A DNA stretch of 49,233 bases from Acidimicrobiia bacterium (GTDB taxonomy: Bacteria; Actinomycetota; Acidimicrobiia; Spongiisociales; JAHEDJ01), in contig JARGFH010000026.1 in assembly GCA_029210695.1 (NCBI GenBank), positions 1 to 49,233 of the forward strand. The letters run 5' to 3'. Below the pieces are notes generated by a model. That model ran no database searches. It was given only the letters and a program-made list of their open reading frames with translations, and was not told the origin of the DNA. This document shows positions 1-49,233 of this stretch, piece by piece. A program made the translations under genes and the position numbers. Every line of letters begins with the position of its first letter. Position 1 is the stretch's first letter.

Positions 1-14
1 TCCCCGGCCCACTA

Positions 15-71
15 CCAACGATGTCCTGAACCCCATAGACGGTCTACAAACCGCCAACGATGTCCTGGACC
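15..71. repeat. Two 18-bp direct repeats at the left edge
   Basis: An 18-bp word beginning ccaacgatgtcctg occurs at 15..32 and again at 54..71 with one mismatch, a 39-bp period. It lies beyond the 3' end of tupA, outside any gene. Words of this kind can flank insertion sequences, but no transposase is visible inside the window, so the origin is open. Confidence 0.5.
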
Positions 72-80
72 TTCCCCTCT

Positions 81-101
81 AGGTTCTAGGTTCTGAGTTC
101 T
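81..101. repeat. Heptanucleotide repeat array (3 units) at tupA 3' end
   Basis: Three 7-base units in register (AGGTTCT, AGGTTCT, GAGTTCT) run up to the tupA stop codon. The same degenerate heptad, consensus RGGTTNT, forms a larger inverted array at 11548..11632, again at a gene 3' end, so this is probably one member of a dispersed intergenic repeat. Confidence 0.6.
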
Positions 102-880
102 CAGTCGGTCGGTTCGTAGACGCTGCGGCCGAACAACTCCTGGTTCAGACGTGCGACGGCCTCGCTGCCCTCCGGCGCCAACAGCCAATCGAGGAACTCC
201 TCGCCGGCGCTCCGCTCGGAAGAAGCCGCAACCACGATCAGATGGTACGGATTGGCCGGGATGCCGGTCACGTCCAGGGGTTCGAGGGTCAGAGCATCCG
301 AGGCGGCCAGGAACGCACCAAGCTCGCTCAGGGTATAGGCGTCACGCTGATCGGCCACTTGCAGGGTCAATCCCATCCCCTGGCCCGTCTCGATGTACCA
401 GGGCTCCTTGCCCGGCTCGACTCCGGCTGCCTCCCACAAATCGACTTCCATCTCATGGGTTCCGCTCCCATCGGCCCTGCTCACGAACGGACCGCCCTGT
501 CCGGCAATTGAACGCAGCACCTCCGCGACGGTGCCACCGTCCGGCACGCCATCAGGTGGACCGACGATCACGAAGGAACTGGTCAACACGAGCTCATAGC
601 GGGCGGCCAGTCCCTCACCGACGAAGGCAGCCTCCAGGGCCGGGGCATGGGTGATCAGCACATCGGCGCCGCCGCGCCGCCCGAGCTCGAGCACCTGAGC
701 GGTCGCCTCCCCCACAACGCTCAGCTCGATGTCCGGATGGCCTGCCTCGAAGGTCGCGGCCAGTTCATCGAGCAAACCGCTATCAACGAGGGTCGTCCCG
801 GCCGCAACTATCACCCGCGTCTGCCCGACACTCGAACACGCCACCAGCACGAGCAGCAGCACCGCAACGGCCTGCTTCAC
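101..880 (-). CDS. tupA: Tungstate/molybdate ABC transporter substrate-binding lipoprotein (TupA type)
   Basis: Extracytoplasmic binding protein for an oxyanion, most likely tungstate. The 259-residue product starts with a short signal peptide and a good lipobox (LVAC, Cys about residue 15), so it should be a membrane-anchored lipoprotein. After this comes the type 2 periplasmic-binding fold, with the early TT..DSGLLD segment characteristic of TupA/WtpA-like proteins. The start is a GTG that overlaps the tupC stop codon (GTGA), so it is translated by coupling and is last in the order small membrane protein, tupB, tupC, tupA. Tungstate versus molybdate preference cannot be decided from sequence alone. 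The heptad repeats at 81..101 touch its stop codon and may act in transcript ending. Confidence 0.85.
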   Translation of the reverse strand: MKQAVAVLLLVLVACSSVGQTRVIVAAGTTLVDSGLLDELAATFEAGHPDIELSVVGEATAQVLELGRRGGADVLITHAPALEAAFVGEGLAARYELVLTSSFVIVGPPDGVPDGGTVAEVLRSIAGQGGPFVSRADGSGTHEMEVDLWEAAGVEPGKEPWYIETGQGMGLTLQVADQRDAYTLSELGAFLAASDALTLEPLDVTGIPANPYHLIVVAASSERSAGEEFLDWLLAPEGSEAVARLNQELFGRSVYEPTD

Positions 881-1875
881 GTCGGATTCACCCGAACGGC
901 CGCCGCCTTGACCGTCGCCGTGACTCCTGCCCCCGGCTGCAACTGCAGCACTTCCTGCGAACCGGGCGTGACCAGCGCCACTACCCGGACGCCGGCGTCG
1001 ATCACTATCTCGACGAGCCGGCCGAGTTGCCTGACCTCAGCCACCTGCCCCACCCATCGATTCCGAGCACTACCTGCAGCCCCATCACTGCCGCGGAACA
1101 ACGTAACCGACTCGGCGCCGAACACTGCCCTCCCCGGACTACCGGCGGGCACATTGCCCAACCCCCAGATCGTGAGGTCGCCAGCTCGCAGCGAGTTCAG
1201 CGGACCCTCCCCTTCGGTGACTTCGCCGTCGATCACGTTGCCGATCCCAACCGCCGCCGCGACTTCATCGGAGACCGGCAGCGAGAACACTTCGGCCACC
1301 GGGCCCTCTTGAAGCAACCTGCCGTTCACAAGGACCGCCATCCGATCGCCGAGCACGGCTGCTTCGTCGCGATCGTGGGTGACGATCACGGCGCCCCGAT
1401 CGCCGAGTCCATCAAGGAGCACGGCAGCCACCTTCATTCGATCACGGGCATCCTGAGCAGACAGCGGCTCGTCCAACAGCACCCAGGGTTCCGGTCGCGC
1501 CAGCGTTCGGGCCAGTGCCACCCGCTGCGCCTCTCCCCCGCTGAGCGAGGAGGCTGCGTATATCAGCAGCTCTCCGACACCGAGCCGGTCGGCGAGCTGT
1601 CGGGCTCGAACCGCCTCTTCGGCCGAGAGACCGAGGCCCATATTGAAGCCGGCGCTCCCGCGAAACAGATAGGGCCGCTGGGGCAGGTAGGCGGCCTCGA
1701 GCGCCGGACCTCCGCCGAGCGTCCCGGCCAGCAGTCGGAGCAGTGTCGACTTCCCCGCGCCGTTCGGGCCGAAAACCACCAACCGATCGCCCGGCCGCAG
1801 CTCCAGTCCATCGATGGTCAAAACCGATCCGTCCGCAGGAAAGCGAAGATCCAGTCTTTCATTCATGTCGGCCAC
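877..1875 (-). CDS. tupC: Tungstate/molybdate ABC transporter ATP-binding protein (TupC type)
   Basis: Cytoplasmic ATPase subunit that drives import through TupB. All ABC motifs are present: Walker A GPNGAGKST (36-44), signature LSGGE (111-115), Walker B WVLLDEP (131-137) and H-loop His167. The C-terminal 65 or so residues resemble a TOBE/Mop oxyanion-sensing domain, as in ModC and WtpC, which suggests feedback control by the transported ion. Two starts are possible: GTG at 1875 (332 aa) or ATG at 1866 (329 aa); both lie inside the end of tupB, so the pair is translationally coupled. Confidence 0.87.
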   Translation of the reverse strand: MADMNERLDLRFPADGSVLTIDGLELRPGDRLVVFGPNGAGKSTLLRLLAGTLGGGPALEAAYLPQRPYLFRGSAGFNMGLGLSAEEAVRARQLADRLGVGELLIYAASSLSGGEAQRVALARTLARPEPWVLLDEPLSAQDARDRMKVAAVLLDGLGDRGAVIVTHDRDEAAVLGDRMAVLVNGRLLQEGPVAEVFSLPVSDEVAAAVGIGNVIDGEVTEGEGPLNSLRAGDLTIWGLGNVPAGSPGRAVFGAESVTLFRGSDGAAGSARNRWVGQVAEVRQLGRLVEIVIDAGVRVVALVTPGSQEVLQLQPGAGVTATVKAAAVRVNPT

Positions 1876-2560
1876 TTCTCAGTTGCATCCAGGTGAGGAA
1901 GCCGTTGACGGCTGCCGCCAGAATGATCAGCAGCAGTCCGAGCGCCAGCGCATCGCCGAAGTTCGCCTGGCGTGTTTCCTGCACGATGGCGGTGGTGAGC
2001 ACCCTGGTTTCTCCAACGATGTTTCCGCCGACCACCAGTACCGCCCCCACCTCGGACACCACTCTCCCGAAGGCGGCCGCTACCGCCGCGACCACTCCCG
2101 GCCAGACTTCGACCAGCATGACCCGACCGCGCTCCCAGCCGGGAAGGGCCAGTGCAGCCAGCTGCTCTGAGGCCGCCGGAGGCAGCCCCTTGATTGCGCC
2201 GGCGGTGACGCCGGCCGCGATCGGGATGGCCAGCATCGTCTGGGCGGCCACCATGGCGGCCGGGGTGAACAGCAATCCAAATCCGCCGAGTGGCCCGGTG
2301 TCCCACAACACGAGCAGCAGTGCCAGACCGGCGAGCACCGGCGGTATCCCCATTCCGATGTTGACCGCTACGAGCCAGGCCGTCCGCACTCTCGTCCGCC
2401 CCAGCGCGATCCAGGTACCGAGCGGCACCCCGACTACGACACCGAAGACCGTCGCCAACAGCGAAACGACGAGTGTGAGGCCCAGAACCTGCCGGAGCTC
2501 GTCGCCGAACCCGAACAGTGCTTCCAGCGCGTCGCCGAGGACCTCAACGAGGAAGTCCAT
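1859..2560 (-). CDS. tupB: Tungstate/molybdate ABC transporter permease (TupB type)
   Basis: Inner-membrane channel subunit of the same importer, 233 residues with about five to six hydrophobic segments. The central EQLAALALPGWERGRVMLVE-like stretch corresponds to the EAA loop that docks on the ATPase. It follows the small membrane protein by about 10 bases and overlaps tupC by 17 bases. Family and context agree with TupB/WtpB; substrate choice is inferred from tupA. Confidence 0.85.
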   Translation of the reverse strand: MDFLVEVLGDALEALFGFGDELRQVLGLTLVVSLLATVFGVVVGVPLGTWIALGRTRVRTAWLVAVNIGMGIPPVLAGLALLLVLWDTGPLGGFGLLFTPAAMVAAQTMLAIPIAAGVTAGAIKGLPPAASEQLAALALPGWERGRVMLVEVWPGVVAAVAAAFGRVVSEVGAVLVVGGNIVGETRVLTTAIVQETRQANFGDALALGLLLIILAAAVNGFLTWMQLRSGRHE

Positions 2561-2569
2561 GAGACCCGA

Positions 2570-2707
2570 TCAGGACTGGAAGTAGTAGAACCAGGCGGCG
2601 ACTCCGACGATCCCGGCGTAGATCGCCAGCTTGAAGAACTTCTTGAAGATCCACCACCCGACCAGGGCGGCGGCGGCGATACCGATGTACAGGGAGAGGT
2701 TTTCCAT
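2570..2707 (-). CDS. 45-residue membrane protein leading the tup operon
   Basis: A short reading frame beginning ATG at 2707 encodes 45 residues, starting MENLSLYIGIAAAALVGWW. It has two hydrophobic stretches split by a basic KKFFK segment, giving one or two membrane passes, and ends YYFQS. It ends 10 bases before tupB. A -10-like TATCCT lies 6 bases upstream with no Shine-Dalgarno, which predicts a leaderless transcript starting at this ATG and makes it the first gene of the tup operon. I do not recognise the family. It may be an accessory subunit or merely a small membrane protein sharing the promoter. Confidence 0.6.
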   Translation of the reverse strand: MENLSLYIGIAAAALVGWWIFKKFFKLAIYAGIVGVAAWFYYFQS

Positions 2708-2713
2708 GCGGGG

Positions 2714-2719
2714 AGGATA
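2714..2719 (-). promoter_or_regulatory. -10 element of the tup operon, leaderless type
   Basis: TATCCT on the minus strand, 6 nt before the ATG at 2707. No Shine-Dalgarno lies between them, so transcription probably starts at or next to the start codon. No clear -35 was found at 16-19 bp. Confidence 0.45.
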
Positions 2720-2832
2720 GTCAAGCGCTCAGTTGGCAGGTGCAATGCGCCAAACGCTCATCGAGGTTCAGTGTTGAGTCCCGGTTTCCGGCCCGTTGGC
2801 GGCCACTTGTCTTGATGCCGGCCGCGTTCGGG

Positions 2833-3462
2833 CTACGCCAGTACGGCCGGGGTCAGGCGGGGGACGATGATGTCCGCCTGAGCCAGTTGTTCCGGCGAGT
2901 AGGAACCGCGCAGCACCGCCACCACGCGCATCCCGGCAGCTTTGCCCGCCGCCACTCCTGCCGGTGCGTCCTCGACGGCCACACACTCGGCCGGATCGAC
3001 GCCCAGCCCTTCGGCGGCGGCTAGATAGATGTCGGGCGCCGGCTTGCCGCTGGGCACTTCGTCGCCGGCAATCACGACGTCAAAGAAACGGTCGAGACCG
3101 GTCGATCGCAGTGACAGGTCGAGTCGCTCCCGCGGGCTACTGGACGCCACCGCCATGGCTCGCCCGCGCTCGTGCAGCACTTCAAGCGTATCCGCAGCAT
3201 CTTCGAAGGCTTCGAGATACTGTTCAAATAGCGCACGCACCCGATCGGCGAGCAGCGGCCAGAAGTCCTCATATGGAGGCAGCTCGGCACGACCGGCGAA
3301 ATGGTCGAAGGCGTCTCTCTCGGTACGCCCCGAGAGATCGGCCACCTCCTGTTCGGAAATCTCAACGCCATGCGGTCTCAGCGCTTCGCGCCACGCAGAC
3401 CAGGCCAGATCCTCCGAGTCGACCAGCACGCCGTCGCAGTCGAAAACGATAGAACGGCTCAT
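2833..3462 (-). CDS. HAD-superfamily hydrolase, beta-phosphoglucomutase/phosphatase-like
   Basis: A 209-residue haloacid-dehalogenase-fold enzyme with a helical cap of subclass I. Motif I is FDCDGVLVD with nucleophile Asp8 and general acid Asp10; motif II lies in AVASSSPRERL; motif III Lys is in GKPAPDIYL; motif IV is VAVEDAPAG. This set is typical of sugar-phosphate phosphatases and beta-phosphoglucomutases (PgmB/YcjU group). The ATG overlaps the gatB stop by 4 bases (ATGA), so it is co-translated with gatCAB although no functional link is obvious. The neighbouring glucan genes on the other strand make a glucose-phosphate substrate conceivable, but this is only inference. Confidence 0.82.
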   Translation of the reverse strand: MSRSIVFDCDGVLVDSEDLAWSAWREALRPHGVEISEQEVADLSGRTERDAFDHFAGRAELPPYEDFWPLLADRVRALFEQYLEAFEDAADTLEVLHERGRAMAVASSSPRERLDLSLRSTGLDRFFDVVIAGDEVPSGKPAPDIYLAAAEGLGVDPAECVAVEDAPAGVAAGKAAGMRVVAVLRGSYSPEQLAQADIIVPRLTPAVLA

Positions 3463-4907
3463 CGCGAGGCCCTGTCCCGCAGGATCTCATTGACGACCTT
3501 CGGATCCGCTTTGCCGGAGGTAGCTCTCATCACCTGCCCGACCAGGTAGCCGAAGGGCTTCATGTCGCCGGCGCGCAGGGTCTCGAGTGCTTCGGGGTTG
3601 GAGGCCAGCACGGCATCAACCGCGGTTTCGATAGCACTCGTGTCCGAAATCTGGATTAGATCCCGAGCAACCGCCACCTCCCCTGGTGAACCCTCACGAT
3701 CGAGGACGCCGGTCAGCACCTCTTTGGCAGCCGTGGCGGAGAGTTTCCCGTCGGCCAGCATGCCGGTGATCTCGACGAGATAGGCGGCGGTCAAGCCGGT
3801 CTGGTCGACCGGGGTCTCCTTCCGGCGCAGATAGGCGGTGGTCTCGCCACTGAGCCAGTTGGCGGCCTGCTTGGGATCGGCTCCCATGCCGACTGCTTCC
3901 TCGAACAGAACGGCCACGTCTGCTTCGCCGGCCACCAGCACGGAAGCTGCATGGGCTTCAAGCCCGAGCTCGATGTATCGCGCACGGCGCTGGTGGGGAA
4001 GCTCCGGCAACTTCGCGCGGATCTGTTCCCGCCACTCGTCTGACACGACGATCGGCAGCAGGTCGGGTTCGGGAAAGTAGCGGTAGTCCGAGGAGCCTTC
4101 CTTCGATCGCATGGCCCGCGTGCGCCCGGCTTCTTCGTCCCAGTGCCGCGTCTCCTGCTCGATGCGCTGCCCGGCTTCGACGGCCTCCGTCTGCCTGATG
4201 ATCTCGAAATCGAGGGCTCGTTCCAGCGAACGGAACGAGTTCATGTTCTTGACTTCGACCTTGGCACCGAGTTCTGTGTCCCCTTCCGGCCGGATCGACA
4301 CATTGGCGTCGAAACGCATCGATCCCTCTTCGAGCCTGGCGTCCGAAACACCGAGGCTCAGCACCACATCTCGCAACTGCTGAGCGTAGGAGCGCGCGTG
4401 AGCAGGGCTGAAGATATCGGGTTCACTGACAATTTCAACGAGCGGTACACCGGCTCGATTGAAGTCGAGGAGGGTCGCCTCAGCCGAATGGATTCGGCCG
4501 CCGCCACCCATGTGAATGCTCTTTCCGGTGTCCTCTTCCTGATGCACCCGATTGATCGCCACTCTGACGGTCTCACCGTCGACTTCGACGTCGAGATGAC
4601 CGCCAGAGCACACCGGGATGTCGTACTGCGAGATCTGGTAGTTCTTCGGAAGATCGGCGTAGAAGTAGTTCTTGCGATGAAAGATGCTCTCCCGGGTGAT
4701 GGTGCAGTTCAACGCCAGGCCGATTTGCACGATCCACTCGATGGCCTGTTCGTTCGGAACGGGTAGCGCTCCCGGTAACGCCAGGCACACCGGGCAAACG
4801 TTGGTGTTGGGAGCTGCTCCGAAATCGACCCGACACCCGCAGAACATTTTCGAATCGGTAAGCAACTCGACGTGCACCTCGATGCCGATCACGGGCTCCC
4901 AGTTCAT
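3459..4907 (-). CDS. gatB: Asp-tRNA(Asn)/Glu-tRNA(Gln) amidotransferase subunit B
   Basis: tRNA-binding and kinase subunit of the GatCAB complex, which converts mischarged Glu-tRNA(Gln) and Asp-tRNA(Asn) into the amide forms in the cytoplasm. Recognisable landmarks are the opening WEPVIGIEVHVEL, the CLALPGALPVPN segment, the FHRKNYFYADLPKNYQISQ core and the YRYFPEPDL motif, followed by the C-terminal helical/YqeY-like tail. The reading frame extends to a GTG at 4913, but the ATG at 4907 is preferred: it sits 5 bases after GGAGGAG and forms an ATGA overlap with the gatA stop. That gives 482 residues, the normal family length. Confidence 0.96.
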   Translation of the reverse strand: MNWEPVIGIEVHVELLTDSKMFCGCRVDFGAAPNTNVCPVCLALPGALPVPNEQAIEWIVQIGLALNCTITRESIFHRKNYFYADLPKNYQISQYDIPVCSGGHLDVEVDGETVRVAINRVHQEEDTGKSIHMGGGGRIHSAEATLLDFNRAGVPLVEIVSEPDIFSPAHARSYAQQLRDVVLSLGVSDARLEEGSMRFDANVSIRPEGDTELGAKVEVKNMNSFRSLERALDFEIIRQTEAVEAGQRIEQETRHWDEEAGRTRAMRSKEGSSDYRYFPEPDLLPIVVSDEWREQIRAKLPELPHQRRARYIELGLEAHAASVLVAGEADVAVLFEEAVGMGADPKQAANWLSGETTAYLRRKETPVDQTGLTAAYLVEITGMLADGKLSATAAKEVLTGVLDREGSPGEVAVARDLIQISDTSAIETAVDAVLASNPEALETLRAGDMKPFGYLVGQVMRATSGKADPKVVNEILRDRASR

Positions 4908-6367
4908 GTCCACTCCTCCAGCCGCGGCGGCCGCGATTCGAACGCCACGGCCTGCTCCACGGCTCTGGCCACCCGGAACAGGACGGCCTCTCCCAGCGCC
5001 GGGGCCATGATCTGGAACCCGACCGGGAGACCGTGGCGGTCGAGTCCGACCGGGACTGAAATCGCCGGGTGGCCGGTGAGGTTGGACGGGATCGTGCAGA
5101 TATCCGACAGGTACATGGAGAGGGGATCTTGTGTCTTGGATCCGATCTCGAAGGCGGTAGTCGGGGTGGTGGCGGAGACCAGGACATCAACCTGACGGTA
5201 GGCCGCCTCGAACTCGCGGAGGACCACGGTCCTGACCTTCTGCGCCTGACCGTAGAAGGCGTCGTAGTAGCCGGCCGACAGGGCATATGTGCCGAGCAGG
5301 ATCCGCCGGGTCACCTCGGGACCAAACCCGTCTGCGCGGGTCGCCGTCATCATGTCCTCGACCGTTTCCCCATCGCGTCGTAACCCGTAGCGAACACCGT
5401 CGAATCTGGCGAGGTTGGCCGAGCACTCGGCCGGCGCAATCAGGTAGTAGGCGCTCAGCGACACATCCACCGAGGGAATCGAAACCTCTATCACCTCTGC
5501 TCCGGCGTCGCTCAGCAGATCGACCGTGTGGCGGACCGCCGCCTCCACGTCGGGTTCGAAGCCTTCGCCGGTCAACTCGCGAACGACGCCGATCTTGAGA
5601 CCTCGAACGCCGGCTTCCAACCCGTCGCGAAAGCCCGAACGGTCACCCCGATAGGAGGTGGCGTCCAGCGGATCATGGCCTGCCACTGCTTCGAGTGCCG
5701 TAACGGAATCTTCCACCGTGCGAGTAATAGGACCGATCTGGTCGAGTGACGAAGCGAACGCAATCAGCCCGTAGCGACTCACCAGGCCGTAGGTGGGCTT
5801 CATCCCGACGACCCCGCACAGTGCGGCCGGCTGCCGTATGGAACCACCCGTATCGGAGCCGAACCCGACCACCGCCGAACCCACGGCCACGGCTATCGCC
5901 GAACCACCCGACGAGCCGCCGGGAACTCGATCGGTGTCCCACGGGTTGCGACTCGGCCCGAATGCCGAGTTCTCGGTCGAGGAGCCCATCGCGAACTCGT
6001 CCAGGTTGGTCTTGCCGACGACCACCGCTCCCTGACCCTTGAGGCGGACAACGGCGGTCCCGTCGTAGGGGGGCACCCACCCGGCCAGGATTTGTGAAGC
6101 GGCCGTCGTGGCAATGCCTCTGGTGACCAGGTTGTCCTTGAGCGCCACCGGAATGCCCTGGAACGCGCCCGAGTCGCGGCCCGAAGCGAACGAACCGTCG
6201 GCCGCCTCGGCAGCTGAGCGGGCCCCGTCGTGGTCGAGCGTGAGAAAGGCGTGTAACTCGGCTTCGGACTTGGCCGCCCGATCGAGTGCAGCATCGGTCA
6301 ACTCACGGGACGACGTGGATCCGTCGCGAAGGGCGGTCGCCGCCTCTGAGAGTGTGTAGTCACTCAC
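4904..6367 (-). CDS. gatA: Asp-tRNA(Asn)/Glu-tRNA(Gln) amidotransferase subunit A
   Basis: Amidase-signature glutaminase subunit that releases ammonia for GatB. The Ser-cisSer-Lys triad is intact: Lys77 in ALKDN, Ser152 in GGSSGGS and Ser176 in DTGGSIRQP, with the same spacing as in well-studied GatA proteins. At 487 residues it is full length. The GTG start overlaps the gatC stop (GTGA). The order gatC-gatA-gatB with tight coupling implies one operon, and presence of all three subunits suggests that at least one of GlnRS or AsnRS is missing from this organism. Confidence 0.97.
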   Translation of the reverse strand: MSDYTLSEAATALRDGSTSSRELTDAALDRAAKSEAELHAFLTLDHDGARSAAEAADGSFASGRDSGAFQGIPVALKDNLVTRGIATTAASQILAGWVPPYDGTAVVRLKGQGAVVVGKTNLDEFAMGSSTENSAFGPSRNPWDTDRVPGGSSGGSAIAVAVGSAVVGFGSDTGGSIRQPAALCGVVGMKPTYGLVSRYGLIAFASSLDQIGPITRTVEDSVTALEAVAGHDPLDATSYRGDRSGFRDGLEAGVRGLKIGVVRELTGEGFEPDVEAAVRHTVDLLSDAGAEVIEVSIPSVDVSLSAYYLIAPAECSANLARFDGVRYGLRRDGETVEDMMTATRADGFGPEVTRRILLGTYALSAGYYDAFYGQAQKVRTVVLREFEAAYRQVDVLVSATTPTTAFEIGSKTQDPLSMYLSDICTIPSNLTGHPAISVPVGLDRHGLPVGFQIMAPALGEAVLFRVARAVEQAVAFESRPPRLEEWT

Positions 6368-6654
6368 GGCGCCTCGAGATGAGGTGGAACCCGGAAGTAG
6401 CCGTCCTCATGGTCGGGAGCTTGTGCCAGCACCTCGTCTCGATCGAGCGGCGGACGGACCTCGTCGGGGCGAAAGGCGTTCACCATGGGAAGTGGGTGGG
6501 CGGTGGGTTCGACACCGTCGGTGTCGATTTGCTGAACGCGGGCGGCATGTTCGAGGATCACGCTGAGCTGCGTCGCATAGTGGGAGAGCTCCTCGTCGCT
6601 CAGCCCCAGCCGGGCGAGCCGCGCAACATGAGCAATATCAATGTCGATGGGCAT
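6364..6654 (-). CDS. gatC: Asp-tRNA(Asn)/Glu-tRNA(Gln) amidotransferase subunit C
   Basis: Small 96-residue belt subunit that holds GatA and GatB together. The N-terminal HVARLARLGLSDEEL pattern and the later VEPTAHPLP motif are diagnostic of GatC. It is the first gene of the gatCAB-HAD operon. A TAAACT -10-like element lies 6 bases before the ATG and no Shine-Dalgarno is visible, so it appears to be translated from a leaderless message. Confidence 0.93.
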   Translation of the reverse strand: MPIDIDIAHVARLARLGLSDEELSHYATQLSVILEHAARVQQIDTDGVEPTAHPLPMVNAFRPDEVRPPLDRDEVLAQAPDHEDGYFRVPPHLEAP

Positions 6655-6660
6655 CAGCTG

Positions 6661-6666
6661 AGTTTA
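6661..6666 (-). promoter_or_regulatory. -10 element of gatCAB, leaderless type
   Basis: TAAACT on the minus strand, separated by 6 nt from the gatC ATG. There is no Shine-Dalgarno sequence in between. Confidence 0.5.
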
Positions 6667-6748
6667 GGGGTTGTGACGCGACACCTCTCTCGCCGCCCGG
6701 CCGCGCCCCGGGCGAGGCCGGCGGGTCGTACCCCCGCCGTCGCCCGGC

Positions 6749-6770
6749 TAGCGTGAACGGCGAAGGAGGA
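6749..6770 (+). promoter_or_regulatory. -10 element and strong RBS of the glucan operon
   Basis: TAGCGT at 6749..6754 resembles a -10 box and AAGGAGGA at 6763..6770 is a near-perfect Shine-Dalgarno. The latter lies 8 bases before the GTG at 6779, which fixes this start. TAGCGT also occurs upstream of 33292 and 45502. Confidence 0.5.
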
Positions 6771-6778
6771 GCGACGAC

Positions 6779-8650
6779 GTGCAACTGATATTCGCTGTGC
6801 ATTGCCACCAGCCGTTCGGGCAACTCGAGACGGTTCTGGACCAGGCCATCCAGCGCGCCTACCTGCCGTTTCTCTCCGTTCTCGAACGCCATCCGGATGT
6901 GGCAGTGAACGTCCACTATTCAGGACCGCTCCTCGAGCAGCTCGACGACCGGAACCCCCTGCTCCTCGAAGCGCTGGCGGGGTTCGGCCGCCAGATCGAA
7001 TGGATGGGCGGGGCTATGTACGAACCCATCCTGCCGGCGATCCCTCCGCGCGACCGGCTCGAGCATTTCAAGCGGATGCGGGCGACCATCAACGAGCGCT
7101 TCGCCCAGGATCCGGTCACGGCCTGGATCCCTGAGCGCGTTTGGGAACCCTCGCTCGTGGATTCCCTCGTTGAAGCGGGATACGCGGCCGTCCCACTCGA
7201 CGACGTCCATTTCGAGCGGGCGGGCCTCGAACATCTCGATCGCCCGTATCTCGTTCACCATCTCGATCAGCTCATCACGGCGTATCCCATCTCCGTCGAC
7301 CTCCGCTACGCAGCGCCGCGGGAAGACCCGGTGGTGTTGATCGAGAGCCTCCGCCACCTCCACGAGCACAATCCAACGGCGACAGCCGTGCTGGCCGATG
7401 ACGGCGAGAAGTACGGCCTGTGGCCTGGAACTCATTCGCTCGTTTACAGCACCGACGGGTGGCTCGACCGGTTCTTCGCCGCCGCCGAGGTGGCAGATTG
7501 GGTGGAGCTGACCACCTTCGAGCAACACCTGTCCGATCACCCTGCCTCCGAGCGGACTTCACTTCCGCCTGGCTCATATCAGGAGATGACGGAGTGGTCG
7601 GATGGGAGATGGGAGCACTTCCTCGATCGCTATCCGGAAGCGGATACCCTCTACCGCAAGATGCTCAACGCATCGAATCGGGCCGCCGGAAGCAAGGCCC
7701 CGGCGGCCGCCCTCACCGAGATGCTGCGCGGACAAGGCAACGACGCCTACTGGCACGGGGCGTTCGGCGGGTTGTACCTACCGCACCTCCGCGCCGAAAC
7801 ACACCGGCGCCTGCTGGCGGCGAGGATCGCAGTGGACGAAGCCGGACGATCTGGGCGCTCGTGGGTGAAGGTCCACCGATTCGACTGGGATGCAGACGGG
7901 CGCGACGAAATCCACGTGGAGCTCCCCGACCAATCCTGGGTCCTCGACCTCGATGACGGCGCTTTCGCCTACTTCGACGACAAGCCGTCACAGTGGATGG
8001 TGCCGGATGTGGTCGCCGCCCATGTAGAGGGCTATCACACGGACGAGACACCATCGCGGGTTCATCGCTGGTTGGCGACGCGCACACTCCCGATCTCCTC
8101 AACTCCCGGGTCGCTCGAAGCGATCGGCCCCGACGTCGTTTCTGTAGGCCCATTCGAAATTGATGAGGTGGATGCCGGGCGGGGATCGGTAACGTTGACA
8201 TCGACGTCTCACGAGGGGCGGGTGCGACGGGTACTACACGCCGAGAATCGCAAGTTCGATATCAGCTATGAGATCGACGATCTCCCCGATTGCCGATTCG
8301 GACCCGAGTTCCCGATCGGCATCTGGCGGGGCGCGGGTTCGTTGCGGGTTGATGGCGGGCCGTGGCAAGTTGTCGACATGCCGCTGGCACTGACCGGACA
8401 CCGCTTCAGGTTTCGCCACGAGGGCAGGAGGAACGAGATCTTGATCGCTCTGCGACAGCCCGGCGAACTGTTTGTGTTGCCATTGACAACCGCCAACCGC
8501 AACGAGTCCGGCCGCGAAGAGATCCAGCAGGGCATCCTTCTCTGGCCCCACTGGGTGCGCCCGACCGGCGGAATCCACAGCCTGAGCGTGGAGGTGCTCG
8601 ATGTGGCAGATGAGCCGGCCCCGGCCGAGGCAGAGGTGGACGAACAGTGA
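6779..8650 (+). CDS. GH57 4-alpha-glucanotransferase / alpha-amylase-like enzyme
   Basis: Glycoside hydrolase family 57 enzyme acting on alpha-1,4-glucan with retention; 623 residues. The GH57 barrel starts with the HCHQPFGQLE motif. The catalytic nucleophile is Glu119 in WIPERVWEP and the general acid is in the DDGEKYGLWPGT motif (Asp207/208); both match the Thermococcus 4-alpha-glucanotransferase pattern closely. The later parts look like the DUF1925 and DUF1926 beta-rich domains normally found in that enzyme. Start GTG has a strong RBS. The stop overlaps the next gene, a GT5 synthase, so the two are co-translated, which suggests roles in building or remodelling storage glucan. Confidence 0.87.
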   Translation: MQLIFAVHCHQPFGQLETVLDQAIQRAYLPFLSVLERHPDVAVNVHYSGPLLEQLDDRNPLLLEALAGFGRQIEWMGGAMYEPILPAIPPRDRLEHFKRMRATINERFAQDPVTAWIPERVWEPSLVDSLVEAGYAAVPLDDVHFERAGLEHLDRPYLVHHLDQLITAYPISVDLRYAAPREDPVVLIESLRHLHEHNPTATAVLADDGEKYGLWPGTHSLVYSTDGWLDRFFAAAEVADWVELTTFEQHLSDHPASERTSLPPGSYQEMTEWSDGRWEHFLDRYPEADTLYRKMLNASNRAAGSKAPAAALTEMLRGQGNDAYWHGAFGGLYLPHLRAETHRRLLAARIAVDEAGRSGRSWVKVHRFDWDADGRDEIHVELPDQSWVLDLDDGAFAYFDDKPSQWMVPDVVAAHVEGYHTDETPSRVHRWLATRTLPISSTPGSLEAIGPDVVSVGPFEIDEVDAGRGSVTLTSTSHEGRVRRVLHAENRKFDISYEIDDLPDCRFGPEFPIGIWRGAGSLRVDGGPWQVVDMPLALTGHRFRFRHEGRRNEILIALRQPGELFVLPLTTANRNESGREEIQQGILLWPHWVRPTGGIHSLSVEVLDVADEPAPAEAEVDEQ

Positions 8651-10035
8651 AAGTCCTCCTGGCCGCGTCTGAGTTCTCTCCTCTTGCCAGGACCGGTGGT
8701 CTGGGCGAGGCGGTGGCCGGCATCGCACGGGCGCTGGTGGCGGCCGGTCACGAGATTTCGGTTGCACTCCCCCGCTATCGACATCTCACCGCACTCGGAA
8801 CGGCCGGCCCGTCGGTCGGCCCGGCGCAGGCAACGTACCGACACGGGATCGGAGGGGTAGAGGTGATCCTGATCGACGATCCACCTGCTTTCGATCGGGC
8901 CGGAATCTACGGCGATGGACACGGCGAGGGCTACGACGATCAATGGTGGAGATTCGCCAGGTTCTCTGCGGCCGTCCGAGTACTTGCTCATGACTACGAC
9001 CTGGTCCATCTTCACGACGCCCACGCCGGTTTGGCCGCTCTGGATAGCGTCGTTCCTGCGGTGTTCACCATTCACAACTCGGCCTATGGCATCTTCGGTC
9101 CGCTGGTTGAGACGGCGGCCATCATCGGCGCCGATCCCCGCCATATCCAACCTGAAGGTGCACTGGAATGGTGGGGCCAGGCGAGCTTCCTCAAGGCAGG
9201 AATCGCCGGATCAGACCGCGTCACGACCGTGAGTCCCACGTTCGCCAGACAACTGACGGAAGATGGTTCGATTTCGGGTGGCCTGGACGGTGTCCTACGG
9301 GCGCTACCCCACCCGGTGGCCGGCATCGTCAACGGCCTCAACCCGGACGAGTGGAACCCGCGCACCGATCCGGCCGTAACGGCTCCCTTCACTCCCAACC
9401 GGCCGTACGGCCGGCGAGCGACCAGGGAGTCGCTCCTGGCCGAATCGGGGCTCTCCGACGGCATCATCTTCGGCAACGTCGGCCGCATGACCGAGCAGAA
9501 GGGCCTCCACTTGCTCGACCCGTCGATCGACCTGTTGATCTCCGAAGGTCTGCGGTTGGTTCTCGTTGGCGACGGCGAACTGAACCACATGGTCGACGAT
9601 TGGGCGGAACGGTTCCCGCATGCCGTGTGGCACGCCCCCTATGAAGAGCGCCTCGCCAGAGTCGTGTCGGCCGGAACTGACTTCTACCTGATGCCATCGC
9701 GTTTCGAACCGTGCGGCATTGGACAGATGTACGCCATGCGCTACGGCTCGCCGCCGGTTGTGCGCTTCACCGGAGGGCTGAACGATACGGTCATCGACCT
9801 GGACGAGAGCCCCGCCGATGGCACCGGATTCGGCTTCCGGGACTTCAGAACCGAAGAACTGGTCAAGACGGTGCGCAGGGCTATGCGGATCTTCCGGCAG
9901 TCGCGAGCCGAGTACAGGAGGCTGCAGCGGAACGGCATGCTCAGTGACTTCTCGTGGGGGGCGGCCGCTCAGCACTATCTCGTCACCTACGAGCAGGCAA
10001 CGACCTACCGTCGGGAACGATTGGCCCTCCGGTGA
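8647..10035 (+). CDS. glgA: GT5 glycogen/starch synthase family glycosyltransferase
   Basis: Transfers glucose from a nucleotide sugar to a growing alpha-1,4-glucan. The 462 residues show the GT5 N-terminal domain (VLLAASEFSPLARTGGLGE), the central HDAHAGLAAL and VFTIHNSAYGIFG segments, and the C-terminal nucleotide-binding half with VGRMTEQKGLHLL and PSRFEPCGIGQMYAMRYG. The Lys of the usual KTGGL substrate loop is Arg here (Arg15), a conservative change that could affect donor choice. The GTG start overlaps the upstream stop codon. The pair with the GH57 enzyme and no glgB/glgC nearby suggests a GH57-assisted glucan route. Confidence 0.87.
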   Translation: MKVLLAASEFSPLARTGGLGEAVAGIARALVAAGHEISVALPRYRHLTALGTAGPSVGPAQATYRHGIGGVEVILIDDPPAFDRAGIYGDGHGEGYDDQWWRFARFSAAVRVLAHDYDLVHLHDAHAGLAALDSVVPAVFTIHNSAYGIFGPLVETAAIIGADPRHIQPEGALEWWGQASFLKAGIAGSDRVTTVSPTFARQLTEDGSISGGLDGVLRALPHPVAGIVNGLNPDEWNPRTDPAVTAPFTPNRPYGRRATRESLLAESGLSDGIIFGNVGRMTEQKGLHLLDPSIDLLISEGLRLVLVGDGELNHMVDDWAERFPHAVWHAPYEERLARVVSAGTDFYLMPSRFEPCGIGQMYAMRYGSPPVVRFTGGLNDTVIDLDESPADGTGFGFRDFRTEELVKTVRRAMRIFRQSRAEYRRLQRNGMLSDFSWGAAAQHYLVTYEQATTYRRERLALR

Positions 10036-10042
10036 CGTCGTA

Positions 10043-11542
10043 ATGAGGATGAGAAAGATCATCCTATGGATGGCTCTGGGTGTCGTTGCGACTGCTTGCT
10101 CGGCTGATAGCGTCGCGACAACGACCTCTTTGCCGTCGAGTCAAACGACAACCACGATGGGGACCACCGACACGACCTCGCCTCCGGTCTCGACCACCCG
10201 GCCGGCACCGCCGGACGTTTCGCTGATCGTGTCCCGCGCCGGAGGCATCGACCTCCTCGCCGACGGTATCGATATCGAACTCGAAGGCGATTCCGATTAC
10301 CCGGTGGTCGCAGCCTTCGATGATCTGGCCGGTGGCCTCGTGTATCAGTATGAGTTCACGCCCGAGCAATTCCCGGCGGACAGCATCCTCTGGATTCCTG
10401 CAGGCGGTTCTGCGCCGACGGTCATCCTGTCTGCAGATCCTGGGCGAACGATCCGGCTGCTCGACGTCGAAGTGCTGGATGGTCGTACGAACGTGCTGTT
10501 CCTCGAAGGTGATCCGGGGACCCATCCGGATTCACTCTTCATCGCCGATCTGGCTGGAGGAGCGCCGACCCGCCTGGCCGGCGCTGAACCGGGGGGCGAG
10601 GCGGGTCCGGCCGGCGTCACACCGACCGCCGTCCTGAGCGGCTCCCTGTCGGAGGCCGGTGTCGCCGTCGTCTGGTGGTATGGAGACATCGAAGCAGCCT
10701 GCAGCTACGTGGAGGTGGTCGACTTCGATGGTGAGGTGATTTTCGGACCTCTTCCCAACCTATGCGGGGAACAGAACCTCAATCAGGCGGCGCTCTCGGC
10801 GGATGGATCGCGAATCGCCTACGCAGGTGGAGACACCGTCGTTGTTGCCGACGTCGAATCCGGGGACGTGCTGGGCGAGTGGGTAACCGACGACGTGAGC
10901 GGCCTCGACTTCGACGGATCGACGGTCATCGTGACGACCGTCAACGGCTTCACCACACTGTCGCTCACCGGCAGAGCAACGGTCACCTATCCGCTACCAC
11001 CGGCGACCAGGCTGATCGTTGCCGCCAGAGGGCCGGTCGACCTGGCGGCCGGAACATTCCTCGGCGGGGTGCGAACGTTGTCGACGAGTTGTTCTGCAAC
11101 CGGTCTGCCGTCGACACCCGAGGCGCAGGGCGGGCTACCGGAAGCCGTCTCCATGACCAGGGAAGCCATCGTGGCGGCAGCCACCAGTTGCGACATAGAT
11201 TCGCTGGCCGCCCTGGCGGGCGAGTCCTTCGTCTACGGCCTCGATCCGGTCGCCGGCCCCGGCCGAACCTGGCGGCAGATCGAGCAGCGGGGTGGTGGTG
11301 TGCTGGCCCGTATCGCCGATGTTTTGGCCTTGCCGTATGTGGTCATCGACGTTGATGGTTCCCGGGTCTATACCTGGCCGTCGGCTTTCCAGGAACAGCC
11401 CACCGAAGCGGACTGGGACGCGCTCAGTGCGGTTTACAACGAAGAAGACGTCGACAACTTCAAGGCCCTGGGTGGCTACGCCGGTATGCGAGTCGGCATC
11501 GCCGAGGACGGAGCCTGGGCTTTCGCCGTCGAGGGTGACTAA
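10043..11542 (+). CDS. Secreted lipoprotein with a beta-propeller-like repeat region, unknown role
   Basis: The chosen ATG at 10043 (or 10049) gives 499 residues beginning with a basic N-terminus, a hydrophobic stretch and a Cys at the end of VVATAC, a weak lipobox. A Thr/Ser/Pro-rich linker of about 50 residues follows, typical of actinobacterial surface lipoproteins. The middle is built of beta-strand repeats containing phrases such as ADGSRIAYAGGDTVVVAD and SLFIADLAGGAPTRL, which resemble TolB/WD40-like propeller blades. The last 150 residues look like a separate small domain. It lies 7 bases after glgA and is probably co-transcribed. I cannot assign a function. Confidence 0.65.
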   Translation: MRMRKIILWMALGVVATACSADSVATTTSLPSSQTTTTMGTTDTTSPPVSTTRPAPPDVSLIVSRAGGIDLLADGIDIELEGDSDYPVVAAFDDLAGGLVYQYEFTPEQFPADSILWIPAGGSAPTVILSADPGRTIRLLDVEVLDGRTNVLFLEGDPGTHPDSLFIADLAGGAPTRLAGAEPGGEAGPAGVTPTAVLSGSLSEAGVAVVWWYGDIEAACSYVEVVDFDGEVIFGPLPNLCGEQNLNQAALSADGSRIAYAGGDTVVVADVESGDVLGEWVTDDVSGLDFDGSTVIVTTVNGFTTLSLTGRATVTYPLPPATRLIVAARGPVDLAAGTFLGGVRTLSTSCSATGLPSTPEAQGGLPEAVSMTREAIVAAATSCDIDSLAALAGESFVYGLDPVAGPGRTWRQIEQRGGGVLARIADVLALPYVVIDVDGSRVYTWPSAFQEQPTEADWDALSAVYNEEDVDNFKALGGYAGMRVGIAEDGAWAFAVEGD

Positions 11543-11547
11543 AGCGG

Positions 11548-11632
11548 AGGTTCTGAGTTATGGGTTGTAGGTTCTTGGTTGGTCCGAGATAGAACCTGGA
11601 ACTCACAACCTGGAACTCACAACCTGGAACCT
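11548..11632. repeat. Inverted heptanucleotide repeat array between convergent genes
   Basis: Five heptads in register on the plus strand (AGGTTCT, GAGTTAT, GGGTTGT, AGGTTCT, TGGTTGG; 11548..11582) are followed by an 8-nt gap and six heptads of the complementary type (AGAACCT, GGAACTC, ACAACCT, GGAACTC, ACAACCT, GGAACCT; 11591..11632). The two arms can pair into one long imperfect hairpin. It fills the gap between the 3' ends of the lipoprotein gene and dapE, so a bidirectional terminator is a reasonable role. Confidence 0.7.
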
Positions 11633-11658
11633 CGGGTGGCCACACTCCTGGCGGTCGC

Positions 11659-12708
11659 CTAGGAGGTCAGAAAGGCCTTCATGCCCTCGAAGGCCGGTTC
11701 CAGGTTGGCGATTGGAACGTGCTCGTGCACCTGATGGGCTTGTGCAACGACGCCGGGTCCGTAGTTGACGGCAGGCACCCCGTAGAGGGCGAGGCGGGCG
11801 ACGTCGGTCCATCCTTGTTTGGCAGCCCGGTCGGCCTTCGTTACCGCGGCGAGACGATCGAGATGCGAATTGCCTTCCGGGACCGGGGCGGCCGGGGCAC
11901 GATCGACGATCTCCACGTCATCGGCAGCCAGGGTCAGCAACCGCAAGCGCCCGACTGCTTCTTCGATGCTGAATACCGGAGGAAACCGGTAGTTCAGGTT
12001 CACTTCGAACATCGCGGGCAGGATGTTGTTGGCGATGCCACCCGCCGCCTTGGTGACCGAGTAGACCTCGCGGTACTCGAGGCCGTCGATCTCGAACAAC
12101 ACCGGTTCACGCTGATGGAGTTCGGCCAGCCATGCCCCCGCCTTGGTAATGGCATTCTGACCCAACCACGGCCGGGCGCTGTGGGCGGATTTCCCCGTGA
12201 ATCGCACCGTGGCGTTGATGGCGCCGTTGCATCCGATTTCCAGCCGGAGGTCCGTCGGCTCCATGACCACGGCAAACTCGGCGTTCCGCAGCCACTCGAC
12301 CTCCTGGAGCACTCGCTCGAGGTTGTTCCCGGCGGCCGGGCCCTCCTCTCCGTCGTAGAAGATTCCAACCACGTCGTAGGGCCCGTGGCGCACATCTGTG
12401 TCTTCGAGGAGATGCACCATGACGGCGACGCCCGCCTTCATATCGGAGGTGCCGAGACCGTACAGCAGTCCGTCCTCCTCGAAGGCGGGCGGTTGGCCCT
12501 GCGATGGCACCGTATCGATGTGACCTACGATGAGCATCAGCGGCTTGCCGGTCGGGCGGCCGATCACCACGCTGTCTCCGACACGAACGATCGACTCCTG
12601 GTCGTAGGATCCCGCCAAGCGATCTATCAACGCCGAACAAAGGCGGGCTTCGTCGCCGAGTTCGGATGGCGTGTCGACCATCCACACCAGAGTCTCGAGC
12701 AGCGTCAT
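11659..12708 (-). CDS. dapE: Succinyl-diaminopimelate desuccinylase (M20 family)
   Basis: Hydrolyses N-succinyl-LL-DAP to LL-DAP and succinate in the succinylase branch of lysine and peptidoglycan synthesis. M20 metallopeptidase features are clear: LIVGHIDTVPSQG (first zinc ligand and catalytic Asp), GLGTSDMKAGVAVM (bridging Asp), and FYDGEEGPAAGNNLE (catalytic Glu and ligand). The frame extends upstream but ATG at 12708 is chosen because it forms an ATGA overlap with the dapD stop, giving 349 residues. It is the last gene in the order dapC-dapD-dapE, which supports the substrate assignment over other M20 deacylases. Confidence 0.9.
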   Translation of the reverse strand: MTLLETLVWMVDTPSELGDEARLCSALIDRLAGSYDQESIVRVGDSVVIGRPTGKPLMLIVGHIDTVPSQGQPPAFEEDGLLYGLGTSDMKAGVAVMVHLLEDTDVRHGPYDVVGIFYDGEEGPAAGNNLERVLQEVEWLRNAEFAVVMEPTDLRLEIGCNGAINATVRFTGKSAHSARPWLGQNAITKAGAWLAELHQREPVLFEIDGLEYREVYSVTKAAGGIANNILPAMFEVNLNYRFPPVFSIEEAVGRLRLLTLAADDVEIVDRAPAAPVPEGNSHLDRLAAVTKADRAAKQGWTDVARLALYGVPAVNYGPGVVAQAHQVHEHVPIANLEPAFEGMKAFLTS

Positions 12709-13511
12709 ACCGTCAATCCGAACGTCCGGAGCGCGTCGTTGAGCGACGTACGATCGTCCGTCGCTTCGGAGCGATGGCCGATGATGTAGGCGCACTGGAG
12801 ATCGACGGTGCCCGCCGGGAACTGCTTGGGCCTGGTACCCGGCACCACGACCGACCGGGCGGGTACCCGTCCCTTGAAGGTCACGGGCTCTTCACCCGTT
12901 ACGTCGATGATCGGAATCGTGGCCGTGATCGTTGTATTTGCGCCGAGGACCGCCCCCTCTTCGATGATGGCCCCCTCGGTGACGATGCAGCGGCTACCGA
13001 TGAAGGCACCGTCCTCAACGATGACGGGGCGGGCATTGGGAGGCTCCAGCACTCCCCCGATGCCGACGCCGCCCGACAGATGCACGTTCCGGCCGATCTG
13101 TGCACACGATCCCACGGTGGCCCAGGTGTCGACCATCGTCCCTGAGCCGACCCTGGCGCCGATGTTCACATAACCGGGCATCACCACGACCCCCGGTTCG
13201 CAGAATGCGCCGTAGCGAACGGTTCCGGGCGGTACGACGCGTACTCCGAAGTCGGCGAGGTTCGACTTCGTCGGGATCTTGTCGTGATACTCGAAGGGAC
13301 CCGCCTTCATGGTGGTCAGTTCCTGCATCCGGAAGTAAAGGAGGATCGCCTCCTTGACCCACTCGTGCACGATCCATTCGCCGTCGATCTTCTCGGCCAC
13401 CCGCAGCTCGCCGCGATCGAGCGAGGCGATCGTCCGCTCTACGGCCGGGCGCGCCTCGGCGAGACGGTCGAGATCTGCATATACCGCTTCGATCAATTCC
13501 CGGTCAGACAC
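12705..13511 (-). CDS. dapD: Tetrahydrodipicolinate N-succinyltransferase
   Basis: Succinylates tetrahydrodipicolinate using succinyl-CoA. The 268-residue product has the N-terminal LRVAEKIDGEWIVHEW segment, the RVVPPGTVRYGAF motif and a left-handed beta-helix with MVDTWATVGSCAQIG and VHLSGGVGIGGVLEP. This is the Escherichia coli-type DapD, not the divergent longer form of mycobacteria, which is notable in a high-GC Gram-positive. The frame runs on upstream, but the GTG at 13511 is the start that yields the family N-terminus. It overlaps the dapC end by 19 bases and the dapE start by 4. Confidence 0.93.
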   Translation of the reverse strand: MSDRELIEAVYADLDRLAEARPAVERTIASLDRGELRVAEKIDGEWIVHEWVKEAILLYFRMQELTTMKAGPFEYHDKIPTKSNLADFGVRVVPPGTVRYGAFCEPGVVVMPGYVNIGARVGSGTMVDTWATVGSCAQIGRNVHLSGGVGIGGVLEPPNARPVIVEDGAFIGSRCIVTEGAIIEEGAVLGANTTITATIPIIDVTGEEPVTFKGRVPARSVVVPGTRPKQFPAGTVDLQCAYIIGHRSEATDDRTSLNDALRTFGLTV

Positions 13512-14638
13512 GTCGTCAGCACCTCCACCGCGTGTTCGGACTCTTCCAGCGTCGGAACCAGGGCGAGCCGGATGTAGCCCTCGCCGCCGGGCCCGAAGGC
13601 ACGACCGGGCGAGACCAACACGCCTCCTTTGAGCAGGCGCGCCGCAATTGCGACATCGTCGTCGACCTCGACCCACAGGTACAGGCCGGCTCTCGACGCC
13701 ACCACCGGGTAGCCGAGGTTCTCAAAGGCTGCTCGCAGCAGTGCTCGCTTGGCCCCGAATATCTGCCGGCGCTCGGCAGCGTGATCATCGTCCGACCAGG
13801 CGGCCACCGCAGCCGACTGCACAAACTCGGGCGAAGCCGTCCCGGTTGACGTCCGCAGCGAGCGCAAGGCGGTAATCGCCCTTGCATCACCAACGATGGC
13901 CGCCGACCTATAGCCGGTCATTCCAGACCGTTTGGAGAGGCTCAGGAACGATAGAGCGCCCTCGATTCCATCGTCGGCCACTTCGAGGATCGACGGCGGT
14001 TTCTCATCTTCGTAGAGGTCGACGTAACACTCGTCGCCCATCAGCCACGTATCCGTTTGCCGGGCTTTGCGATACATGGCTTCGACGTCGTCCCGGCTGG
14101 CGAGGGCGCCGGTCGGATTGTGCGGATAGTTGGTCCAGACGAGGCTGGCCCGTTCCCACACGGGCTCGGGAATCTGATCCGGGCGCAATACGAAGTCGCC
14201 GGTCAGTGTCACCGAATGGCCGACCGCGCCGGCCAGCAGGGCACCACGTTCGTAGATCGGATAACCCGGGGTCGCCCACACGACCACATCGCCGGCCGAT
14301 CGATCGACGAACGCAAGCGGCGTGGAGAAGATGGCTTCCTTCGATCCGGCCGTAGGGAGGACGTTGCGATCAGGGTCGATCCGAACGCCGAACCTCCTTT
14401 GTACGTAATCGGCGACTGCCCTGCGCAGCTCTGGAAGACCGGTGGTGGTCGGGTACTGGGAAACGACCGGGACTGCGGCGCGGAGGGCGTCGGGGATGAA
14501 CGCCGGTGTGGGTTCACGAGGATCACCGACCGAGAAGTCGAGTAACGGGTGACCCTCGGCGCGCATCGTGCGGGCCTGCTCCTGGAGTTCCGCAATCGGG
14601 TAGGAGCCGAGGCGGTCAAGCACGGGGTTCGTATGCAT
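13493..14638 (-). CDS. dapC: N-succinyldiaminopimelate aminotransferase (class I/II PLP enzyme)
   Basis: PLP enzyme that aminates N-succinyl-2-amino-6-ketopimelate with glutamate. Fold-type I landmarks: LLDFSVGDPREPTP near the N-terminus, WTNYPHNPTGA (substrate/PLP Asn), and FLSLSKRSGMTGYR carrying the PLP lysine. ATG at 14638 gives 381 residues; longer frames add an unlikely arm. It lies directly upstream of and overlaps dapD, so DapC is favoured over other aminotransferases. A TACCGT element 7 bases before the ATG suggests a leaderless operon start. Confidence 0.88.
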   Translation of the reverse strand: MHTNPVLDRLGSYPIAELQEQARTMRAEGHPLLDFSVGDPREPTPAFIPDALRAAVPVVSQYPTTTGLPELRRAVADYVQRRFGVRIDPDRNVLPTAGSKEAIFSTPLAFVDRSAGDVVVWATPGYPIYERGALLAGAVGHSVTLTGDFVLRPDQIPEPVWERASLVWTNYPHNPTGALASRDDVEAMYRKARQTDTWLMGDECYVDLYEDEKPPSILEVADDGIEGALSFLSLSKRSGMTGYRSAAIVGDARAITALRSLRTSTGTASPEFVQSAAVAAWSDDDHAAERRQIFGAKRALLRAAFENLGYPVVASRAGLYLWVEVDDDVAIAARLLKGGVLVSPGRAFGPGGEGYIRLALVPTLEESEHAVEVLTTCLTGN

Positions 14639-14645
14639 GCCCGGA

Positions 14646-14651
14646 ACGGTA
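14646..14651 (-). promoter_or_regulatory. -10 element of dapCDE, leaderless type
   Basis: TACCGT on the minus strand, 7 nt before the dapC ATG, with no Shine-Dalgarno between them. Confidence 0.45.
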
Positions 14652-14730
14652 GTCGGCGCGGGAGCGGCAATAGGTAGGCTCAGACGCACAGGAAGGAGGG
14701 CACGACGGTGGCTCGACCGAGGAGACGACG

Positions 14731-15744
14731 GTGCCGGCGAACCTGACCCCTGCCTACAAATCTGCCGAGGCTGCCTACAAGAAGGCAGCCGATCCGGCGG
14801 AGCGTCTGGATCTGCTGCGAGAGATGCTGCGTCAGATTCCCAAACACAAGGGAACCGACCATCTCCAGGCAGATATCAAATCCAAGATCAAGGAGCTGAC
14901 GGAGGCGTTGACCGGGCCGAAGAAGGGAGGGGCCAGAGGCGGCCCGCCCACGTCGTTCCGGCCGGAAGGAGCGGGACAGATAGCGCTGATCGGTCCGCCC
15001 AATACCGGGAAGTCGACGCTGCACGTTCGACTCACCGGGTCACACTCGGAGACCGGGCCGTATCCGTTCACGACCCAGTACCCCCAGCCGGGGATGATGC
15101 CGTACCTCGATATCGCCTTCCAGCTGATCGACCTGCCGCCGGTTTCGGAGCTGCATCCGATCCCCTGGATGAGCAACACGCTGCAGTCGGCGGATGGTTG
15201 CCTGCTGGTCGTGGACCTCGGACACCCCGAGTGCGTCGAGGAAACCCTGGCCGTCCTCGAACTCCTCGCAGCACGCAAGATCCGGCTGACCGAACGCTGG
15301 CCGGCGGACGGCGGCACCATCGGGGATCCGGCCGACCCGTTCACGCAATACCTGCCGACGATCCTCGTCGCCACCAAGAGCGACCGCAGCCGCGACCCGG
15401 GCGCCGACCTCGTCGTCTTCGAGGAGTTGACCGGTCTGCGATATCCCTACCTGGCGGTTTCGCTCGAGGAGGGACGGGGACTCGAGGAGATGGGGGCAAT
15501 GCTGTTTGAACGGCTCCAGGTGGTGCGGGTGTACACGAAAGCGCCCGGCAAGCCGCCCGACCTCGATCGGCCGTATGCGATGCGAACTCGGCAGACCGTC
15601 GACGACCTGGCCGAGTTGGTGCACCGGGACTTCGCAGCGGGCCTTCAGTTCGCCCGCGTTTGGGGCGACGGCAGCTTCGATGGGCGCCACGTGGGGCGTG
15701 ACTACGAACTCACGGACGGGGACGTCATCGAACTGCACATTTGA
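14731..15744 (+). CDS. OBG/DRG-like GTPase with C-terminal TGS domain
   Basis: A 337-residue GTP-binding protein. The N-terminal 80 residues form a charged helical region (AYKSAEAAYKKAADPAERL). The G domain follows with G1 GPPNTGKST, a switch segment YPFTTQYPQPGM, G3-like LIDLPPV and G4 ATKSDRS. The last 65 residues look like a TGS domain (VYTKAPGKPPDLDRPY to GDVIELHI), known for RNA or ribosome contacts. This is the DRG arrangement more common in archaea and eukaryotes, with bacterial homologues of unknown role. GTG start with GAGGAG upstream. The usual DxxG of G3 is DLPP here. Confidence 0.82.
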   Translation: MPANLTPAYKSAEAAYKKAADPAERLDLLREMLRQIPKHKGTDHLQADIKSKIKELTEALTGPKKGGARGGPPTSFRPEGAGQIALIGPPNTGKSTLHVRLTGSHSETGPYPFTTQYPQPGMMPYLDIAFQLIDLPPVSELHPIPWMSNTLQSADGCLLVVDLGHPECVEETLAVLELLAARKIRLTERWPADGGTIGDPADPFTQYLPTILVATKSDRSRDPGADLVVFEELTGLRYPYLAVSLEEGRGLEEMGAMLFERLQVVRVYTKAPGKPPDLDRPYAMRTRQTVDDLAELVHRDFAAGLQFARVWGDGSFDGRHVGRDYELTDGDVIELHI

Positions 15745-15771
15745 ACGGTTTGCCCGGCAAGCCCGTACACT
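15741..15771 (+). promoter_or_regulatory. Promoter: TTGAAC, 19 bp, TACACT
   Basis: A -35-like TTGAAC at 15741..15746 and a -10-like TACACT at 15766..15771 precede the GTG at 15780 by 8 nt. There is no Shine-Dalgarno, so a leaderless message is likely. The -35 overlaps the end of the upstream GTPase gene. Confidence 0.5.
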
Positions 15772-15779
15772 CGCTCGCC

Positions 15780-16205
15780 GTGAGAGCTACTCGATCGATT
15801 CAGGCGCTGCTGGCGGTCGCCGTCCTTGCCGTCGTGCTACTGGCCGTCTCATACGGCAGGGTGGACCCCTCGCCGGCGGATGAGGCGAGGTCGCCGATTG
15901 TCGAACGCGTCGAACCGGCGCCGGGAGACCTCGTGCCGCGCCAGTCGGTGATCGAGATCGACCTACGCACGGGCTACGTCGCCGAATTGTGGGTACTGGC
16001 CAACCCGTCGGCAGGTACCTGGCAGCGGATCCCGGACTCCGAGCTGACCTTCATCGAAGGAACCGGGGTCCATACCTGGGCGCCGGGGCCGGGCCGGACC
16101 GTCGAGGAGTGGCCGGCCGGTGAGCACACCTTGCGGATCGTCTGGGATACCATCACCGGACTGCCCGACGTCGGTGAATACGAGTGGTCGTTCCGCTCCT
16201 ACTGA
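15780..16205 (+). CDS. Small membrane-anchored extracellular protein, unknown
   Basis: Starting at GTG 15780 the product has 141 residues: a basic N-terminus, one hydrophobic helix (LLAVAVLAVVLLAVSYG) and an exported domain of about 110 residues rich in beta-strand pattern, with PAPGDLVPRQSVIEIDLRTG and the ending GEYEWSFRSY. The frame continues up to a TTG at 15741, but the promoter spacing favours 15780. The exported part may be an Ig-like or copper-binding-like sandwich; I do not recognise a family. It is followed by the tandem hairpins at 16209..16320. Confidence 0.6.
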   Translation: MRATRSIQALLAVAVLAVVLLAVSYGRVDPSPADEARSPIVERVEPAPGDLVPRQSVIEIDLRTGYVAELWVLANPSAGTWQRIPDSELTFIEGTGVHTWAPGPGRTVEEWPAGEHTLRIVWDTITGLPDVGEYEWSFRSY

Positions 16206-16208
16206 GGT

Positions 16209-16258
16209 GTTCTCCGCAATGCACTGACCCCTTTTCGAGTCATTACATTGCGCAGAAA
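16209..16258. repeat. Hairpin repeat, copy 1
   Basis: Inverted arms (tctccgcaatg and cattgcgcaga) around a loop containing cttttcgagtcatt. The arms carry a mismatch. It is a tandem partner of the copy at 16269..16320, with about 61 bp between equivalent positions. Confidence 0.7.
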
Positions 16259-16268
16259 CCGACCTGTG

Positions 16269-16320
16269 TTTTCTCCGCAATGCAGTAACCGCTTTTCGAG
16301 TCATTGCATTGCGGAGAAAA
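16269..16320. repeat. Hairpin repeat, copy 2, perfect 16-bp stem
   Basis: ttttctccgcaatgca at 16269..16284 and its exact complement at 16305..16320 enclose a 20-nt loop. The loop shares cttttcgagtcatt with copy 1. It sits between two same-strand genes and just upstream of the -10-like element of the next gene, so it may end the upstream transcript or bind a regulator. Confidence 0.8.
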
Positions 16321-16324
16321 CAGA

Positions 16325-16330
16325 TAGCCT
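16325..16330 (+). promoter_or_regulatory. -10 element of phosphodiesterase gene, leaderless type
   Basis: TAGCCT, 7 nt before the ATG at 16338 and directly after the second hairpin. No Shine-Dalgarno is present. Confidence 0.4.
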
Positions 16331-16337
16331 CGGGGTT

Positions 16338-17423
16338 ATGCGCGCACCCGACTACTCAGGCGGCGGACTCGTCAACCTGGCGGCCGAGCTCGAGTTTCGC
16401 CTGCGCGGTGAGCACCTCTCCCCGCGGCTCTATTCCGATCTCGTCGCCACCATTCCCGACGCGTCCACGTACGTGCTGGCCCTCTTCGACGGACTAGGCG
16501 ATCTCCAACTCGCCCATCCGGCCGCCGCCCCGCTGCGTAGATACCGCAAGGCTGCCCTCGACGCCGCCTTCTCCACCCAGACCACGGTGAATCTGGCCAC
16601 TCTGGCCACCGCCACGCCCCCCTCGGTGCACGGACTCGTCGCCTACCTTCTGCGATTCCCCGGCCGCGTCGTCAACACCATCTGGTGGTTCGACCTCCTC
16701 GGCCTACCGGTCGAGACCGATTACGCCTCCTTCCTGCCGGCGCCCAACCTCCCCGAACGGCTGGCGGCGGCCGGCATCGAAACCGTCGTCATTCAGCCCT
16801 CCGGCTATGAGGGCAGTCCCCTCTCAGAGGTCCTCTTTCGCACCGGAACCGCCATCGCCTACTCAGACGACACCAACGCAATCCCGCTGGCGTTGGAGGC
16901 GGCCGCTCAGCCTGGACGCTTCGTGTTTCTCTACTTCCCCCATGTCGACGCAGCCGCCCACTCCGAGGGCCAGGGCTCTGACTCCTATGCCGGGATGATG
17001 GATCGAATCGCCCGATACTGGGCGGAGCTGGCGGCGGGGCTTCCCGACCATGCGGTGGCCGTAGGCACCGCCGATCACGGACACGTCGATGTTCCACCCG
17101 AAGGCAGGCTCCACATCGATCCGCCGGACGGCCTGATCCTCCATGGTGACTCCCGTTGCGTCTGGGTGGCCGGCGACCGCGCCGCCGCCCGTCGAATGGC
17201 GGCCGATCTTCCGGTACGTTGGGTGGACCGGTCCGAGATGAGCGGCTGGTGGGGTCCTGAGCCCGTCTCGCCGACCGCCGCTGGACGACTACCGGACGGG
17301 GCGCTCATCGCAGAGGATTCGATTGCCCTGCACTACCCCGGCAGCGACGCCGAACTGGTTGGGTATCACGGCGGTCTGAGCCCTCAGGAGTTGCGGGTCC
17401 CGTTGCTGGTCGCTCACCCCTGA
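16338..17423 (+). CDS. Alkaline-phosphatase-superfamily phosphodiesterase (type I PDE/nucleotide pyrophosphatase)
   Basis: A 361-residue metal-dependent hydrolase. Metal-ligand and nucleophile motifs of the superfamily are seen: LALFDGLGD (first Asp), the Thr nucleophile region STQTTVNLATLATATP, FLYFPHVDAAAH (Asp and His ligands) and VGTADHGHVDVP (Asp-His). No signal peptide or transmembrane helix is evident, so it is probably cytoplasmic. ATG at 16338 is chosen over the longer frame because the extension runs through the hairpin repeats. The 3' end overlaps the convergent M50 protease gene by 10 bases. Substrate unknown; phosphonate or nucleotide esters are possible. Confidence 0.8.
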   Translation: MRAPDYSGGGLVNLAAELEFRLRGEHLSPRLYSDLVATIPDASTYVLALFDGLGDLQLAHPAAAPLRRYRKAALDAAFSTQTTVNLATLATATPPSVHGLVAYLLRFPGRVVNTIWWFDLLGLPVETDYASFLPAPNLPERLAAAGIETVVIQPSGYEGSPLSEVLFRTGTAIAYSDDTNAIPLALEAAAQPGRFVFLYFPHVDAAAHSEGQGSDSYAGMMDRIARYWAELAAGLPDHAVAVGTADHGHVDVPPEGRLHIDPPDGLILHGDSRCVWVAGDRAAARRMAADLPVRWVDRSEMSGWWGPEPVSPTAAGRLPDGALIAEDSIALHYPGSDAELVGYHGGLSPQELRVPLLVAHP

Positions 17424-18109
17424 CTGCGGGCTGCTGAGAACTCCTGAACCGCAAACAGCACGAAGATGATCGGGGCAAAGGTGTAGCCGCGCGAATAGAA
17501 CCACCATGCGGCACCGACGGCCACGATCAGACCGATGACCGCAGCATGGAATCGTCCCCGACCGGGCATGACCTTCTCGAGCAACACTGCCAGCATGTGC
17601 GATCCATCCAACCCCCCGATCGGCAGCCAGTTGAGTAGGCCCCACACAACGCTGATCCAGATGAACGTCCCCAGGAAGAACTCGATCCAGAGTTGATCCT
17701 GGAGGATGTTTCCAAGATAGATGGTGAACGGAGACTCTATGAAGAGCTCTGCCTCGAAGCCGAACACGCCGGCTCGCACGAGACCGAAGACACCCAACGC
17801 AAAGGCGACCTCGAGACCCGACCCGGCGGCCGCCACCAGGAATCGCTTGCCGAGCGATTTGTTCATCCACGGCGCACTCCAGAACGTCGTCCCTCCTATG
17901 CCGTGAATCGTTACCCGATCGACCGATCCCCCTAGCGCGCGAGCGGTGAACGCATGACCGAGTTCGTGAACGAGAACGGAGAAGAACGCCGCCGCCATCC
18001 ACAAGGCGATACCAACGGCCCCGTAGCCGGCGTCGAGTACGAAGACGGCCAGAATCAGAAAGGTGGCGTGCAGGTGCAGGGAAAACCCGAACAGGCGTAG
18101 CTTGAGCAT
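17414..18109 (-). CDS. Site-2-type intramembrane metalloprotease (M50 family)
   Basis: Polytopic membrane protein of 231 residues. The zinc-binding HELGH motif (His48-His52) lies in a hydrophobic helix and the distal Asp motif is NWLPIGGLDGSHML, a variant of the usual NxxPxxxLDGG. No PDZ or CBS domain is present, so this is the compact S2P type resembling SpoIVFB-like or cyanobacterial short forms. It begins 20 bases after the ligA stop, so it may be the last gene of that operon. Target protein unknown. Confidence 0.85.
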   Translation of the reverse strand: MLKLRLFGFSLHLHATFLILAVFVLDAGYGAVGIALWMAAAFFSVLVHELGHAFTARALGGSVDRVTIHGIGGTTFWSAPWMNKSLGKRFLVAAAGSGLEVAFALGVFGLVRAGVFGFEAELFIESPFTIYLGNILQDQLWIEFFLGTFIWISVVWGLLNWLPIGGLDGSHMLAVLLEKVMPGRGRFHAAVIGLIVAVGAAWWFYSRGYTFAPIIFVLFAVQEFSAARSQG

Positions 18110-18129
18110 GAAGACGGCAGCCTAGAGGG

Positions 18130-21070
<2,941 letters not shown>

Positions 21071-21074
<4 letters not shown>

Positions 21075-22129
21075 GGTGTCACTATCGTGCCGCCACCGAC
21101 GACTTCGTCGCCGGCGTAGAAGACGGCAGCCTGTCCGGGGGCGATGGCTCCTTGCGGTTCGTCGAACTCGACCGACGCTCCCCCGGATGAGGGGGCGACC
21201 GAACCGGGCACGGCCGCCGTCTTGTAGCGGACCTTGACATCAAAGACGCCCGGGAGTGGGGGCTCGCCGGCCACCCAGACGGCTGCATCGACGCGGAAGT
21301 CCGTGGTCGCCAGTTCTTCCTTGCGGCCGAGAGTGATCGTGGCAGTCGACGGCTCGATATCGATCACATACCGGGGCTCACCGAGCGCTACGCCCAGTCC
21401 CTTTCGCTGCCCAATCGTGAAATCGATCACCCCGTTGTGCGTGCCCAGCTGCAGACCATCCGAATCCACGATCGGCCCCGGTTGGGCGACCTCGGCAGCC
21501 TGGTCCCGGAGAAAGTCGCGGTAGTTGCCGTCACCGACGAAGCAGATGTCCTGGCTGTCTGGCTTGGCTGCCGTTCGCAGACCGAGCCCTTCCGCATAGC
21601 GGCGGGTCTCAGCCTTCGATTGCTCGCCGACCGGGAACCGGACCCGCTCGAGTTCGGCCTGCCCCAGCATGTACAACACGTAGGACTGGTCCTTTGCAGC
21701 GTCGACGCCCTTGAGCAGGTGCCAACCCATCTCATCACGGTGGGTGCGGGCATAGTGCCCGGTGACCAGCACGTCGCAGCCGAAGTCGGCCGCCTGGTCG
21801 AGGAGACGGGAGAACTTCACGGTGCGGTTGCATTCGACGCACGGGTTGGGTGTGCGGCCACTGAAATAGTCGCCGATGAAACGATCGACCACACCCGACA
21901 TGAAGTCATCGGTGTAGTCGAGGACGTAGTACGGGATGTCGAGTTGGGCAGCCACCCGGCGGGCATCCTCACTGTCGGACACCGTGCAACATCCGGCCGT
22001 AGGCGCCTCGCCGTTCGGCCCTTGCCAGAGCTTGAGGGTCGCCCCGATCACCTCGTGACCTTCCTCGACCATCATCGCCGCAGCCACGGACGAGTCGACG
22101 CCCCCGCTCATGGCCACCATCACCCTCAT
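21071..22129 (-). CDS. mnmA: tRNA-specific 2-thiouridylase
   Basis: Inserts sulfur at U34 of Lys, Glu and Gln tRNAs. The PP-loop SGGVDSS is at residues 8-14; the catalytic cysteines are Cys100 in NPCVECN and Cys196 in DSQDICFVGDG. An extra Cys97 sits next to the first. The frame extends upstream into a palindrome, but ATG 22129 gives the canonical MRVMVAMSGGVDSS start and 352 residues. It lies just downstream of the cysteine desulfurase gene, its natural sulfur donor. Confidence 0.95.
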
Positions 22130-22145
22130 CGGCCCCCCTCCCAAC

Positions 22146-22197
22146 CGTTTTCGCGCGGGAATCGCTCCCCATACGGTGGGAATCCCGCGCGAAAACG
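22146..22197. repeat. 15-bp perfect inverted repeat between desulfurase gene and mnmA
   Basis: cgttttcgcgcggga at 22146..22160 and its exact complement at 22183..22197 enclose 22 nt. It fills most of the gap between two same-strand genes. Lacking a U-tract, it may be a processing or partial termination signal setting the ratio of the two products, or a dispersed palindrome similar in build to that at 16269..16320. Confidence 0.75.
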
Positions 22198-22211
22198 AAG
22201 TTGAAGGGAGT

Positions 22212-23345
22212 TCAACGGAGGCCCTGCACTGCTTCAGCGACGATGGCTGCCGCGTCGTCGCCATCTTGGGGAGTGGTCGTCCAACCGAAGCTCACACGGA
22301 GACACTGGCGGGCGGGTTCGTCGTCGAATCCCATCGCCGCCAGAACGTGCGACACGGTGGCTGCTCCCGACTGGCACGACGAACCCGCCGAGGCGGCCAG
22401 GCCCCGCTGATCGAGGCGGACCAGCAGGGTCTCATTGCGAACGCCCGGAATCCGCACGTGTGAATGCTGGACGAGCCGTCCATCGAGCGGGGCGTTCACT
22501 TCGAGGTCCGGGATGGCGACACGGAGGCCTTCTTCGAATCGACGGCGAGCCTCCCCGACGTCGACGACGAATCGTTCTCGATCGGAGGCGGCCAGCTCCA
22601 TTGCCTGCACCATTCCGACGGCCCCCATGACGTTGTGCGTACCGGACCGACGGCCCAGTTCCTGGCCCCCGCCGTGCAAGATCGGCTCGAGACCGACGCC
22701 CGTTCGCACGTACAACAGCCCCACGCCCTTCGGACCGCCGAACTTGTGGGCGGCCAGCGACACCATGTCCGCACCCAGGTCGTCGACGTTGAGATCCTGT
22801 GAGATGAACGACTGCACCGCATCGGTATGGACCGCCACCTCCGGGTTGGCCGCCTTGACGGCCTCCGAGACCTTCCGGACCGGCTGGACGACTCCGGTTT
22901 CGTTGTTGGCCGCCATGATCGAGACCACCGCCGTGTCCCCGCCCACCGCGCCGGCCACTTCTTTTGGATCAACACGGCCCATCCGGTCGACTCCGACCAG
23001 ATCGACCCGGCAGCCCAGGCCTGTCAGGAACGCAGCCGTCTCGAGGACTGCCTCGTGCTCGATGGCCGTCGTCACCACCCCGCCGCGCCGCCTTCCCGCC
23101 AGCGCGGCTCCCTGGAGAGCCAGATTGTCGGACTCGGTGCCGCCGCCGGTGAAGACGATCTCCAGCGGTCGAGCGCCGAGCAGGCGGGCGGCTCGTTCAC
23201 GGGCCTCCTCGAGTGCGTTCTTCGCCAGCCGCGCAGCTCCGTGGCTCCCAGAGGCGTTGCCGTAGACCTCGCCGGCGTACGGAGCCATCGCCTCCCAGAC
23301 TTCGGGACGCATCGGCGTGGTGGCGGCGTGGTCGAGGTAGAGCAT
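22212..23345 (-). CDS. iscS: Cysteine desulfurase (NifS/IscS family)
   Basis: PLP enzyme that takes sulfur from cysteine and carries it as a persulfide. The 377-residue protein begins MLYLDHAATTPMRPEV; PLP Lys201 lies in LAAHKFGGPKG and the persulfide Cys324 in AGSSCQSGA. The mobile-loop sequence and length fit class I (IscS/NifS). ATG 23345 is chosen because it gives the family start; the longer frame is antisense to the SRPBCC gene. The neighbouring mnmA suggests supply of sulfur for tRNA thiolation as a main role. Confidence 0.93.
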   Translation of the reverse strand: MLYLDHAATTPMRPEVWEAMAPYAGEVYGNASGSHGAARLAKNALEEARERAARLLGARPLEIVFTGGGTESDNLALQGAALAGRRRGGVVTTAIEHEAVLETAAFLTGLGCRVDLVGVDRMGRVDPKEVAGAVGGDTAVVSIMAANNETGVVQPVRKVSEAVKAANPEVAVHTDAVQSFISQDLNVDDLGADMVSLAAHKFGGPKGVGLLYVRTGVGLEPILHGGGQELGRRSGTHNVMGAVGMVQAMELAASDRERFVVDVGEARRRFEEGLRVAIPDLEVNAPLDGRLVQHSHVRIPGVRNETLLVRLDQRGLAASAGSSCQSGAATVSHVLAAMGFDDEPARQCLRVSFGWTTTPQDGDDAAAIVAEAVQGLR

Positions 23346-23432
23346 GTGCGCCACGATTGTGCCACGGTCGAGCAGCTTGAACGACCGCGCCCTGCGCACC
23401 GAACCGACATCGCAGCCGGGCAGAACCTCCCC

Positions 23433-23438
23433 TATCGT
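23433..23438 (+). promoter_or_regulatory. -10 element of SRPBCC gene, leaderless type
   Basis: TATCGT, 6 nt before the ATG at 23445, with no Shine-Dalgarno between them. Confidence 0.45.
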
Positions 23439-23444
23439 TCTCTC

Positions 23445-23894
23445 ATGGCTCGCATCACCGTATCTATCGAGATCGAAGCTCCCCTGGAGCGGGTGTGGGG
23501 CGAAGCAGCCGACCTCGCCGCACATGTCGAGTGGATGGCAGACGCCCGGTCCATCGAATTCCTGACCGATCAGCGGTCCGGAGTCGGAACCAGGATGCTC
23601 GTGGAAACCAAAGTCGGACCCCTGCAAACCAACGATGTCATGGAAGTCACCGGGTGGGATGAGCAGCACTCCATCGATGTCAGACACCAGGGGATCATCA
23701 CCGGCCAGGGGTCGTTCCGACTTGAAGCAAGCCGAACGGGCACACGGTTCACCTGGACGGAACAGCTGGCCTTCCCCTGGTACCTCGGCGGCCCCGTGAC
23801 CGCGCTGGCCGCCCGGCCGATCTTGCGCTGGATCTGGCGGCGCAACCTCGAAGGGCTCCGCCGCCGAATTGAGACGCCTACAGATCCGAACTGA
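23445..23894 (+). CDS. SRPBCC/START-like small ligand-binding protein
   Basis: A 149-residue protein of the polyketide cyclase/SRPBCC helix-grip fold: RITVSIEIEAPLERVW opens the fold, DAEHVEW-like and GVGTRMLVETKVGP strands follow, and a long C-terminal basic helix closes it (WIWRRNLEGLRRRIE). Such proteins bind hydrophobic ligands; the ligand is unknown. The 3' end overlaps the convergent metallopeptidase gene by 17 bases. The stop comes after TPTDPN. Confidence 0.78.
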   Translation: MARITVSIEIEAPLERVWGEAADLAAHVEWMADARSIEFLTDQRSGVGTRMLVETKVGPLQTNDVMEVTGWDEQHSIDVRHQGIITGQGSFRLEASRTGTRFTWTEQLAFPWYLGGPVTALAARPILRWIWRRNLEGLRRRIETPTDPN

Positions 23895-24750
23895 ACGTAT
23901 CGCAGAGGTTTGGATCACCGGACTCATACCCGGCGGTGAACCACTGCATCCGCTGCTCGGAGGAACCATGGGTCCAGGATTCGGGAGTCACCCGACCTTG
24001 AATCGCCTCCTGGATGCGGTCGTCGCCAACCGCGGCAGCCGCATCGAGACTCTCCTGAATATCGCCGGGTTGGAGCACATCGCCGCGCTGGTAGATCGAG
24101 TTCGCCCACACCCCGGCCAGGCAGTCGGCCTGCAGTTCGATCCGGACCGATAGTTCGTTTACATCATCCGGATACTGCTGTTGCATCTGCCGGACGTCGT
24201 CGCTGATGCCGAGGAGCTGCTGAACGTGGTGAGCAACCTCGTGGGCGATCACGTACGCCTCGGCGAAGTCGCCGCCCTGAGCACCAAATCTCGCCTGCAG
24301 CTCACCGAAGAAGTCGAGATCGATGTAGATCGTCTGATCCAGCGGGCAGTAGTGGGGCCCAACCTGGGCGTTGGCTCCACCGCAGCCTGAGTTGGTGGAA
24401 CCGCTGAACAAAACCAGCGCGGCGGGTTGGTAGGTGACGCCGGAACCCGTGAACATGTCCACCCACAGCGTCTCGGTCGAACCGAGCACGGCCTGGACGA
24501 ACTCCCGTTCCTCAACGCTCTCCGGATCCGACGGCACCGTACCGACATCCTGTGGGACGGCCGCCGGCGCCTGCAAGCCCTCGAGCATCGATGCAAGTTG
24601 ACTGAGGTCCGCTCCCCCGCCGCACATCCCCAGAACGATGGCGAGGACCGCCACGATCCCCACCCCTCCACCTCCGATGGCGACTCCACGTGAGGGCATC
24701 CCCCGGCGATCCTGCACATTTGTACTTTTCTCGAGCTTGCGCCAACGCAT
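23878..24750 (-). CDS. Putative neutral zinc metallopeptidase (YpfJ family), membrane-anchored
   Basis: A 290-residue protein with a cytoplasmic N-terminus, one Gly-rich transmembrane helix (about residues 25-45) and an extracellular peptidase domain. The zinc motif HEVAHH is in AYVIAHEVAHHVQQLLG, with the third-ligand region ELQADCLAGVWA and the preceding CGGANAQVGPHYCPLD typical of the family. It ends with the common WFTAGYESGDPNLCDTF. Physiological substrate is not known. Its start region faces the MFS gene. Confidence 0.87.
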   Translation of the reverse strand: MRWRKLEKSTNVQDRRGMPSRGVAIGGGGVGIVAVLAIVLGMCGGGADLSQLASMLEGLQAPAAVPQDVGTVPSDPESVEEREFVQAVLGSTETLWVDMFTGSGVTYQPAALVLFSGSTNSGCGGANAQVGPHYCPLDQTIYIDLDFFGELQARFGAQGGDFAEAYVIAHEVAHHVQQLLGISDDVRQMQQQYPDDVNELSVRIELQADCLAGVWANSIYQRGDVLQPGDIQESLDAAAAVGDDRIQEAIQGRVTPESWTHGSSEQRMQWFTAGYESGDPNLCDTFSSDL

Positions 24751-24883
24751 CGCCCCAACCCTTCCCGGCTTGTGAACCCAGGAAGCATAACTGCCGTCCT
24801 ACGTCCGGTTCTCCGCCCTCCGGCGCCAGCTACAATCCTCCGGCTAGTTATCGACAACGCGTCGATAACCGGAAAAAGGATCT

Positions 24884-26542
24884 ATGTCTACCGACCGAAA
24901 ACGCTGGCTGGGACTCGCAGTGCTGAGCCTCGGAGTCGCCATCATCATCATGGACGCGACCATCGTCAACGTCGCCATTCCATCGATCATCCGCGACCTC
25001 GAGATCCAACTCGTCGATGCAGAGTGGATCACCACGATCTACTCACTCGTGTTCGCGGCGCTGCTGATCACGCTCGGACGGATAGGAGACCAGTTCGGGC
25101 GAAAGCACATCTTCCACGGCGGCCTGGTGCTGTTCATGCTGGCGTCACTGCTGGCAGGGCGAGCGCCGAGCGGTCCCGCCCTGGTCGGTGCTCGTTCGCT
25201 CCAGGGAGTCGGGGCAGCAATGATCCTCCCTTCCACCCTCTCGATCGTGAACGCGACGTTCCGGGGACGCGATCGGGCAATCGCCTTCGGCGTGTGGGGC
25301 TCGGTCATCGGAGGCATGGCGGCCATCGGACCGTTGGTCGGAGGCTGGTTGACCACGGACTACTCGTGGAGATGGGCGTTCTACATCAACATTCCCATCG
25401 GCATCGCCGTCATCGCCGGGTCGCTGCTCTGGGTGTCGGACAGCCGCGACGAGAACGTGCAGCGCGGAATCGACCCCGCAGGAATCGCCGCCATCTCGCT
25501 CGGCCTGCTCGGGCTCATCTTCTCTCTGATCGAGGGATCTCGCTACGGGTGGTGGACACCGACCAAACCATTCGCGATCGGATCGTGGAACTGGCCGTTG
25601 GAGAGCATCTCCCCGGTGGTCCCTGCGCTGGCAGTTGCTGTGACCGGGATCGCCCTGTTCTTCTTGACCGAGCGGCGCAGATCGGCGGCCGGCAAGCCGG
25701 TGCTGTTCAAACTCGAGCTCTTCCGCCTGTCGAGCTTCCGGAACGGCAACATCACAGCTGCCATCCTCAGCCTCGGCGAACTCGGCTTGATCTTCATCTT
25801 GCCGCTCTTCATGCAAGCCGTCCTCGGGTATACAGCACTTCGAACAGGGGTCCTGTTCGCGGCACTGGCAGCCGGTGCCTTTGTCGGAGGCCCGTCGGCC
25901 GCCGCGCTCGCCAATCGATTCGGCCCGAGACGGGTCGTCAGCACCGGTATGGGGATCGAGGCGATCTCCATCGGATTGATCGCCCTCACCATCTCCCCGG
26001 ATGTCGGTGGATGGACCCTGGCGCCGGTGCTCTTTCTCTACGGCATCGGAGTAGGCCTTGCTACTGCCCAGCTCACCAGCGTGATTCTTGGCGACGTCCC
26101 TCCTGGTGATTCGGGCCAGGCATCCGGGATGCAAAGCACATTTCGTCAGGTTGGCTCGGCGCTTGGTATTGCACTCATCGGCACGCTCCTGGCCGTCAAT
26201 CTGGCCACGTTCACCGAGAAGGAACTGGCCGACGTCGCCCTCCTCCCCGACGTTGCCCGTTCGGGCCTGGCCGGGGCCGTGAGTGCATCGGCAGGACAAC
26301 TTCTACCGACCCTGCGCGAGGGAAACCTCCCTCAGATAGGTGAAATGCCTGCAATGCAGTTGGACGCCGCCACTCTCGCCCCCATCATCGATGGAATCGA
26401 GATGGCCTTCGCAGATGCGGCCGCACGAGCGGCAACGGCGGCAGCCCTTTTCGTCTCGTTCGGTTTCGCGCTGAGTTTTCGGATTCCAAATCCGGACTTC
26501 GAAGCGCGCGACGGGTCGCGACCGAAAGACGTTCCCGGCTGA
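24884..26542 (+). CDS. MFS drug/solute exporter, DHA2 (14-helix) family
   Basis: Proton-driven exporter of 552 residues with about 14 hydrophobic segments. Family motifs are seen: motif D1 near the N-terminus (VAIIIMDATIVNVAIP), motif A-like GRIGDQFGRKHIF, and motif C-like GSVIGGMAAIGPLVGGWL in helix 5. An AAGGA ribosome site precedes the ATG. A long extracytoplasmic loop between the last helices (about residues 440-505) is unusual but seen in actinobacterial EmrB/QacA homologues. No regulator gene is adjacent; substrate unknown. Confidence 0.88.
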   Translation: MSTDRKRWLGLAVLSLGVAIIIMDATIVNVAIPSIIRDLEIQLVDAEWITTIYSLVFAALLITLGRIGDQFGRKHIFHGGLVLFMLASLLAGRAPSGPALVGARSLQGVGAAMILPSTLSIVNATFRGRDRAIAFGVWGSVIGGMAAIGPLVGGWLTTDYSWRWAFYINIPIGIAVIAGSLLWVSDSRDENVQRGIDPAGIAAISLGLLGLIFSLIEGSRYGWWTPTKPFAIGSWNWPLESISPVVPALAVAVTGIALFFLTERRRSAAGKPVLFKLELFRLSSFRNGNITAAILSLGELGLIFILPLFMQAVLGYTALRTGVLFAALAAGAFVGGPSAAALANRFGPRRVVSTGMGIEAISIGLIALTISPDVGGWTLAPVLFLYGIGVGLATAQLTSVILGDVPPGDSGQASGMQSTFRQVGSALGIALIGTLLAVNLATFTEKELADVALLPDVARSGLAGAVSASAGQLLPTLREGNLPQIGEMPAMQLDAATLAPIIDGIEMAFADAAARAATAAALFVSFGFALSFRIPNPDFEARDGSRPKDVPG

Positions 26543-26548
26543 GGTTGG

Positions 26549-27319
26549 TCAGCGACCGCGAAACTCCGCCTTGCGCTTCTCGATGAAGGCGGCAACCCCT
26601 TCTTTGGCGTCGTCGGTCCAGAAGCATTCGTCGAACGCCTGCGCTTCGACTGCCATTGCCTCGTCGATCGGCTTTCCCCATCCTTCGTTCATTGCCATGC
26701 GCGCCGCACCCAGCGCAACCGTCGGCCCCTCGGCATACTGCTCTGCTTCGGCGATCGCGGCCGGGAGCAGGTGATCGACCGGGAACACCTTGTCGGCCAG
26801 ACCGATGGCGAGCGCTTCCGCAGCACCGATGTGGCGGCCGGAGTAATTGAGTTCCTTCGCCTTCTGAAAACCGACGATGCGCGGTAGCCGCTGCGTTCCG
26901 CCTGCGCCGGGGATGATGCCCAGCTTGATCTCCGGTTGTCCCACCAAGGCGTCATCCGACAAATACCGGAAGTCGGCTCCCATCGCCAGCTCCAGACCGC
27001 CCCCGAGTGCATAACCGTGGACGGCTGCAAATGTTGGTTTGGCAAGTTTCTCGAGCGCACGGACCGTTCCGGCCAGAACGCCGGCGAGGCCGCCGCCCTC
27101 ATTGGCTCCGTCGTATGCCTTCTGGAATCCTTTGATGTCTGCTCCGGCCGCAAAATGGGGCTGGCCGGTAACCACGACCGCCCGCACGGCCGGATCGGCG
27201 GCCATGGTGAAGGCCTCGAGCAGGTCATGTGAAAGCTGGGCGGAGAGGGCGTTCACCGGCGGACGATTGAGTCGAATCAGCGCGACGGCGTTCTCTACGG
27301 AATACTCGACCAACTCCAC
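26549..27319 (-). CDS. Enoyl-CoA hydratase/isomerase (crotonase family)
   Basis: A 256-residue crotonase-fold enzyme. Oxyanion-hole segments are FAAGADIKGF and ALGGGLELAMGADF; both glutamates used by true hydratases are present, in GGGLELAMG and QPEIKLGIIPGAGGTQRLPR, so hydration of trans-2-enoyl-CoA is likely. A GTG start at 27319 preceded by GAGGAG is chosen over the longer frame. It is 62 bases downstream of the unknown protein gene after meaB, so may be in the same transcript. Confidence 0.9.
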   Translation of the reverse strand: MELVEYSVENAVALIRLNRPPVNALSAQLSHDLLEAFTMAADPAVRAVVVTGQPHFAAGADIKGFQKAYDGANEGGGLAGVLAGTVRALEKLAKPTFAAVHGYALGGGLELAMGADFRYLSDDALVGQPEIKLGIIPGAGGTQRLPRIVGFQKAKELNYSGRHIGAAEALAIGLADKVFPVDHLLPAAIAEAEQYAEGPTVALGAARMAMNEGWGKPIDEAMAVEAQAFDECFWTDDAKEGVAAFIEKRKAEFRGR

Positions 27320-27381
27320 GGTGTGACTCCTCGTTCGACGGTCAGGCAAAGGCTAACGCCCGAACGAGGCCCTGCGTCCGT

Positions 27382-27861
27382 TCAGGCGCCGGCCAACCAC
27401 TCGCGGGCGACGTCGCCCGTCTCCTGCCGTTCGTCTTCTTCGAGCTCAGCCGAGGCAACCAGGAATTGCTGAACAAATCCTTGAACCCCGGCTGCCATCC
27501 GGACTGCGGTGTCGGCGAGCTTGCCCAGGAAGGCTTGCTGATCAATGGCGGTGAGCCCGACGTCCCAGTCAGCCGACCAATCGATGCCGGCCGCCCCAAC
27601 TGAACGCCACAGACTGACGACCGGACCCTCTTCTGCGTAAATGCCCAGCGGGGAGCCGGTGGGCGGCACCTCGAGGGTGATGGTCGCGTCGATCTGGACC
27701 CACAACCCATCGCGCTCGTCCCATTCGAGGTTGCCGATGATCCCCTCTTCGATCAAGTCGTCGGGGGCCTGCTCGTACGGGCGGTGGTAGTAATGCCGGC
27801 GCAGTTGCATTGCCAGCTCCCCCAGCGCTACTGCTGCACGGGTTTCCTCAGACATTTCCAT
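27382..27861 (-). CDS. Conserved-looking protein of unknown function, coupled to meaB
   Basis: 159 residues beginning MEMSEETRAAVALGELAMQL; the ATG overlaps the end of meaB by 14 bases. The middle alternates strands (WDERDGLWVQIDATITLEV, SPLGIYAEEGPVVSLWRSVG) and the C-terminal part is an amphipathic helix pair, a pattern somewhat like YbjN-type folds. No catalytic motif or membrane helix is seen. Coupling to meaB hints at a role in acyl-CoA or B12 metabolism but there is no direct evidence. Confidence 0.6.
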   Translation of the reverse strand: MEMSEETRAAVALGELAMQLRRHYYHRPYEQAPDDLIEEGIIGNLEWDERDGLWVQIDATITLEVPPTGSPLGIYAEEGPVVSLWRSVGAAGIDWSADWDVGLTAIDQQAFLGKLADTAVRMAAGVQGFVQQFLVASAELEEDERQETGDVAREWLAGA

Positions 27862-28819
27862 GGTTGTTCTCCTCCGCCAGTTCCGTGACAATTCGCCGGG
27901 CCGCCGTCCAGGGGTCGATCTGCCGTGAGCCGAGTTCGGCGAGTAGCACGGTGAGGGCCTGCCGGCCCGCAACCGCCTCGGCCTGGGCCGTCAGTTCCTC
28001 GATCATCGCCCGCCGGAACTCGAGTTCGAGCTTCTTGCTCCGTAGCACGGCCAACTCGCCGGTGGATTCCAGGTGTTTCCTGTGATCGACGATCGCCCGC
28101 CATACCCCGTCGATACCTTCGCCCGTGGTACCCACGGTCGGCAGCATCGGCGGCTCCCACGTCCGCCCGTTGCCGAGTTCCAGCATCTGGCGCAGATCTC
28201 GCACCGTATCGTTGACGCCGGGCCGGTCGGCCTTGTTGATTACGAAGATGTCGCCGATCTCCAGCAATCCGGCCTTGTTCGCCTGCACGCTGTCGCCCCA
28301 CCCCGGGTTCACGACGACGATGGTGGTATCGGCACTCTCGACTATCTCGACTTCCGCCTGCCCGACGCCCACCGTCTCAACGATGATGTATGGGAACCCG
28401 GCACCGTCGAGGACGCTCACAATCCGTGGAGTGGCGGCCGCGATCCCGCCGAGATGGCCGCGACTGCCCATCGACCGGATGTAGACGCCTGCATCGCCGG
28501 CGTGGTCCTGCATGCGGATCCGATCACCGAGGATGGCACCGCCGGTGAACGGGCTCGAAGGGTCAACGGCGAGGACCGCCACCTCATCGCCGGAGGCGCG
28601 GATTTCGGTGATCAACTGATCAGTGATGGTGCTCTTGCCTGACCCGGGAGCTCCGGTGAGACCGATCACATAGGCACGGCCACCCATGGGATAGAGCGCC
28701 GCCAGCAAATCGGGGGCCATCTGGTGGCCTTCTTCGACACGGCTGATGATGCGGGCCAGAGCACGCCGGTCGCCGCTCAGCGTTGCGTCGATCAATTCGC
28801 TCGGGTTGGTCAAGGCCAT
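27848..28819 (-). CDS. meaB: Methylmalonyl-CoA mutase-associated GTPase
   Basis: G-protein chaperone that guards cobalamin loading and repair of acyl-CoA mutases. The 323-residue protein has P-loop GAPGSGKST, the DPSSPFTGGAILGDRIRM signature, base-recognition NKAD, and the C-terminal helical dimerisation arm. No mutase gene is in the window, so its partner must lie elsewhere. A TATTCT element 8 bases upstream without a Shine-Dalgarno suggests a leaderless start. Confidence 0.93.
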   Translation of the reverse strand: MALTNPSELIDATLSGDRRALARIISRVEEGHQMAPDLLAALYPMGGRAYVIGLTGAPGSGKSTITDQLITEIRASGDEVAVLAVDPSSPFTGGAILGDRIRMQDHAGDAGVYIRSMGSRGHLGGIAAATPRIVSVLDGAGFPYIIVETVGVGQAEVEIVESADTTIVVVNPGWGDSVQANKAGLLEIGDIFVINKADRPGVNDTVRDLRQMLELGNGRTWEPPMLPTVGTTGEGIDGVWRAIVDHRKHLESTGELAVLRSKKLELEFRRAMIEELTAQAEAVAGRQALTVLLAELGSRQIDPWTAARRIVTELAEENNHGNV

Positions 28820-28827
28820 GTGGGGGC

Positions 28828-28833
28828 AGAATA
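28828..28833 (-). promoter_or_regulatory. -10 element of meaB, leaderless type
   Basis: TATTCT on the minus strand, 8 nt before the meaB ATG; no Shine-Dalgarno. Confidence 0.4.
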
Positions 28834-28899
28834 GCTAGTGGTCGTTGGGATTCGGCCCGGGCCGCGCGTTCGTCGCCGGGTCTACGTGCGGCGGGCCGG

Positions 28900-28928
28900 T
28901 TCCACTGTGGCCGGCGGGCACGTAAGGT
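28900..28928 (+). promoter_or_regulatory. Promoter of oxidoreductase gene: TTCCAC, 17 bp, TAAGGT
   Basis: -35-like TTCCAC at 28900..28905 and -10-like TAAGGT at 28923..28928, which ends 6 nt before the ATG at 28935. A leaderless message is likely. Confidence 0.45.
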
Positions 28929-28934
28929 GCTGGC

Positions 28935-29927
28935 ATGGACGTAAGCAATCACCGCATCACTCTCGCCGAACGGCCCGTCGGTGTCGTTGCCGATCGCTGC
29001 TTTGCACACGACGACGTTCCCGTGCCCGCACCGGGGCCGGGTGAGATCCTGGTTGAGGTCACGTGGCTCTCGATCGATCCCACGATCCGGGGTTGGATGG
29101 CCTACGACACCTACCTACCCGCCATCGAGATCGGCGCACCGATTCGCAGCGGGGGCCTCGGGATTGTCATCGAGTCGAACAACGATGCCTACCCGGTCGG
29201 GGCCACCGCTTTCGGCATGACCGGATGGCAACAGTACGCCGTACTCGGTCGCGGGACACAGGTGGTGCCGGACGGTGTTCCACCGGAGGCTGCGCTGAGT
29301 ATCTTCGGGCTGACCGGAATCACTGCTTACTTCGGACTCCTCGATATCGGCCGTCCCGTTGCCGGAGAGACCGTCCTGGTTTCGGGAGCAGCAGGAGCAA
29401 CCGGTTCGGTGGTCGGACAAATCGCCAAACTCAAAGGTTGCAGGGTTGTCGGCCTGGCCGGTTCGGCCGAGAAGTGCGCATGGCTCACCGAAGAACTGGG
29501 TTTCGACGCTGCCATCAACTACAAGACCGAAAACGTGCGGAAGGCAATCCGGTCGGCCTGCCCGGACGGTGTCGACGTCTTCTTCGACAACGTCGGTGGC
29601 GACCTCCTCGAAGCCGCCATAGCCAACCTGGCGCGCCGGGGCCGGATCGTGCTGTGCGGCGCAATCTCCCAGTACAACGCCGAGGCGCCGCGTCCCGGAC
29701 CCAACAACCTGGGCGTCCTGATCAGCAAGCGGGGCCGAATGGAAGGATTCATCGTCCTCGACTACATGGATCGAGCCGACGAAGCGATCGCCGGGCTGGG
29801 TGGCTGGGTGAAAGAAGGCAAGCTGACGTACAAGACCGACGTCGTCGATGGCCTCGACAATGCCCCGGCGGCCTTCAGCCGCCTGTTCACCGGAGCCAAC
29901 ACCGGCAAGGTGATGGTTCGCCTGTAG
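28935..29927 (+). CDS. NADP-dependent zinc-free MDR oxidoreductase (leukotriene/curcumin reductase type)
   Basis: A 330-residue medium-chain reductase that should reduce alpha,beta-unsaturated carbonyls with NADPH. N-terminal GroES-like domain carries VTWLSIDPTIRGWM, the family signature; the Rossmann domain has SGAAGATGSVVGQIAKLKG; then FFDNVGGDLLEAAI and GRIVLCGAISQYN, all as in YfmJ/CurA-like enzymes. No zinc ligands are present. Transcribed alone, divergent from meaB. Confidence 0.88.
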   Translation: MDVSNHRITLAERPVGVVADRCFAHDDVPVPAPGPGEILVEVTWLSIDPTIRGWMAYDTYLPAIEIGAPIRSGGLGIVIESNNDAYPVGATAFGMTGWQQYAVLGRGTQVVPDGVPPEAALSIFGLTGITAYFGLLDIGRPVAGETVLVSGAAGATGSVVGQIAKLKGCRVVGLAGSAEKCAWLTEELGFDAAINYKTENVRKAIRSACPDGVDVFFDNVGGDLLEAAIANLARRGRIVLCGAISQYNAEAPRPGPNNLGVLISKRGRMEGFIVLDYMDRADEAIAGLGGWVKEGKLTYKTDVVDGLDNAPAAFSRLFTGANTGKVMVRL

Positions 29928-29944
29928 CCGAATGCCAGGATGCG

Positions 29945-29958
29945 GGCCCGAATGGGCC
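29945..29958. terminator. Short GC hairpin between convergent genes
   Basis: GGCCC, GAAT loop, GGGCC: a perfect 5-bp stem 17 bases after the oxidoreductase stop. No U-run follows, so it would be a weak terminator at best. Confidence 0.3.
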
Positions 29959-30022
29959 GGTCAGGCTGCGTCCGGCACCAGTCGTGTTTCGCTCTGCAGG
30001 GCGAGAAAGGGGCCCGAAAAAT

Positions 30023-30304
30023 CTAGCTGGCGTTGACGACTTCGACGCCGGGCACACGGTCCATGAGGATCCGTTCGATGCCGGCCTTGAGGGTCATGGT
30101 CGAGAGCGGGCAACCGCCGCACGCGCCGACCATCTGAAGGTTGACCGTTCCCCCTTCAACCCCGAGCAGTACGAGATCGCCGCCGTCGGCTTGCAGCGCA
30201 GGGCGAATGTACTCGAGGGTTGCCTCGAGTGTCGGCAGGTCGATCAAGGCTTCGTCGACCGGAGCCGTCTCGTGCTCGTTCAGCTGTTGTGTATCTTCGG
30301 TCAT
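30023..30304 (-). CDS. NifU C-terminal-domain Fe-S scaffold/carrier protein
   Basis: A 93-residue protein consisting of an acidic N-terminal tail and one NifU-like domain. The cluster-binding pair is in GACGGCPLS (CxxC), with the usual IRPALQADGGDLVLLGVE segment before it. Such Nfu proteins carry 4Fe-4S clusters to apo-enzymes. A good ribosome site (AGGTGG) precedes the ATG. Confidence 0.88.
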   Translation of the reverse strand: MTEDTQQLNEHETAPVDEALIDLPTLEATLEYIRPALQADGGDLVLLGVEGGTVNLQMVGACGGCPLSTMTLKAGIERILMDRVPGVEVVNAS

Positions 30305-30347
30305 CTGGGTTCCACCTCGGGCGCCATAGTGTAGAAAGCCCGCAGCA

Positions 30348-31901
30348 CTATCCGGGCATCAACTGCAACGTCGAGAACAGGCGGTCCATTCCGTCCGCAG
30401 AGCGCGCTTCCATCATCACCCGGTAGATCCCCGGCGGGGCAACGCGGCCGCGCATGGTTCCGTCCCAGACTGCGACGACCTCGCCGGCGTCGCGAACTCT
30501 CCACTCGGTCGTTCCGACCACCTCGGCTCCTCTGAATACCACAACCCGCACCTGGGCCGGAGCAGACAGCATGCCCGTGAACGCGACGGCGCGTCCAGAA
30601 ATCGCCGTTGCAGGCTCGAGCGATGCCAGAGTCGGCGCAAGGCCGGTCCCGTCCGGAGGGTTGGCGGCGACGCGGGTACCGCTGGCGCCGAAGGACCACG
30701 AGCCAAGCGCCACCTCGGCAATCGTCTTCCCGTCTGCCAGCACAGTGAACGGCCCATCGGCGGAGATGACCAGCTCTGTTGCTCCCCAGACCAGACCCAC
30801 CTCTATTTCATCCGGTAAGAGGCCGGATCGCTCCGCCTCGAGACCCGTGTAGTAGTGAGAGAGGATCTGGTCGTAGCTGGCGCCGGCATCGGCCATCGCC
30901 TTCGCTCCGTACTGGCTCATGCCGACCAGGTGGCCCCAGCCCTTCCCACGCACGACCCATTCGAATCCGAGCCACATACCGTCGGGGCCGGCGAGGGGAA
31001 AGACAATGTCGTAGTCGATGGTGAACGTCGGCGAGAGGATGGTTTGCGGGTACGTTCCCCCGTCGGGTCGGGCCGCAGGGAAGTCATCGGGAAACACCCT
31101 CGGCGCCCACCGGTTCATCGTCGACCGGAAGTCCCAGGTATCGAGTTGTTCGTTCGTACGGCCGTTGATATCGATCATCCACGGGCCGTTGCCATCCCTG
31201 GTTTGAACGACTCCGATTGTGCTGAAACTTCCCTCGAGCACTCCGGCCGCCTTGAGGATCTCCCGCAGTTGGAACACGTCGAAGCGGACTTCCCAGTCGG
31301 TGAACGGTGAGTCCTCGTTCGGGCTGGGCACGGCCTGCAGATACGGATGCGGAGTTCCTCCGAACACATCCTGCACCGATCGAGTGCGGCCACCGGAGGT
31401 GCTGCTGTACAGAGCCTGGGCCGGGACGCCGCCCACGAGGAGTAACTCGCCCGCCGTCGAAGTCACTGCTTCTTCCCATTGCTCACCTCCCGGCCCCTCG
31501 ACCTGGTCGAGACCCCCGTACACCTGACACTGGTCCGTGGCGCAGATGTCGAATCCGTACGTCGCGCCGGCTCCGGCGCGACCGCGCCGCAGCGTCCAGG
31601 CGAGATAGGTTCGAGCCGCCACAGCTTGTGCCCGGAGTGACTCGATAGGCCAGCTGAACGGGACTTCCTGGAGACCGAGCAAATACGCTTCGGGCGCCAC
31701 CAGTTCGGTCAGCACCAGGCCGTCGGAGGCCCCATCCACAACCAGCCGTCCGGCATAGCGGCGGTCCCGCCATTGCAGTACGGTTCCGTCCACAGGAACG
31801 ATCTCGATGGTATCGAAGACGGCCGGGGGATCCTCCTGCGCAGCGGCCGGAAGCGCCGTCAGGGCGAGAACAACCGCTAACGCAAGAGCGAGTTCACGCA
31901 C
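30348..31901 (-). CDS. Exported SpoIID/LytB-domain protein (peptidoglycan-acting)
   Basis: 517 residues from the GTG at 31901: signal peptide (LALALAVVLALTALPAAAQ), an N-terminal domain with VPFSWPIESLRAQAVAARTY and GWGHLVGMSQYGAKAM, and YDQILSHYYTGLEA, all hallmarks of SpoIID-type lytic transglycosylases and LytB amidase enhancers. The last 130 residues form an extra beta-rich domain. It overlaps the murA stop by 8 bases, so it is co-translated with the first committed step of peptidoglycan synthesis. No sporulation genes are near, so a general cell-wall role is inferred. Confidence 0.87.
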   Translation of the reverse strand: MRELALALAVVLALTALPAAAQEDPPAVFDTIEIVPVDGTVLQWRDRRYAGRLVVDGASDGLVLTELVAPEAYLLGLQEVPFSWPIESLRAQAVAARTYLAWTLRRGRAGAGATYGFDICATDQCQVYGGLDQVEGPGGEQWEEAVTSTAGELLLVGGVPAQALYSSTSGGRTRSVQDVFGGTPHPYLQAVPSPNEDSPFTDWEVRFDVFQLREILKAAGVLEGSFSTIGVVQTRDGNGPWMIDINGRTNEQLDTWDFRSTMNRWAPRVFPDDFPAARPDGGTYPQTILSPTFTIDYDIVFPLAGPDGMWLGFEWVVRGKGWGHLVGMSQYGAKAMADAGASYDQILSHYYTGLEAERSGLLPDEIEVGLVWGATELVISADGPFTVLADGKTIAEVALGSWSFGASGTRVAANPPDGTGLAPTLASLEPATAISGRAVAFTGMLSAPAQVRVVVFRGAEVVGTTEWRVRDAGEVVAVWDGTMRGRVAPPGIYRVMMEARSADGMDRLFSTLQLMPG

Positions 31902-33150
31902 TGCGCCGCTCGATGACCGCGCCGAGCGAGGCCAATCGTTCGACGAACCCCTCGTAACCCCGATCGATGTGCTGGACATCGGAGACGGTGGTGTAGCCGT
32001 CTGCCCGGAGACCGGCCAGCACGAGGGCCGCGCCTGCCCGGATATCCGGAGCAAGCACGGGACAACCCGAGAGGCGCTCCGTGCCGCGAATGACGGCGTG
32101 TTGCCACTCGATCGTCACGTCGGCACCCATCCGCATCAGCTCCCCGAGGTAGCGAAACCGGGCGTCGTAGAGGTTCTCGGTCACCACTGAGGTTCCCTCT
32201 CCAGAGGCAAGCAGCGCCACCATTTGCGGCTGCATATCGGTCGCAAAGCCGGGGAACGGCAAGGTGGCGAAGTCAACAGAGTGCGGCCGCTCCGGACCTT
32301 CGATCTCGATCCAGTCGTCACCACGGTCGACTCCGCATCCAGCTTCTGTGAGCTTCTTCAACTCCATCCGCAGGTGATCGGGAACGCAGTTGTCGACACG
32401 GACACGACCCCGGCTGATGGCGCCCGCCACGGCGTAGGTCCCGGCCTCCAGGCGGTCGGGTATGACCCGATGATCGACCGGGTGGAGTTCGCCAACTCCT
32501 CCGATCACCATTCGAGGAGTGCCCGCTCCGCTGACTGCGGCACCCATGGCATTGAGTTGTCTGGCCAAATCCTGGATCTCGGGCTCACGGGCTGGATTGT
32601 TGATCACGGTCTCGCCGGTCGCGAGGACGGCCGCCAGGAGAATGTTCTCCGTCGCTCCCACCGAAGGGAACTCGAGGTCGACCTCGGCGCCGGTCAGTCC
32701 ATTGGGGGCGCGGCCGATGACCGTCCCGTGTTCGAGTTCGAACTCGGCGCCGAGGGCGCGAAGACCGGCGAGGTGCATGTCGATCGGTCGGGCTCCGAGA
32801 TCGTCACCCCCTGGGAAGGCGACACTGGCGATTCCCGTCCTGGCCAGAAGCGGTCCGAGGACAATGATCGAAGCCCGCATCTGGCGGACCAACTCGAGAG
32901 GCGCCTCCGGCCGGAGATCATCCGGTACTTCCACAGTCAGCGTATGGCCGTCGAATTCGCATTGTGCACCGGTGTGATCGAGGACTTTGCCCATCAGTTC
33001 GACGTCGAGGATGCCGGGCACATTGGTCAGCCGGTGGACGCCGGGCGCCAGCAGCATCGCAACCATCTGCTTGAGGACGGCGTTCTTCGCTCCGAGTACC
33101 GATACGGAGCCCTCCAGTCGCGCTCCCCCGGTGACAACGATCTGATCCAT
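31894..33150 (-). CDS. murA: UDP-N-acetylglucosamine 1-carboxyvinyltransferase, Asp-type active site
   Basis: First committed enzyme of peptidoglycan synthesis, adding enolpyruvate from PEP to UDP-GlcNAc; 418 residues. Lys22 in LGAKNAVLK and the inside-out alpha/beta barrel repeats are present. The catalytic loop, usually PGGCTIGARPVD, reads PGGDDLGARPID, so the active Cys is replaced by Asp116. The same change is known in mycobacteria and some other bacteria and blocks fosfomycin alkylation. TACAAT 7 bases before the ATG suggests a leaderless start. Confidence 0.95.
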   Translation of the reverse strand: MDQIVVTGGARLEGSVSVLGAKNAVLKQMVAMLLAPGVHRLTNVPGILDVELMGKVLDHTGAQCEFDGHTLTVEVPDDLRPEAPLELVRQMRASIIVLGPLLARTGIASVAFPGGDDLGARPIDMHLAGLRALGAEFELEHGTVIGRAPNGLTGAEVDLEFPSVGATENILLAAVLATGETVINNPAREPEIQDLARQLNAMGAAVSGAGTPRMVIGGVGELHPVDHRVIPDRLEAGTYAVAGAISRGRVRVDNCVPDHLRMELKKLTEAGCGVDRGDDWIEIEGPERPHSVDFATLPFPGFATDMQPQMVALLASGEGTSVVTENLYDARFRYLGELMRMGADVTIEWQHAVIRGTERLSGCPVLAPDIRAGAALVLAGLRADGYTTVSDVQHIDRGYEGFVERLASLGAVIERRSA

Positions 33151-33157
33151 CGTCGGG

Positions 33158-33163
33158 ATTGTA
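33158..33163 (-). promoter_or_regulatory. -10 element of murA operon, leaderless type
   Basis: TACAAT on the minus strand, 7 nt before the murA ATG, close to consensus and without a Shine-Dalgarno downstream. Confidence 0.5.
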
Positions 33164-33291
33164 CGTGCCTACCGATGACATCTCCGGCTTCGACACAATC
33201 ACTGCTCGACCCAGCCACCGACGCCACGCATCATCTCGACGTCGACCGGGGAACCGGGGTAGCGTCAGCGACCCCACGCAAAGGAGCTGAA

Positions 33292-33477
33292 ATGGGTGGC
33301 CCACCCAGCAAACCGAGCAAGGAATACCGCGCCCGCATCTGGGTGAAACTCAGCGATGACTTTCTTCCGCATCCGTTGCTGTCGAAGGCCGAACTCGAGG
33401 CCCGCCTCACCGAAGCCCTTGGAGTCGGAACCGACGACTCGCCCGTCGCCTCCGTCAGGGTCGACGACCCTAGATAG
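33292..33477 (+). CDS. Small 61-residue protein of unknown function
   Basis: ATG at 33292 follows AAAGGAG with good spacing, and a TAGCGT -10-like element lies at 33260..33265. The product starts MGGPPSKPSKEYRARIWVKL; it is charged, has no membrane helix, and the centre (LSKAELEARLTEALGV) is a helix. The longer frame that runs in from upstream is antisense to murA and is not used. Followed by a strong hairpin. Confidence 0.55.
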   Translation: MGGPPSKPSKEYRARIWVKLSDDFLPHPLLSKAELEARLTEALGVGTDDSPVASVRVDDPR

Positions 33478-33509
33478 GCAGGCCGGTGTGGCGCGAGCCT
33501 CGACACCGG

Positions 33510-33551
33510 GAGGGTGAATCGGGCATAGGCAGAATCACCCGATTCACCCTC
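33510..33551 (+). terminator. Perfect 14-bp hairpin downstream of the small gene
   Basis: gagggtgaatcggg at 33510..33523 and its complement at 33538..33551 enclose 14 nt, followed by ttcttt. It lies 32 bases beyond the stop codon of the small gene, matching an intrinsic terminator with a short T-rich tail. Confidence 0.6.
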
Positions 33552-33682
33552 TTCTTTGCCGAGACCCCTCGATTCGCCCATACCCACGGCGCCGACGGAG
33601 AGAGCCGGGGGACCGGTGTCGCGTGGGGGTCGGGCAGCCGGCGACTTGACTACGCTGACGTCGCCCTCGAGAAGGATGGAGT

Positions 33683-34135
33683 GTGCGGGTAGGAATTGGC
33701 GCAGATCACGCCGGCTACGCGTTGAAGGAGACCCTGGCGCGGATGCTTGCCGAGAAGGGTGTGGCCGTTACCGATTTCGGGACTCACACCGAGGAATCGG
33801 TCGACTATCCGGATTATGCGGCCGCGGTCGGCCGCGCCGTCCGCGACGGCCGGGTCGAACGCGGCATCGTGGTGTGCGGTTCCGGGGCCGGGGCGGCCAT
33901 CGCCGCCAACAAGCTGCGCGGCGTGCGGGCCGCCCAGGGAACCGACACGTATACGGCCCATCAGTGCGTCGAACACGACGACGTTAATGTGCTGTGCCTG
34001 GGGAGCCGGGTGACCGGGGTGGCGCTGGCTACGGAGATCGTCGAGGCGTTTATCGGCGCCCAATTCACCCGCGAGGAGCGCCACGTGCGAAGGCTCAACA
34101 AAATCCTCTCCCTCGAGGCGGAAGAGTCGGGCTGA
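33683..34135 (+). CDS. rpiB: Ribose-5-phosphate isomerase B
   Basis: Interconverts ribulose-5-phosphate and ribose-5-phosphate. The 150-residue protein shows GADHAGYALKETL at the N-terminus, the catalytic VVCGSGAGAAIAANK loop with a Cys base (enterobacterial-type rather than the Glu-type of mycobacteria), and the HDDVNVLCLGSR motif. GTG start with a purine-rich GAAGGATGGA upstream. The intergenic run before it, 33552..33682, holds no recognised gene. Confidence 0.93.
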   Translation: MRVGIGADHAGYALKETLARMLAEKGVAVTDFGTHTEESVDYPDYAAAVGRAVRDGRVERGIVVCGSGAGAAIAANKLRGVRAAQGTDTYTAHQCVEHDDVNVLCLGSRVTGVALATEIVEAFIGAQFTREERHVRRLNKILSLEAEESG

Positions 34136-34276
34136 CCTTCCTCTGATGGACCTTCCCCCAGAGGGACCCGTATTCCCTGAAAGTATCCAGGCGCCGAGAC
34201 GAGGTCTGCGCAGGAGTACAGGCAAGGCTTCCGATTGGAGGGATCTCGCCGAATCTAGTTTCAACCTCGAGAGAAG

Positions 34277-34978
34277 CTAGATGAGGCTCCTACCACCACC
34301 GACAATATGAACCTGGCCTGTGATGTACGACGCGTCTTCAGAGAGAAGAAACTCCACCAGGGCAGCCACCTCGTCGCCGCGGCCGGGACGACCAAGGGGG
34401 ATACGCGCCACCAGTTTGGCCAGCACCTCGGTTGGCATGGCTGCCGTCATGGGTGTGTCGATCAGACCCGGCGCGATGGCGTTGACACGGACCTTCGGCG
34501 CAAGCCGAATCGCCAGGGCGCGCGTGAGGCCAACCAGACCGCCCTTCGACGTCGCGTAGTTGTACTGCCCGAAGTTCCCTAGGTATGAGCGCGAGCTGAT
34601 GTTGATTACGGATGCTCCGTCACCCATCATCGGGATGAGCGAGGATGTGAGCCGATAGGCGGCACCGAGATTCACGTCGAGAACCTCGGAGAACTGGTCG
34701 GCTGTCATCTTCACGAGACGAGAATCCCGAGTGATTCCGGCATTGTTGACCAGTCCCCTGATGGAGAACCCTGAAGCGGCCTCGACGACGCACGCCACAC
34801 CCTCATTTGTGACCAAGTCCGCTTCCACAGCTATGGCTTGTGTACCGAGCTCAGCCGCCACCTCGGCGACTGATGGATCGCGATCAACGATGAGAAGGGT
34901 TCCCCGGCGCGCCAGGCGTTCCGCGATGGCCCGACCGATGCCCGACGCCGCCCCGGTGACAACGACAAGCGACTTCAT
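34277..34978 (-). CDS. SDR-family dehydrogenase (FabG-like), catalytically complete
   Basis: A 233-residue short-chain dehydrogenase. Cofactor motif GAASGIG (9-15), NNAG (78-81), and catalytic Ser (about 128), Tyr141 and Lys145 are present. The Asp in VDRDP after strand 2 suggests NAD(H). Probably oxidises a 3-hydroxyacyl-CoA or similar. ATG overlaps the stop of the half-length SDR-like gene (ATGA); the set CoxG-like, thiolase, half-SDR, SDR is one operon. Confidence 0.88.
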   Translation of the reverse strand: MKSLVVVTGAASGIGRAIAERLARRGTLLIVDRDPSVAEVAAELGTQAIAVEADLVTNEGVACVVEAASGFSIRGLVNNAGITRDSRLVKMTADQFSEVLDVNLGAAYRLTSSLIPMMGDGASVINISSRSYLGNFGQYNYATSKGGLVGLTRALAIRLAPKVRVNAIAPGLIDTPMTAAMPTEVLAKLVARIPLGRPGRGDEVAALVEFLLSEDASYITGQVHIVGGGRSLI

Positions 34979-35451
34979 GGCAGGGTCTTTCCTAGATGGC
35001 GGCTGCCGAGTCGTACAACCTCACCTGCAGGCCCGCCAGGTTCCAATGCAAGCAGTCGCGCCACCCATGCGGCCGTGGTCGCAGCTGGCGTGTCGTCTTC
35101 GATGGCGAGGACGTTCACAGGGACTCCGGCTTTCTGCATTTCAACGGCGGCCGACCGGGCGCCTGAAAGGAGACCGGTAGCCACCATCGCCGCTCCTGCG
35201 TCTCCGCCGGCGCCCAGCAAGTCCGCGTGCCAGACCACATAGACGATCGGAGCCGCGGCCATGACCGCCAAACGAGATAACTCGAACGCGGTCAACAGCT
35301 CGGCAGATACGTCGTGCCACTCGCTCCCGACGGTCCGGTCGGCCACGAACACCAGCCCCGACTCCGGGCCATCCTCAGCGATCGAGCTCCGCAGCGCCTC
35401 GGACAACTCCTCGTCGAGCACTCGGATACGAAGTTGGGCATGAGCGGTCAA
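34975..35451 (-). CDS. Half-length, non-catalytic SDR-like protein
   Basis: 158 residues from a TTG start at 35451, chosen because GGAGGGG lies 5 bases upstream and TTGA overlaps the thiolase stop. The product lacks the N-terminal glycine-rich nucleotide motif and the Tyr/Lys pair; the region GAAMVATGLLSGARSAAVEM aligns with the YxxxK helix of SDRs, with Ala/Met where Tyr would be. It ends with an SDR-like C-terminal strand pattern. It probably pairs with the next gene as a structural subunit, as BbsC does with BbsD in the toluene beta-oxidation pathway, but this is inference. Confidence 0.65.
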   Translation of the reverse strand: MTAHAQLRIRVLDEELSEALRSSIAEDGPESGLVFVADRTVGSEWHDVSAELLTAFELSRLAVMAAAPIVYVVWHADLLGAGGDAGAAMVATGLLSGARSAAVEMQKAGVPVNVLAIEDDTPAATTAAWVARLLALEPGGPAGEVVRLGSRHLGKTLP

Positions 35452-36659
35452 GTAGTCCCCTCCAAGATCAGAGCGATTCCCTGCCCGACCCCGATGCACA
35501 TCGTGGCCAGGCCGAAACGGATTGAATCGCGGTTCATCCCATGAACCAACGTTGTGAGGATCTTGGCCCCGGTTCCGCCCAATGGATGTCCGAGGGCTAT
35601 GGCGCCTCCAGATACGTTGACAATTTCGTTATCTGCACCCAGCAAATCGATGCAGGCGAGTGTCTGAGCGGCGAATGCCTCGTTCATCTCGATCATGCCC
35701 ACATCGTCGAGCGACATGCCGGCCCGATCCAGCGCTTTCTGAGTGGCTGGTACTGGTCCTATGCCCATCACATCGGGATGAACTCCGGCGGCGGCCGAGC
35801 CGACAATCCGGGCGAGCGGATTCAGCTGATGTCGAGCGATGCCCTCCTCAGTGGCCAGCAGCAAAGCAGCAGATCCGTCATTCATTGGACTGCTGTTCCC
35901 CGCCGTCACACTCCCGCCCTCTTTGAAGACCGGTCGAAGCGCCGCCAGCGCCTCGAGACTGGTGTCGGGGCGTGGCCCTTCGTCCCGATCGACTGTCGTC
36001 ACTCCCTTCCCGCGAGGATCCGTTGCCGCCTCGATCGGTTCGATTTCTCTGTCGAATCGCCCCGCCTTCTGAGCCCCCACGGCGCGTTGATGTGAACGCA
36101 ATGCGAACTCGTCTTGCCGTTCGCGACCGATACCGTATCGCTCGGCGACTACCTCGGCCGTCATCCCGAGACTGATGGGTGGGTATGCAATTTGCATGCG
36201 ATCGTTGACAAATCGCCAGCCAAGCACCGAGTTGGCCATCTGCGGAGGAGAGGCCGTGAAGCCGGCGGGCGGCTTGGCCAACACGAAGGGGGCCCTGCTC
36301 ATAGATTCGGAGCCTCCGGCGATCATCACATCACCCCAGCCATCCCGCATCGCCTGCACCGCCGATATCACCGCCTGCAAGGAGGACCCACACAAGCGAT
36401 TCACCGTCTGAGCCGGCACCTCGACTGGGAGACCGGCAAGAAGGGCGGCCATCCGGCCGACGTTGCGATTGTCCTCGCCTGCCTGATTGGCCGCCCCCCA
36501 AACGATGTCTTCGACGGATGCCGGATCAAGGCCCGGGTGGCGAGCCAGCAGACGCCCGATGGCATGGGCTGCGAGGTCGTCGGGTCGGACGTGGGCGAGT
36601 GCCCCTCCCAGCCTGCCGGTGGGCGTTCGGCAGGCATCTACGATGAACACGTTGGTCAA
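35448..36659 (-). CDS. Acyl-CoA thiolase, 3-oxoadipyl-CoA thiolase (PcaF)-like
   Basis: Cleaves a 3-oxoacyl-CoA with CoA. The 403-residue enzyme has the nucleophile Cys90 in NRLCGSSLQAV, NEAFAAQTLA, GGAIALGHPLGGTGAKI (His) and the second Cys in ATMCIGVGQG. The stretch from GAANQAGEDNRNVGRMAALLAGLP through GGSESMSRAPFV is strikingly like PcaF/PaaJ thiolases of aromatic degradation. Five bases after the CoxG-like gene and overlapping the half-SDR gene. An aromatic or dicarboxylic acyl-CoA substrate is inferred from the neighbours. Confidence 0.9.
   Translation of the reverse strand: MTNVFIVDACRTPTGRLGGALAHVRPDDLAAHAIGRLLARHPGLDPASVEDIVWGAANQAGEDNRNVGRMAALLAGLPVEVPAQTVNRLCGSSLQAVISAVQAMRDGWGDVMIAGGSESMSRAPFVLAKPPAGFTASPPQMANSVLGWRFVNDRMQIAYPPISLGMTAEVVAERYGIGRERQDEFALRSHQRAVGAQKAGRFDREIEPIEAATDPRGKGVTTVDRDEGPRPDTSLEALAALRPVFKEGGSVTAGNSSPMNDGSAALLLATEEGIARHQLNPLARIVGSAAAGVHPDVMGIGPVPATQKALDRAGMSLDDVGMIEMNEAFAAQTLACIDLLGADNEIVNVSGGAIALGHPLGGTGAKILTTLVHGMNRDSIRFGLATMCIGVGQGIALILEGTT
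35457..35463 (-). promoter_or_regulatory. Shine-Dalgarno that sets a TTG start
   Basis: GGAGGGG on the minus strand, 5 bases before TTG at 35451. It lies within the last codons of the thiolase gene and supports translational coupling. Confidence 0.65.
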
Positions 36660-36663
36660 CGGG

Positions 36664-37296
36664 CTATCTCCTCCACCATGCGATTGCCATCCAAACGACT
36701 GCTACTGCGACCAGCGCCAATCCGACGGGTATGAGGCGTCTGGCGATTGGAGCACGGGCCAACTCAAGCAAATCGACAGGCTTGCTTGGAGCTGTGCGAG
36801 AAGGGGGTGCGGCGGTATCACCCGCCAGATCTCCATCGGAAGCTGCGACGCTGAGAACATCACGCTCGAGGTTGCTGGCAAACTCCGCGATGATCTTCGA
36901 AGCAACGTCGTTTATGACGCCGCGTCCGAACTGGGCAACGGTGCCGGTGATGGTCATGTCGCAATCGATGGCGACTTCCGTGTTATCGGACCCCTTGCCT
37001 TCGTGAAGCAAAACGATGATTTCCGCCTCGGCGCTGCCCATGCCCCTGGTTTCACGGCCCTTGCCGCGGAGGAGCATTCGTCGTCGGTCTTGATCGACCT
37101 CCGCAACGGTCAGTTTGCCGTCGTAGCTCGCCGCCATAGGCCCCACCTTGACATTGACGGCGCCGTAGTAATCATCGCCATCGACCCTCTGAAGCTCAGC
37201 CCCCGGCATGCAAGGAGCGATGCGCTCGAAGTCCAACAAGAGGTTCCAGGTGTCTTCTATCGACCGGGCAACCTGAAAGCTATCTTCGATCTGCAC
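36664..37296 (-). CDS. CoxG-like SRPBCC protein with C-terminal membrane anchor
   Basis: 210 residues; the first 150 form a CoxG/carbon-monoxide-dehydrogenase-subunit-G domain (FQVARSIEDTWNLLLDFERIAPCMPGAE is the family opening, then the GTVAQFGRGVI helix). A linker with TAAPPSRTAPS and a single C-terminal helix (LIPVGLALVAVAVVWMAIAWW) follow, so it is probably tethered to the inner side of the membrane. In other bacteria CoxG recruits molybdenum hydroxylases to the membrane; none is in this window. GTG start, leaderless. Confidence 0.85.
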   Translation of the reverse strand: MQIEDSFQVARSIEDTWNLLLDFERIAPCMPGAELQRVDGDDYYGAVNVKVGPMAASYDGKLTVAEVDQDRRRMLLRGKGRETRGMGSAEAEIIVLLHEGKGSDNTEVAIDCDMTITGTVAQFGRGVINDVASKIIAEFASNLERDVLSVAASDGDLAGDTAAPPSRTAPSKPVDLLELARAPIARRLIPVGLALVAVAVVWMAIAWWRR

Positions 37297-37303
37297 CCTA
37301 TTG

Positions 37304-37309
37304 AGTATA
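37304..37309 (-). promoter_or_regulatory. -10 element of the CoxG-thiolase-SDR operon, with flanking inverted repeat
   Basis: TATACT on the minus strand, 7 nt before the GTG at 37296. An AATTGT / ACAATT inverted repeat with about 15 bp between the arms overlaps the core region upstream, a candidate operator. The area is clearly AT-richer than its surroundings. Confidence 0.55.
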
Positions 37310-37545
37310 ATTGTTAAACTTCATGCCGCACAATTGGAAACGCCGCACGATCGGCGAACGAAGCTAGATCATGTCCCACGCTGGCACAAGCCCCGCTGGC
37401 GTCCATCCGCGGCCTGATCGCGACCACGATTCGGCAGACTGAGCGGAAGTGCGACAAGATACCCACGAAGCCGACCTATTCACCTGGCGGAGGAGAAGCA
37501 GCCGAGTGTCCGTCGGCGCGGGAATCCAAGCTCAGTCCAGCAGTA

Positions 37546-38547
37546 TCAATGATTCAGTTCAACGACTGGCGCAAACAACCCGTCAATCGGCTGTATGTCC
37601 GCGAGGAACCCCTGCTGTACAAGATACCGCATTAGCGTCTCCAGCGTCTTGCGGTTGGGCTCAAGCCCGTAAGCCCAGAAGTCGGACCCGAAGAGATCGT
37701 CAGCCTCCGCTGTGGCCTCATGCTGCCATGGCAGCATTGTCTTCAAGGCTCCACTCCGGTGGTACAACTCCCAACACACATTCCGCGCTTCCACGAAGGC
37801 GTCATAGATGCTCTCGGCGACCCACGGGTGTCGTTCGAACAGCGACTCCTTCATCACAACGGTGTGCATGATCGGGAAGATCCCAGTTGATCCGTAATAC
37901 TCACGCTCGGCCTCTACATGGTCGGGGAACAGGCGGCGAACCATGCGAGAAGAACTCAATGAGTCGGGCACGCGAGGGCTGATGAGTGCGTCGAGGGCGC
38001 CCCGCGCGAGCATGTCGCTCATCGAATCCCCGGCAGGGATCGGCTCGATGTCCACGGGATCGGCCATCTCAAAGACCAGCGACGACGAGGCGATTCTCTG
38101 CGTAGACTTCGGCTCATTGAGTCCGCCCTCAAACCAGCGCACGCTGCGAAGGTCAACACCGTACTCGTCGCGAAGAATGCCCCGCACCCAGACCGCGGCC
38201 GTGACGCGGTACTCAGGCACACCGATTCGTTTCCCGTCAAGGTCTTTCGGGGTCTCAATCCCGGATGCTGCGTTGACGAACACGAAGCCATGCCGGAACC
38301 GCCGGGATGGGAAGACCGGCAACGCTACGAACGGAAACCCCCCCTGTACCTTGCGCCCGAGGTAGTAGGCACACGACATTTCTGCCAGATCGAAGGCGTT
38401 GTTCTTCACCATCCTCGAGAACGCCTGACGCGACTCCTTGACTGACAAATAGACCAGATCGATTCCCGAAGGGCGAACCTCACCGGTTCGCAGCGCCTCG
38501 GTGCGATCGTATGGCCCGCAGGCCAGGGTCAGTGTCAATCTCTCCAT
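37546..38547 (-). CDS. 4,5-dihydroxyphthalate decarboxylase (Pht5)-like protein, cytoplasmic
   Basis: 333 residues with the type 2 periplasmic-binding fold but no signal peptide, matching the Pht5 group of 4,5-dihydroxyphthalate decarboxylases and their relatives. It begins LTLTLACGPYDRTEAL; DLAEMSCAYYLGRK and LDGKRIGVPEYRVTAAVWVRGIL are typical. An enzyme acting on an aromatic carboxylate, or a cytosolic binding protein, is possible. GGAGG is found about 12 bases before the ATG. It is divergent from the ThDP enzyme gene. A second, shorter member lies at 48446..49159. Confidence 0.8.
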   Translation of the reverse strand: MERLTLTLACGPYDRTEALRTGEVRPSGIDLVYLSVKESRQAFSRMVKNNAFDLAEMSCAYYLGRKVQGGFPFVALPVFPSRRFRHGFVFVNAASGIETPKDLDGKRIGVPEYRVTAAVWVRGILRDEYGVDLRSVRWFEGGLNEPKSTQRIASSSLVFEMADPVDIEPIPAGDSMSDMLARGALDALISPRVPDSLSSSRMVRRLFPDHVEAEREYYGSTGIFPIMHTVVMKESLFERHPWVAESIYDAFVEARNVCWELYHRSGALKTMLPWQHEATAEADDLFGSDFWAYGLEPNRKTLETLMRYLVQQGFLADIQPIDGLFAPVVELNH

Positions 38548-38666
38548 ATCGGCAAATGCCTCCCTGTTCCCTGCGGTGCGCCAGCCGAAGCGGTCAGTTG
38601 TCCGGCGCCAGGACCGGACCGCGAGACAACAGCGCCGTCGGAGGTTCGGAGCAGTAGTGCAATCAT

Positions 38667-38686
38667 CTAGTGAAGTCGCATACTAG
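38667..38686. promoter_or_regulatory. Possible operator in a divergent gap
   Basis: CTAGT, 10 bp, ACTAG inverted repeat in the 274-bp region between the Pht5-like gene and the ThDP gene. Arms of only 5 bp, so support is modest. The rest of the gap (38548..38821) holds no gene. Confidence 0.3.
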
Positions 38687-38821
38687 GCTCCCGAAGCAAG
38701 AGATCGCATGATGGTCAACGCAACCGGCTCAGGTATGAATCGTAGGGAAGCGCTAGAGGATTCGATCAACGATTCAACTCACGCCTCGACACCTTGACCC
38801 TTGTGGAGGAGTAGGAGATCG

Positions 38822-40633
38822 ATGACGGATCGCAACACCATCACGGGACCAGCTACAGAACGGCCGGTGAACGTAGAGCAGCAGACGGGCAACCCTGAGT
38901 ACGGTTCCGATCTGATCGTTGACCTTCTCGACGCCATGGGCATTGACTATGTCGCCATGAATCCGGGTTCGACCTTCCGTGGCATCCACGATTCAATCGT
39001 GAATTACGGCGCGAACCGCGCCCCGAAATTGCTGCTCGCTCTCCACGAAGCCGTCGCCGTCGGGATTGCCCATGGCTACGCCAAAGCCGCCGGGCGGCCG
39101 ATGGCCGTCGCGTTGCACGATGTCGTCGGTTTGGGCAACGCGCCCACCGCTATCTACGAAGCCTGGACTGATCGAGTCCCGATCGTCATTCTCGGAGGAA
39201 CTGGTCCAGTAGACGCCAGCCTTCGCCGACCCGGCAACGACTGGATTCACACAGCCCTGATCCAGGGCAATCTGATCCGCGACTTCGTCAAGTGGGACGA
39301 CCAGCCGGCCAGCATCGCCGCCGTCCCTGAGTCACTGCTCCGAGCCCACCGCGTAGCCGTTTCTCGACCTGCCGGCCCGGTATATGTCTGTTTCGACGCC
39401 CTCGTACAGGAGGGCCGCATCGATCATCCGATCGACTTCCCTGAGGTCGATCGTTTCGCGCCGGCCCGGCCGATCTGGGGCGACCCGAACGCAGTGGATG
39501 AGGCCGCCCGGATGCTCGTAGAAGCCGAGTTCCCAGTCATCACCTCCGGCCGGGTTTGCAGGGATCAGGCCGGGCTCGATGGGCTCGTGGAGTTGGCAGA
39601 ACTCCTGGCCGCGCCAACCTTTCCGATATATCGCAATGGATTGAACTTCCCATCGGCGCACCCTTTGAACTTCATGGGACAGGCCGAATCGTATGTGCCG
39701 GGTGCGGACGTCATCCTCGGGGCCGAACCCCTCGACTTCACCCACGTAACCCGTCGATTTCCGACGAGGGCGATCGGTCAGGGTGCGCCGATCACGAGGG
39801 ATGACGCACGCTTCATCAGCGTTGGACTCGACGATCTCGCACTTCGAAGCTGGGCTTCTGAGTTCCAGCGCCTTTCCCCTGTTGACATACCGATCATGGC
39901 CGACACCGCTGTGGGTCTCCACCAGCTCGCCGAGGCTTGTCGGTCAATCATCGACAGCACAGCCTCGGAAAAGATCGAGGCACGCAGGGTGCGACTCCTC
40001 AGTGACCACAAGGAGCTCATGGAGCGCGCCGCGCGGAGAGTGGCCGACACGTGGAACGACCAGCCGATCTCCCTGGGACGCCTTCTCACGGAGGTCCGGG
40101 ATGCGGTGAGCCAAGAGGACGAATTTCTCCTTCTCAAGAACCGTTTCTGGATCCCAGGAATCTGGGATATCGCCCATGTCGATCGGTTCCTGGGCGACGC
40201 CTGCGGCGGCACGATGGGCTACGGCCCTCCAGCCATGATTGGCGGTGCCCTAGCCGTGGCCGGGACGCCGCGTTTTGCGGTAGGCATTACCGGAGACGGC
40301 GACTTCAACTACACGGCTTCCGCCCTTTGGACGGCCGCGCACTACGAGATTCCCTGCCTGATCGTCGTGTTCAATAATCGGTCCTACCAATCGGATGTCG
40401 AGTTCCAGGACCACATTGCCCGCGAGCGCAACCGCCCTGTGGAAAACCGCAGTATCGGCCACGCCATGGATTCCCCTCCCGTTGACATCGCGGGACTGGC
40501 GCGGAGCTACGGATGCGCCGGAATGGGACCCGTGGAGAGTCCTTCCGATCTGGCTCCGACACTCGAGCGTGCCGTCCGTCAAGTTAAGGAAGGGCGTACA
40601 GTGGTCGTCGATGTTCTGGTCCAGCCGCGCTGA
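38822..40633 (+). CDS. ThDP-dependent enzyme of the acetolactate synthase/decarboxylase superfamily (first)
   Basis: 603 residues. The cofactor-activating Glu76 lies in LLALHEAVAVGIAHGYA, and the Mg/ThDP motif is GDGDFNYTASALWTAAHYEI...VFNN. All three domains (PYR, central, PP) are of normal length. ATG at 38822 follows GGAGGAGTAGGAG. Its transcription starts divergently from the Pht5-like gene. It could be a decarboxylase or carboligase for a 2-oxo acid; it is not a standard IlvB because the regulatory subunit is absent and the conserved region differs. Confidence 0.85.
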   Translation: MTDRNTITGPATERPVNVEQQTGNPEYGSDLIVDLLDAMGIDYVAMNPGSTFRGIHDSIVNYGANRAPKLLLALHEAVAVGIAHGYAKAAGRPMAVALHDVVGLGNAPTAIYEAWTDRVPIVILGGTGPVDASLRRPGNDWIHTALIQGNLIRDFVKWDDQPASIAAVPESLLRAHRVAVSRPAGPVYVCFDALVQEGRIDHPIDFPEVDRFAPARPIWGDPNAVDEAARMLVEAEFPVITSGRVCRDQAGLDGLVELAELLAAPTFPIYRNGLNFPSAHPLNFMGQAESYVPGADVILGAEPLDFTHVTRRFPTRAIGQGAPITRDDARFISVGLDDLALRSWASEFQRLSPVDIPIMADTAVGLHQLAEACRSIIDSTASEKIEARRVRLLSDHKELMERAARRVADTWNDQPISLGRLLTEVRDAVSQEDEFLLLKNRFWIPGIWDIAHVDRFLGDACGGTMGYGPPAMIGGALAVAGTPRFAVGITGDGDFNYTASALWTAAHYEIPCLIVVFNNRSYQSDVEFQDHIARERNRPVENRSIGHAMDSPPVDIAGLARSYGCAGMGPVESPSDLAPTLERAVRQVKEGRTVVVDVLVQPR

Positions 40634-40672
40634 CCTCATCCGCCTGCTGATGGCCAGTGCAGTCAGATTCAC

Positions 40673-41101
40673 TCAGTCGGAAATCGTGCCCCGATTGGCA
40701 GGTCGATCAGCCTTCACGGCGACCACAGGACACCCCGCGCCCAGCAACACGCCCTGCTCATAGCTGCCCAGCAGCATCTTGCCAACGCGACTTCTCCGCC
40801 GCAGTCCCATGACAATCAGGTCGACGTCGAACTCCCCGGCAGTTTTCAGTACGACGTGGTCGAGTGATGACGCCCCGGCAGACCACCGTGTCTCACACTG
40901 GATTCCATCCGAGACGAGGCGGGTTTCGAGTTCCTCGAGCAAAGTGCGTAGCCGCTCGACCTCACTCCCGGTCTGCTCACTGGCCTCGGCATGGCCCATC
41001 AGCAGAATGGTCCCCATGTGGAGGCGCGCCTCGGCGACCGCATATTCGACAGCCGCCTCGCCCTCAGGAGTTGGCAATACGGGTACCAGGATCAACATCA
41101 T
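40673..41101 (-). CDS. Universal stress protein (UspA family), ATP-binding type
   Basis: 142 residues from ATG 41101 (an in-frame GTG at 41113 is the alternative). The core LILVPVLPTPEGEAAVEYAV and the ATP motif GLRRRSRVGKMLLGSYEQGVL (G2xG9xGS type) point to an ATP-binding Usp. It is the last gene of the SDR, ThDP enzyme, deiodinase-like, Usp set, 75 bases after the previous stop. Role in this operon unknown. Confidence 0.82.
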   Translation of the reverse strand: MMLILVPVLPTPEGEAAVEYAVAEARLHMGTILLMGHAEASEQTGSEVERLRTLLEELETRLVSDGIQCETRWSAGASSLDHVVLKTAGEFDVDLIVMGLRRRSRVGKMLLGSYEQGVLLGAGCPVVAVKADRPANRGTISD

Positions 41102-41176
41102 GTCACCTTTCACATCTGATCATGCCTGCCGCTAATGCTATACGGCGGCGGCCTCGTCCAAGTATCCGACTCCTGA

Positions 41177-41911
41177 TCACGAAGTGGCCAGAGCAGCGAT
41201 GTGCTCCCTGATAGCCGATTCGAACCCGATTGGATCGAAGAAGTGAGGCCCCAGTCCACATCTCCACACGACCCTTCCCGCGTTATCAAGCAGGTATAGC
41301 CTGCCCGGCCAGGCCATGTAGGCATCTCCGACGGTGTCCTCCATATCATCAAGCACCATCGGGAAGGAATAGGAGTATCGCAGCCTGCAGGCAGCCGCCA
41401 CCCCGGCGCGTTCGTCCTCCGTCAGCGGCTGTGCAAACAGCACCCCATCATCGAGATTGGCGGACGCTTGCGCCCCGTCGGTCGGATGGGCCTCTTTGAT
41501 ATAGACGCACAGGAACCGGACGCGGTCGCTGAACTCCTTCGCTATTCCATCGAGGCGCACGGCCTCACTCCGGAAGTGCGGTCAGGTATAGGACCCGAAG
41601 ATCAGCCCGACCGGTTTGCCTCGCAGGCTGGATAGGCCCATCAAATCACCGGTACGCTTGCCGGTTGCAGTGAGTAATTCGAGTTCGAAATCTGGCGCTT
41701 CGTCGCCCAACTGCGGCGATACCAAATCGCGTTCCATGCGGTCCAGGAACCGCCGGCGCATACCTTTCCGGGTCCAGCCCCGGAGTTCAAGTTCCGCTTC
41801 GCTGATCGACGCGATCCTGTCCTCAATCACCTGCGGCAGGTCGAGGGACACGTCAGGCCCACTTGAGGCAGGACCCGAGTCGGTCACTCTGTCAGGTTGT
41901 GTCAAAGTCAC
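41177..41911 (-). CDS. Iodothyronine deiodinase-like selenoprotein (in-frame TGA read as Sec)
   Basis: Two reading frames, 41582..41911 and 41177..41560, are in the same register and separated only by TGA at 41584..41582 and seven sense codons. Joined they give 244 residues that match the deiodinase family: GLIFGSYT-TGA-PHFR equals the FGSCT-Sec-PPF active site, followed by FLCVYIKEAHPTDG and FPMVLDDMEDTVGDAYMAWPGRLYLLDNAGRVVW. The TGA is codon 110. A downstream hairpin fits a bacterial SECIS. The thioredoxin-fold domain follows about 70 helical residues. Bacterial relatives carry Cys or Sec; possible activities are dehalogenation or peroxide reduction. GTG start overlaps the ThDP gene stop. 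A nonsense mutation is the alternative. Confidence 0.8.
41545..41584 (-). promoter_or_regulatory. Candidate bacterial SECIS element after the in-frame UGA
   Basis: Fifteen nt after UGA starts a 5-bp stem GAGGC/GCCUC (41566..41562 with 41556..41552) with apical loop CGUGC, whose second base is G. A lower stem UUCC/GGAA (41575..41572 with 41548..41545) extends it across an internal loop. Distance and loop match the known bacterial SECIS rules (loop about 16-37 nt from UGA, a G in the first two loop bases). Confidence 0.6.
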
Positions 41912-43620
41912 CCACTTTTCGGATGCGATTGCATGCGTCGCTCAATCATCGCCTTGCTGAGAGGGCTAGTGATGCTCCGAATGGCAACGTTGATCAGAGC
42001 CGGTTTCCCCGAGTTCCAGGCCCGCTCGAAAGCCCCTCCGAGTTCTTCTGGCTTCTCGACAAACTCTCCATGGCCGCCCAATTCGGTCACCAGCCGATCG
42101 TAGCGAACCGGCCGCAGATCGGTGGCTACCGACCGGCCGTAATACGCCAGCTGAAACTGCCTATCGATACCCCACGCCGAGTCGTTGCCCACGATCGCGA
42201 TGATCGGAAGATTGTGCCGAACGGCGGTGTCGAACTCCATGAAGTAGAACCCGACTCCGCCATCACCGATGAATAGGACCGAGCGGGAACTAGGGTCGGC
42301 CACTTGACAACCGAGCGCCAGCGGGAGACCGGCGCCAAGGTGACCTAGGGGACCAAGTCGAAGCCAGCGTCCCGGACGGCGAGCATCCAGGTAGCTACGG
42401 CCCCACTGGACGTAGTCCCCCGTGTCGAAGATTAGGAAGTCGGATTCGTCGAGAAACGGTTTCACCGCCTCTACCACGGTCATCGGGTGGAGAGGGAGCT
42501 CAGGGTCATTGCCGGCTTCCGCCATTTCCTGTAGTTGATCGGTCCGCACAGAATTGAGGACGTCTACCCAGTCGCCGCACCCTTGCCAAGCGAGTTTCCT
42601 CGCAGCGTCCGCGAGTTGGACTACCACGGTTCCAACGTCCGCGCATAGCCCAATCTCAACCTCCCGGTAACGGCCGATTTCGTCCGGATCAGGGTCGACT
42701 TGCAGCACTCTCGTGTCTATACCGACCCGGGGAGGGCGGCCATACGCGAGTCGGAAGTCGAACTTCTTGCCAAGCAGAAGGAGGACATCCGCTTCTGCAA
42801 TATGACGGGCGGCGTGATTCAACGCCGGGTCGGCGTATCCCAGACACAGATCGTGCCGATCGTCGACGAGGCCACGAGCGGTCTCCACCGTGAACAGGGG
42901 TATGCCGGTTGTCTCCACCAATCCCTGAAGTGACGATGGGTCAACTCCGAATGCGGCTCCGGCCCCTGCGACAATAACGGGCCGCCGAGCGGATCGGAGG
43001 ATCTCGATCACACGATTCACTGCGTTCGCGTCCATACCGGACCTCTCGGTGGCAGCCGTGCCCAAAGCCTCCACCTTCGCCGCGTCGCTTTCATCAACGG
43101 TCGCCTCCTGCACATCCAGCGGAATCGTGATGTGGGCTGGACCTGGTCGACCGCCCGTTGCGCTCCGGAAGGCGGCGTGAATCGCTTCTGGGACAGCTGC
43201 GGCATTGCGAACTATCTCCGCCCGCTTACTCAGGGGTGCCGCAGTTGAGATCTGGTCCAGTTCCTGGAGGGCGTCCATATTCTCATACGCCAGCTCAGAA
43301 CGACCGCTGATATGGATGACCGGGACTTCCTGACGAGAGGCAACGGCGAGGCCCGCCAGGGAGTTGGCGTGGCCGGGTCCGCCGGTGACCATGCAAACGC
43401 CGGGACGACCGGTCGCCCGACTCCAGGCGTCGGCCATATGAACCGCAGCCGACTCGTGCCGGGTGTCTACAAACCGGATCCCGTAGTCGATAGCGTGGTC
43501 GCACAAAGGCAGCGTATGATCGCCGACAATGGTGAATATCGTGTCCACGTCGTGTGCCCGTAGCGCCCTAATGGCAAGCTCTGCGCCACTCACTCGGCCC
43601 ATCTCAGTGGCCCCCCGCAT
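41908..43620 (-). CDS. ThDP-dependent enzyme of the acetolactate synthase/acyl-CoA lyase superfamily (second)
   Basis: 570 residues with Glu56 in DTRHESAAVHMADAW and ThDP motif IGDGGVGFYFMEFDTAVRHNLPIIAIVGNDSAWG. The overall pattern is nearest to acetolactate synthase-like, oxalyl-CoA decarboxylase or 2-hydroxyacyl-CoA lyase enzymes. ATG 43620 has GAGG upstream; ATG 43602 is the alternative. It follows an SDR gene by 6 bases and its stop overlaps the selenoprotein start. Substrate not assignable. Confidence 0.83.
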   Translation of the reverse strand: MRGATEMGRVSGAELAIRALRAHDVDTIFTIVGDHTLPLCDHAIDYGIRFVDTRHESAAVHMADAWSRATGRPGVCMVTGGPGHANSLAGLAVASRQEVPVIHISGRSELAYENMDALQELDQISTAAPLSKRAEIVRNAAAVPEAIHAAFRSATGGRPGPAHITIPLDVQEATVDESDAAKVEALGTAATERSGMDANAVNRVIEILRSARRPVIVAGAGAAFGVDPSSLQGLVETTGIPLFTVETARGLVDDRHDLCLGYADPALNHAARHIAEADVLLLLGKKFDFRLAYGRPPRVGIDTRVLQVDPDPDEIGRYREVEIGLCADVGTVVVQLADAARKLAWQGCGDWVDVLNSVRTDQLQEMAEAGNDPELPLHPMTVVEAVKPFLDESDFLIFDTGDYVQWGRSYLDARRPGRWLRLGPLGHLGAGLPLALGCQVADPSSRSVLFIGDGGVGFYFMEFDTAVRHNLPIIAIVGNDSAWGIDRQFQLAYYGRSVATDLRPVRYDRLVTELGGHGEFVEKPEELGGAFERAWNSGKPALINVAIRSITSPLSKAMIERRMQSHPKSG

Positions 43621-43626
43621 TCAACC

Positions 43627-44421
43627 TCAAAGAGTCCACGATGACCCACCGTCGAAGTTCACGGCCGTACCGGTGATGTATCCGGCGCGCTCGGACACAA
43701 GGAAGGCGATCAGATCAGCCGCCTCGTCAGCGTCACCCAGGCGGCCAAGGGGTATGCCCCGGGCTTCCGCCAGCCGTCCGTACCAATCGTCTGCCGCCAC
43801 GTCCGGTGCCTCGAGAAGTCGACGGCGCTCCCACTGGGCAGTCTTCACCGCGCCCAAACAGACTGTGTTCACGAGAATGTTGTCGGCCGCGTACTCTCGG
43901 GATAGCGCCTTCGTCATGGCCATGGCGGCGGCCCGACTGGCGACCGTCGGAAGGGAGCGCGGCAAGGGAGCTTTCGCCGTCACGTGAGTGATATTGATGA
44001 TCCGGCCTCCGCCCCGCTCGCGCATCAGCGGGATGGCCAGGCGGGTACAACGGACAGCCGAGAAGAACTTCTGATCGAAATCGTAGGCCCACAAAGCGTC
44101 GTCGATCTCGTCAAATGGGTTTGCGGCATGGGTCCCCGCGTTGTTCATAAGGATGTCGAGGCCCCCAAAATGGTCGGCCGTCTGGCGGATGAACTGCTCG
44201 GTTTCTTCTGCCGAGGTCATGTCCGCCGGGATTGCGAGCACCTCACCGCCTGTCTCGTCGCGGATCTCCTGTGCGGTACGCTCGAGCACGTCGACCCGCC
44301 TCGCGCAAATTGCTACCTTGGCTCCCTCAGCGGAAAGGCGCCGGGCGACCGCACGGCCCAGCCCTTCGCTCGCGCCACTGATCGCCGCGATCTTGCCGTC
44401 AAGGCCCAGTTCTATAGCCAT
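43627..44421 (-). CDS. SDR-fold protein lacking the catalytic Tyr and Lys
   Basis: 264 residues with a good nucleotide motif SGASEGLG and NNAG (93-96), so it probably binds NAD(P). However the catalytic helix reads PTVASRAAAMAMTKALS: Tyr is Thr159, Lys is Arg163, and the Ser of strand 5 is Thr/His (ITHVTA). The rest is FabG-like. It may act by a different mechanism or be a binding or scaffold subunit. AGAGGATGAG lies before ATG 44421. First gene of the operon that includes the selenoprotein. Confidence 0.8.
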   Translation of the reverse strand: MAIELGLDGKIAAISGASEGLGRAVARRLSAEGAKVAICARRVDVLERTAQEIRDETGGEVLAIPADMTSAEETEQFIRQTADHFGGLDILMNNAGTHAANPFDEIDDALWAYDFDQKFFSAVRCTRLAIPLMRERGGGRIINITHVTAKAPLPRSLPTVASRAAAMAMTKALSREYAADNILVNTVCLGAVKTAQWERRRLLEAPDVAADDWYGRLAEARGIPLGRLGDADEAADLIAFLVSERAGYITGTAVNFDGGSSWTL

Positions 44422-44483
44422 CTCATCCTCTCTAGAGCTCTTGCTGAGTGTTCTCATCCCGGTGAGTGATTGCCAGCACGACA

Positions 44484-44494
44484 GTAGATACTAC
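44484..44494. promoter_or_regulatory. Small palindrome upstream of the SDR-ThDP-selenoprotein operon
   Basis: GTAG ATA CTAC in an AT-rich part of the 153-bp gap between two SDR genes. Position fits an operator, but arms of 4 bp are weak evidence. Confidence 0.25.
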
Positions 44495-44574
44495 CCAGAA
44501 ACATCTTACTGATTCAAACACTTTGACCACATCCCGAGAGCATTCTGACTTCAGACCGAAGTCCCCCAACACTT

Positions 44575-45363
44575 CTACTGCATGTATGAGCCGCCATCGA
44601 CTACCAGCGTCTGCCCAGTTACGAAGTCGCTGTCGGGTGAGGCGAAGAAGGCGACCACGCCGGCGACATCACTCGGCCGCTCAACTCGCTGGATCGCTCG
44701 ACCGGAGAGGGCGCCTCGCCGAAGCTCCAAGGTCTCAGCATCCGGGTTGACCTCGCTCAGTGTGCTTCCTGGTGCAACACAGTTCACGAGTATCCCGTGC
44801 GGCCCGAGTTCGCGAGCCAGGGACTTGGTGAACCCCAGCATGCCGGCCTTGCTCGCCACGTAGTGAATCCGGTTCACCGAACCCTTGAAGGCAGACGCTG
44901 AACCGATGTTGATGATTTTCCCATATCCCAGCGCTTTCATGCTGGGTACTACGGCTCGGCAGGCCAGCCAGGCGCCTTTGAGGTTGACATCCAACAGATC
45001 ATCCCACTCGTCAACCGGAACCTCGTCGAAAGGGACGCGAGACATCTTGATAGTCGAAAACAGCGCGGCGTTGTTGACGAGGATGTCGATGCGATCAGCG
45101 ATCGCCAGGGTCCGGTCGGCGAGTTCTCGTAGGCTTTCTTCCTGACGAACATCGGTTTTCGTGGCAACACACAGCAATCCATCCCCACGGATTTGGCGAG
45201 CTGCTCGTTCCCCCTCCTCTCCATCCACATCGGCGACGACAACATGAGCCCCTTCGTGGGCGAGTCGATGCGCAAGGGCGAGCCCAATGCCGTGCGCGCC
45301 TCCGGTCACGATCGCAACACGACCATCCAGACGACGGTATGGCTGATCGGCTTGGCTCGTCAT
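44575..45363 (-). CDS. SDR-family dehydrogenase, catalytically complete
   Basis: 262 residues. Cofactor motif TGGAHGIG, an Asp after strand 2 in VVADVDGEE (NAD preference), NNAA, and the triad Ser (IGSASAF), Tyr and Lys (HYVASKAG) are all present. C-terminal FVTGQTLVVDGGSYM is standard. Could oxidise a secondary alcohol or dihydrodiol. A -10-like TATGAT ends 6 bases before the ATG, so leaderless. Divergent from tctA. Confidence 0.88.
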   Translation of the reverse strand: MTSQADQPYRRLDGRVAIVTGGAHGIGLALAHRLAHEGAHVVVADVDGEEGERAARQIRGDGLLCVATKTDVRQEESLRELADRTLAIADRIDILVNNAALFSTIKMSRVPFDEVPVDEWDDLLDVNLKGAWLACRAVVPSMKALGYGKIINIGSASAFKGSVNRIHYVASKAGMLGFTKSLARELGPHGILVNCVAPGSTLSEVNPDAETLELRRGALSGRAIQRVERPSDVAGVVAFFASPDSDFVTGQTLVVDGGSYMQ

Positions 45364-45369
45364 AAATCC

Positions 45370-45397
45370 ATCATATCATTTGACCCAATGATCCCAA
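45370..45397 (-). promoter_or_regulatory. Promoter of SDR gene: TTGGGA, 16 bp, TATGAT
   Basis: On the minus strand -35 TTGGGA at 45397..45392 and -10 TATGAT at 45375..45370, with the ATG 6 nt after the -10. Leaderless arrangement. Confidence 0.5.
45375..45392. promoter_or_regulatory. 18-bp palindromic operator candidate between divergent genes
   Basis: ATCATT, 6 bp, AATGAT: a perfect inverted repeat covering the -35 of tctA and the spacer of the SDR promoter. A regulator binding here would control both directions. No regulator gene lies in the island. Confidence 0.45.
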
Positions 45398-45409
45398 CAG
45401 TAGTAGCGT
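45380..45409 (+). promoter_or_regulatory. Promoter of tctAB: TTGACC, 18 bp, TAGCGT
   Basis: -35 TTGACC at 45380..45385 and -10 TAGCGT at 45404..45409. This transcript has a leader of about 85 nt before the tctA ATG. Confidence 0.5.
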
Positions 45410-45501
45410 CCAAGCCGGTCAAGACTCGGACCTTGATGCGCGGCTAAGCCGGTGCCTCAGGGGCCGATTTCGCGAGAAACAGGAGCGCGAGGCGGCACAT
45501 C

Positions 45502-47025
45502 ATGCTCGACGCATTTGGATCGGCCCTGACCCAGATATTCAGCTGCCCGTGCGTGGGTGGCGTTATCCCATCGAGGTTGGGGTTTCTCGCGATCGGTGTG
45601 TTCATGGGGCTTGCCCTGGGGGTCATCCCAGGATTGGGCGGACTCGTGGGGATGGCCCTTCTCCTGCCGTTCACGTACGGAATGGATACTCCTGCCGCTG
45701 CGGCAATAATGATGGGCGTGCTCGCCGGTGTGAACCTCGGCGACATGGTCTCCTCGGTGTTGTTCGCAGTTCCGGGATCCGCAGCCTCGCAGGCGACAAT
45801 ACTCGACGGACATCCAATGGCCAGGAAGGGCGAGGCTGGTCGCGCCTTCGGGGCCGGCTACACGGCGTCGTTGATGGGCGGCATCTTCGGAGTCATAGCC
45901 CTCTCCGCCGTTCTCCCGGTAATGCGCCCTATCGTGCTTGCCTTCGGAGCTCCCGAGTTCTTCATGATGGGGATTGTCGGTATCTCGATGGTCGGTTCGC
46001 TGAGCGGGCGGGCCCCGATCAAGGGTATCATCGCGGGCGCGCTGGGATTGCTTATCGGCACGGCGGGACTCGATCCTCAGTCTGGCGCCCTACGCTGGGA
46101 TTTCGGTCAACTGTACCTTTGGGATGGGATTCCGCTCGTTGGCATCGCCCTCGGCCTCTTTGCCATCCCCGAACTCATAGACCTCACAATTGAGGGTACG
46201 GCAATCAGCAGCGTAGGGATGAAGATTGGCTCTGTGTGGGGCGGAGTTCGAGATGCGGTCAAGAACTGGTTTCTGGTGCTTCGCTGCAGTGTGCTGGGTG
46301 TGTGGATTGGAGCTGTGCCCGGTCTCGGCGCGCCGGTCGTCGACTGGTTCGCATACGGGCACGCGATGCAAACGGAAAAGGGGGCCGCCGAGACATTCGG
46401 CAAGGGAGACGTCCGTGGGGTCATTGCTGTTGAGGCAGCAGCAAATGCCAAGGAGGGCGGTGCCTTCATACCGACAATTGCCTTCGGCGTGCCCGGGAGC
46501 GCATCCATGGCGCTGATCCTTGGGGCCTTGCTGATTCAAGGGATACAGCCCGGCCCAGACATGGTGACCGAGCACCTTGACCTGACCTACGTCTTTATCA
46601 TCACGCTCGCGCTGGCGAACGTTCTTGCGACGACCGTGAGCTTGCTGTACGCCAGACAGATCGCGCGGATTGCCCACATACCCATCCACATCCTTGCACC
46701 GATGCTGCTGGTGGTGGTGTTCCTTGCCGCGTTCCAGACCAGTCGGAGTGTCGGTGACCTGATAGTACTGCTCGCCTTTTCCGCGATTGGCTGGATGATG
46801 AAGCGGTTCCGATGGCCGCGTCCTCCCGTGATCTTGGGAGTGGTTCTCAGTCGCATCATCGAGAACTACCTCTTCATTTCCGTGTCTCGGTATGGCTGGA
46901 CCTGGTTGTACCGCCCCATCGTGATGATCCTCATCGTCGTTGCGGTTTTCAGCATCTGGTATGGGTTTCGCGCAAAGAACAAGGCACCGAGCACCTCCGA
47001 GCCGTCGAGCGACTCTGCAATATGA
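45502..47025 (+). CDS. tctA: Tripartite tricarboxylate transporter large permease
   Basis: 507 residues with about 11-12 hydrophobic helices. Family landmarks: GVIPGLGGLVGMALLLPFTYGMDTPAAAAIM, SVLFAVPGSAASQATILDGHPMARKGEAGRAFGA, and the second-half repeat GAVPGLGAPVVDWFAYGHA and ANAKEGGAFIPTIAFGVPGSASMALILG. Secondary carrier for di-/tricarboxylates or aromatic acids, powered by ion gradients and needing TctC. ATG overlaps nothing upstream; the stop overlaps tctB. Confidence 0.93.
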   Translation: MLDAFGSALTQIFSCPCVGGVIPSRLGFLAIGVFMGLALGVIPGLGGLVGMALLLPFTYGMDTPAAAAIMMGVLAGVNLGDMVSSVLFAVPGSAASQATILDGHPMARKGEAGRAFGAGYTASLMGGIFGVIALSAVLPVMRPIVLAFGAPEFFMMGIVGISMVGSLSGRAPIKGIIAGALGLLIGTAGLDPQSGALRWDFGQLYLWDGIPLVGIALGLFAIPELIDLTIEGTAISSVGMKIGSVWGGVRDAVKNWFLVLRCSVLGVWIGAVPGLGAPVVDWFAYGHAMQTEKGAAETFGKGDVRGVIAVEAAANAKEGGAFIPTIAFGVPGSASMALILGALLIQGIQPGPDMVTEHLDLTYVFIITLALANVLATTVSLLYARQIARIAHIPIHILAPMLLVVVFLAAFQTSRSVGDLIVLLAFSAIGWMMKRFRWPRPPVILGVVLSRIIENYLFISVSRYGWTWLYRPIVMILIVVAVFSIWYGFRAKNKAPSTSEPSSDSAI

Positions 47026-47549
47026 CGAAACTGCTTCGACGCCACTCGACCTCCGCTTTCACGCTCGCCGTTGTGTTGTTCATCGCCGGGGTCATCTACG
47101 GTTCGACCGGCATGAAGCATCAGGCCAGGTTCTTCCCGCTGGCGATTGGAATACCCACGCTTGTCCTGGCCATCATCCAGCTGGCGACCGAGATCGTCCG
47201 CACGCAACGTCGTGAAGAGGGCGAAGCGCAGGAAGATGAGGGGATCCTCGATCTGGCGTTTGACCGTGACGTGCCGCTCGATGTCGTCGTCCGTCGCGGG
47301 GGGACCCTCGCGTTGTGGATCGTTGGCTACTTCACTGGGATTCTGTTGTTCGGTTTCGTCATCGCAAGCCCTGCCTTTGTCCTTCTGTATCTTGTCTTCC
47401 GAGCCCGCGCCAAGGTCTGGATCATTGTGCTCTGCATCCTGCTGGTTCTGGCGCTGCACATTGGAGTCTTCGATCGGGTGCTGCACGTTCCCTGGCTGAA
47501 AGGTGTATGGCCCGGTCCGCAGAAATGGGTACTCGATTTGTTCAGCTAG
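47022..47549 (+). CDS. tctB: Tripartite tricarboxylate transporter small permease
   Basis: 175 residues and four hydrophobic helices. TLAVVLFIAGVIYGSTGMKHQARFFPLAIG is a typical TctB start, and a charged cytoplasmic loop (RREEGEAQEDEG) separates helices 2 and 3. The ATG overlaps the tctA stop (ATGA). The extracytoplasmic binding protein TctC is not next to it, contrary to the usual gene order. Confidence 0.88.
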   Translation: MTKLLRRHSTSAFTLAVVLFIAGVIYGSTGMKHQARFFPLAIGIPTLVLAIIQLATEIVRTQRREEGEAQEDEGILDLAFDRDVPLDVVVRRGGTLALWIVGYFTGILLFGFVIASPAFVLLYLVFRARAKVWIIVLCILLVLALHIGVFDRVLHVPWLKGVWPGPQKWVLDLFS

Positions 47550-47647
47550 ACCGACTGCTTGATGTTGCCGCCGGAACCCATGTGGAATAGGACAACTTGC
47601 TGAGTACCAGGCCAAGGCCGAACGAACGACAACTGAGGAGACCAATC

Positions 47648-47668
47648 ATGACAAGGAAGTCACGATGA
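47648..47668 (+). CDS. Six-codon leader reading frame before the bicupin gene
   Basis: ATG at 47648, preceded by GAGGAG, encodes MTRKSR and stops at TGA 47666..47668, which overlaps the cupin ATG (ATGA). It may help load ribosomes on the cupin gene; it may also be a chance frame. The rest of the gap 47550..47647 shows nothing recognisable. Confidence 0.3.
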   Translation: MTRKSR

Positions 47669-48405
47669 CAGGGTCGAGTGAGTACTACTACAACCTCGAG
47701 GAGCAGATGACCGGTGCCCCCGATCTGGAAGGCGTCAGTCACTGCCGACTCGAAGGGACCCTGCTACGAATCGAGCGGTGGGACGCGCTCGGCGCCGGCC
47801 CCGCCTCAATCCCAATCGACGGCGTAGCCGAAGCCTTCGTCCTGCCGCTCACCGGCACAGTTCGAGTCCACCCCTCAGATGTTGACGAGCGGCTGGAGGT
47901 CGGGCTGGGCGAAGTATGTCTGCTTCCCGATGCCTGGAACAACAGGTACCAACTTGACATCGAAGGTGGAAGTTGCATCGTCGCGGGGATGCCCATGGCG
48001 CGGTCAACGCAGGCATACCCGACTCAGCGTTCAGAACCGGAGAGTTTCCGATTCGATGAAGTTCTGGAAGACAAGTACGAGGGATGGCGCTTCTTCGCTC
48101 GTGACGGCGAGTACATAACCGTCGGCTGCAGCTATCGAACGGCACCACCACCGAGCCAGGAAACACCTCACACCCATCCTGGTGAGCAATTCAACGTCCC
48201 ACTCGAGGGGTTGTTTGAAATGACCATCGGCGGTGTCACCCACGAGATCGAGCCGGGATGGGTGTCGCATATCCCGCCGGAGACCCTGCACACGGGCCTT
48301 CACCGTCGCTTCCCGTACTTCCAGCTGATCTTCTCGACGCCGCCCAGAGGCAAGCAGTACGACGAGTTCCTCGCCGGGATCTACGACGCAAGAATCGACA
48401 CATGA
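47665..48405 (+). CDS. Bicupin protein
   Basis: 246 residues made of two cupin folds. The C-terminal one has the metal site: HTHPGEQFNVPLEG, then SHIPPETLHTGLHR supplying the last His. The N-terminal cupin (IDGVAEAFVLPLTGTVRVHP) lacks His and is probably structural. May be a dioxygenase, isomerase or decarboxylase acting on a small organic acid; it does not resemble gentisate dioxygenase closely enough to name. AAGGAAG precedes the ATG. Confidence 0.75.
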   Translation: MTGSSEYYYNLEEQMTGAPDLEGVSHCRLEGTLLRIERWDALGAGPASIPIDGVAEAFVLPLTGTVRVHPSDVDERLEVGLGEVCLLPDAWNNRYQLDIEGGSCIVAGMPMARSTQAYPTQRSEPESFRFDEVLEDKYEGWRFFARDGEYITVGCSYRTAPPPSQETPHTHPGEQFNVPLEGLFEMTIGGVTHEIEPGWVSHIPPETLHTGLHRRFPYFQLIFSTPPRGKQYDEFLAGIYDARIDT

Positions 48406-48445
48406 AGACGCGTCGTGAGCCCTCGAGAAGAGGGCACGGTTGAGC

Positions 48446-49159
48446 ATGCTTGCGAAACTGGCATTGGTGGGATATGACAGGGTTGCCGCGGTGGCGGACG
48501 GCCGGGTCGGTGTCGAGGGCGTCGAGTTCGAGGTCTCGCTCCTCGCCCCCTCCGAAATCTTCTTTCGAATGCTTGCTGAAGATGCATTTGACATTTCGGA
48601 GATGTCGCTTTCGTCAACACTCATCCACAAACTCCGCGGACGGGATTGGACGGTCCTTCCCGTCTTTCCCTTCCGGAGTCTCTTCCACACGGGCTTCCTC
48701 GTTCGTGATGAAATCAACGAACCGGCAGATCTTCGAGGTGGACGGATCGGTCTGGTCGAGTACCAAGTAACAGCCGCCCTCTGGGGGCGCGGTGTGCTCG
48801 CCGATGAGTTCGATGTCGACCCACGGGACGTTACCTGGTATGTCGAGCGAAGCGGCGCTCTCAGTCACAGCGGGGCCGGCGGATTCCTGCCGCCAGAAGG
48901 CGTTCGAGTGGAGCCCATCCCCGACGACTCGTCCTTGGCGGCGCTACTTGTGGCCGGCGAGTTGGATGCGGTCCTGCCGAGTCCAATGCCCGGCATCGCC
49001 AATCGCTTCAATCGGACGGATGAGCGCACCTTGCTGGCTTCGCCAGGGATCAAGCGGCTCTTCCCTGATCCCCTCGCCGAGGCCCGCCGCTACTACGCCA
49101 AGCATGGATTCCTCCATATCAACCACCTGGTCGTGGTCAAGAACGCTCTGGTGGGTTGA
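48446..49159 (+). CDS. Pht5/dihydroxyphthalate decarboxylase-like protein, C-terminally truncated
   Basis: 237 residues from ATG 48446 (TTG 48440 is possible). It is a relative of the 37546..38547 product: FDISEMSLSSTLIHKLRG, LRGGRIGLVEYQVTAALWGRGVL and PDPLAEARRYYAKHGFLHINHLVVVKNAL line up with it. It stops at TGA 49157..49159, about 95 residues before the other ends. In the next frame EPPWV continues the alignment (ERHPWV in the paralogue), so an extra G in GGG at 49153..49155 may be a frameshift; a stop follows soon after. May be a pseudogene or a sequencing error. Confidence 0.65.
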   Translation: MLAKLALVGYDRVAAVADGRVGVEGVEFEVSLLAPSEIFFRMLAEDAFDISEMSLSSTLIHKLRGRDWTVLPVFPFRSLFHTGFLVRDEINEPADLRGGRIGLVEYQVTAALWGRGVLADEFDVDPRDVTWYVERSGALSHSGAGGFLPPEGVRVEPIPDDSSLAALLVAGELDAVLPSPMPGIANRFNRTDERTLLASPGIKRLFPDPLAEARRYYAKHGFLHINHLVVVKNALVG

Positions 49160-49233
49160 ACCGCCCTGGGTTTGATGGAGACTCGGTTGTTTGGTTTCCA
49201 AGTCATCCGGTAGTGGTCAGTTGAGCGTAGTGA

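Follow-up and report, generated by a model that had tools for sequence, protein, structure and literature searches.

A predicted deiodinase-like selenoprotein gene with a SECIS-like hairpin in a member of the Acidimicrobiia

The window, meaning the whole stretch of 49,233 nucleotides that was analysed, carries on its minus strand a reading frame for a deiodinase-like protein with a TGA codon inside it. Translated from 41911 to 41177, the frame gives 244 residues, and the only internal TGA is at 41584..41582. The gene and its parts are as follows, Sec standing for selenocysteine.

41177..41911, minus strand: predicted deiodinase-like selenoprotein gene, 244 codons from a GTG at 41911, with its terminal TGA at 41179..41177
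41585..41911, minus strand: upstream segment, comprising an N-terminal helical extension and the first half of the thioredoxin fold
41582..41584, minus strand: putative Sec codon, an in-frame TGA that stands for residue 110 in FGSYT-U-PHF and occupies the catalytic position of PF00837
41180..41581, minus strand: downstream segment, comprising the YIKEAH motif and the remainder of the thioredoxin/peroxiredoxin-like fold, with stronger constraint at the protein level than the upstream segment
41849..41851, minus strand: alternative GTG start, the more likely one, where VSLDLPQ aligns to MDIELPQ of the homologues

A preliminary description of this DNA, which named no strand, had recognised two same-frame segments with the TGA and seven sense codons between them, and had expected gene callers to split the gene in two. 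Mechanical calling of open reading frames does exactly this. It yields one frame of 109 amino acids (41582..41911) and one of 127 (41177..41560) on the minus strand, the second beginning at a GTG seven codons beyond the TGA.

The position of the true start affects the numbering. In the alignment, homologues begin at the equivalent of the GTG at 41851..41849, which is residue 21, and the structure model has pLDDT below 50 at residues 1-5 and 7-13 of the 244-residue product. For these reasons the protein may be 224 amino acids long, with Sec at position 90.

The two segments belong together. When the joined 244-residue translation is compared with PF00837 (T4_deiodinase), as had been suggested, it scores 65.8 bits, the cut-off being 27 (E 4.7e-18), and the match covers residues 66-226, running across the TGA. 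Likewise, a search of the whole genome with PF00837 recovers the window gene with one TGA inside the match. Together with the single confident fold described below, this bears out the earlier view that both halves form one deiodinase-like protein, a label that is right by family and by fold.

The simplest rival explanation is that the TGA is a real stop, so that the two frames represent two genes or a pseudogene. A standard gene caller does see two open reading frames, and TGA serves as a stop elsewhere, including at the end of the window gene itself. A scan of genome contigs provides the comparison that bears on this. It found 53 related loci, and among the family members aligned, the codon opposite residue 110 is TGA in 28 loci from other genomes and TGT or TGC in 8. 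The Cys codons belong to remote homologues. All relatives with 61-74% identity carry the label Alphaproteobacteria or Proteobacteria; more distant TGA forms come from Chloroflexota, Planctomycetota, Neomarinimicrobiota, a deltaproteobacterium and another actinobacterium. The homologous frames are open to their end except for the TGA at the Sec position. Stops elsewhere in the frame of close relatives, which had been put forward as evidence that would count against a selenoprotein, do not appear; in close relatives the codon in question is again TGA. A sequencing error is very unlikely, given that other assemblies contribute 28 homologous loci with the same TGA.

Constraint on the protein continues past the TGA, where the preliminary description had noted continuing homology. 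Against six close relatives, dN is 0.17-0.27 after the TGA and 0.29-0.46 before it, and every dS value that was calculable exceeds 1. These values point to purifying selection that persists downstream of the TGA. Neither a stop nor a pseudogene nor a sequencing error fits, because the TGA is conserved, the frames are otherwise open and the downstream half is the more constrained of the two; moreover, both halves are modelled together as one confident structure. The TGA conservation and the downstream constraint rule out a stop between two genes, and the probability left to this explanation is negligible.

Several further loci were also seen. Four phylum matches (L096-L099) have an in-frame TGA somewhere. 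A distant second actinobacterial PF00837-like group (L100, L102, L105 and L101) has TGA at the Sec position and stable downstream hairpins. The Rhodospirillaceae bin SRR5494785_bin.81 contains two different TGA-form deiodinase-like genes, L056 and L050, the first of which adjoins putative ATP synthase subunit genes.

The arrangement by which a bacterial selenoprotein is recognised, a hairpin just 3' of the UGA with a G in its small apical loop, is present in the window.

41551..41567, minus strand: bacterial SECIS-like hairpin with a 6-bp stem (5 core pairs) and the 5-nt loop CGUGC, supported by covariation, synonymous shuffles and fold

Its loop runs from 41561 to 41557, and the loop G is at 41560. 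The preliminary description had pointed to a hairpin with a loop G at SECIS distance; the element is found at 41567..41551, and its significance comes from the covariation and shuffles of 29 sequences. Taken by itself, the window hairpin is unremarkable, with a dinucleotide z of -0.8 and about 4-5% of synonymous shuffles equalling it. The case for a SECIS therefore rests on comparison.

The comparison uses a gap-free alignment of 60 nt from the TGA in these 29 sequences. Columns 18-23 pair with columns 29-34 and enclose a loop of 5 nt, the second position of which is G in every sequence (29/29). Across the alignment 88.5% of cells pair, compared with 31-49% for slid partners; both sides have changed in 14 cells. 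Stem changes include GAG..CTC, AAG..CTT and CAG..CTG, in which a Leu codon varies synonymously at its third base in step with the first base of a Glu, Lys or Gln codon. A complete 5-bp stem occurs in 24 of the 29 sequences, versus a mean of 2.6 and a maximum of 9 in 2000 synonymous-codon shuffles, a test that controls for the protein sequence and leaves the relatedness of the sequences outside its control.

Decoding UGA as Sec depends on dedicated machinery. Absence of selA, selB or selC (tRNA-Sec) had been named as a ground for rejecting the selenoprotein reading, and this ground falls away: these genes and selD are all present in the genome, an assembly of 3.9 Mb that is 97.85% complete. The tRNA-Sec scores 73.3 bits and has the anticodon tca. 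SelB (327.8 bits over its frame) and SelA (433.8 bits) lie side by side on another contig, C80, where selB is adjoined by a WhiB gene, the basis in this analysis for assigning the host to the Actinomycetota. SelD scores 398.6 bits and has an in-frame TGA of its own. The machinery is general in the order, since SelA exceeds its cut-off in 84 of the 99 related genomes. As a separate observation, SelD (L022, C20:13659-14588, minus strand) is itself a predicted selenoprotein, reading GSGUACK.

The UGA might instead be read as Trp, Cys or another residue, through a changed code or a suppressor. The frame would be open under any code in which TGA specifies a residue. However, the residue aligned at this position is Cys, which is typical of Sec/Cys exchange, and both the Sec machinery and the SECIS-like hairpin are present. 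A changed genetic code is ruled out because TGA also terminates the window gene, and non-Sec decoding as a whole has almost no probability. On these comparisons of sequence, the window gene very probably encodes a selenoprotein and belongs to the bacterial deiodinase-like (PF00837) family, which is already known.

The fold of the protein was modelled with AlphaFold from 34 homologues, giving a mean pLDDT of 90.8. The top Foldseek matches in the PDB are Dio2 (9h48, TM 0.79 by target) and Dio3 (4tr3, 0.71), with ResA-like proteins and peroxiredoxins ranking behind them. A sequence profile likewise places Dio3 first (E 8.8e-37). The TGA aligns with Sec170 of Dio3, which agrees, like the TGA, TGT and TGC codons of the homologues, with the earlier placement of the codon at the family's Sec/Cys site. 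With Dio3 residues numbered as in PMC7506546, the alignment shows identical counterparts of Ser167, Thr169, Sec170, Tyr197, Glu200, His202, Arg225 and Arg260. In contrast, Trp207, His219, Phe258 and Arg275 are replaced by Ala, Pro, Pro and Leu. This residue-by-residue comparison indicates that the core which positions Sec has been kept and the hormone-binding surroundings have not. From the set that binds thyronine in Dio3 (His202, Arg275, His219, Trp207 and Phe258), only His202 remains. A true iodothyronine deiodinase is thus unlikely, as the thyronine-binding residues are not all kept.

Two other sites in the downstream segment are of interest for the chemistry of the protein.

41486..41494, minus strand: Glu140-Ala-His142, the counterpart of Dio3 Glu200-Ala-His202, invariant in 34 of 34 aligned proteins
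41387..41389, minus strand: codon of Cys175, the proposed resolving cysteine, conserved in all of the 27 Sec forms in the alignment

Cys175 sits in the helix formed by residues 165-179, and Cys is also found there in two of the seven Cys forms. By this pattern it stands an even chance of being the resolving cysteine for oxidised Sec110. The actinobacterial L100, L102 and L105 have the motif U-P-Y-C, with a Cys three residues after Sec that could serve in place of Cys175.

A Sec-dependent, peroxiredoxin-like thiol oxidoreductase mechanism is the moderately favoured expectation, and the activity would most likely be the thiol-dependent reduction of a peroxide, a disulfide or a related electrophile. 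During translation, SelB with Sec-tRNA(Sec) would bind the hairpin just past the UGA, and selenocysteine would be inserted at residue 110. The product would be a soluble selenoprotein of the bacterial deiodinase-like family with a thioredoxin/peroxiredoxin fold. Sec110 would act as the nucleophile, held by a network of Ser107, Thr109, Tyr137, Glu140 and His142 that Dio3 also has, and would attack an electrophile such as a peroxide or a disulfide. Cys175 would then resolve the oxidised selenium, and thioredoxin or a comparable thiol system would reduce it.

The genes next to the selenoprotein gene, and the larger region to which it belongs, are the following.

41908..43620, minus strand: thiamine-pyrophosphate (TPP) enzyme gene, directly upstream, its stop overlapping the first candidate GTG
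40673..41113, minus strand: universal stress protein gene, just downstream
34139..49233, no strand assigned: island with the selenoprotein gene, absent from the sister genome G001, its right edge lying past the end of the contig

The selenoprotein gene follows the gene for the TPP-dependent enzyme and two short-chain dehydrogenase genes, with an overlap or a short gap depending on the start chosen. It is possibly co-transcribed with the TPP enzyme gene, and the whole cluster may be a catabolic operon. No conserved neighbourhood was found between the window and the homologues, the flanking genes being common only to close relatives and differing from those in the window, and the context consequently gives no substrate. 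Among the other genes of the island are a thiolase, a CoxG-like protein, a substrate-binding protein, two TPP enzymes, several short-chain dehydrogenases (SDRs), a TctA/TctB transporter and a cupin; the island (34139..49233) resembles an acquired catabolic module.

This setting is relevant to another explanation, in which the protein is a true reductive dehalogenase (a deiodinase or debrominase) that acts on natural iodo- or bromo-aromatics within a catabolic island, using the selenenyl-halide chemistry of animal deiodinases. Its attraction lies in the conserved Sec and the equivalents of Ser167, Thr169, Tyr197, Glu200, His202 and Arg260, in a fold nearest to Dio2 and Dio3, and in neighbours (TPP enzymes, SDRs, the thiolase and the TctA/TctB transporter) that suggest catabolism. 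It is opposed by the four substitutions at the equivalents of Trp207, His219, Phe258 and Arg275, by neighbouring genes that show no conserved link to halogen metabolism, and by a literature search that gave no reported activity for bacterial members. Such a dehalogenase is improbable here. The broader proposal, that bacterial Sec-containing deiodinase-like proteins are horizontally spread, selenium-dependent reductive dehalogenases of natural haloaromatics and a counterpart, perhaps even the source, of thyroid deiodination, is likewise improbable. The thiol oxidoreductase mechanism is the one preferred.

The island begins directly after rpiB (33683..34135). To its left, the window from 17008 to 34138 is collinear with the same-genus genome G001 at 92-93%, and nothing beyond 34138 matches. 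LigA is 94% identical between the two. After rpiB, G001 has a serine-protease-like gene where the window has a short-chain dehydrogenase. In a search of 198 related genomes the window gene is the only TGA-form match, two others having remote Cys forms. In a tree, the window protein lies inside a set of 11 rows that are otherwise Pseudomonadota, with support 100/98. Because the island is missing from a 92%-identical sister and the protein is nested among Alphaproteobacteria, the gene was in all likelihood acquired horizontally. Its source is most likely an alphaproteobacterial lineage, either directly or by way of it, and the recipient would have been an actinobacterium already possessing Sec machinery.

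The same nesting could also arise if a genuine selenoprotein gene lay on a misbinned or chimeric piece of another organism (contig C26 as a whole, or the right 15 kb of it), so that the Sec machinery was not its own. The absence of the gene from the sister genome would fit this too, as would a GC content of 0.60-0.62 over most of the final 15 kb, compared with about 0.645. Two observations weigh against it. The left two thirds of the window are collinear with a same-genus genome (with LigA at 94%), and the tetranucleotide profile of the right part correlates with the genome at r 0.84-0.89, versus 0.26-0.74 for the alphaproteobacterial loci tested. Since the composition of the island matches that of the host genome, misbinning is argued against and is distinctly improbable; horizontal acquisition is the preferred reading.

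A strongly palindromic repeat was also seen at 22140..22207. It is about 55-65 bp long, folds at -44 kcal/mol (z -6.2) and behaves as a REP-like dispersed element, with dozens of copies on both strands in the genome and in G001.

Bacterial deiodinase-like genes have been predicted since 2005; what is new here is a member in a new host and a SECIS with comparative support. A literature search found no paper that joins selenoproteins with Acidimicrobiia. The locus is a clear example of a gene split by standard annotation, with Sec decoding supported genome-wide. For an uncharacterised family it provides a mechanism that can be tested (Sec110 with Cys175), together with evidence that hosts already equipped with Sec machinery can gain deiodinase-like selenoprotein genes by horizontal transfer. 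Bacterial relatives of this kind could illuminate the origin of deiodinase chemistry.

The closest known system is the group of bacterial deiodinase-like selenoproteins. In 2005, four Sec and six Cys sequences were predicted in Sargasso Sea data, with a redox function suggested (PMC1088965), and 22 Sec sequences were listed in 2008 from GOS, in a table without a motif (PMC2398784). Reviews of 2022 and 2026 include the group with a UxxC redox motif (PMC9312934, PMC13188914). The window protein shares with this group PF00837, a bacterial SECIS, the existence of Sec and Cys forms, a prokaryotic host and a proposed redox function. It differs in that its host is an actinobacterium with an apparently horizontal gene and, unlike the motif of the reviews, it has U-P-H-F in place of UxxC, with the invariant Cys175 instead. 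The NCBIfam model NF038285, "deiodinase family protein", matches residues 65-234 with its C-terminal half at 167.7 bits, although this is under the curated cut-off of 250 and the first 174 positions of the model are missing.

Compared with AhpC/TSA peroxiredoxins and ResA-like thiol oxidoreductases, the protein shares the thioredoxin fold and gives a weak AhpC-TSA Pfam match (27.7 versus 26 bits), but its similarity to them in sequence and fold is lower than to deiodinases. The vertebrate iodothyronine deiodinases Dio1-3 (4tr3/4tr4, 9h48) are the best profile and fold matches, with the FGSxTU Sec site, the Ser/Thr/Tyr/Glu/His network and YIxEAHPxDG in common. In contrast to them, the window gene has a bacterial-type SECIS within its coding region and its product an N-terminal helical extension in the model. 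Relative to Dio3, the window protein lacks the equivalents of His219, Phe258, Arg275 and Trp207, of which the Arg275 position also varies between the types of animal deiodinase (PMC7506546).
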